This document shows, in pieces, positions 1 to 34,925 of a stretch of DNA of 34,925 bases (the first letter of the stretch is position 1; every line of letters starts with the position of its first letter). Position numbers and translations under genes: made by a program. The stretch is from an uncultured Holophagaceae bacterium. Its GTDB lineage: Bacteria > Acidobacteriota > Holophagae > Holophagales > Holophagaceae. The notes under the pieces were generated by a model. It was not told the DNA's origin and did no database searches. It was given only the letters and a program-made list of their open reading frames with translations. The stretch is taken from the NCBI GenBank assembly GCA_903857495.1, contig CAIOFF010000033.1, positions 1 to 34,925 on the forward strand, given 5' to 3'.

Positions 1-35
1 CTGTTGCCGGGCGATTCTCTCTGAAAGGTGCGATC

Positions 36-1187
36 TCAGCGCGCGGCGACGGCCTCGCGGAGGCCGACTTCGGTCAGCGCCTTGGCCAGGCTGGCCACGG
101 TGCGGTCCACGTTGTGCAGTTTCTCCAGGCCGAAGAGGCCGATGCGGAAGGTCATGAAGTCCGCTGGCTCGTCGCACTGCAGGGGCACGCCAGCGGCAAC
201 TTGAAGGCCCGCGGCGAGGAACTTCTTCCCGGTTTGGATGTCCGGATCGGTGGTGTAGCTGACCACCACGCCCGGGGCCTTGAAGCCCTCGGCTGCCACG
301 CTGGGCAGGCCGCAGCTCTCCAGGAGGGCGCGGGCCTTGGCGCCCAGGTCCGCCTGCTCAGCCCGCAGCTTCTCGAAGCCGTAGGCCTCCATCTCCTGCA
401 TGACCGCGCAGTCCCGGGTCAGGGAATCGGTGGGCATGGTGGCGTGGTAGGCGTGGCCGCCCTTGAGGTAGGCGTCCATGATCGCGGACCACTTCTTGAG
501 GTCGCAGGCGAAGCTGGTGCTGGTGGTGGTGTCCATCACGGCCTTGGCCCGCTCGGAGAGCATCACCATGGCGGCGCAAGGCGTACCGCTCCAGCCCTTC
601 TGGGGGGCGCTCACCAGGACGTCGACGCCCAGGGCCTCCATGTCGATCCACATGCAGCCGGAGGCGATGCAGTCCAGGACGAACAGCCCGCCGACCGCAT
701 GGGCTGCGTCGGCCGCGGCCTTGATGTAGCTGTCGGGGAGGATGATGCCGGCGGCGGTCTCCACGTGCGGGGCGATGACCACCGCGGGCTTCTCGGCGGC
801 GATGGCGGCCACCACCTCGGCGATGGGCGTGGGTACCCAGGGCGCCTGCGGGCCGGTGCCGATGCGGCGGGCCTTGAGCACGACATGGGAGGACGGGATG
901 GCGCCCATGTCGAAGATCTGGGACCAGCGGAAGCTGAAGAAGCCGTCCCGGATCACCAGAGCCTTCTTGCCGGTGGCGAACTGGCGGGCCACGGCCTCCA
1001 TGCCGTAGGTGCCTCCGCCCGGCACGATCACGGCGGTCGGGGCATGGTAGACCTGCGTCAGGATGCGGGACATCTCCCGCATGACCTGCTGGAACTTCTT
1101 CGACATGTGGTTCAGGGAGCGGTCGGTGTAGACCACCGAGAATTCAAGCAGGCCGTCGGGATCAACGTTGGGAAGCAGTGCGGTCAT
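36..1187 (-). CDS. Class V PLP-dependent aminotransferase (alanine/serine-glyoxylate type)
   Basis: This 383-residue protein has the fold-type I layout of the alanine-glyoxylate/serine-pyruvate aminotransferase family: a glycine-rich PLP phosphate region (VPGGGTYGMEA, about residues 54-64), the Asp that pairs with the PLP ring nitrogen (FVLDCIAS), and the Schiff-base lysine in SAPQKGWSG. It has no signal peptide, so it should be cytoplasmic. The ATG at 1187 is preceded by GGAGA seven bases upstream. It lies 22 bases downstream of the cupin gene on the same strand and is probably co-transcribed with it. The family moves an amino group between Ala, Ser or 2-aminoethylphosphonate and glyoxylate or pyruvate. 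The substrate cannot be read from the sequence. A glyoxylate operon at the far end of the window makes glyoxylate plausible, but it is 28 kb away, so the link is weak. Confidence 0.85.
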   Translation of the reverse strand: MTALLPNVDPDGLLEFSVVYTDRSLNHMSKKFQQVMREMSRILTQVYHAPTAVIVPGGGTYGMEAVARQFATGKKALVIRDGFFSFRWSQIFDMGAIPSSHVVLKARRIGTGPQAPWVPTPIAEVVAAIAAEKPAVVIAPHVETAAGIILPDSYIKAAADAAHAVGGLFVLDCIASGCMWIDMEALGVDVLVSAPQKGWSGTPCAAMVMLSERAKAVMDTTTSTSFACDLKKWSAIMDAYLKGGHAYHATMPTDSLTRDCAVMQEMEAYGFEKLRAEQADLGAKARALLESCGLPSVAAEGFKAPGVVVSYTTDPDIQTGKKFLAAGLQVAAGVPLQCDEPADFMTFRIGLFGLEKLHNVDRTVASLAKALTEVGLREAVAAR

Positions 1188-1209
1188 GGCAGATTCTCCA
1201 GAGAGGGGC

Positions 1210-1617
1210 TCAGAGCCAGTTGATGTCGGTGCCGGTCGGCAGGTGCGGAGCGAAGATCGAAAGGAACTGGAGGCCCTCCTCCGGGGCCCGGGTGCTGTGG
1301 ACGACGCCCCGGGGGCACACGTGCACGTCGCCAGCCTTGACGGTCTTCCACTCGCCGTTGATCAGGAGCTCGCCACGCCCCCCGGTGATGACCACAACTT
1401 CGTCGCACACCGTGTGGAAGTGCGCCGCGATGGTGGAGCCCTTGACGAGGGTGCGGAGCATCAGCTGGGTCCGCGAGGAGTCGAAGGCGAGGTGGCTGTC
1501 CACCCCGGTGTCCGGCAGGGTCCGACCCGCGTGATGCTCTGCCAGGTGGACGAGAACGCTCTCGCCGGGGGTGGAGTCGATCAGGCCTTTCAGATCCCCA
1601 GGGGCATAAGCCAGCAT
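1210..1617 (-). CDS. Small cupin-domain protein
   Basis: The protein has 135 residues and a single cupin barrel. Cupin motif 1 is HFHTVCDEVVVITGG with the metal-binding His pair and Glu, followed by a G-rich turn (GRGELLING). Motif 2 is GDVHVCPRGVVHSTR and supplies the last His ligand. This is a mononuclear metal-binding single-domain cupin. The function of such proteins ranges from dioxygenase or isomerase to ligand sensor, and nothing here fixes the substrate. The ATG at 1617 has a very strong Shine-Dalgarno (TAGGAGGT, six bases before the start), so it is probably the first gene of a two-gene unit with the aminotransferase. No signal peptide is visible. Confidence 0.82.
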   Translation of the reverse strand: MLAYAPGDLKGLIDSTPGESVLVHLAEHHAGRTLPDTGVDSHLAFDSSRTQLMLRTLVKGSTIAAHFHTVCDEVVVITGGRGELLINGEWKTVKAGDVHVCPRGVVHSTRAPEEGLQFLSIFAPHLPTGTDINWL

Positions 1618-1763
1618 GAGGCACCTCCTACGGCCCTTAGGCTGGACCTGATGTCCTTTGAATACAAGTCCATCAAGAAAGGAATTTCTGGAGCGGCGGT
1701 GGGGCGGGCCAGGACGCTTCCGGAGAAGGGCTCTGCTTGCCCCTCTAATCCTACCTCCAGCAT

Positions 1764-1793
1764 AGAAAAGGGCGGCTTTCGCCGCCCTTTTCT
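1764..1793 (-). terminator. Perfect 13-bp stem intrinsic terminator after the TonB receptor gene
   Basis: A 13-base arm (1764-1776), a TTTC loop and an exact complementary arm (1781-1793) form a GC-rich hairpin whose outer pairs are A/T. Read on the minus strand it ends in CCCTTTTCT, a short U-rich tail, and lies 34 bases past the stop codon of the receptor gene. It would separate the receptor transcript from the cupin/aminotransferase unit. Being symmetrical, it could act in both directions. Confidence 0.8.
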
Positions 1794-1826
1794 GGGATCG
1801 GAGAGGCCGGAGCCCCTCGGTATTCG

Positions 1827-4802
1827 CTAGAACAGGAAGCGCACGCCCAGCTGGGTGCGGCGGGGCGAGTAGAACGTCTGGGCCAGGCCGGGATTGGCCG
1901 AGTGCACGCTGCTCTGGATGTTGTAGCCCGTCTGCTTGTTGAACACGTTGTAGACGTCCACCATGCCTTCCAACTTGAAGCGCTTGGTCTTCCAGAAGAT
2001 CTGGGTGTAGCTCAGGTCCATGAAGTAGTGGGGCGCCGTGACGTGCGACCCGGCGGACTCGGCGTAGCGGTTGGTGTCGCTGGTGCTGTTCAGGTTCTCA
2101 GCAGCCTTGTCCGCGGCGTAGCCGGCGAACGCGTAGTCCTGGTACTGCCAGGGCTGGCCAGACTGGTAGTTGAGGAAGACGCCCAGCTGACCCTGCCAGA
2201 AGAACTTGTAGGTGCCGAAGAGCTTCAGCTTGTGCCGCCGATCGCCGGACAGGTTGCCGTACTTGTTGTTCCAGACCTGGCGGCCCCAGTCATCCCCGAT
2301 GTTGGAGGAGCCGACGAAGACGTTGGAGTCATTGGCGACGGTGGTCGAGGAGTTGTCCTGGTCGAAGTTGCCGTAGTAGTGGCTCCAGGAGTAGGAGAGG
2401 TTCACGTAGGCGTTGGTGCCCTTCCACTCGAGTTCCATGCAGGCTTCGTAGTACTTGGTGAAGGCGCTGTCCAGCTGGGCCACCACGAACGAGTTGTTCT
2501 GGTTCGCCAGGCTGAGGGCCTGACCCTGGAGCTGGTTCAGCATCACGTTCAGGTTGGGGATGTAGTAGTCCTTGGGGATGCCGGCAGGCGTGGCGAACAT
2601 GACCCGGGCACCGTTGTTGGTGTCTTCCCAGAAGTTCACGCTGTGCCGGTAGCGGCCGTAGAGGCGTCCGCTCAGGCCATCGCCGAGGTCCTTGGTGGTG
2701 CCGATGAGGAACTCATCCGTGTGGCGGGGCTTCATGTTCGCCTGCCAGAGCTTGCCGGTGGAGGAGGCGTCCACCGAGTGATCCACCTGGCGGCCGGTGG
2801 CGTCGAAGTAGACGTTGACGGTCGCGGCCAGGTTGCGGTCCCAGGAGGAGGCGCGGGGCAGGGAGGACACGGAGGGGACGAAACGGGCGTAGTTGGCGTA
2901 GACCGTGTCTTCCTTGGCGTAGTTGTAGGTGATGCCCAGGCGGGGCTGCAGGGTATCGGCGGCCTTGACTTCATGCTCCAGATACTTGTTGCCGCGGGCC
3001 TGGACATAGCCAGAGACCGTGCTGGGATCCTCGCGGAGGCCCGACCCGTAGAGCTTGTCGTTGCTGATGACCAGGCCCACGTTGAAGGTGAACTTGTTCC
3101 ACTTGATCTTATCGTTGAGCTCGTAGTTCAGGGTCTCGTATTCCGAGTGGATGGTGGGCACCCCGGAGATCCCCTGCTGGTTCACGGCTGCCACAAAGTA
3201 GTAGGGGGACAGGGTGTTGGGGGAAGTCGAGGGGCTGGTCGTGTAGGCGCCAACCGTGGTGATGAGGCCCCAGCCGTTGGAGACGCGGTAGAGATCTTCC
3301 ATCTCCTTGGACCACTGGACCCCGGCGTGGAAGGTGTGGGTCACCGAGGCGCCCCAGGTGGCGTCGTAGGCCAGTTCGTAGTTCCGGCGGAAGAAGTTCT
3401 GGTTGTTGATCTGGTTGTAGCCGCCGACATAGCCGCCGCCCGTGGCGACGCCCGCGCTGTTCAGGAAGCCATACTTGGTGATGAGTGGCGCGACGAAGGC
3501 GTTATAGGCGGTCTGGGCGGTGGTGCCGGGGACCGGCACCTTGAACTGGCCCTGCGTGTTCAGGGAGTTCACGTCCAGGTTGCCGGAGAAGGAGGGCACG
3601 GCGCTGGAGAGATAGTCCGGATGATCGGCGCTCTTGAAGATGAAGTTGGTGGTCTTGAAGTTGAGGAAGCTGTTGGGGGTCACATTCCAGGTGGCCTCCA
3701 AGGTCGCGATCTTCATCTTGGTGTTGCCGCCCTGGCCGGTGGTGTCCGCGTAGGCGGAGCCGCCGTAGCCCGAGTGGTTGACCGTGTCATCGGAGTCCCG
3801 CAGGCTGGCGTGGATCAGGATGTTCTGGGTCGGGGCGTAGGTCAGCTTGCCGAAGTATTCCTTCCGGGTTTCCGAGTAGTCGGGGGTCGTCCCGTAGTTG
3901 TTGGCGCTGTTCTGCTGGCTGACTGTGGGCCGGTAGAAGGAGAGGAAGTAGAAGAGCTTGTCCGTCAGGATGGGCCCGCCCACGTTGAGGACCGCGTAGG
4001 TCTTCGTCTGCTCGTAGACGGCGGCCGAGGTGTAGTTGCGCTTGGCCACCAGGCTGTTCGGGAGGGTCTGATAGGAGAGCTCTCCCGTCAGAGCGTTGGT
4101 GCCGGACTTGCTGATGGAGTTGATGCTGTAGCCCGCGGAGCGGTTGAAACCCACCGCGTCGGCGCCGCCCTTGCTGATGGTGATCTGGTCGATGTCGTGG
4201 CCCGAAGGCTGGGAGGACATCGTTCCATACATGGGCAGGTTGACGTTCACACCGTCGAACTGGTGCACGTTGTCCTGGCCGCTGCCACCGGCGCTGGGGC
4301 CGCGGACCGCATCCTGGGTGTACATGACGCCGGGGATGAGCTTGACCAGATCGCGATAGTCCTGGCCCACGGGGAGGGCGTTCATGGTCTCGGAGCTGAA
4401 GGAGGTCTTGAGCTCGGCTGAGGTGGCATCCACCAGGCTGGCCTTGTCGGCCACGACTTCCACCTGGGCGCCGACGACCGTCGCATCTGCAAGGGTCACA
4501 TTCATGGTGGTGTTCTGACCCAGGACAACCGTGATGGCGCGCTTCTGGGCGGCCTTGTCGGCCAAGGTGTAGGTCAGCACGTATTCGCCGGGGGGCAGGA
4601 AGGGCAGGCGGTAGTCACCGACCTCATTCGTGGTCACCCGCCGGGGCTGAGGCAGCACATTGCCGGTCACATCGATGCGAACCCCGGCGAGGGCCTGCCC
4701 CTGCTTCCCCGTCAGCTTGCCGGAGATGGATCCTGACTGCTGGGCCATGGCCGGTAGAGCCACAAGTGTGAGCGCCAAGGCACTCCAGTACCGCTTCTGC
4801 AT
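1827..4802 (-). CDS. Oar-like TonB-dependent outer-membrane receptor with N-terminal carboxypeptidase-regulatory domain
   Basis: An outer-membrane transporter of 991 residues. I start it at ATG 4802 because an AAGGAG lies just upstream and the product then begins with a clear Sec signal (MQKRYWSALALTLVALPAMA, cut before QQ). An upstream in-frame start would add 16 residues ahead of this signal and is unlikely. After the signal comes a carboxypeptidase-regulatory-like beta-sandwich (about residues 22-105), then a plug region with NALPVGQDYRDLVKLIPGV, then a long Gly/Asn/Tyr-rich barrel ending in an aromatic residue (GVRFLF), as needed for BAM recognition. This architecture is the Oar-type family common in Acidobacteriota and Myxococcota, which typically takes up oligomers or peptides. 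The substrate is unknown. Its position beside a symporter and a murein-degradation cluster makes cell-wall fragments possible, but the separate promoter region gives no proof. Confidence 0.9.
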   Translation of the reverse strand: MQKRYWSALALTLVALPAMAQQSGSISGKLTGKQGQALAGVRIDVTGNVLPQPRRVTTNEVGDYRLPFLPPGEYVLTYTLADKAAQKRAITVVLGQNTTMNVTLADATVVGAQVEVVADKASLVDATSAELKTSFSSETMNALPVGQDYRDLVKLIPGVMYTQDAVRGPSAGGSGQDNVHQFDGVNVNLPMYGTMSSQPSGHDIDQITISKGGADAVGFNRSAGYSINSISKSGTNALTGELSYQTLPNSLVAKRNYTSAAVYEQTKTYAVLNVGGPILTDKLFYFLSFYRPTVSQQNSANNYGTTPDYSETRKEYFGKLTYAPTQNILIHASLRDSDDTVNHSGYGGSAYADTTGQGGNTKMKIATLEATWNVTPNSFLNFKTTNFIFKSADHPDYLSSAVPSFSGNLDVNSLNTQGQFKVPVPGTTAQTAYNAFVAPLITKYGFLNSAGVATGGGYVGGYNQINNQNFFRRNYELAYDATWGASVTHTFHAGVQWSKEMEDLYRVSNGWGLITTVGAYTTSPSTSPNTLSPYYFVAAVNQQGISGVPTIHSEYETLNYELNDKIKWNKFTFNVGLVISNDKLYGSGLREDPSTVSGYVQARGNKYLEHEVKAADTLQPRLGITYNYAKEDTVYANYARFVPSVSSLPRASSWDRNLAATVNVYFDATGRQVDHSVDASSTGKLWQANMKPRHTDEFLIGTTKDLGDGLSGRLYGRYRHSVNFWEDTNNGARVMFATPAGIPKDYYIPNLNVMLNQLQGQALSLANQNNSFVVAQLDSAFTKYYEACMELEWKGTNAYVNLSYSWSHYYGNFDQDNSSTTVANDSNVFVGSSNIGDDWGRQVWNNKYGNLSGDRRHKLKLFGTYKFFWQGQLGVFLNYQSGQPWQYQDYAFAGYAADKAAENLNSTSDTNRYAESAGSHVTAPHYFMDLSYTQIFWKTKRFKLEGMVDVYNVFNKQTGYNIQSSVHSANPGLAQTFYSPRRTQLGVRFLF

Positions 4803-4871
4803 CACTTTCTCCTTAATAGGACCTGAGGGTGGTAAATTGTGGCCCCTCATGAGTTGGAAATAGGAATCTCT

Positions 4872-4899
4872 GACCTAACTGTATACGTCAGGTTAGGCC
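4872..4899. promoter_or_regulatory. Inverted repeat (CCTAAC-N12-GTTAGG) upstream of the TonB receptor gene
   Basis: CCTAAC at 4874-4879 faces GTTAGG at 4892-4897, with a self-complementary GTATAC at the centre (4881-4886) and a further TGAC/GTCA pair inside. It lies about 70 bases upstream of the receptor start in an otherwise AT-richer stretch and is shaped like a dimeric repressor or activator site. No regulator is encoded nearby and no clear -35/-10 pair could be fixed. Confidence 0.4.
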
Positions 4900-4993
4900 T
4901 TTTGGATCGAAAAAACTGAAGGGCCAAGTGAGACGGATTCTCATTACTCGTATCAGGGTGAAGGGGTTGGGTGGAGATGGTGAAAGAAATTGT

Positions 4994-6490
4994 TTAAACA
5001 GGAGCTCTCGGCTCTGATGCGCTGAACCATTGTTCACGCAAGAGTCTGCTGATATTCCCGACGAGGATCGTCACCGCGCAGCCGAGGAAGGTGTGCCAGG
5101 TGAAGTCGATGCGGGTGAAGGCCAGGATCGCCACCATGGCGAGCAGACCGGCGATGAAGCCGAGCGTGGCATCGACCTGCTGCGTCCGCCGGAAGAAGAG
5201 CCCCAGGAAGAAAGTGCCAAGCAGTCCGCCGTAGGTCACCGAGGCGATCTTCAGGCCCAGCTCCACCACCGGGTTCTTCGTGTTTGTGAAGAGCATGGCC
5301 CCGCCGATGAGCAGCAGGCCCCAGAGCAGCGTGAAGAGGCGGGACCAGCGGACCTCCCCTCGCTCATCCAGGGCGCGACCCCAGCGCGTGGCCTTGAAGA
5401 GGTCCAGGTAGGTCGCGGAGGCCAGCGAGCTGATCGATGAGGAGAGGGTGCCCATGGCAGAGGCGAGCACCCCCGCCACCACCAGTCCGGCGACGCCGGT
5501 GGGCAGGTTCTCGACGATGAACTTCGGGAAGACCTCATCCGAGGCGCTCAGCCCGAGCTGCTGGACGGTGACGCCGCCATAGAAGGCGTATAGGCACAGC
5601 CCCAGCAAGAGGAAGAACCCGAACTGGAGCAGGATGAAGGTCGCGTCGAGCATGAGGGCGCGCTGGCTGTCCCAGCGGGTCCGGCAGCCCAGGAGCCGCT
5701 GTACCAGCAGCTGATCGGTGCCGTGGGAGGCCATGGTCAGGAAGGTGCCCCCGAGCAGGCCCCCGAGCAGCGTGTAGGGGGTCATGAGGAAACCGGCCAG
5801 GGTGGTGCCGGTGTGGCCGTTGATGAAGGCGAACTTGTTCTGCCCGTGGGCGGTGGCGAAGGCGACCACGTCCGACCAGCCGTGGGGGAGGTGCTGGAGG
5901 ATCAGCACCATCGCGGCCACCGCGCCGCCCAGGTAGATGAACAGCTGCACCACGTCCATGGCCACCACGGCCTTCAGGCCGCCCAGGTAGGTGTAGGCGA
6001 GGGTGAACCCGCCGATGAGCAGGATGCTCGTCGGGTAGTCCAGGCCGGTGATGAGGTGGACGGGGATCGCCGTCGCGAAGAGGCGGACGCCGGAGGCGAG
6101 GACCCGCGTCAGGATGAACACGGAGGAGGCCAGCCGACGCAGGGAGAGGCCGAACCGCTTGCCGAGGAAGTCGTAGGCGGTCTCCAGGTCCCCGCGGTAG
6201 TAAGCCGGGATGAAGACGACGCTGACGATGAGCCGGCCGATGAAGTAGCCGACCACCAGCTGCAGGAAGTAGAGGTTCCCCGTGAAGGCCAGGCCCGGGA
6301 TGCTGATGAAGGTCAGGGTGCTGGTCTCGCTGGCGACGATGGAGAAGCCCACCGACCACCAGGACATCTCCTTGCCGCCCAGGAAGTAGTCCCGGGAGGA
6401 GCGCTGCCGACCGGAGATCAGGATGCCGGCGACGGTTACCCCCACGAGGTAGACGGCGACGATGACGTAGTCGAGCAGCGCAAAACCCAC
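4994..6490 (-). CDS. Sodium:solute symporter family (SSS) transporter
   Basis: An integral membrane protein of about 498 residues with roughly 13 hydrophobic segments and typical SSS signatures: an N-terminal helix followed by SGRQRSSRDYFLGGKEMSWW, then FSIVASETSTLTFISIPGLAF (sodium/substrate site region in TM2) and a long loop with AYDFLGKRFG. SSS members import sugars, sialic acids, amino acids or organic acids with Na+. I prefer the GTG at 6490, which has AAGGAT seven bases upstream and starts right before the first membrane helix. A GTG at 6529 would add 13 residues. The gene is 3' to the receptor promoter region and 5' to a repeat element, so it is probably its own transcription unit. 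Import of amino sugars or amino acids released from murein is a reasonable guess from location only. Confidence 0.88.
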   Translation of the reverse strand: MGFALLDYVIVAVYLVGVTVAGILISGRQRSSRDYFLGGKEMSWWSVGFSIVASETSTLTFISIPGLAFTGNLYFLQLVVGYFIGRLIVSVVFIPAYYRGDLETAYDFLGKRFGLSLRRLASSVFILTRVLASGVRLFATAIPVHLITGLDYPTSILLIGGFTLAYTYLGGLKAVVAMDVVQLFIYLGGAVAAMVLILQHLPHGWSDVVAFATAHGQNKFAFINGHTGTTLAGFLMTPYTLLGGLLGGTFLTMASHGTDQLLVQRLLGCRTRWDSQRALMLDATFILLQFGFFLLLGLCLYAFYGGVTVQQLGLSASDEVFPKFIVENLPTGVAGLVVAGVLASAMGTLSSSISSLASATYLDLFKATRWGRALDERGEVRWSRLFTLLWGLLLIGGAMLFTNTKNPVVELGLKIASVTYGGLLGTFFLGLFFRRTQQVDATLGFIAGLLAMVAILAFTRIDFTWHTFLGCAVTILVGNISRLLREQWFSASEPRAPV

Positions 6491-6578
6491 GGGCAGGATC
6501 CTTGAGGCAGTGAGGCTCCAGGGTGGCACAGGGGGCCACGGCAGGCGTTCACCAGGGCCAACGAAAAAAATGAATTAA

Positions 6579-6899
6579 CCACCGATGAACACCGATAAAA
6601 GCTGATAAAAGCTGATAAAAAAAGAGCTGAAAAAACCTCCGCCGGTGATTCTAGGGATTTCAGCAATGGGTTGGGGCTGGCCCGGCATGGGCCCGCCGGA
6701 GGCGGCTTCCGGCTGGGCCGGGAGTCATCCTGGGGTGCCGCCGCCGCGCCCGCCAAGAGGCGCAGCAGCGGCACCCCTGGATAGAGCCCATGCTCCGGTG
6801 CGTCCCAGTGCCAGAAGCTTTGTCACCGTCATCACTGGAATCACCGGCTGTGCTTTCCCTATCATGCCCTTATCAGCTGTTATCGGTGTTCATCGGTGG
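6579..6899. repeat. 321-bp non-coding element with 30-bp terminal inverted repeats (MITE-like)
   Basis: The 30 bases 6579-6608 (beginning CCACCGATGAACACCGATAA) recur in inverted orientation at 6870-6899 with 29 of 30 matches. Next to the left arm the motif AAAAGCTGAT is tandemly repeated (about 6597-6620). An internal hairpin with 14-bp arms and one mismatch spans 6728-6781. There is no credible coding sequence inside, and no target-site duplication is obvious at the edges. It fills most of the 442-base gap between the symporter and nagZ. The terminal motif resembles the 'accgatgaacaccgat' kind of dispersed intergenic repeat seen in many environmental genomes, from my memory of such repeats. 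It may be a MITE, a REP-like pair or a transcription-terminating structure. Confidence 0.7.
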
Positions 6900-6932
6900 C
6901 TGCTTTGGCTTTGGCTTGAGAGCTTGAACCTC

Positions 6933-7946
6933 TCAACTCGCCGTCTGCCTGACGCGGGCCACCCAGTCGTTCCAGGCGGTCTGATCGAAGGTGGACGGGC
7001 GGTACGGGCCCAGGGTCTTCCGGTAGGCCCAGCCGGCTTCCACGGCGCCGCGCACGAGGTCGTCCGGGAGCGCCTGCAGCGCCGCCACGGTGCCGTCCAG
7101 CGCGGCCTGGGACTGGCAGACCAGCAGGCCCAGGTGGCCCGCTTCCAGGGCCAGGCGGATCCGCTCGGGCCAGGGCCAGGCGGCGACGCCGCCCATCTCC
7201 AGGTCATCCGTGACCCAGGCGGCCCGGACGCCCCAGGGGTTCCCGGCCACATGGTCCCGGTGGAGGCTGGCGGGCAGGTCCCCGGTCCAGGGCGTGCGGA
7301 CGTGGGCGACCATCACCAGGCGGTCCGGGCGGGCCAGCTTCTGGAAGGGCAGGACCGCTCGCGTGATGGCCTCGGCATCCGTCAGCTCCGGCAGGGCGTG
7401 GTGGCTGTCCACCCGCGTGCCGCCGAGGCCGGGGAAGTGCTTGAGGCAGCCCTTCACGCCCAGGGACTCGAGGCCGCGCAGGAAGGCCTCCGCCGCCTCG
7501 GTGGCTTCCCCGGGATCGCCGGACGCGCGCCGGTCCCCCAGGCCCGTGCCCGGGATCCCGTCGTGCAGGTCCACCAGGGGCGCGAAGTCGATGTTGAAGC
7601 CCAGCAGGCGGAGCCCCTCGCCCCACAGGTGTCCCCAGGCCTCCGCGCCCTTCGCGCCCGAGGTGGTCCAGATGTGGCGGAAGGACGGCGTCTCGCCCAC
7701 CCAGGTCTTCAGGCGCGAGACGGGACCGCCTTCCTGGTCGATGGCCATGGCCAGCGGGACCTCCTGGCCCCAGCGGGCGTGGAGCTCCGCGATCAGGGCG
7801 TGGCAGCGGCCGGGTCCCCGCACTGGGTCAGGATCGAAGTTGCGGGCGAACAGCACCACGCCGCCCGGCACCAGGCTGGTGGGGACATCTGCGGCATCCT
7901 GGGCGTGGACACCCATCCAGATCGTGCTTCCGAAGTCAGCGAACAA
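6933..7946 (-). CDS. nagZ: Beta-N-acetylhexosaminidase, glycoside hydrolase family 3 (NagZ)
   Basis: This is a single-domain family 3 glycosidase of 337 residues, the size of bacterial NagZ, which removes non-reducing GlcNAc from GlcNAc-MurNAc/anhydroMurNAc (peptides) in the cytoplasm. Visible motifs are IDQEGGPVSRL (Asp70), KHFPG (Lys169-His170) followed by DSH (180-182, the Asp/His dyad loop typical of NagZ), and VTDDLEM, where the Asp at about 247 is the expected nucleophile. No signal peptide is present. I choose a TTG start at 7946 because GGGAGG lies just upstream and it keeps the conserved N-terminal strand that aligns with NagZ. An ATG at 7916 would give 327 residues and cut this strand. 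It is transcribed divergently from the nagB-II/murQ operon, its natural partner. Confidence 0.9.
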   Translation of the reverse strand: MFADFGSTIWMGVHAQDAADVPTSLVPGGVVLFARNFDPDPVRGPGRCHALIAELHARWGQEVPLAMAIDQEGGPVSRLKTWVGETPSFRHIWTTSGAKGAEAWGHLWGEGLRLLGFNIDFAPLVDLHDGIPGTGLGDRRASGDPGEATEAAEAFLRGLESLGVKGCLKHFPGLGGTRVDSHHALPELTDAEAITRAVLPFQKLARPDRLVMVAHVRTPWTGDLPASLHRDHVAGNPWGVRAAWVTDDLEMGGVAAWPWPERIRLALEAGHLGLLVCQSQAALDGTVAALQALPDDLVRGAVEAGWAYRKTLGPYRPSTFDQTAWNDWVARVRQTAS

Positions 7947-8195
7947 GCAACCTCCCGGGGCCCTCGGCCGAGGCAGGAGCGCACGGACCGCACCCCGAAG
8001 CCTACCGGCTTCGAACCTTGCCCTCAACGGAGCCGCTCCGCTGCACTCGGCTGCGACGATCCGAAATGCCCCTCGCCAAGGCCCCTGATCGCCTGTTAGG
8101 TTTTTTTTCATGCCCCTCCCCGCCGCGCCCCACCTCTCCGACCCTGCGAGGGCTGCCCGCGTCAACGGCGGGGTGGCTTCTGGAAGGAGCCCGGC

Positions 8196-9215
8196 TTGAG
8201 CCGCATGCTGGTCGAGGCCCGGGAGGCGCCCGCTGCCGTGGCGCGCCTGCTCGACCCGAGCGATACCAGCTACGAGAGCTTCGGCGCCTTCCTCCGGGAG
8301 CACCCCCCGACGGGCATCCTCACCCTCGCCCGGGGCAGCTCGGACCACGCGGCCCAGCACACGGCCTACCTCCTCATGGCGCGCCTGGGCCGGCTGGTGA
8401 CTTCGCTGCCCATGTCCCTGGTGACGCTCTACCACGCGAACCTGGCCAAGCCGGGCCTGCTGGTGCTGGCGTTCTCGCAGTCGGGCCAGAGCCCCGACCT
8501 CGTGGATCCCATGGCGTATTTCACCCGGAACGGCGCCACCACCGTGGCCCTGGTGAACGATGCCGCGTCGCCCCTGGCCCGCGAGGCCAGCCGGGTCTTT
8601 CCGCTCCTGTCGGGCGAAGAGCGCAGTGTCGCCGCCACCAAGTCATTCATCGGGCAGCTCGTGGCCGGGGCGCGGATCGTCTCGTCCTGGGAGCAGGACC
8701 CGGCCTTTGCTGCGGGCCTGCAGGCCCTGCCGGCCGCCCTGGAGGCCGCCGCCCGCGTGGACTGGTCCGCAGGTGCCAAGGCCCTTGTCGGCGTGGACCG
8801 GCTGTTCATCCTGGGGCGGGGCACCGGCCTCGCCATCGCCAGCGAGGCGGCCCTCAAACTGAAGGAGACCTGCGGCATCCAGGCCGAGGCCTTCTCGGGC
8901 GCCGAGGTCCGGCACGGCCCCATGGCCATCGTGGAGGAGGGCTTCCCGCTCCTGGTCTTCGCCCCGCGCGGCCCGGCCCAGGCGGGCCTGCTCGCCCTGA
9001 CCCACGACCTCCGGCTCCAGGGGGCGCGGGTGCTCCTGGCGGCGCCGCCCGAGGTGCCCGGCGTCGACCTGCCGCTCATCCCGGCGCCCCACCCGGAGCT
9101 GGACACGGTCTCCGCAATCCAGAGCTTCTACCCCATGGTCGAGGCCCTGTCGCGGGCCCGGGGCTTTGATCCGGACCATCCACCCCACCTCTCCAAAGTC
9201 ACGAAGACCCGGTGA
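8196..9215 (+). CDS. Double-SIS-domain glucosamine-6-phosphate deaminase, NagB-II/AgaS type
   Basis: The protein has 339 residues and two SIS domains, without the glutaminase domain of GlmS. The first SIS phosphate/sugar site is ARGSSDHAA (45-53) with SQSGQSPD (94-101). The second has ILGRGTGLAIASEAALKLKE and AEAFSGAEVRHGPMA. The C-terminal HLSKVTKTR is the hallmark tail of GlmS/NagB-II enzymes. NagB-II converts glucosamine-6-phosphate to fructose-6-phosphate and ammonia, replacing classical NagB. The start is TTG 8196, six bases after GGAAGGAG; an ATG at 8205 is too far from that site. It is the first gene of the operon, with murQ four bases downstream, which fits amino-sugar catabolism. NagA, which should supply its substrate, is not in this window. 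Confidence 0.88.
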   Translation: MSRMLVEAREAPAAVARLLDPSDTSYESFGAFLREHPPTGILTLARGSSDHAAQHTAYLLMARLGRLVTSLPMSLVTLYHANLAKPGLLVLAFSQSGQSPDLVDPMAYFTRNGATTVALVNDAASPLAREASRVFPLLSGEERSVAATKSFIGQLVAGARIVSSWEQDPAFAAGLQALPAALEAAARVDWSAGAKALVGVDRLFILGRGTGLAIASEAALKLKETCGIQAEAFSGAEVRHGPMAIVEEGFPLLVFAPRGPAQAGLLALTHDLRLQGARVLLAAPPEVPGVDLPLIPAPHPELDTVSAIQSFYPMVEALSRARGFDPDHPPHLSKVTKTR

Positions 9216-9219
9216 TGCC

Positions 9220-10107
9220 ATGCTGACGTCCCGCACGGAGCAGCCCTACCCAGGCCATGAGCGGCTGGATGAGTATGGGACCCGAGAGCTGGTCGGGGCC
9301 TTTCTCGAGGACCAGGCCGCTGCGGCTGTGGCCGTGCAGAACTCCGCAGCCCAGCTCGCCCTGGCGGTGGACGGCGCGGTGCCGCGGCTCCAGGCCGGGG
9401 GCCGGCTCATCTACGTGGGTGCCGGGACCTCCGGGCGCCTGGGCCTGCTCGACAGCGTCGAGCTGAACCCGACCTTCTCCTGGCCTTCGGACCGGGCCTT
9501 GTCCCTGCTGGCCGGGGGGCCTGCCGCCCTCTACGCCGCCGTGGAGGGCGCCGAGGATGACCAGGACCGGGGCGCCCGGGACCTCGCAGAGTTGCAGCCG
9601 GGCCCGACCGATGTCGTGCTCCTGCTCGCGGCCTCCGGCGCCACGCCCTACACCCTGGGCGCCCTCGCGGCGGCCCGGGCCGCTGGGGCCTTCACCATCG
9701 GCATCGCCAACAACCCGGGCTCCCCCCTGGCCGCCGGCGCTGAGGTGGGCATCACCCTCGATACCGGCCCAGAGGTCATCTCGGGCAGTACCAGGCTCAA
9801 GGCGGGCACCTCCCAGAAGATCGCCCTGAACACCTTCTCCTCGGCGGTGATGGTCCGGCTCCACAAGGTCTTCGGCAACCTCATGGTCGATGTGCGGCCC
9901 ACCAACGCCAAGCTGGTCCGGCGCGCGGTCCGGCTCATCGGCCTGGCCACCGGCGCAGGCGAAGCTCGGGCGCAGGCGGCCTTCGAGGCCTGCGGCGGCC
10001 AGGTCAAGACCGCGATCGTCGCCGTGCTCAAGGCCCTCGGTCCGGACCAAGCGCGGGAGCGGCTGGCGGCGGTGCAGGGCAGCGTGCGCGCGGCGCTCCG
10101 GGACTGA
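9220..10107 (+). CDS. murQ: N-acetylmuramic acid 6-phosphate etherase (MurQ)
   Basis: MurQ of 295 residues (E. coli 298) cleaves the D-lactyl ether of MurNAc-6-phosphate to give GlcNAc-6-phosphate and D-lactate in the cytoplasm. The SIS signature GAGTSGRLG (67-75) is intact. The catalytic acid/base candidates are Glu81 (DSVELNPTF) and Glu112 in EGAEDD, matching the two essential Glu residues of E. coli MurQ. STRLKAGTSQK and the C-terminal helical domain are present. The start is the ATG at 9220 by alignment of the N-terminus (TEQ...LDEYGTRELV); an in-frame upstream start would add 18 residues with no family counterpart. It begins four bases after the NagB-II stop and ends one base before ampG, so translation is coupled. 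Confidence 0.95.
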   Translation: MLTSRTEQPYPGHERLDEYGTRELVGAFLEDQAAAAVAVQNSAAQLALAVDGAVPRLQAGGRLIYVGAGTSGRLGLLDSVELNPTFSWPSDRALSLLAGGPAALYAAVEGAEDDQDRGARDLAELQPGPTDVVLLLAASGATPYTLGALAAARAAGAFTIGIANNPGSPLAAGAEVGITLDTGPEVISGSTRLKAGTSQKIALNTFSSAVMVRLHKVFGNLMVDVRPTNAKLVRRAVRLIGLATGAGEARAQAAFEACGGQVKTAIVAVLKALGPDQARERLAAVQGSVRAALRD

Positions 10108-10108
10108 C

Positions 10109-11404
10109 GTGCCCGAGGAACCGCTCTCCCGCACCGCGAGGTGGACCGGCTCCCCCTGGGCCTGGGTTCCCTCGCTCTACTTCGGCCAGGGCCTCCCTTA
10201 CGTCACCGTCATGGTGCTGTCGGTGGTGTTCTACAAGAACCTCGGCGTGCCCAACACGGCCATCGCCCTCTACACCAGCTGGCTCTACCTGCCCTGGGTG
10301 ATCAAGCCCCTCTGGTCCCCGGTGGTGGACCTGCTGGGCACCAAGCGGTCCTGGGTCTACCTGCTCCAGGGTGTGGTGGGCGCGGCCTTCGCCCTGCTGG
10401 CGCTCACGGTGCCCGGATCGTCCTTCTTCCGGTACACGCTCGCCATGTTCTGGCTCATCGCCTTCGCGTCCGCCACCCACGACATCGCCGCGGACGGCTT
10501 CTACCTCCTGGCCCTGACCGAGCAGCGGCAGGCGGCCTTCGTGGGCCTGCGCAGCGCCTTCTACCGGGCCGCCATGATCGCGGGGCAGGGCGGGCTGGTG
10601 CTCATGGCGGGCAAGCTCGCGGAGCGCACCGGGGACCCGCGGCGGGCCTGGATGGCGGTGTTCGGACTCCTGGCGGCCCTCTTCCTCAGCCTCTTCGCCT
10701 GGCACCGCTTCATCCTGCCCCGCCCCGCCGTGGACAAGCCCGCGGAGGAGGGACTGGGCCTGTTCACGGGCTTCGTGGAGACCTTCCGCACCTTCTTCGC
10801 CCGCCGGGACCTGGCCCTCACCCTGGGCTTCCTGCTTACCTTCCGGCTGGGGGAAGCCCAGGCCATCAAGCTGGTGACGCCCTTCCTGCTGGATCCCGCC
10901 GCGAAGGGCGGCCTGGGCCTGAGCACCGCCCAGGTGGGCCTCGCCTACGGCACCGTCGGCATGCTCGCCCTCACCGCCGGCGGACTGGCCGGGGGCTTCA
11001 TGATCTCCCGCATGGGCCTCAAGCGGTGGCTGTGGCCCATGACCCTGGCCGTGCATCTGCCCAACCTGGCCTTCGTGCTGCTGGCCATCTTCCGGCCCAC
11101 GGGCTTGGCGACCATCGCCAGCGCCATCGCCTTTGAGCAGTTCGGCTACGGGTTCGGCTTCACGGCCTACATCATGTTCATGGTCATGATCGCGGATGGC
11201 GCCCACAAGACGGCCCACTACGCCATCGCCACGGGGTTCATGGCTCTGGGCATGATGCTTCCGGGCATGGCGAGCGGCTGGATCCAGGAGCGGCTGGGCT
11301 ACCTGAACTTCTTCATCTGGGTGTGCTGCGCGACGGTGCCGTCGATCCTCCTCACGGCCTTCCTGCGCATCGACCCCGCCTTCGGCCGCCGGGGCCCGGC
11401 ATGA
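10109..11404 (+). CDS. ampG: AmpG-like muropeptide/sugar permease (MFS)
   Basis: A 431-residue membrane protein with about 12 helices. The N-terminal stretch SLYFGQGLPYVTVMVLSVVFYKNLGV, then WLYLPWVIKPLWSPVVD and ASATHDIAADGFYLLAL, match the AmpG/Mtp muropeptide permease family of the major facilitator superfamily, which imports GlcNAc-anhydroMurNAc (peptides) through the inner membrane. The GTG at 10109 follows the murQ stop by one base, and the stop overlaps the next start (ATGA at 11401-11404). It sits between murQ and nagX, and both amidases of the cluster are exported lipoproteins, so the cargo here may be mainly peptide-free sugars. E. coli AmpG has 14 helices and is longer, so this is the shorter form. 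Confidence 0.88.
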   Translation: MPEEPLSRTARWTGSPWAWVPSLYFGQGLPYVTVMVLSVVFYKNLGVPNTAIALYTSWLYLPWVIKPLWSPVVDLLGTKRSWVYLLQGVVGAAFALLALTVPGSSFFRYTLAMFWLIAFASATHDIAADGFYLLALTEQRQAAFVGLRSAFYRAAMIAGQGGLVLMAGKLAERTGDPRRAWMAVFGLLAALFLSLFAWHRFILPRPAVDKPAEEGLGLFTGFVETFRTFFARRDLALTLGFLLTFRLGEAQAIKLVTPFLLDPAAKGGLGLSTAQVGLAYGTVGMLALTAGGLAGGFMISRMGLKRWLWPMTLAVHLPNLAFVLLAIFRPTGLATIASAIAFEQFGYGFGFTAYIMFMVMIADGAHKTAHYAIATGFMALGMMLPGMASGWIQERLGYLNFFIWVCCATVPSILLTAFLRIDPAFGRRGPA

Positions 11405-12543
11405 CTGGCCAGCGCCTCGGCTCCCTGGACGCCTTCCGCGGCTTCGCCATCGCGGGCATGGTGCTGGTGAACAATCCGGGCAGCTGGAAGGCGATTCACG
11501 GTCCCCTGGCCCATGCCCCCTGGAACGGCTGCACGTTCACGGACCTGATCTTCCCGTTCTTCCTCTTCGCGGCGGGGCTGGCCATGACCCTCTCCCTGAG
11601 CCGCCGGGCCCAGGAGACCGGCAGCCGCTTGGCGCTGTTCCGCACCCTGGCGCGCCGCGCGGCGGTGATCTTCCTGATCGGCCTGGCGCTCAACCTGATC
11701 CCCAGCTTCCAGCTGGCCACCCTGCGCATCCCCGGGGTGCTCCAGCGCATCGCCCTCACCATCCTGCTGGCGGCGCCTCTGGTCCTCTGGGGGCGCTGGC
11801 GAGCCGCCCTGGCGGGCATCTTCGGGTTCTGCGGACTCTACCTCATTCTGATGCTGCTGGTGCCGGTGCAAGGGGCGGACGGTGTCGTAGGCGCGGGCCG
11901 GCTGGCCCCGGGGCTGGACTTCGGTTCCTGGCTGGACCGGCTGCTGCTGGGCGGGCATCTGTGGGCCAGCGCCCGGACCTGGGATCCGGAGGGTCTGGTC
12001 AGCACCCTGCCGGCCACAGCCAGCCTGCTCTTCGGGGTCCTGGCGGGCTATTACCTCTGGGCGCCCCGCCAGCGGCTGCCCAAGGCCGCGGGCCTGCTGC
12101 TGGCGGGCCTGGCCCTCCTGGCGCTGGGGTGGGGCCTGGGCGTCGTGCTGCTGCCCATCAACAAGAACCTGTGGACCCCTTCCTACGCCGTGTTCACCGC
12201 CGGCTGGGCCCTGGTGTTCCTCGGCGCCTTCCATGCGGTGCTGGACGAGGCGAGTCCCGCGGTCACCCGGGTCGCGCGGCGCCTCTGCCTGCCGCTCACG
12301 ATCTACGGCATGAACGCGCTGGCCCTGTTCGTCCTGTCGGGGCTGGTCGGCCGGGTGCTGCAGGTGGTTCACGTGACGGGCCCCGCGGGCTCCATCACGC
12401 TCAAGGAGAGGCTGTTTCTGGCCCTGGCCACCCTGCCGCTGTCCCCGGCCAACGCCTCGCTGGCGTTCGCGGTGCTGTTCAACCTGGCCATCTTCGCGGT
12501 CGCCGTGGTGCTGTGGAGGAAGCAGTGGTTCATCAAGGCCTGA
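11401..12543 (+). CDS. nagX: NagX-like membrane acyltransferase (COG4299/DUF5009)
   Basis: A 380-residue polytopic membrane protein with about 10-11 helices and the family opening RLGSLDAFRGFAIAGMVLVNNPGSW, followed by WNGCTFTDLIFPFFLFAAG, which is diagnostic of the heparan-alpha-glucosaminide N-acetyltransferase-like/NagX family. Human HGSNAT carries an acetyl group across a membrane to a terminal glucosamine. Bacterial NagX genes sit in N-acetylglucosamine utilisation regulons, but their reaction is not settled. In this operon it could N-acetylate glucosamine or de-N-acetylated muropeptide sugars on the periplasmic face so that NagZ or the kinase can use them; that is my inference. The start overlaps the ampG stop by four bases, and its end overlaps the next gene by 19 bases. 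Confidence 0.82.
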   Translation: MTGQRLGSLDAFRGFAIAGMVLVNNPGSWKAIHGPLAHAPWNGCTFTDLIFPFFLFAAGLAMTLSLSRRAQETGSRLALFRTLARRAAVIFLIGLALNLIPSFQLATLRIPGVLQRIALTILLAAPLVLWGRWRAALAGIFGFCGLYLILMLLVPVQGADGVVGAGRLAPGLDFGSWLDRLLLGGHLWASARTWDPEGLVSTLPATASLLFGVLAGYYLWAPRQRLPKAAGLLLAGLALLALGWGLGVVLLPINKNLWTPSYAVFTAGWALVFLGAFHAVLDEASPAVTRVARRLCLPLTIYGMNALALFVLSGLVGRVLQVVHVTGPAGSITLKERLFLALATLPLSPANASLAFAVLFNLAIFAVAVVLWRKQWFIKA

Positions 12544-14066
12544 AGCGCCGCTTCGGCGCGCCCCTGCTGGCCCTGCTCGCGCTGATGGTCCTCGCGGGCT
12601 GCCTGAGGCCTACGCCGGGCACGCTGCCTGCCATTTCCGATACGCCGCCCCCGGCGCCGCGGGAGTTCCGTGCGGCCTGGGTGGCGACCGTAGCCAACAT
12701 CGACTGGCCCAGCAGCTCGAAACTGAGCACCGAGGCCCAGAAGGCCGAGGCCCGCGCCCTGGTGCAGCGGGCCCGCGAGCTGGGGCTCAACACCCTCATC
12801 CTGCAGGTCCGGCCCGCCGCCGACGCGCTGTACGCCTCGGCCCTGGAGCCCTGGTCCGAGGTCCTCACGGGCACCCAGGGCAAGCCGCCAGAGCCCTTCT
12901 ACGATCCGCTCTCCTTCTGGATCGAGGAGGCCCACCGCGCGGGCCTGGAGCTGCACGCCTGGTTCAACCCCTACCGAGCCCGCCATTCCACGGGCCGCTC
13001 GCCCCTGGCGCCCAGCCACCTGGCGAGCCAGCACCCAGAGCTGGTCCGGACCTACGGCGACCAGCTCTGGCTGGATCCCGCGGAGCCCGCCGCCGCCGAG
13101 CACGTGCTTGCGGTCATTCTCGACGTCGTGCGCCGCTACGAGGTGGACGGCGTGCACTTCGATGACTATTTCTACCCCTATCCCGTCAAGGACGCCGCGG
13201 GGCTGAAGGTCGACTTCCCGGATGAGTCGCCCTGGCAGGGCTACCTGGCCCGGGGCGGCACCCTCGCCCGCGCCGACTGGCGCCGGGAGCAGGTGGACCG
13301 CTTCGTCGAGCGCGTCTACCGGGAGGTCCACCGGGTGAAGCCCCAGGTCCGCGTGGGCGTGAGTCCCTTCGGCCTCGGCCGGCCGGACCGGCGGCCCCCA
13401 GGTGTCGCCGGGTTCAGCCAGTACGACGAGCTCTACGCCCACGCCGAGCGGTGGCTCGAGCAGGGCTGGCTGGACTACTTCGTGCCGCAGCTCTACTGGC
13501 GCACCGAGGCTCCGGAGCAGCCCTTCGGCCCGCTGCTGGATGGCTGGCGCGCCCAGAACCCCATGGGCCGACCGGTCTGGCCGGGACTCTTCACCAGCCG
13601 GCTGGGCGCCGCGGAGCCCTGGCCTGTCAGCGAGATCACGGGCCAGATCCAGCTCACGCGTCTCCGGCCGGGCAACCCGGGCCACGCCCACTTCAGCATG
13701 GTGGCGCTGAAGAAGGACTACGGCGGCATCGCGGGACCCCTCGCCGAGCTGTACGATGGCCCCGCCCTGGTGCCTGCGGCGGCGTGGCTGCCGGGCGCGG
13801 TGCCCGCTGCGCCCACGGTGCGGCTCCGGCGGGCTTCCGCCACGGCGCCGACGCTGCGCGTGGAGGGAACCCAGAGTCAGTCCAACCTGCTGCTGGCGGT
13901 CTGGGCCCGCTACGGCCGGAGCTGGCGCTTCTTCACCCTGCCCGGCGGCGTGGGCGAGCTCCCCGCCAGCTTCCAGGGCAGCCCGCTCGATCGGGCCTTT
14001 GCCTCCTCCGTGAGCCGCACCGGCCTGGAAAGTCCCCCCTCTCTGGTCACGGACGCGCGAAACTGA
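12525..14066 (+). CDS. DigH/YngK-like glycoside hydrolase lipoprotein (GHL10 family)
   Basis: A lipoprotein of 513 residues. The GTG at 12525 has GGAGGA five bases upstream and yields a lipoprotein signal ending in VLAGC (lipid Cys26). The gene then overlaps nagX by 19 bases. The body is the GHL10 (DUF187) TIM-barrel: REFRAAWVATVANIDWPS, LNTLILQVRPAADALYAS, LELHAWFNPYRA, VDGVHFDDYFYPYP (with the DD acid pair) and YFVPQLYWR. A beta-rich C-terminal domain follows from about residue 420. E. coli DigH (YddW) of this family is a lipoprotein that cuts denuded glycan strands left by amidases, which fits the amidase encoded two genes downstream. The role in murein glycan cleavage is therefore well supported by context but not proven. 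Confidence 0.87.
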   Translation: MVHQGLKRRFGAPLLALLALMVLAGCLRPTPGTLPAISDTPPPAPREFRAAWVATVANIDWPSSSKLSTEAQKAEARALVQRARELGLNTLILQVRPAADALYASALEPWSEVLTGTQGKPPEPFYDPLSFWIEEAHRAGLELHAWFNPYRARHSTGRSPLAPSHLASQHPELVRTYGDQLWLDPAEPAAAEHVLAVILDVVRRYEVDGVHFDDYFYPYPVKDAAGLKVDFPDESPWQGYLARGGTLARADWRREQVDRFVERVYREVHRVKPQVRVGVSPFGLGRPDRRPPGVAGFSQYDELYAHAERWLEQGWLDYFVPQLYWRTEAPEQPFGPLLDGWRAQNPMGRPVWPGLFTSRLGAAEPWPVSEITGQIQLTRLRPGNPGHAHFSMVALKKDYGGIAGPLAELYDGPALVPAAAWLPGAVPAAPTVRLRRASATAPTLRVEGTQSQSNLLLAVWARYGRSWRFFTLPGGVGELPASFQGSPLDRAFASSVSRTGLESPPSLVTDARN

Positions 14067-14082
14067 ATCCACAGGGCAGCCT

Positions 14083-15039
14083 ATGCAGCAGGGCACTCCA
14101 GCACAGACCGGTCTCCTGGCCCTCGGCATCGATGCCGGCGGCACGGCGACCCGGTGGGCGCTGGCGAGCGCTGCGGAGGGCATCGTCGCCGAGGGCCAGG
14201 TCCCGGCCGTCAGTGCGTTGGACCTGAACGGACCGGGGCAGGCCGGGGTTGCGGCGACCCTGGAGTCCCTGGCCCAGGCGGTGCTGGCCGTGGGGCGTCC
14301 GGCCTGGGTCCACGCGGGCCTGACCGGCCTTGGCGCCAACAGCCACGTGCTGGTCCGCCTCCTTGCGATCCCGCTGGGGCTGCCTGACGCGGCCATCACC
14401 CTGAGCAGCGACATCGAGACCACCTACCTGGATCTCTTCGCTCCGGGGCAGGGCTACCTGGTCTATGCGGGCACGGGGTCGGTTGCCGCCTACCTCGACA
14501 GCGAAGGCGTGCTCCACCGCGCGGGTGGCCGCGGCGTACTCATCGACGACGGCGGCGGCGGCTACTGGATCGCCCGCGAGGGCCTGCGCCACGTCTGGCG
14601 GGCCGAGGATGAGCGCCCGGGCGCCTGGCACGGCTCGCCCCTGGCCGAGGAGCTGTTCGCCCTGGTGGGCGGCTCCGACTGGGCCCACACGCGGAAGCAC
14701 GTCTATGGTGGCAATCGCGGCGACATCGGCCGGCTGGCCCTGGCCGTGGCGCGGGCCGCGGACCGGGATCCCGCGGCCCGGAACATCCTGCGCGCAGCGG
14801 GCACGGAGCTGGCGCGGCTGGCCCAGACGATGATCAGCCGCTATGGCCCCCGCCCCGTGGCCCTGAGCGGCCGGGCCGCCACCCTGCACCCGCTCATCGC
14901 CGAGACCATGCAGGCCGCGCTGCCCGGCGGCACGGCCTTCGCCCTGCGCGCCAGCCAGGGCGAGCACGCCGCCGCGCGGCTCGCACTGGCCGCCCTGACG
15001 GGCACGCCCCGCCCCCTTCTCCAGGAGCTCGAGTCATGA
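14083..15039 (+). CDS. BadF/BadG-type sugar kinase (GlcNAc/MurNAc kinase, MurK-like)
   Basis: A 318-residue ASKHA-fold kinase. The ATP phosphate-1 loop is GIDAGGTATRW (15-25), phosphate-2 is AGTGSVA (130-136), and the adenosine/hinge stretch is GGRGVLIDDGGGGYWI (149-164). These belong to the BadF/BadG/BcrA family that includes N-acetylglucosamine kinase and Clostridium MurK, which phosphorylates both MurNAc and GlcNAc at O6. With murQ, ampG and nagB-II in the same operon, and no anmK or PTS gene here, this is the likely enzyme making MurNAc-6-P for MurQ and GlcNAc-6-P for deacetylation. Family membership is clear; the sugar preference is inferred. It starts 16 bases after the preceding stop and overlaps the amidase by four bases. 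Confidence 0.82.
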   Translation: MQQGTPAQTGLLALGIDAGGTATRWALASAAEGIVAEGQVPAVSALDLNGPGQAGVAATLESLAQAVLAVGRPAWVHAGLTGLGANSHVLVRLLAIPLGLPDAAITLSSDIETTYLDLFAPGQGYLVYAGTGSVAAYLDSEGVLHRAGGRGVLIDDGGGGYWIAREGLRHVWRAEDERPGAWHGSPLAEELFALVGGSDWAHTRKHVYGGNRGDIGRLALAVARAADRDPAARNILRAAGTELARLAQTMISRYGPRPVALSGRAATLHPLIAETMQAALPGGTAFALRASQGEHAAARLALAALTGTPRPLLQELES

Positions 15040-15827
15040 TCCGGATCTCTGCCTGCCTCCTGCTGGTGCTCGCTGCCCTGGGCTGCGTCCGCCAGCCGGC
15101 CATCGACCACAGCTACCGGGCCAAGAGCCAGGACAGCCGTGCCCAGTTCCTCATCCTGCACTTCACGGGCGGCACCTGGGAAGCCTCGGTGAAGATCCTC
15201 ACGGAGGGCCCGGTGAGCAGCCACTACCTGGTGCGCGACAGCCCCGTGCAGGTCTATCAGCTGGTGGACGAGAGCCAGCGGGCCTACCACGCCGGGCGCA
15301 GCTCCTGGCAGGGGCAGACCCAGCTCAATGCCGCCTCCATCGGCATCGAGATCCAGAACGCGGGGGACATCCAGGGCCCCGACGGGATCATCTACCATGA
15401 CTACCCCAAGGCGCAGATCGACGCCGTGATCGCCCTGGTCAAGGACATCGTCGCCCGGCATCAGATCCGGCCCGACCGCATCCTCGGCCACAGCGACATC
15501 GCGCCCACCCGCAAGGTGGACCCGGGCCCGACCTTCCCCTGGAAGCGGCTAGCCGACGAGGGCCTCATCCCCTGGCCCGAGGCCACAGCCGTGGCCGAGC
15601 GGCGGGTGCGCCACGAGGCCAGCCTGCCGGAGGTCACCTGGTTCCAGACGAAGCTGGTCGAGCACGGCTTCGCGCTGGCGGTCACCGGCACCCTGGATCC
15701 CACGACCCGGCAGGTCCTGGCCAACTTCCAGATGAAGTACCGCCCCGCGCGCTACGACGGCCTGCCCGACGCCGAGACCGCGGCGCTCCTCGACGTCCTG
15801 ACCACGCCAGCCGGGAAGGCCCGCTAG
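15036..15827 (+). CDS. amiD: N-acetylmuramoyl-L-alanine amidase lipoprotein with PG-binding domain (AmiD-like)
   Basis: A 263-residue lipoprotein. The signal ends in LAALGC (Cys17), and Gln/Arg rather than Asp follow the Cys, compatible with outer-membrane sorting. The Amidase_2 zinc site is visible: His42 (FLILHFT), His152 in GHSDIAPTRKVDPG and Asp162. A PG_binding_1 type three-helix domain occupies about residues 200-255 (FQTKLVEHG...LANFQMKY). This is the AmiD architecture, which removes stem peptides from MurNAc or anhydroMurNAc outside the cytoplasm. The sequence after the lipobox (YRAKSQDSRAQFLILHFT) closely follows AmiD. It is the last gene of the plus operon and its ATG overlaps the kinase stop. 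Confidence 0.92.
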   Translation: MIRISACLLLVLAALGCVRQPAIDHSYRAKSQDSRAQFLILHFTGGTWEASVKILTEGPVSSHYLVRDSPVQVYQLVDESQRAYHAGRSSWQGQTQLNAASIGIEIQNAGDIQGPDGIIYHDYPKAQIDAVIALVKDIVARHQIRPDRILGHSDIAPTRKVDPGPTFPWKRLADEGLIPWPEATAVAERRVRHEASLPEVTWFQTKLVEHGFALAVTGTLDPTTRQVLANFQMKYRPARYDGLPDAETAALLDVLTTPAGKAR

Positions 15828-15851
15828 ACAACACCCGCTTCCGGTAACCTG

Positions 15852-15877
15852 GACCACCGGTCAGGGGTCAGGTGGTC
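15852..15877 (+). terminator. Possible weak hairpin after the amiD-like gene
   Basis: GACCACC (15852-15858) can pair with GGTGGTC (15871-15877) around a 12-base loop, 24 bases past the amidase stop. There is no U-run after it, so it is at best a weak or Rho-assisted terminator between the operon and the racemase gene, 88 bases downstream of the amidase. The next gene may still be reached by read-through. Confidence 0.3.
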
Positions 15878-15915
15878 TCACCTGGTTTCCCGCACCGTTC
15901 CCTCGGGGGGTGCTC

Positions 15916-17130
15916 ATGCGATGGATGGACAAGGCTCTGGCAGCGGGTGGGCGGGTGCCGCTGAGGCTCCGCCGGCTGGTGCTCACTTCGGCCACCTCGG
16001 CGCTGCTGGCCCTGAGCGCCTTTGCCCAGTCGGTCGTCGCCCCTCCCGCGGCGCCCCCGCTCCGGGTGGCGACCTTCGACTCCGGCTTCGGTGGCTACCT
16101 CACCGCCAAGAGCATCGAGGTCACGGCGGCCTCCCTGCTGCAGCACTACGACACCACCATCACCATCCGCCACTACGGGGACACCAAGAACCTGCCTTAC
16201 GGCGAGAAGACGCCGGGCCAGATCGCCACCCTCGGGAGCGCCGGGGTGCTGCGGGCCTTCGAGCAGGGGGCGGACATGGTCTTCATCGCCTGCAACACGG
16301 CCTCGACCCAGTACGACCGCATCCGGCAGGCTGTGGATGCGGCCTATCCCGGCCAGATGAAGCCCGTGGTCTCGATCATCGATGCCTCCGCGAAGGAGGC
16401 CAAGCGGCTCCTGGACCAGAGCCTCGCCCAGCGGTCCACCGCGACCTTCCTGATCATGGCCACACCGGCCACGGTCAGGGCCATGGTCTACCCGCGGCAG
16501 CTGGCCCGGCTCTACGCCGCGCCCCTGGTGGAGGAGGCGCCCCGGGCTTTCACGCAGCCCCGCTGGTACACGGCCAACGGACCCACCATCGACAGCCTGA
16601 TCCAGAAGAGCGCCATCACCCTGCCGGGAGGGCGCCACATCGAGGTGATCCAGCTGGCCCCGGCGAACTGGGTTGAGCTCATCGAGCACGGCGCCGATGC
16701 GAAGCTCAAGCGGGAGGCGGTCCGCCGGGACCTGGGCCTGCTGGCGAAGCAGCTTCCGAAGGCCGCCCCGGATGTGGTGGGCTACTTCTGCACGCATTAC
16801 CCCATCTTCGATGACACGATCCGGGCCGAGGTGGCCCTGCAGCTGCCGACGCCCCGTCCGCCGACCTACATCTCCCAGGGCCAGCTCATGGCCCGGATCT
16901 TCCAGGGCATGGCCGAGGAGCGCCTGCAGGGCCGCCAGCGCAAGGTGCCCCTCGCGGCCGGGCAGCTCCAGGCACTCCTCGGCAGCGCCCGGGCGAACAT
17001 CACCATCAGCGGCCAGAACGGCCCGGTCACCCGGCAGCTGGCCCAGACCATGTTCCCGAACGATCCCGCGCCCGTCGTGACCGAAGAAGACCTCGGCAGC
17101 CTGTCACCGGCCGCCCCGGCACCCCGGTAG
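15916..17130 (+). CDS. Exported glutamate racemase homologue (Asp/Glu racemase family)
   Basis: A 404-residue protein. Residues from about 49 onward follow glutamate racemase MurI: TFDSGFGG (Asp55-Ser56), the first catalytic Cys126 in FIACNTAST and the second, Cys292, in YFCTHYPIF. Both catalytic thiols are present, so racemisation of D-Glu and L-Glu is expected. Unlike MurI it carries an N-terminal export signal: a basic stretch (PLRLRR), a hydrophobic core and a signal-peptidase site AFA-QS (about residue 37), then a Pro/Ala linker. About 100 residues beyond the usual MurI length are shared between this leader and a C-terminal extension. I start at ATG 15916 (GGGGGG five bases upstream); a GTG at 15910 is in frame. 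It stands between the sugar operon and the stem-peptide operon, which suggests catabolic rather than biosynthetic use. Confidence 0.85.
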   Translation: MRWMDKALAAGGRVPLRLRRLVLTSATSALLALSAFAQSVVAPPAAPPLRVATFDSGFGGYLTAKSIEVTAASLLQHYDTTITIRHYGDTKNLPYGEKTPGQIATLGSAGVLRAFEQGADMVFIACNTASTQYDRIRQAVDAAYPGQMKPVVSIIDASAKEAKRLLDQSLAQRSTATFLIMATPATVRAMVYPRQLARLYAAPLVEEAPRAFTQPRWYTANGPTIDSLIQKSAITLPGGRHIEVIQLAPANWVELIEHGADAKLKREAVRRDLGLLAKQLPKAAPDVVGYFCTHYPIFDDTIRAEVALQLPTPRPPTYISQGQLMARIFQGMAEERLQGRQRKVPLAAGQLQALLGSARANITISGQNGPVTRQLAQTMFPNDPAPVVTEEDLGSLSPAAPAPR

Positions 17131-17148
17131 GCTTCAGCATTCACAGCG

Positions 17149-17276
17149 TTGAACCGCAGATGGCGCTGATGTCGCAGAGATGGCCTTGGGTCTCGCGAAG
17201 TCGCTGGCGCTCAGGTGGCGCCGGGGCTTCTAAAGCCAAGGAAAGATTGACCACAAAGGGCACAAAGGGCACAAAG
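17149..17276. repeat. Dispersed-type intergenic repeats between convergent genes
   Basis: The 182-base gap between the racemase and the C26 gene holds two low-complexity motifs. The first, at 17149-17183, is an 'accgcagatggcgctgatg' type stretch. The second, at 17252-17276, repeats the nine bases CACAAAGGG nearly three times after TTGAC. Both resemble the 'accacaaagggcacaaag' class of short intergenic repeats I know from many environmental bacteria. They code for nothing. The second lies directly downstream of the C26 gene on the minus strand. Confidence 0.55.
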
Positions 17277-17296
17277 AAATGCCCTCATGGCAGGGC
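17273..17296 (-). terminator. Possible terminator after the C26 hydrolase gene
   Basis: On the minus strand GCCCT-GCCATG-AGGGC (17281-17296) forms a short five-pair stem followed by ATTTCTTTG, a U-rich tail, 16 bases after the stop codon. The stem is short, so the call is tentative. Confidence 0.35.
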
Positions 17297-17312
17297 CTCA
17301 CCCCGATCCGAC

Positions 17313-18455
17313 TCAGTGGCCATGGCTCGCCTGGAGGCGGGCGCTGAACCAGGTCCAGATGGCCTTGTTGAAGGCCAGGCTGGGCGGGGTGCCCGCGAGA
17401 ATCTCGTAGTAGCTGGTGGGGGTGTCCCCGGGCTTCTGCCGGGTGCGCAGCTCCGGATCAAACAGCTGGTAGTGCTCGGGGTGGAACTGGACGCCGAGCA
17501 CATTGGGGAACTGCTGGTGCTCGATGGCCTCCGCCACCTTGCCGTCCCGGGAGGTGGCGATGGTGACCCAGCCGCGGCCCAGCTTGCCCAGCGCCTGGTG
17601 GTGCGAGCTCAGCACCCGGGGGTGGTCCGTGGCCTTGAAGCCCAGCTCCTTCGTGAGCTTGCTGGGGCCCTTCAGCTGGAGCGAGTGGAAGTTGTAGGAC
17701 ATCAGTCGGTCCAGGGGCTGCAGGCGCTTGTAGGGGTTGTTGTGCCACTGCTCGGCGCCCAAGGCGACCATGTCCTCGAAGCTCTGCTTGCCGTAGATCT
17801 CCGTGCGGATGTCCTGGATCAGGGTGCCGCCGGTGCCGACGTTCAGGCTCTGGAAGCCGAGGCAGATGCCCAGCACGGGGAAGCCGGGCCGGGCCGCGAG
17901 GAGGGCCTTGCTGCTACTGTCCTGGCTACCGCCAAGGAAGTGGAAGATGGCGGAGAGCTCCAGGTAGTTCCGGTAGGGGTCCTCCACCTCGGAGAGCAGG
18001 TGGGTCTTCTGGTGGAAGATGGACGCGGGGATGTCCGAGCCGCCGAAGAAGATGACCCCGTCGGCCTTTGCCAGGATGGCTTCGAACTCGGGGGTGCAGG
18101 CATTCCGCTTGAAGAGGACGGGCTCGCTGAGCTCCGCCGTGACCGCGTGGAACTTGAGCCAGCCGTAGCCGTGCTCCGTGGTGTAAGTCTTCGCGGCCTC
18201 AAAGTTCTCGGTCTGCCGGTCGTGGAAGACCCCGACGATGGTGAGGCCCGAGACCTCGAGGAGGCCCTTCTCCCGCAGCGCTGCAAGGCAGCGGATGTTG
18301 TGGACCGTAGGATTGAACACCACCAGCCGGATGCCGTCCCCCTGGGGGCGCGGCGCATCCAGGAACCGCTCCAGGTTGCGGGCGGACAGGGACAAGCCAA
18401 GGGCCAGCCCGAGGACGATCCCCAACAGGCGGTGCAGCAAGGTTCCAACGCGCAT
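17313..18455 (-). CDS. Exported class I glutamine amidotransferase-like hydrolase (peptidase C26 type)
   Basis: A 380-residue protein. The N-terminus (RLLGIVLGLALGLSLSA, about 9-25) is a Sec signal or anchor. The rest is a class I GATase/peptidase C26 fold with the full triad: nucleophile Cys198 in GICLGFQSLN, and His325 and Glu327 in GVQFHPEH. No partner synthetase domain is attached, so it should act as a hydrolase. C26 enzymes cut gamma-glutamyl bonds (PuuD-like, gamma-glutamyl hydrolase). In this operon with an NlpC/P60 gamma-D-Glu-DAP endopeptidase and an Ala-Glu epimerase, a gamma-glutamyl bond in murein peptides is an attractive substrate, but that is inference. An N-terminal extension of about 110 residues before IFFGG is longer than in PuuD. 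It is the last gene of the operon, 20 bases after the epimerase. Confidence 0.78.
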   Translation of the reverse strand: MRVGTLLHRLLGIVLGLALGLSLSARNLERFLDAPRPQGDGIRLVVFNPTVHNIRCLAALREKGLLEVSGLTIVGVFHDRQTENFEAAKTYTTEHGYGWLKFHAVTAELSEPVLFKRNACTPEFEAILAKADGVIFFGGSDIPASIFHQKTHLLSEVEDPYRNYLELSAIFHFLGGSQDSSSKALLAARPGFPVLGICLGFQSLNVGTGGTLIQDIRTEIYGKQSFEDMVALGAEQWHNNPYKRLQPLDRLMSYNFHSLQLKGPSKLTKELGFKATDHPRVLSSHHQALGKLGRGWVTIATSRDGKVAEAIEHQQFPNVLGVQFHPEHYQLFDPELRTRQKPGDTPTSYYEILAGTPPSLAFNKAIWTWFSARLQASHGH

Positions 18456-18475
18456 TCAGCACTCCCTGTCGTGGA

Positions 18476-19615
18476 TCAGTTCTTCGCGTCCGGCACGGGG
18501 CGGAGGCCGAGGCCCGGGGCGTCCGTGAGGATGAGCTTGCCCTTCTGGACCGTGACGCCCTGGTAGGGGTCGTTGGCGATCAGCAGGTGGCCGTCCAGGT
18601 CGGCGTAGTCAACCAGCGGTGAGAGATGGGCCGCGGCGGTGACCGTGCACGAGCTCGACACCATGCAGCCGAGCATGACCTTCATGCCCAGGGCCCGGGC
18701 CACGTGGATCTGGCGCTGGGCCTCGATGAGGCCGCCGGACTTGTCGAGCTTCACCACGATGCCGTCAAAGGCCTCGCGCAGCTTCGGAATGTCCTCGGCA
18801 GAGTGGCAGGCCTCGTCCGCGAAGATGGGGATGTGCACGCGGCTGCGGATCCAGCGGGTCTCCTCGACCAGGTGCGCGGGCAGGGGCTGCTCGATGAGCT
18901 CCACCCCCTGGGACTCCAGCCAGTTGATCTTGCGGGCGGCTTCTTCCTTGCTGGTCCAGCCCTCATTGGCGTCCACGCGCAGGGTCTTCTTCGTGACGCT
19001 GCGCACGGCGTCGATCGTGGCCTCGTCCGTGGCCAGGCCGACCTTCACCTTGAGGACGGGGAAGTCCTCGGCTTCGCGGACCTTCTGGCGCGTAATCTCT
19101 GGCGTGTCGATGCCGATGGACATGTTGGTGACGGCCGTGTCCTTGGGATCCAGGCCGAAGAGGCGATAGACCGGCACGCCCAGGCGCTTGCCCAGCCAGT
19201 CCAGGAGGGCTAGGTCCACGGCAGCCAGCGCCGCGCGCTGGCCCGGCAGGCGCCGGTCGAGGTCCTTCAGCAGCTTCTCGTAGCTGTAGGGATCCGCCGA
19301 CGCGATGAGCGGCAGCAGCGCCTCCAGGGCCTTCTGGCCGCCGAGGGCGCTCTGCTGGTAGCGGACGATGCCCGCTCCCTCGCCGTAGCCCGTGATCCCG
19401 TCCCGGTCGTACTGGGTGTGCAGGGTGTCCCGGGTGGCACTCGAGGACATGGTGGTGGTCCAGGTGTGCCGCAGCTCCAGCCGCCGGATGCGGGTGGTGA
19501 AGGTTGCGCCCTTCTGCGGCGCGGGGCTGGCAGACCCGTCGAAGACCTCCCTGCCCATGAGGTTGACGCCGACGGCAGTTGCCGCCATGGCCTGGAACAG
19601 TTCCCGCCGCTTCAT
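18476..19615 (-). CDS. L-Ala-D/L-Glu dipeptide epimerase with Tat-type signal (enolase superfamily)
   Basis: A 379-residue enolase-superfamily enzyme with the muconate-lactonising-enzyme layout. Catalytic Lys189/Lys191 are in LKVKVG; metal ligands are Asp215 (RVDANEGW), Glu242 (IEQPLP) and Asp267 (DEACHS); the opposite-face Lys289 is in KLDKSGG. The C-terminal DLDGH pair (Asp339, Asp341) is the specificity signature of Ala-Glu epimerases such as YkfB and YcjG. It converts L-Ala-D-Glu to L-Ala-L-Glu for ordinary peptidases. The N-terminus KRRELFQAMAATAVGV is a twin-arginine leader, so the enzyme should be exported folded, whereas YkfB/YcjG are cytoplasmic. Its ATG overlaps the NlpC/P60 stop by four bases (ATGA). 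Confidence 0.92.
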   Translation of the reverse strand: MKRRELFQAMAATAVGVNLMGREVFDGSASPAPQKGATFTTRIRRLELRHTWTTTMSSSATRDTLHTQYDRDGITGYGEGAGIVRYQQSALGGQKALEALLPLIASADPYSYEKLLKDLDRRLPGQRAALAAVDLALLDWLGKRLGVPVYRLFGLDPKDTAVTNMSIGIDTPEITRQKVREAEDFPVLKVKVGLATDEATIDAVRSVTKKTLRVDANEGWTSKEEAARKINWLESQGVELIEQPLPAHLVEETRWIRSRVHIPIFADEACHSAEDIPKLREAFDGIVVKLDKSGGLIEAQRQIHVARALGMKVMLGCMVSSSCTVTAAAHLSPLVDYADLDGHLLIANDPYQGVTVQKGKLILTDAPGLGLRPVPDAKN

Positions 19616-20505
19616 TTAAGCCTCCGCATGGCCACCAGGAGCTTGGACCAGGTAGGGTCGCTCAGCTGGGAAATCTGGATCACGGGTCGGTCCTTGGGTG
19701 TGTCGTGGATGAACAGGTCCTGACCCAGGATCATCCCGGTGTGGGTGATGTGGGCGGCGTCTTTGCCGAAAAACAGCAGGTCCCCGGGCTGGAGCAGCGC
19801 CCGGTCGCTGACGGCGGCCAGGCCGGACCACTCCGCCTGGAGGTTGGCGTCCCGGGGCAGGATGACGCCGCGGGTGCGGAAGATCGCCTGGGTGAAGCCG
19901 GAGCAGTCAAAGCCGAAGGTGGAGCTGCCGCCCCAGGTGTAGGTGATCCCGAGGAAGCGCCTGGCCAGGGTCAGGGAGGCCTCGAGGCTCAGGGGCCGGA
20001 GGTCCGTGCGCACATCGCCGCTCTGGATCCAGGCCACGCGGCGGTCCGGCAGTCGCACCTCGATCCAGCGCTGCGTGTCCCGGCCGCCGTTGAGGCGCTC
20101 GAGGCGCACGCCGAAGGGCGCGGTGAGGACCGGCGCGTGCTTGGTGACGTCGGGTTCCTGATAGAGATTCGCGGCGAGGGCGTCCACCTCCACGGCCTTG
20201 CCCGGTTCCAGGGAGGCCGGATAGCGCTCGGTGCCCGCCAGGGGCCGGAGGGCCGCCAGGGGGGCCCAGCCGGGGTAGTCGTCATCGCCCTTGACGCGGA
20301 CCCAGCCCTCCTTGCGCTCGAGCTCCACCAGCCGGGCGCTCAGGGTCGCCTGGGTGACCACATCGCTGTCCTCCCGGGGGGCCGAGAAGAAGTTGATGAC
20401 GGGCCTCAGGACCACATGGGCCGCGGGCTCGCTGGTCCAGCCCGTGACCGCGGCGAGCGCGGACAGCAGACAGGCCAGCAGGCTGCGGGGCAGGACAGGG
20501 CTCAT
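19612..20505 (-). CDS. Exported NlpC/P60 endopeptidase with SH3b domains (YkfC-like)
   Basis: The protein has 297 residues. A signal peptide (about 1-25, LLACLLSALAAVTG) is followed by two SH3b-like domains (about 30-88 and 105-168) and a C-terminal NlpC/P60 cysteine peptidase domain with Cys201 (GFDCSGF), His255 (HTGMIL) and His267 (FIHDTP). The TYTWGG motif before the Cys is typical of YkfC, which cuts gamma-D-Glu-(meso)DAP in free peptides bearing N-terminal L-Ala. The product L-Ala-D-Glu is the substrate of the epimerase encoded immediately downstream with overlapping codons, so the pairing is functional as well as genetic. The serine hydrolase gene lies 51 bases upstream on the same strand. 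Confidence 0.92.
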   Translation of the reverse strand: MSPVLPRSLLACLLSALAAVTGWTSEPAAHVVLRPVINFFSAPREDSDVVTQATLSARLVELERKEGWVRVKGDDDYPGWAPLAALRPLAGTERYPASLEPGKAVEVDALAANLYQEPDVTKHAPVLTAPFGVRLERLNGGRDTQRWIEVRLPDRRVAWIQSGDVRTDLRPLSLEASLTLARRFLGITYTWGGSSTFGFDCSGFTQAIFRTRGVILPRDANLQAEWSGLAAVSDRALLQPGDLLFFGKDAAHITHTGMILGQDLFIHDTPKDRPVIQISQLSDPTWSKLLVAMRRLK

Positions 20506-20556
20506 CGGGAAACCTCACGCACCCAGTTCGAGTGAGTGGTCATCTTCGCAGATGGC

Positions 20557-21501
20557 TCAGGGGATCAGAAGGGGACGGAGCAGCCGCCCCTCGGGCGAGG
20601 TGGCGCCGGCGGCATCGAAGCAGGCGGCGGCGCGCAGGGCGATGCGGGCGATGGCGGCCTCGCCCTGCCGCTCATCCCGGAGGTGCGAGGTCATGACGGC
20701 GATCACGAAGCTCTGGCCCCGCAGCGTGAGGAGGCCGACGTCGTTCCGGACCCCGGGCAGGCTCCCGGGCTTGTTGGCGACGGTGAGCTCTTCCGGCAGG
20801 AGGCGGGTCAGGTAGCCCTCCTTGGGGGTTCTCAGGAGGCCCAGCAGGTCCGCCCGGGAGGCGGGGTTCAGCAGGGGGCCCTGGTGGATCGCCCCGAGGA
20901 GCTCGGCCAGCTCCCGGGGCGTGGCGTGGTTCTCCCGGCCTTCCTTCACGGCCTGGAGGTCCATCATCTTCCGGCGCAGGCGGGTCTTCTGCAGGCCGAG
21001 TCCCTCGAGGGTGGCATTCACCCGCGCCATGCCCACGCGGTCCATGAGGAGGTTGGAGGCACTGTTGTCGCTGACAACGATGGTGAACAGGGCCAGGTCC
21101 CGGTTGGTGAGCCGGGTGCCCGCGCTCAGGTTGCCGAGGAGGGCGCTGTCCGCCGCGAGGTCCCCGGGCTGCACCAGGTAGGCGTCCCCGAGGCCTGCCT
21201 GACCCGGTCCGCCTTGCGCCTGTCGGTAGAGCTCCAGCAGGATGGCGAGCTTGATGGTGCTGGCGGCGGGGAAGACCTCGTCGCCGCGCAGGGAGAAGGC
21301 GGCGCCAGTCTCGAGGTCCCGGACGTAGACACCCACCCGGCCATCGACTTCATGGGCCAGTCGGGTGATGTCCTCGGTCATGCGCGTCCAGAGCAGCGGC
21401 TGCGTCTGCGCCAGGGAGGCCGGCCGGGGCGCTTCGGGCACCTGCGCCGACAGGCCCAGCGTGGCGGCGGCCAGGAGGCAGGCCCTCATCATTTTCAGCA
21501 T
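20557..21501 (-). CDS. Class A beta-lactamase-like serine hydrolase, lacking the canonical omega-loop Glu
   Basis: The protein has 314 residues starting at ATG 21501, with GGGGAG just upstream and a signal peptide (MMRACLLAAATLGLSA-Q). An in-frame start further upstream would place 14 residues before this signal. The penicillin-binding fold motifs are S81-T-I-K84, S144-D-N146 and a KPG triad at 244-246 (KTG in classical enzymes). Anchoring on TRL..R, the residue at the place of Ambler Glu166 is Met179, and the region continues as GRENHATP, the signature of the PF13354 branch that lacks beta-lactamase deacylation. It is more likely a D,D-peptidase or esterase on murein peptides than a resistance enzyme. 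First gene of the minus operon, divergent from alr. Confidence 0.83.
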   Translation of the reverse strand: MLKMMRACLLAAATLGLSAQVPEAPRPASLAQTQPLLWTRMTEDITRLAHEVDGRVGVYVRDLETGAAFSLRGDEVFPAASTIKLAILLELYRQAQGGPGQAGLGDAYLVQPGDLAADSALLGNLSAGTRLTNRDLALFTIVVSDNSASNLLMDRVGMARVNATLEGLGLQKTRLRRKMMDLQAVKEGRENHATPRELAELLGAIHQGPLLNPASRADLLGLLRTPKEGYLTRLLPEELTVANKPGSLPGVRNDVGLLTLRGQSFVIAVMTSHLRDERQGEAAIARIALRAAACFDAAGATSPEGRLLRPLLIP

Positions 21502-21645
21502 CGGCACTCCCCGGAAGCCGCCCCGGACGGCTCGGAGGGGCACTGGCTATCATCGTCACCCCATCCCCGCACCGGAAGCCCTCATTCCGCCGTGGAGCCC
21601 TGGATTGCCCCTTCGGTCGTGGGGGGATTCCGCTAGGCTCTTGTC

Positions 21646-22791
21646 ATGTCCTTCGACAGCACCCCACGGGATTCCGCCTCCCATTTGCCTCCGTCTGGGC
21701 GCACGCTGACGGCGCATGTGGACCTCGGGCAGCTGGTGCGGAACCATACCAGCCTCCGGCGCGCGGCACCGGGCCTGGGCCTCCTCGCGGTGGTGAAGGC
21801 GGACGCCTATGGCCACGGCGCAGGTCCGGTCGCCCGCGCCCTCGAGGCCTCGGGCATCGACGGCTTCTGTGTGGCCACCCTGGATGAGGCCCTCGAGCTC
21901 CGGGCGGCGGGCCTGCGCGGACCGATCCTCGTGTTCGAGGGCGAGGCTCCCGAGGCGCTGCCCGTGGCCGCCGCGAATGCCATCGACCTCACGGTGGTCT
22001 CGGCGGAGCACCTGGCGGCCCTGGCCCCCGGCCTCAAGCAGCACGACGTGGGCCTGCACCTCAAGCTGGACACGGGCATGGGGCGGTCGGGCATCCTCCT
22101 CGACGAGCTGGGCGGCTGCCTGGATCAGATCCGCGCCCTGCAGGATCGGGTCCGGGGGGTGATGAGCCAATTCTCGGCCTCCGAGGAGCCCGAGGCCCTG
22201 AGCGTTCGGCGCCAGCGGCAGCGGTTCCAGGGGGCCCTGGCCCAGCTGCGGGAGGCGGGGATCGTGGCGCCCATGGTCCACCATGGCAACAGCGCCGCCT
22301 GCCTCCGGGGCTTTTCGGAGGGCGACACCCACGCCCGCTGCGGCATCGCGCTGTATGGGCTCTCGGAGGTCGACGAGGCCCAGCAGGCGGGCCTTCGGCC
22401 GATCCTCGAGCTCTCGGCGGAGGTCACCCGCTCGGTCCTCATCCCCGCAGGGACTCCGGTGGGGTATGGGAGTTCCTTCCTGGCGCCCCGGGCCCTGCGG
22501 CTCGTGACCCTCAACTGCGGCTATGCGGACGGCTTCTCCCGCGCCCTGGCCAACCGCGCCTGGGTGGGCTACCGGGGCGAGAGCTTCCCCGTCGTGGGCA
22601 ACCTCTCCATGGACATGCTGACCGTGGCGCTGCCCGAGGAAGTGGTGGTCCGCACCGGCGAGCGCATGACCCTGCTGAGCCGGAACCCGCTGGACCCGAA
22701 CTCGGTCCAGAACACCGCCAGGCTGCTGGGCACGATCCCCTACGAAGTCACCTGCGCCCTGAACCGGCGGGTCCTCCGCCACCACTTCTGA
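21646..22791 (+). CDS. alr: Alanine racemase
   Basis: A fold-type III PLP racemase of 381 residues. The PLP lysine is in VVKADAYGHG (about residue 51), and HLKLDTGMGRSGI, HHGNSAAC, CGIALYG and CGYADGFSR follow in family order. The usual MSH motif reads MSQF here and the usual GYADGY reads GYADGF, so the second catalytic Tyr should be examined. It interconverts L- and D-alanine. There is no signal peptide, so unlike its cluster neighbours it looks cytoplasmic. The ATG at 21646 has no Shine-Dalgarno, and TAGGCT sits six bases before it, so a leaderless transcript is possible. It heads an operon with the VanX fusion 14 bases downstream, suggesting that it processes D-Ala released from murein, although it might also serve biosynthesis. 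Confidence 0.88.
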   Translation: MSFDSTPRDSASHLPPSGRTLTAHVDLGQLVRNHTSLRRAAPGLGLLAVVKADAYGHGAGPVARALEASGIDGFCVATLDEALELRAAGLRGPILVFEGEAPEALPVAAANAIDLTVVSAEHLAALAPGLKQHDVGLHLKLDTGMGRSGILLDELGGCLDQIRALQDRVRGVMSQFSASEEPEALSVRRQRQRFQGALAQLREAGIVAPMVHHGNSAACLRGFSEGDTHARCGIALYGLSEVDEAQQAGLRPILELSAEVTRSVLIPAGTPVGYGSSFLAPRALRLVTLNCGYADGFSRALANRAWVGYRGESFPVVGNLSMDMLTVALPEEVVVRTGERMTLLSRNPLDPNSVQNTARLLGTIPYEVTCALNRRVLRHHF

Positions 22792-22805
22792 TCGGACCTC
22801 CCTCC

Positions 22806-24224
22806 ATGCTGAAGCCTGTCCTCAAGAGCCTGCTCCTTGCGGTGGCCCTGGCCGCCCAGGCTCAGAGCCCGAAGCCCCAGGCGCCGCCGGTGCCCGCCCT
22901 GAGCGTGCTGATCGCCGAAGCGCGGAAGGCCGTGCCCCCCGCGCTGCCCCCCAGCCGGCTGGCGCCGGACCTGGTGGACGTCACGGCCCTCGACCCCTCG
23001 ATCCAGCTGGACATCCGCTACGCCACCTCGGACAACTTCCTGCACGCGCCGGTCTACGGCCAGGCCAAGGCCTTCCTCCAGCGCCCCGTGGCCCAGGCCC
23101 TGGTGCGGGTGAACGCGGCCCTCAGGCGCTCCTCGGGCTATGCGCTGCGCATCCACGATGGCTACCGGCCCTGGTGGGTCACCAAGGTCTTCTGGGACGC
23201 CACGCCAGCCGCGGACCACGACTACGTGGCCGATCCCGCTAAGGGCTCCGTGCACAACCGGGGCTGCGCCGTGGACCTGGACCTGGTGGACCTCGCCTCC
23301 GGTGCCCCGGCCACCATGCCCAGCGGCTACGACGAGATGTCCGAGCGCTCCCACGCCGCCTACCCTGGCGGCGACGCCGCCGCCCGCGCCCACCGGGACC
23401 TGCTCCGGGCCGCCATGGAAGCCCAGGGCTTCAAGGTGCTCAAGGAGGAGTGGTGGCACTTCGACCATGCCTCCAGTGCCGACTATCCGGTCATGAACCT
23501 CACCTTCGAAGCCCTCCGCGACCGCTCCGCCGAGCTCGCCCAGAGCGGGCAGGTGCTCCTGGTGACCACCTCTGGCTGGGATACGGCCAAGGGCAGCCTG
23601 CAGCGCTTCGAGCGCCAGCAGGGGACCTTCAAGGCCGTGGGGGCGCCGCTGCCCGTGTGGGTCGGCAAGGGCGGCCTGGCCTGGCGCACGGACGATGGCG
23701 CGCCGCCGCCTCCGGCGGGTGGCCCGATGAAGCGCGAAGGGGATGGCCGCGCCCCTGCGGGGCTCCTGACCTTCGGCGACATGTGGGGCTACGCGCCCAC
23801 CGCCCCTGAGGGCGTCCGCTTCCGCTACCGCATGGCCACCGAGTGCGAGCGCTGCGTGGACGACCCGGACCACGCCGACTATGCGCGCATCGTCAGCCTG
23901 CCGAGCCCCAAGGCCCCCGTGACCTTCCGGTCCGCTGAGTATCTGCTCCTGCCCACGGAGCACTACCGCCACATGGTGATCATCCACTACAACGACCTGC
24001 GTCCCCTCAAGGGCGCGGGCAGCTGCATCTTCCTGCACGTAGCGCCGCCACCGGGCGGGGGCACCGCCGGGTGCACGGCCCTGGCCGCGGAGGACCTGCT
24101 CACGCTGCTGCGGTGGATGGATCCGGCCAAGAGCCCCGTACTGCTGCAGGTCCCTGAGGCCCTGCTCGAGACGACCCGCGCCACCTGGAGCCTGCCCGCC
24201 GAGCTCAAGCCGGTCGGACGCTGA
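22806..24224 (+). CDS. Exported fusion of VanX-type D-Ala-D-Ala dipeptidase and YkuD/ErfK-type L,D-transpeptidase-like domain
   Basis: A protein of 472 residues in two enzymes. After a signal peptide (LKSLLLAVALAAQA-Q), residues about 50-225 form an M15D D,D-dipeptidase with zinc ligands His150 and Asp157 in SVHNRGCAVDLDL, the catalytic Glu215 and ligand His218 in EEWWHFDH. VanX/DdpX cut free D-Ala-D-Ala. Residues about 280-465 form an L,D-transpeptidase-like domain of the COG3786 type: VGKGGLAW, KREGDGRAPAGLL, then His411 and the catalytic Cys423 in IFLHVAPPPGGGTAGCTAL. The second domain may cleave (carboxypeptidase) or exchange bonds next to DAP. The whole protein could attack the D-Ala and DAP end of stem peptides. 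I know the two domains separately but not as a standard fusion. Located between alr and the DAP decarboxylase. Confidence 0.85.
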   Translation: MLKPVLKSLLLAVALAAQAQSPKPQAPPVPALSVLIAEARKAVPPALPPSRLAPDLVDVTALDPSIQLDIRYATSDNFLHAPVYGQAKAFLQRPVAQALVRVNAALRRSSGYALRIHDGYRPWWVTKVFWDATPAADHDYVADPAKGSVHNRGCAVDLDLVDLASGAPATMPSGYDEMSERSHAAYPGGDAAARAHRDLLRAAMEAQGFKVLKEEWWHFDHASSADYPVMNLTFEALRDRSAELAQSGQVLLVTTSGWDTAKGSLQRFERQQGTFKAVGAPLPVWVGKGGLAWRTDDGAPPPPAGGPMKREGDGRAPAGLLTFGDMWGYAPTAPEGVRFRYRMATECERCVDDPDHADYARIVSLPSPKAPVTFRSAEYLLLPTEHYRHMVIIHYNDLRPLKGAGSCIFLHVAPPPGGGTAGCTALAAEDLLTLLRWMDPAKSPVLLQVPEALLETTRATWSLPAELKPVGR

Positions 24225-24268
24225 TCCGCACTCTTCCCATGATGTCCACACCCTGCCAGGAGTTTCCC

Positions 24269-25645
24269 GTGTCCCTACGCCGCCTCAGCCTCGCCCTGCT
24301 TCTGCCCGTCATGGCCCTTCAGGCCCAGCAGGCGGCCCCCACGCTCCACGAGGCCCTGCTGGCCGCCCGCGCGGACCGCGCGGGCGAGCCCGGTGTGGCC
24401 GCGGCCTTCAAGCGGCTGGCGGATGCCCACGGGACGCCGCTCTACATCTACGACCAGGCCCACATCAAGGGCCAGGTGGCCAGCCTCCGCGCGGCCTTCG
24501 GCCCACGGTTCCCCAAGCTGCGGATCTTCTACGCCCTGAAGGCCAACACCAACCCCGCAGTCATCGACCTGCTGCGCGCCGAGGGTCTCGGCGCCGAGGT
24601 GGTCTCCGGCGGCGAGATCGAGTCGGCGCTGCGCCAGGGCTACGCCGGCAGGGACATCATGTTCACATCGTCCTCCAAGAACCCCCGGGAGATCCGCCGC
24701 GCCATCGAGCTGGGCACGGTGCTGAATGTGGACTCGCTCGATGAGCTCAACCAGGTGCAGGCCGAGGCCCGCCGCCAGAAGAAGCAGGCCCGCATCTCGT
24801 TCCGCATCAACCCCGGCGTCGATCCCCACACCATCCACCAGATCAACACCGGCATCGCCGAGTCGAAGTTCGGCCTGCACCTCCAGGGCGGCATCGCCTT
24901 CAAGGCCTACGAGACCGCCAAGGGCATGCCCGAGGTGCGCATCGAAGGCGCCCACTGCCACATTGGCTCCCAGATCACCGAGACCGACGGCTACGTGCTC
25001 ACCGCCCGGAAGATGCTGGGCTTCGTGAAAGAGCTGAAGGACAAGCTGGGCATCCGCCTCGCCTTCCTGGATCTGGGCGGCGGCCTGGGCATCCCCTACC
25101 AGGATGGCCAGCACCTGATGTCCCCCGAGGACCTGGCGAAGGACCTGGAGCCCGTCTGGAAGGAGGGCGTGGCGGCCGCGGGCTACGAGCCCACCCTCTG
25201 GCTCGAGCCCGGCCGCTTCTTTGTCGGCGGCTCCGGCTACCTCTTGGTGCGGGTGAACACCGTCAAGGAGACCCCCATCAAGACCTTCGTCAACGTGGAC
25301 GCCGGGTTCAACACGCTCATGCGGCCGGCCATGTACCAGGCCTACCACCGCGTGCGGATCATCGGCCGGACCCAGGATCCGGTGAAGGTCGACATCGCGG
25401 GCGACGTCTGCGAGACCGGCGACATCCTGGCCGAGGGGCGCCTGCTGCCCCGGGCCAAGGCGGGTGACCTGGCGGTGATCCTGGATGCCGGCGCCTACGG
25501 CTTCTCCATGGCCAGTGAGTACAACGCCCGGCCGCTGCCCGCGGAGGTGATGGTGGTGGGTAACGAGGCCAAGGTGGTCCGCCGCCGGGGCACCATGAAC
25601 GACCTCTACCGCAGCGCCAAGCCGGCTGCCGCTCCCCGGAAGTAG
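24269..25645 (+). CDS. Exported diaminopimelate decarboxylase homologue
   Basis: The protein has 458 residues from GTG 24269, which has AGGAG seven bases upstream and gives a signal peptide (RRLSLALLLPVMALQA-Q). An ATG at 24239 would put ten residues before it. The body is a complete LysA-type fold-III PLP decarboxylase: PLP Lys91 in YALKANTNP, HCHIGSQI, GGGLGIPY (phosphate loop), LEPGR, then CETGD with Cys381/Glu382 across the dimer interface, and Tyr410 in AGAYGFSMASEYN. These decarboxylase-specific residues argue against a racemase. It would convert meso-DAP to L-lysine. LysA is normally cytoplasmic, so the leader is striking; the RRLSL start is a weak twin-arginine motif, which would allow export with PLP bound. 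It is two bases upstream of the second amidase gene. Confidence 0.87.
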   Translation: MSLRRLSLALLLPVMALQAQQAAPTLHEALLAARADRAGEPGVAAAFKRLADAHGTPLYIYDQAHIKGQVASLRAAFGPRFPKLRIFYALKANTNPAVIDLLRAEGLGAEVVSGGEIESALRQGYAGRDIMFTSSSKNPREIRRAIELGTVLNVDSLDELNQVQAEARRQKKQARISFRINPGVDPHTIHQINTGIAESKFGLHLQGGIAFKAYETAKGMPEVRIEGAHCHIGSQITETDGYVLTARKMLGFVKELKDKLGIRLAFLDLGGGLGIPYQDGQHLMSPEDLAKDLEPVWKEGVAAAGYEPTLWLEPGRFFVGGSGYLLVRVNTVKETPIKTFVNVDAGFNTLMRPAMYQAYHRVRIIGRTQDPVKVDIAGDVCETGDILAEGRLLPRAKAGDLAVILDAGAYGFSMASEYNARPLPAEVMVVGNEAKVVRRRGTMNDLYRSAKPAAAPRK

Positions 25646-25647
25646 CC

Positions 25648-26421
25648 ATGCCCGCGAGCTGCCGCCGAACCTTCCGTCGACTGGGCCAAGGTGCCTTGGC
25701 CCTCGCCCTGTTGGCGGGGCTCTCTGCGTGTCATCCGCCGCGGAACGCCCTCGCCGAGTGGCTGCCCTCGCCCAACTACAACGCCCGTCGTCCCCAGCTG
25801 GTGGTCATCCACCACACGGCCGAGCCTTCTTTCAATGTGTCGCTGCGCGTGCTCCAGACCCAGAACAGCGGCGGGCCCGTGAGCTGCCACTACCTGATCG
25901 GGCGCGCGGGTCGTATCGCGCAGCTGGTGGCCGATGACCACCGGGCCTACCACGCCGGTGGCGGCACCTGGGGCCCCTACCGGGACCTCAACTCCCTCTC
26001 CATCGGCATCGAGCTCGACAACAACGGCTTCGAGCCCTTTCCCCAGGCGCAGATCGACGCGCTGGTGGTGATCCTGGAAGACGTGACCCGCCGGTTCAAC
26101 ATCCCCCGCACCCAGGTCACGGGCCACGCCGACGTGGACCCAGTCCGGAAGCAGGATCCCAGTGGTTTCTTCCCCTGGAAGCAGCTGGCGGAGCGCGGCT
26201 TCGGTCTGTGGCCCGATGACACGCTTGGGGAGCCTCCGGCGGGCTTCGACCCCTGGCTGGCCATGAAGACCATCGGCTACTCGCTGAAGGATCCCGCCGC
26301 CTCCCTGCGCGCCTTCCGGAGGCACTACCGCGCCCTCGAGGCCGGGGAACTGGATGACCTGGACCGCCGGATCCTGTTCAACCTCCAGACCAAAGTGCTG
26401 AAAGATGGCGTGGCGAAGTAG
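25648..26421 (+). CDS. Second N-acetylmuramoyl-L-alanine amidase, lipoprotein (Amidase_2)
   Basis: The protein has 257 residues and a lipoprotein signal ending in LSAC (Cys28), preceded by the basic stretch RRTFRR. Amidase_2 zinc ligands are visible as His55 in VVIHHTAE, His160 in GHADVDPVRKQDPS and Asp170. SIGIELDNNG holds the conserved catalytic-site Glu. The C-terminal 65 residues form a helical domain (DPWLAMKTIGYSLKDPAASL) resembling the AmiD wall-binding domain. It is a paralogue in role of the amidase at 15 kb but differs clearly in sequence. The two may divide polymer and soluble muropeptide substrates. It ends the plus operon, which converges on the GNAT gene. Confidence 0.9.
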   Translation: MPASCRRTFRRLGQGALALALLAGLSACHPPRNALAEWLPSPNYNARRPQLVVIHHTAEPSFNVSLRVLQTQNSGGPVSCHYLIGRAGRIAQLVADDHRAYHAGGGTWGPYRDLNSLSIGIELDNNGFEPFPQAQIDALVVILEDVTRRFNIPRTQVTGHADVDPVRKQDPSGFFPWKQLAERGFGLWPDDTLGEPPAGFDPWLAMKTIGYSLKDPAASLRAFRRHYRALEAGELDDLDRRILFNLQTKVLKDGVAK

Positions 26422-26451
26422 GCCCCAAGCTGGGCATTGCTTCGGGCCGGG

Positions 26452-26916
26452 TCAGGCCAGCGGTCCCCGGGTCTTGCGGTAGAGCCACTCGGACTGGTCT
26501 TGCACCACGTAGTCCTTGAGCTCGCCGATGCAGGTGTAGCCCAGGCGCTCGTAGAGGCGGCGGGCGGCGGGGTTGAAGCCGGACACGCAGAGGAACACGT
26601 TCGGGTGCTCGCGGAAGATCCGGTCTTCCGTGAAGGCGATGAGCCGGGAGCCGAGCCCCTGGCCGCGGAAGGTCGGGGCGAGGCAGATCGCCTGGAGGTA
26701 GCCGACGAAGGCGCCCCGCAGGTTGAGGACCAGGACGCCGGCCAGCTGGTCGCCGAGGTGGGCCACGTAGGTCTCCCGGTCCGGATCCCGCAGCAGGCGC
26801 AGGCAGGTGGCCCGGTCCCGCCGCAGGGTCAGCCAGGGCTCGGACGCGGCCATGAGCTCCGCGCAGGCTTCGAGCTCAGCCTCGCTGGCGGGGGGATCGA
26901 TGCGGAGCTCGCTCAC
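26452..26916 (-). CDS. GNAT-family N-acetyltransferase
   Basis: A 154-residue GNAT-fold enzyme. The acetyl-CoA pyrophosphate loop is visible as APTFRGQGLGSRLI (motif A, Q/R-G-x-G), followed by RRLYERLGYTCIG (motif B). The start is GTG 26916, overlapping the serine hydrolase stop (GTGA) with AAGGAAAG upstream. The substrate is unknown. Coupling to a penicillin-binding-like hydrolase suggests an amino acid, amino sugar or peptide amine acceptor, as for other GNATs near murein genes. No signal peptide, therefore cytoplasmic. Confidence 0.82.
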   Translation of the reverse strand: MSELRIDPPASEAELEACAELMAASEPWLTLRRDRATCLRLLRDPDRETYVAHLGDQLAGVLVLNLRGAFVGYLQAICLAPTFRGQGLGSRLIAFTEDRIFREHPNVFLCVSGFNPAARRLYERLGYTCIGELKDYVVQDQSEWLYRKTRGPLA

Positions 26917-28034
26917 GGGCTTTCCTTGCGCGCGGTGAGGCCGATGGCCCGGGCCGTGAGGGTGCCGATCTCGGCATTCAGGGCGCGGGTGTCGCCCTTC
27001 CCGTCCGGGTGCAGGCGCGTGGTGAGCAGGATGAAGAAGGTGTCCGTGGTGGGGTCCAGCCACAGCGCCATGCCGGTGAAGCCCGTGTGGCCGAAGGAGC
27101 CCAGCGCGAAGAGGCTGCCGCGGGGCCGACTGTAGAGCGTGTCGATGTCCCAGCCGAGACCTCGCCGCTCAAGCATGGTGGCGGGCGTCTGCACGCTCCG
27201 CATCAGCCGCAGGGTCTCAGGCTTCAGCAGCGGTCCGCCCCGCAGGATGAAGCGGGCGTACTTCGCCAGGTCGGCCGCGGTGGTGAACAGTCCGGCGTGA
27301 CCGGCCACCCCGCCCATGCGCCGGGCGGTGGGATCGTGGACCACGCCTCGCAGCACCACGCCGTGCTCGTCCCGCTCAGTGGGCGCGATGCGCGGGAGCA
27401 GGCTTGTGTCCGGCTTGAAGGTCGTGCTCAGCATCTTCAGAGGAGCGAACACCTCCTGCGCGGCGAACACCTCCAGGGGGCGCCCGCTCAGGCGGTGGAC
27501 GAGCTCACCCAGCAGGATGAAGTTCACATCGCTGTATCGAAACAGGAGGCCTGGGGCGGGCTCCGGCACGCAGGCGCAGGCCTGGCGGATGCCTTCCGCG
27601 TAGCCCTGCCAATCCTTGCGGCCTTCCAGCTTGGGCAGGCCTGAGGGCAGACCCGACGTATGGGTGAGCAAGTGCTTCACGGTGACGCGCGGGTGCCGGA
27701 ACTCCGGCAGGTAGCGCTGCACGGGGGCGTCGAGCTCCAGCTTCCCGCGCTCCAGGAGCAGCATGACCGAGGGCAGCGTGGCCACGACCTTGGTGAGGGA
27801 GGCGGCATCGAACACGGTGTCTTCGGTCATGGCTTCGACCGAGGGTACCAGCGCCCTGTTGCCCTGGGCCCAGTGCACGTCCTGACCCGCATGGTCGCAC
27901 CAGTAGACGGCTCCAGGCGTGACCTTGGTCTCGATGGCGCGGTCAAGCGCCGCTCGGAGCTCGGCGAGGCCCCGGGACTCGAAGGCCTGGGCCTGGAGCA
28001 GCAGGGCGGAGAACAGCAGGACCAGAACTCGCAT
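26913..28034 (-). CDS. Exported serine hydrolase, beta-lactamase class C/AmpH-like family
   Basis: The protein has 373 residues with a signal peptide (VLVLLFSALLLQAQA). The class C beta-lactamase/PBP fold is indicated by S79-L-T-K82 (SxxK), Tyr167 in YSDVN (Tyr-Ser-Asp instead of Tyr-x-Asn), the HLLTHTSGLPSGLP segment and a terminal HTGFTG in the KTG position. The family contains D,D-peptidases, esterases and AmpH-like enzymes. Domains of this kind are fused to NagZ-like domains in some Bacteroidota, consistent with a role in murein breakdown, but the substrate is not visible. The start codon has only a weak ribosome site. The GNAT gene follows with overlapping codons. A GC-rich double hairpin lies about 50-110 bases upstream. 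Confidence 0.83.
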   Translation of the reverse strand: MRVLVLLFSALLLQAQAFESRGLAELRAALDRAIETKVTPGAVYWCDHAGQDVHWAQGNRALVPSVEAMTEDTVFDAASLTKVVATLPSVMLLLERGKLELDAPVQRYLPEFRHPRVTVKHLLTHTSGLPSGLPKLEGRKDWQGYAEGIRQACACVPEPAPGLLFRYSDVNFILLGELVHRLSGRPLEVFAAQEVFAPLKMLSTTFKPDTSLLPRIAPTERDEHGVVLRGVVHDPTARRMGGVAGHAGLFTTAADLAKYARFILRGGPLLKPETLRLMRSVQTPATMLERRGLGWDIDTLYSRPRGSLFALGSFGHTGFTGMALWLDPTTDTFFILLTTRLHPDGKGDTRALNAEIGTLTARAIGLTARKESP

Positions 28035-28083
28035 GCTTCAAGCTAAACAGATCCAGGGGCATTCCAGCGCAGGGAGTGCTGCT

Positions 28084-28144
28084 TGGCCCGTCGGGGCCCC
28101 TCGTCGGCTCCGGGTGCTCGGTAAGGGGAGCCAGGAGGGGGCCA
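28084..28144 (-). promoter_or_regulatory. GC-rich nested hairpin upstream of the serine hydrolase gene
   Basis: TGGCCC (28084-28089) pairs with GGGCCA (28139-28144), and inside it GGCTCC (28106-28111) pairs with GGAGCC (28127-28132). It could be a 5' UTR structure of the serine hydrolase or a terminator-like barrier between divergent units. No recognised riboswitch class is claimed. Confidence 0.3.
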
Positions 28145-28188
28145 CCCAGAGAGCTGGATCATGTCTCGACAATCATTAAAGAATTGGC

Positions 28189-28225
28189 CGTGATATCAAA
28201 ATATTCAAAATATTTTGATATCACG
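28189..28225. promoter_or_regulatory. Perfect 17-bp AT-rich palindrome (operator-like)
   Basis: The 17 bases CGTGATATCAAAATATT (28189-28205) are repeated exactly in inverted form at 28209-28225 with a three-base spacer. It sits in an AT-rich stretch (about 28165-28320) that stands out sharply from the GC-rich surroundings. It lies between the divergent serine hydrolase and DUF5131-like genes, so it could be an operator for a dimeric or tetrameric regulator, or a cruciform-forming site. No T-run terminator is associated with it on either side. Confidence 0.6.
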
Positions 28226-28376
28226 ACACCTAACTGTAAAGTATTAAAAAATAAGGAATATGATTGTAAAAAGAAGGGCGAATAAGTAATTAAACGTATT
28301 GCGAGCCACCTGGCATATGCCGACATTGATCGTTCGGAAAGACTCTTGGACTTTGGTTCCAACACCGCGGGCACCT

Positions 28377-28486
28377 GGGGAGCTGCCCCGTCGCGGAGAG
28401 GGACCCGGCTCACCCTTTTGGGTGGCCTGCCTCCGCGGGGAAAAACCCGGAGGGGGCACGCCCTCCTCACTGGATACCTGGAGGCG
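28377..28486 (+). promoter_or_regulatory. Structured leader that can sequester the DUF5131 ribosome site
   Basis: Four successive stems precede the start at 28490: GGGG/CCCC (28377-28389), CACCC-TTTT-GGGTG (28411-28424), CCTCCGCGGG/CCCGGAGG (28430-28453, one bulge), and CGCCCTCC (28459-28466) opposite GGAGGCG (28480-28486). The last includes the Shine-Dalgarno GGAGG, so it would hide the ribosome site. This suggests translational control or an RNA with its own role. It does not match a class I can name. Confidence 0.4.
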
Positions 28487-28489
28487 ACC

Positions 28490-29242
28490 ATGCCTGAGGA
28501 ATCGAGCACAACCCACACTGGCTATGCGGTGAACTTCTGGCGCAGCTGTAGCCAAGACACCACCGCCTGTGCCTCTTGCTTCAATCAGGACCAGGACCAG
28601 GCCGCTGCGCCCAGATCGGCGGGGAGACTCTTCCGGAGCTCCCACCCCCTGCGTGGCGCCTGGGCCCGAAGCGAGGCCCTCCGATACGAGCACCTGGCAC
28701 TGAAGGAGAGACAGACCCTCCGGGTCTTCACCAATTCCATGAGCGAGTTCTGGGAAGACAAGCGGGTGCTGGACGGGCCCCGGCGGGCTGCTCTGGAGAC
28801 CATGCAGGAGACCCCGCATCTCGCCTGGATGGTCCTGACCAAGCGACCCGAAGCTATCCTGGTCCTGCTGCAGAGGGCGCTTGATCAGGCTCAAGCGGAG
28901 AATGGCCGCTGGCCCACGCCAGCAGGTCACCACTTTGTGCACTGGCTCCAGGACTGGCTGGGGGGCAACCCCCCGAAGAACATCTGGCTGGGCACGACCA
29001 TCGAGGAGGCCGCGGGCGCCGAGCGCCGCATCAAGGCTCTGTTGAAGGTGCCTGCGGCGGTGCGTTTCCTCTCCTGTGATCTCTGCTGTCCCTGGACGAC
29101 CATGGGGTGCAGTACGCACTACTACCGCTCGGCGACGGAGGGAGTTGCCTACCGGTGGCTGGCCCACGGTCCCACGGCTGAGACCTTCCTGGTGGGCGTC
29201 CTGGACTACCTCAACGCGCCCAAGCGGCGTGCCGCCTCCTGA
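28490..29242 (+). CDS. DUF5131 (phage Gp37/Gp68)-like protein with divergent C-terminus
   Basis: The protein has 250 residues from ATG 28490 (GGAGG six bases upstream); an in-frame ATG at 28346 has no ribosome site. The N-terminal NFWRSCSQDTTACASC keeps the C-x6-C-x2-C cysteine cluster of the Gp37/Gp68 family. The middle LAWMVLTKRPEAI and NIWLGTTIEEAAGAERRIKALL..PAAVRFLSC match the family core well. After this point the usual continuation with a GGESG-type loop is missing; instead there is an unrelated 50-residue tail (PWTTMGCSTHYYRSATEG). It may be a degenerate or specialised member. The family is typical of phages and mobile elements and is of unknown biochemistry; its Cys motif has a radical-SAM look. 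It is flanked by an AT-rich island and a small unknown gene. Confidence 0.65.
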   Translation: MPEESSTTHTGYAVNFWRSCSQDTTACASCFNQDQDQAAAPRSAGRLFRSSHPLRGAWARSEALRYEHLALKERQTLRVFTNSMSEFWEDKRVLDGPRRAALETMQETPHLAWMVLTKRPEAILVLLQRALDQAQAENGRWPTPAGHHFVHWLQDWLGGNPPKNIWLGTTIEEAAGAERRIKALLKVPAAVRFLSCDLCCPWTTMGCSTHYYRSATEGVAYRWLAHGPTAETFLVGVLDYLNAPKRRAAS

Positions 29243-29307
29243 AGGCAGACAGCGCCTGCGGCTTGGTGATCCCGATCAACCCTGAATGCCACTGTGCCGG
29301 TGAGAAC

Positions 29308-29637
29308 ATGGATGCTCAGACTGCAAAGACGATCATTGGCCACGACCGGGCCCTCTTCCTGTTCACCGTGGGGTGGCTGGTGGTGGCCGAGGACATGGCT
29401 GCACGGCTGGTCTCCTCGGGCTACTTCGTGGACGAGAAGGCACTCCTGGACCCAGCCAGCGAACCCCGGCGGAAGGGCCTGCCTGTGATTGAAGTGGCGG
29501 GTGTCGCGGGTCTGTTTTTCCGGCCATCCGCCGTGCTGGCCTTCATGAAGTCCCAGGGCCCGCCCCATGCGGGAGCCCGGGCCAGCCAGTGGCAGAGCCG
29601 GCCGGTGGCCGCACCGGAGCAGAGGCCTGGGCTCTAA
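29308..29637 (+). CDS. Small protein of unknown function
   Basis: An open frame of 109 residues from ATG 29308 (weak GGTGAG upstream); an in-frame start at 29263 would give 124. The central part is plausibly globular: DRALFLFTVGWLVVAEDMAARLV (hydrophobic helix), then GYFVDEKALLD and GLFFRPSAVLAFM. The last 25 residues are low-complexity Ala/Pro/Arg. I recognise no family. It follows the DUF5131-like gene by 65 bases on the same strand and converges on the dehydrogenase gene, six bases away. Codon use in the first 80 residues looks real; the call is moderate. Confidence 0.5.
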   Translation: MDAQTAKTIIGHDRALFLFTVGWLVVAEDMAARLVSSGYFVDEKALLDPASEPRRKGLPVIEVAGVAGLFFRPSAVLAFMKSQGPPHAGARASQWQSRPVAAPEQRPGL

Positions 29638-29643
29638 AGAAAT

Positions 29644-30621
29644 TCACTTGAGCACGGCTGGGTTGACGCAGGTCAGTGGCAGCCCGCCCTGCAGCACGCT
29701 CAGGACGTTGTCGACCGCGATCTTGGCCATGGCCAGGCGGGTCTGGATGGTCGCCGAAGCGGTGTGGGGCACGACCACGACGTTGTCGAGCTCGGCCAGG
29801 CCAGGGGCGAGGAGCGGCTCATTCTCGAACACATCCAGCCCGGCGCCCCAGATGACCTTGTTCTGCAGGGCATGGACCAGGGCCACCTCGTCGACGACGG
29901 GGCCCCGCGCCGCATTGATCAGGACGGCCGTCGGCTTCATGGCCGCCAGCTCCGGGGCGCCGATGTAGTGGCGGGTCTCGGGCAGCAGGGGCAGGTGCAG
30001 GGAGAGGAAGTCCGACTCGCGCAGCAGGGTGGCCTTGTCGACGAACGTGGCCCCGCACTGGCGCTCGAACTCAGGCAGCCGCGCCACATCGGAGTAGATC
30101 ACCTTCATGTCGAAGGCCGCCGCCTTGCGGGCGAAGTTGGAGCCGATCCGTCCTCCTCCCGCGATGCCCAGGGTCTTGTGGTCCACATCCAGGCCGAGGA
30201 AGGCCAGGGGCCCCCAGCCAAGCCACTGGCCGGCGCGCACGTAGCGGTCGGTCTCCGTGATGCGGCGGGCGGTGGCGAGCAGCAGGGCCCAGGCATGGGT
30301 GGCGGTGGCCTCGTCGAGCACGCCGGGGGTGTTGGTCAAGATGACGCCGCGCTGGGTGGCCGCCTGCAGGTCGAAGTTGTTGAAGCCCACCGCGAAGTTC
30401 GCGACGATCCGGCACTGCGGACCCGCGGCGTCGAGCAGGGCCCCGTCGATGCCGTCGGTGAGCATGGAGATGACCGCATCGCGGCCGCGCACCTGCTGCA
30501 GGAGCTCGTCGCGGGTCAGCGCCCGGTCATGGGGGCTGACTTCCACGTCGTGGCAGGTGCGCAGGAGGTCGATCATCTCCTGCTGGATCATCCGCGTGAT
30601 GTAGACGTTGGCTCTCGGCAT
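29644..30621 (-). CDS. D-isomer-specific 2-hydroxyacid dehydrogenase (glyoxylate/hydroxypyruvate reductase-like)
   Basis: A 325-residue NAD(P)-dependent dehydrogenase. Rossmann motif GIAGGGRIGSNFA (about 153-164) and the catalytic set Arg239 (NAARGPVVDE), Glu268 (DVFENEP) and His286 (VVPHTAS) are all present. These enzymes reduce glyoxylate to glycolate or hydroxypyruvate to D-glycerate. In this operon, with carboligase, hydroxypyruvate isomerase and tartronate semialdehyde reductase, hydroxypyruvate or glyoxylate is the likely substrate. The acidic or basic residue selecting NADH or NADPH (after VIYSD) suggests NADH by the Asp, tentatively. It starts 101 bases after the tartronate semialdehyde reductase stop and is probably the last gene of the unit. 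Confidence 0.88.
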   Translation of the reverse strand: MPRANVYITRMIQQEMIDLLRTCHDVEVSPHDRALTRDELLQQVRGRDAVISMLTDGIDGALLDAAGPQCRIVANFAVGFNNFDLQAATQRGVILTNTPGVLDEATATHAWALLLATARRITETDRYVRAGQWLGWGPLAFLGLDVDHKTLGIAGGGRIGSNFARKAAAFDMKVIYSDVARLPEFERQCGATFVDKATLLRESDFLSLHLPLLPETRHYIGAPELAAMKPTAVLINAARGPVVDEVALVHALQNKVIWGAGLDVFENEPLLAPGLAELDNVVVVPHTASATIQTRLAMAKIAVDNVLSVLQGGLPLTCVNPAVLK

Positions 30622-30722
30622 CGGGTAGTTCCTGTCAAGTCAGGGGTGGTGGGCCTGGGCGAAGCTGGCCCGGGGGCCTCTGCAGTATGTCAGCGCACCC
30701 AGGGCGCTCGCGGTGGCAAGGG

Positions 30723-31607
30723 CTAGCGGCGCACTTCCACCTGGGCCATCTTCTCGTAGTAGCGCACCAGGCTGCAGTGGTCCGCGTCGCCCTGGCCGTC
30801 CACCTTGAGTGCCTGCATCATCTCCATCACCGAAGCGGTGAGGGGCAGGGGCACGCCCAGCTCGTGGGAGGTATCCAGGGCGTTGGCCAGATCCTTGATA
30901 TGCAGGTTGATGCGGAAGCCGGGGTTGAACTTCCGGTCCAGCACCAGGGGCGCCTTGGCGTCCAGCACGGTGCTGCCGGCCAGGCCGCCCCGGATGGCCT
31001 GGAACACCAGCTCGGGCTCCACGCCGGCCTTCGTGGCCAGCACGAGCGCCTCGGCCATGGCGGCGATGTTGAGGGCCACGATGACCTGGTTGGCCAGCTT
31101 GGTGATGTTGCCGGCGCCGATGGACCCCGTGCGGACCACGGATCCAGCCATGGCCTTCATGATCGGGTAGCAGCGGTCGAACACTTCCTGGGAGCCGCCC
31201 ACCATGACCGAGAGGGTTCCGTCGATGGCCTTGGGCTGACCGCCGCTCACCGGCGCATCCAGCATCTCCACGCCGTTGGCAGCGAGCTTCCCGGCCACCT
31301 CGCGGCTCACCAGGGGGGCGATGGAGCTCATGTCGATCACCACGGCACCGCTGCGCGCACCTTCGATGACCCCCTGTTCGCCCAGGACCACCTGCTTCAC
31401 CTGCGGCGAGTTGGGGAGCATGGTGATGATGATGTCGGCTTGCTCGGCGACCGCCCGGGGCGTTGGTGCTGCCTCGGCGCCTGCGGCGACCAGCTCGGCC
31501 ACGGCGGGTTCGAAGACGTCCATCACCACCAGCTGGTAGCCGGCCTTGATCAAGTTCAGGCTCATGGGCTTGCCCATGATCCCCAGTCCGATGAATCCGA
31601 TCTTCAT
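30723..31607 (-). CDS. glxR: 2-hydroxy-3-oxopropionate (tartronate semialdehyde) reductase
   Basis: A 294-residue beta-hydroxyacid dehydrogenase. The N-terminal GFIGLGIMGKPMSLNL is the NAD(P)-binding motif. DAPVSGGQPKAIDGTLSVMVGG is the substrate signature, and the catalytic Lys170 is in GAGNITKLANQ. It reduces tartronate semialdehyde to D-glycerate. The product of the carboligase encoded two genes upstream is its substrate, so the assignment is firm within this operon. It starts 25 bases after the isomerase stop. GarR and 3-hydroxyisobutyrate dehydrogenases share the fold, but the gcl-hyi context favours GlxR. Confidence 0.93.
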   Translation of the reverse strand: MKIGFIGLGIMGKPMSLNLIKAGYQLVVMDVFEPAVAELVAAGAEAAPTPRAVAEQADIIITMLPNSPQVKQVVLGEQGVIEGARSGAVVIDMSSIAPLVSREVAGKLAANGVEMLDAPVSGGQPKAIDGTLSVMVGGSQEVFDRCYPIMKAMAGSVVRTGSIGAGNITKLANQVIVALNIAAMAEALVLATKAGVEPELVFQAIRGGLAGSTVLDAKAPLVLDRKFNPGFRINLHIKDLANALDTSHELGVPLPLTASVMEMMQALKVDGQGDADHCSLVRYYEKMAQVEVRR

Positions 31608-31632
31608 GTGCGTTCTCCTGGTTGGTCGAGTT

Positions 31633-32412
31633 CTAGTAGCCCATGGTCTTGATCCAGCCGAACGAGGACTGGCTGTCAGGGGTTGGAATGTATTCGAGGC
31701 CCACGTAGCCCGCGTAGCCGAGTCGGTCCAGCTCCTGGAACAGGAAGGGGAAGTTGATCTCGCCGGTGCCGGGCTGATGTCGGCCGGGATTGTCTGCGAT
31801 CTGGATGTGACCGATCCGGGGCAAGTGCTTGCGCAGGGTGGCTGTCAGCTCGCCTTCCTCGCGCTGGGCGTGATACACGTCGTACTGGAGGAAGAGGTTG
31901 GGCTCCCCGGCCGCCTCGAGAACCCCCAGGGCCTGATCGGTGCGGTTCAGCAGGAAGCCCGGAATGTCGAAGTGGTTGCAGGCCTCCACCATCAGCCGCA
32001 GGCCCTTGGCTCCGAGCAGCCTGGCGGCGAACTGCAGGTTTTCCGCCAGGGTTCCCAGTTGGAGGGCCTCATCCACCCCCGCGACCCGCTTGCCCGCCAG
32101 GCAGTTCAGGTTGCCGACGCCGAGCGCCAAGGCATATTCCACGGCTTTCGGAACCCCCGCGCGGAACTCCGCGACCCGGGCCGGATCGGCGGCGATGCCG
32201 CGGTCGCCCTGGCCCCAGTTCCCGCTCGGCAGGTTGAAGAGGACCTGGCGCAGGCCATGCTGGTCCAGCTGCCGGCGCAGCTCTGCTGGATCGAAATCAT
32301 ACGGGAAGAGGTATTCCACGAACCTGAAGCCGGCCTCCTTCGCCAAGGCGAACCTGTCCAGGAAGGGGACCTCCGTAAATAGCATGGTGAGATTGGCGGC
32401 GAAGGCTGGCAT
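31633..32412 (-). CDS. hyi: Hydroxypyruvate isomerase
   Basis: A xylose-isomerase-like TIM barrel of 259 residues (E. coli Hyi 258). The start at ATG 32412 (AAAGGA upstream) gives the family N-terminus FAANLTMLFTEVPFLDRF. The two metal/catalytic Glu residues fall at Glu143 (MVEACNHFDIPGF) and Glu240 (VGLEYIPT), essentially as in E. coli. It interconverts hydroxypyruvate and tartronate semialdehyde. It lies 85 bases after gcl and 25 bases before glxR, the usual gcl-hyi-glxR order. Confidence 0.93.
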   Translation of the reverse strand: MPAFAANLTMLFTEVPFLDRFALAKEAGFRFVEYLFPYDFDPAELRRQLDQHGLRQVLFNLPSGNWGQGDRGIAADPARVAEFRAGVPKAVEYALALGVGNLNCLAGKRVAGVDEALQLGTLAENLQFAARLLGAKGLRLMVEACNHFDIPGFLLNRTDQALGVLEAAGEPNLFLQYDVYHAQREEGELTATLRKHLPRIGHIQIADNPGRHQPGTGEINFPFLFQELDRLGYAGYVGLEYIPTPDSQSSFGWIKTMGY

Positions 32413-32497
32413 GGCTGTCCTTTCCAGGAGGTTCGTTGGGTGGCCTGCAGGCGTCCCCATCCCGTGCCGGAGCCGCGGGCCCCGGGCGGGTGAGCGG

Positions 32498-34168
32498 TTA
32501 GTCGAATTCCCTGATCGCGGCGATGCTGCCGCCCATCGCACAGTCGGTCTGCTCTTCGCATACGATGTCAATCACGTACGGCCTTTTCGAGGCCTTTGCC
32601 CGCTCGATGGCCGGGGCGATGTCTTCGGGCTTGAAGACCCGTTCGCCGGCGCAACCAAGGCCCTCTGCGACTTTGACGTAGTCTATCAGCGTCTGGTTCT
32701 CTTTCATGGAAACAGCGTACTCGAAATCGAAGGCGTACTTCTGATGCTGTCGGATCAGGCCCAGATAGGCATTGTTCACGATGACCACAACCAGGGGGAC
32801 CTGGTAGGTTGCAGCAACCGCAAGCTCTTCAACCATGAAGGTGAAGCCGAAATCGCCCATGACTGCCACGGCCTTGGGGCCGGGCTGGGCGATCATGGCG
32901 CCAAAGGCAGCCGGAATGTCGAAGCCGAGGGTTCCGGAGCCTCCCGAAGGCAGGTACTTTCTTGGCTTGTTGATTTTTTGGAATTGGCCTGACCAGATCT
33001 GATTAAGCCCACAGCCGGTGGTGAACATCGTGTCCTCGTCAAACCCCCGATTCATTTCGTAGTACACCCTCTGGGGCTTGATGGGGACACAGTCGTAGAA
33101 CTCCTTTCGTCGGAGCGACGTCCTGAGCTCGGGTATGGCATTGACGCGATCCGCCGCGTGGAATTCCACGTTCCGGGCGGCAATTTCCTGTAGGAGTGCG
33201 TCGATGGCCAGCTTGGCATCGGCCACGATGCCGATCTCGCACTTCACGATCTTGTCGATCTGTTTGAGCTCGATATCCACATGAATGAATTTCCGCTCTC
33301 CGGCGTAGACCTTCACATCCCCGGTATGCCGATCGGTGAAGCGGCAGCCGATGCCAAGGACGACGTCAGAGCCCAGGAGATAGTGATTCCCGAGAGGGGT
33401 GCCGACCTGGATGCCAGCGTGGTCCACATTGAGCGGGTGCTCTAACGGCACCCCGCCCTTGGCCATGTAGGTGGTGATGATGGGAGCGTGGATGACCTCG
33501 GCAAGCTTGATGCAGGCTTCCTCTGCCCGCGCCAGGATGACGCCTCCGCCCATGATGATGATGGGATTCTTGGCCTGCACCAGCAGATCAACAGCCATCC
33601 GGATCACACAGGCATCCGGAGCCATCTGCTTGAGGGGGGCGGGCTGGTAATGATCGACCTCGAAGGGAATGTCCGCCGTCTGAATATCCAGCGGCAGATC
33701 GATGAGGACGGGGCCCGGTTTCCCTTCCCGCGCGGTCCTGAACGCTTCTCGCAGGATGTCGGGGAGGTCGGCGGCCTGGGTCACGCACCAGGTCGCCTTG
33801 GCGACGGGCTTGCAGATCGCCGCAATGTCGACGCACTGGAAGGCATCCTTCCCCAACAATCCCGAAGCCCCTTGGCCAGTGATGGCGATCAAGGGAATGG
33901 AGTCGATGTTGGCCGTGTAGATCCCCGTCACAAAATTCGTGGCGCCGGGGCCTGACGTGCAGAGCGCCACCGCCATCCGGCCGCTGGCCCGGAAGTAGCC
34001 GTCGGCGGCATGCACCGCAGCCTCCTCGTGGCGAACGGTGTAGTGCTTGATCTGCTTCGAGAGTCCAAGGAATTTGTAGACGGGATTGATACCAGCCCCC
34101 GGAATGCCAAACGCATCACGGACGCCTTCCCGCTCAAGGATCTTGACGACGACTTCCGCTACCTTCAT
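32498..34168 (-). CDS. gcl: Glyoxylate carboligase-like ThDP enzyme (tartronate-semialdehyde synthase)
   Basis: A thiamine-diphosphate enzyme of 556 residues from ATG 34168 (GGGAGGA four bases upstream). The C-terminal ThDP half closely follows E. coli Gcl: GDFGFTFMVEELAVAATYQVPL, VIVNNAYLGLIRQ, YVKVAEGLGC and VFKPEDIAPA. It ends with SIAAIREFD where E. coli Gcl has about 30 more residues. It joins two glyoxylate molecules to tartronate semialdehyde and CO2. At the N-terminus it reads RHEEAAVH, so Glu48 occupies the place where E. coli Gcl has Val51. The gene is visibly less GC-rich and uses more A/T-ending codons than its neighbours, which suggests separate acquisition. It is the first gene of the glyoxylate operon. 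Confidence 0.88.
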   Translation of the reverse strand: MKVAEVVVKILEREGVRDAFGIPGAGINPVYKFLGLSKQIKHYTVRHEEAAVHAADGYFRASGRMAVALCTSGPGATNFVTGIYTANIDSIPLIAITGQGASGLLGKDAFQCVDIAAICKPVAKATWCVTQAADLPDILREAFRTAREGKPGPVLIDLPLDIQTADIPFEVDHYQPAPLKQMAPDACVIRMAVDLLVQAKNPIIIMGGGVILARAEEACIKLAEVIHAPIITTYMAKGGVPLEHPLNVDHAGIQVGTPLGNHYLLGSDVVLGIGCRFTDRHTGDVKVYAGERKFIHVDIELKQIDKIVKCEIGIVADAKLAIDALLQEIAARNVEFHAADRVNAIPELRTSLRRKEFYDCVPIKPQRVYYEMNRGFDEDTMFTTGCGLNQIWSGQFQKINKPRKYLPSGGSGTLGFDIPAAFGAMIAQPGPKAVAVMGDFGFTFMVEELAVAATYQVPLVVVIVNNAYLGLIRQHQKYAFDFEYAVSMKENQTLIDYVKVAEGLGCAGERVFKPEDIAPAIERAKASKRPYVIDIVCEEQTDCAMGGSIAAIREFD

Positions 34169-34472
34169 GGAGTCCTCCCTCGCTTGGCATCTGGTGAGGC
34201 AACGAGCCATCCCTTTTTCCGGTCTGGAGATTGCAAGTCGTTGCAAATGACATCCAGGCTCGTGGGTAAAAAACGAGCTTCAGATAAAATTGAACAACCT
34301 CGATTCCCAATATCTCTCCCAAGGTCGTTCGGGACCATGGGGTTATTTGCGATCCTAGGAATCGGACTCATCGATGGAGAAAGGTCTCGGGACCGTTCGT
34401 GCCACCAACACAGGCGATTCCCAACCCGCCTAGACAAGCCGGAGTCGAAACGGAGCCGTCCCTACTCCACAT
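34169..34472 (-). promoter_or_regulatory. Presumed gcl promoter region, no definite elements
   Basis: This stretch between the tRNA terminator and gcl has no credible gene and is less GC-rich than average, as is gcl itself. It must hold the promoter of the gcl-hyi-glxR unit. I could not fix a convincing -35/-10 or sigma-54 pair or an operator, and no regulator gene is adjacent. Confidence 0.35.
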
Positions 34473-34498
34473 AAAAAAACCCCTGATTTCTCAGGGGG
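34473..34498 (-). terminator. Intrinsic terminator of the tRNA-Ala gene
   Basis: On the minus strand CCCCTGA-GAAA-TCAGGGG forms a seven-pair stem directly followed by TTTTTTT (34473-34479), only a few bases after the tRNA CCA end. It is a textbook Rho-independent terminator and isolates the tRNA from gcl. Confidence 0.93.
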
Positions 34499-34503
34499 TT
34501 AGC

Positions 34504-34579
34504 TGGTGGACCTGATCAGGATCGAACTGACGACCTCTGCATTGCGAACGCAGCGCTCTCCCAGCTGAGCTACAGGCCC
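34504..34579 (-). tRNA. tRNA-Ala (anticodon CGC)
   Basis: A 76-base cloverleaf reads on the minus strand from GGGCCTG (34579) to the encoded CCA (34504). The acceptor stem is GGGCCTG/CAGGTCC with one G-U pair, the D-arm contains AGCTCAGCTGGGAGAGC, and the anticodon arm is CTGCG-TTCGCAA-TGCAG, giving anticodon CGC for the alanine codon GCG. The T-arm contains the TTCGATC loop, and the discriminator base is A. Confidence 0.95.
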
Positions 34580-34637
34580 TGGGCTTTCCAGTCTAGCGGG
34601 ACGGTGGATGGCGTCAATGCGGGGTCCCTGGGTGGAC

Positions 34638-34925
34638 GTGGCATAGCCTCCGCGCCGGATCCTGACTGCGCAGAGGGCAGAGGCTCCGACGCCGCGAGCC
34701 CGAAGGGCGAGTGGGAGCCCAGGACTTGATGTCCTGGGCGTCCGGCGGAGAGCCCTCTGCTTCGTCATCCGGCGGTCCTGTGGCATAGCCTCCGCGCCGG
34801 ATCCTGACTGCGCAGAGGGCATCGAGCCCTCTGCGCAGTCATCCGGCGGTCCTGTGGCATAGCCTCCGCGCCGGATCCTGACTGCGCAGAGGGCATCGAG
34901 CCCTCTGCTTCGTCATCCGGCGGTC
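34638..34925. repeat. Tandem hairpin-forming intergenic repeats (about 74-bp unit)
   Basis: A unit starting TGGCATAGCCTCCGCGCCGG begins at 34639, 34781 and 34855. The second copy is 74 bases (34781-34854), the third runs off the window, and the first is interrupted by about 68 extra bases. Each unit is itself an inverted repeat: GACTGCGCAGAGGGC faces GCCCTCTGCGCAGTC around a short loop, flanked by CGCCGGAT/ATCCGGCG. In units 1 and 3 the right arm carries CTTCG in place of the matching bases. The extra block in unit 1 contains a second hairpin CCCAGGAC-TTGAT-GTCCTGGG (34718-34738). No gene is present. It starts about 60 bases beyond the tRNA 5' end. Confidence 0.85.

Follow-up and report, generated by a model that had tools for sequence, protein, structure and literature searches.

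A predicted exported glutamate racemase homologue within a peptidoglycan-utilisation gene cluster of Holophagaceae

We identified a MurI-type glutamate racemase homologue with an export-type leader, here called MurIx, inside a gene cluster for peptidoglycan utilisation in an uncultured Holophagaceae bacterium; the window (the whole stretch of DNA that we analysed) spans 34,925 nucleotides. We consider it fairly likely that MurIx is a catabolic, periplasmic, cofactor-independent two-cysteine glutamate racemase, which in this soil or sediment bacterium of the Geothrix group would probably turn the D-Glu of dead bacteria into usable L-Glu outside the cytoplasm. Glutamate racemase is usually regarded as a cytoplasmic enzyme of wall synthesis and a drug target. 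If our reading is true, scavenging by a conserved exported clade would mean a glutamate racemase that works with cysteine thiolates outside the cytoplasm, and MurIx would be a testable genetic marker for bacterial feeding on cell-wall remains.

A MurI-Type Racemase with a Leader

The MurIx gene is an intact ORF whose translation starts MRWMDKALAAGGRVPLRLRRLVLTSATSALLALSAFAQ; its orthologues have the same ATG (15916), and a GTG is also in frame at 15910.

15916..17130, plus strand: MurIx, MurI-type glutamate racemase homologue with export-type leader, 404 aa
Landmarks in MurIx (residues): leader ~1-38; DSG 55-57; Cys126; insert ~200-245; Cys292

MurIx matches PF01177 (Asp/Glu/hydantoin racemase superfamily) at 36.8 bits, above the Pfam gathering cut-off of 31, and the two-domain fold of this family, with one catalytic Cys per half, is borne out. 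With the NCBIfam glutamate racemase model TIGR00067 (EC 5.1.1.3) it scores 72.8 bits (2.7e-20), about half the equivalog cut-off of 146.65 bits, which leaves it outside the equivalog proper; the motifs DSG, CNTAS, and CTHYP expected of that family are all present. An AlphaFold2 model built from ten family members (mean pLDDT 86.4, pTM 0.82) aligns with Listeria MurI over 262 residues at Z 29.6 and matches glutamate racemases in Foldseek at 2.9e-16. Every top match is a glutamate racemase, and aspartate racemases score clearly lower (Z 17.9). Homology to glutamate racemase, as proposed in the earlier note, is therefore far above chance by both profile and fold. Pfam and fold alike give the MurI type and not the alanine-racemase fold with its PLP lysine. 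In a phylogenetic tree, ten MurIx sequences group together on a long branch, separate from canonical MurI (support 98/98); MurIx is thus its own variant within the known MurI kind, set apart as a separate clade.

The catalytic Cys126 (CNTAS) and Cys292 (CTH) and the DSG motif, which had been read from this single sequence, are invariant in the alignment of every complete relative, distant ones included (relative L038 is truncated by its contig and stops just past the second Cys motif). The corresponding bases of Bacillus subtilis glutamate racemase are Cys-74 and Cys-185 (PMC8142540). From DSG onward, 9 of 10 MurIx members contain the catalytic pair as their only cysteines and one contains 3, compared with 2-6 in canonical MurI (n = 9 sequences); such scarcity fits a life beyond the reducing cytoplasm, without proving it. 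The extra C-terminal sequence ascribed to MurIx earlier comes down to a short tail: most of the added length lies in the leader (~45 aa) and in an internal insert (~45 aa, about residues 200-245). This insert follows the ATPATV segment and is absent from canonical MurI, and beyond it the canonical PLLVPLVEEG reads PANWVELIEHG in MurIx.

Enzymes of the TIGR00067 type are cytoplasmic and leaderless; MurIx differs in that all its complete relatives carry a predicted leader. In the window this leader has a net positive charge, a 13-residue mean hydropathy of 1.97, and a putative AFA-Q cleavage site. A hydrophobic N-terminal leader preceded by net positive charge recurs in 10/10 members examined; these leaders are moderately hydrophobic (13-residue mean 1.7-2.6), some orthologues have no clear A-x-A site, and one (G770, locus L060) has a lipoprotein-like leader. 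Among the Geothrix orthologues, dN/dS is about 0.3-1.0 in the leader versus 0.06-0.26 in the mature part which, judged by these ratios, is under strong purifying selection. The leader recognised in the earlier note is a real feature of the family, carried by all relatives despite sequence drift, and a candidate Sec signal peptide; we infer that MurIx is exported from the cytoplasm.

The Gene Cluster Around MurIx

The earlier description of MurIx as lying next to murein hydrolases was right and understated the case, in that the gene sits within a whole peptidoglycan-utilisation cluster with the following members.

1827..4850, minus strand: outer-membrane protein with carboxypeptidase-regulatory domain; cluster-linked in other genera too
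4994..6529, minus strand: sodium:solute symporter; cluster-linked in other genera too
6933..8435, minus strand: glycoside hydrolase family 3 (GH3) domain, NagZ-type suspected; true start inside the ORF
8196..9215, plus strand: double SIS-domain protein, amino-sugar isomerase/deaminase type
9220..10107, plus strand: MurQ, N-acetylmuramic acid 6-phosphate etherase; above NCBIfam subfamily cut-offs, leaderless
9890..11404, plus strand: AmpG-family MFS muropeptide transporter; true start downstream of 9890
11323..12543, plus strand: NagX/HGSNAT-like membrane acyltransferase; true start uncertain, probably 11401
11961..14066, plus strand: glycosyl hydrolase-like 10 (GHL10) protein; true start uncertain
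14083..15039, plus strand: BadF/NagK-like amino-sugar kinase; leaderless
15036..15827, plus strand: AmpD-family N-acetylmuramoyl-L-alanine amidase with peptidoglycan-binding domain; lipoprotein leader LAALGC
17313..18455, minus strand: class C26 protein (gamma-glutamyl hydrolase type), predicted exported; GICLG nucleophile motif intact
18476..19615, minus strand: enolase-superfamily epimerase, DgcA / L-Ala-D/L-Glu epimerase type; conserved Tat-like leader [KN]RREL[FL]Q
19612..20505, minus strand: NlpC/P60 endopeptidase with SH3 domains, predicted exported
20557..21543, minus strand: class A beta-lactamase-like serine hydrolase, predicted exported; 45% identical to the fused domain of L037 (below)
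21646..22791, plus strand: alanine racemase; TIGR00492 above cut-off, leaderless
22806..24224, plus strand: M15 D-Ala-D-Ala dipeptidase, predicted exported
24239..25645, plus strand: diaminopimelate decarboxylase; TIGR01048 446 bits, conserved export leader
25648..26421, plus strand: second AmpD-family amidase; lipoprotein leader
26913..28034, minus strand: AmpH/PBP4B-like serine hydrolase, predicted exported

Leaders are conserved among the orthologues of the peptide-processing enzymes, namely both amidases, C26, the epimerase (Tat-like), NlpC/P60, M15, and diaminopimelate decarboxylase, and are missing from the sugar enzymes MurQ and the kinase and from alanine racemase, which serve as an internal control for the comparison. 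The best NCBIfam model for the epimerase is the N-acetyl-D-Glu racemase DgcA, at 219.9 bits and thus below its cut-off of 400. The diaminopimelate decarboxylase of the cluster lies far above the LysA cut-off, whereas a leaderless homologue elsewhere in the genome (contig C35) is weaker and falls below it. We rejected the ORF at 20536-21636 (+) as a conserved new gene, since it mirrors the serine hydrolase gene, which lies on the minus strand; in a window this rich in GC, spurious ORFs of that sort are frequent.

Gene order in the cluster is conserved across the family genomes that have MurIx. Taking M15 as the cluster marker, we find the cluster in 17/93 genomes of the class and MurIx in 12/93 (11 intact, one remnant), all 12 of them among the 17 marker genomes (hypergeometric 1.5e-11, uncorrected for relatedness). 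Five genomes have the cluster without MurIx, and in two of these loci (L079 and L083) C26 directly follows the amidase, an empty MurIx site. In G009 (L015/L056) the cluster is intact and only a remnant of MurIx persists (L056:9749-10147, minus strand). MurIx is thus dispensable, an optional addition to the pathway in Geothrix and relatives and not part of its core, as expected if most D-Glu is dealt with by the epimerase while still in dipeptide form. Strict coupling of MurIx to C26 was rejected, given that G026, G030, and G035 have no C26 in the interval from MurIx to the epimerase; C26 also occurs in clusters that have no MurIx.

Canonical murI and Distribution

A leaderless, canonical murI, the second copy whose existence the earlier note had left to be checked, lies elsewhere in the same genome (G000; 3.7 Mb, 98.5% complete): at C46:19644-20288 an ORF of 274 aa scores 202.7 bits with TIGR00067. 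This separate copy rules out MurIx as the genome's only murI, the circumstance that would have spoken against a role away from wall synthesis. Ten other Holophagaceae carrying MurIx have a canonical murI above the cut-off as well, and G030 has a fragment only. We found no canonical murI in three MurIx-bearing MAGs from outside the family, G101, G102, and G104 (L038, L039, and L042; completeness not given), and MurIx may have a biosynthetic role there. A search of these MAGs for D-amino acid transaminase, as another source of wall D-Glu, gave only matches below cut-off.

Outside its class, MurIx occurs in a gammaproteobacterial MAG, another proteobacterial MAG, Bdellovibrionales, and Kiritimatiellae, and also in Geobacteraceae plus a second genome of that phylum. 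In wider draws of genomes, each a sample, it was present in 3/247 of its own phylum and then in 1/241, 2/297, and 1/289; by this count MurIx is rare, turning up sporadically in several phyla, each time with a predicted leader. A phage or mobile origin was rejected: the scan of viral contigs gave no MurIx relative, and plasmid matches are just 23-31% identical, the one examined, from Runella, being a 255-aa racemase-family gene with no peptidoglycan setting.

Two of the distant relatives have contexts of their own. In the gammaproteobacterial MAG, a single gene (L037:9902-12019) joins MurIx with a serine hydrolase domain of the class A beta-lactamase-like type. This domain shares 45% identity (247 bits) with the hydrolase at 20557-21543 of the window, well ahead of its best solved structure (82 bits) and its best plasmid match (126 bits). 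An exported PF10023 aminopeptidase adjoins the fusion. In the Geobacteraceae MAG (L040:4784-8484), an exported asparaginase, MurIx, and an exported D-glutamate cyclase stand in a row. The last is a relative of mammalian DGLUCY (PF14336), a different enzyme from MurIx, and the substrate of the mammalian cyclase is D-Glu (PMC5339696); no D-glutamate cyclase was seen among the annotated genes of the window. Both contexts point to free Glu outside the cytoplasm, and that of L040 to D-Glu in particular.

Proposed Role and Alternatives

From sequence and gene context we infer export, racemase activity, a free Glu substrate, and a net direction, the last, D to L, because the setting of the cluster is degradative. 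Exported amidases, endopeptidases, and serine and gamma-glutamyl hydrolases would dismantle peptidoglycan stem peptides in the periplasm, freeing some D-Glu as the amino acid. At Cys126 and Cys292, on opposite faces, the alpha-proton would be removed and given back, and MurIx would draw the Glu pool to L-Glu for import as carbon and nitrogen; the exported Ala-Glu type epimerase, complemented by MurIx, would handle D-Glu still within the dipeptide. Of the two roles offered in the earlier note, catabolism or periplasmic editing of D-amino acids, we favour the former over wall editing because the genes around MurIx together serve degradation, with an AmpG-like permease, MurQ, a sugar kinase, amidases, NlpC/P60, an epimerase, a D-Ala-D-Ala dipeptidase, and diaminopimelate decarboxylase, and because this set is syntenic wherever the family has MurIx. 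Weighing on the other side, free D-Glu may be a minor product, given the exported epimerase; thiolate catalysis by MurIx would have to survive outside the cytoplasm; and the ~45-residue insert could alter the substrate. A broader scheme, which we put forward tentatively as possible and somewhat short of probable, is that some Acidobacteriota carry out all stereochemistry and decarboxylation of peptidoglycan peptides outside the cytoplasm, before uptake. Amidases, an epimerase, glutamate racemase, a dipeptidase, and diaminopimelate decarboxylase, all of them exported, would then convert the D-Glu and diaminopimelate of foreign walls to L-Glu and L-Lys, and uptake would mainly be of ordinary L-amino acids and sugars.

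The insert also bears on whether MurIx might share the fold but act, as an exported racemase or epimerase, on another substrate: a different acidic amino acid (Asp), or a peptide that is gamma-glutamyl or contains Glu. The segment ahead of PANWVELIEHG would then reshape the mouth of the active site. The score below the equivalog cut-off, the separate clade on its long branch, and the exported asparaginase (products Asp or Glu) beside one relative agree with such a shift; PF01177 and TIGR00067 are nevertheless the best families, the fold ranks glutamate above aspartate racemases (Z 29.6 vs 17.9), and the D-glutamate cyclase neighbour in L040 speaks for Glu, so that we regard another substrate as unlikely. 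Racemases being reversible, MurIx could instead make extracellular D-Glu for wall editing, for signalling, or for a product such as 5-oxo-D-proline or poly-gamma-glutamate, and the same cyclase in L040 could be read in this way, as could the periplasmic broad-spectrum racemase of Pseudomonas putida, which goes with D-Lys in the medium (PMC6034422). We think this highly unlikely in view of the degradative Geothrix cluster, which has no linked wall-synthesis or transpeptidase gene apart from a YkuD match, below threshold, within the M15 protein.

Two further readings would take MurIx out of periplasmic catalysis altogether. The moderate hydrophobicity of the leaders and the lack of a clear A-x-A site in some orthologues would suit an uncleaved anchor holding an ordinary second MurI on the cytoplasmic side of the membrane; positive charge ahead of the hydrophobic segment in all ten members, the lipoprotein-like leader of G770, the depletion of cysteines, and the leaders on neighbouring proteins all argue otherwise and make the anchor very improbable. 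That MurIx is a non-catalytic binding protein or a decaying paralogue is the least credible alternative, recalling the remnant in the one Geothrix genome (G009) and facing catalytic motifs that are invariant across divergent hosts, together with strong purifying selection.

Relation to Known Systems

The closest homologues of the putative periplasmic glutamate racemase are MurI/RacE, which share its fold over 262 residues, its DSG, CNTAS, and CTH motifs, and its two catalytic cysteines; MurIx departs from them in its export-type leader, its ~45-residue insert, an identity of about 20-26% in structural alignments, and its place in a degradative cluster in addition to canonical MurI. P. putida Alr and Vibrio cholerae BsrV resemble MurIx, as predicted, in being racemases that work outside the cytoplasm. 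Both are PLP-dependent, have the alanine-racemase fold, and are not homologous to the MurI type, whose enzymes need no cofactor. The periplasmic racemase of P. putida, an enzyme unrelated to MurIx, serves amino acid catabolism (PMC6034422).

The cluster also recalls AmpG-NagZ-MurQ recycling, uniting an AmpG-like permease, a GH3 protein, MurQ, a kinase, AmpD-type amidases, and an Ala-Glu-type epimerase. Escherichia coli keeps AmpD, the epimerase, and the later steps of peptidoglycan recycling in the cytoplasm, whereas the cluster's amidases, epimerase, NlpC/P60, dipeptidase, and diaminopimelate decarboxylase bear export leaders. With regard to DgcN/DgcA D-glutamate catabolism, the cluster epimerase is closest to DgcA, yet is below the cut-off and has a leader. 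We found no description of an exported glutamate racemase or an exported diaminopimelate decarboxylase in the open-access literature, most subscription journals lying outside that search.

A second, distant exported MurI-like type occurs in G026, G030, and G086 (L048:5867-7093, L049:6093-7259, and L050:216-1280, minus strand), with the motifs VTDSGLGG, ACNTLS, and CCTHYG; the scan of viral contigs gave no relative of this type either. In L049 its flanking genes are two of the N-formylglutamate amidohydrolase family and one for a PGA_cap protein, a setting that hints at poly-gamma-glutamate.
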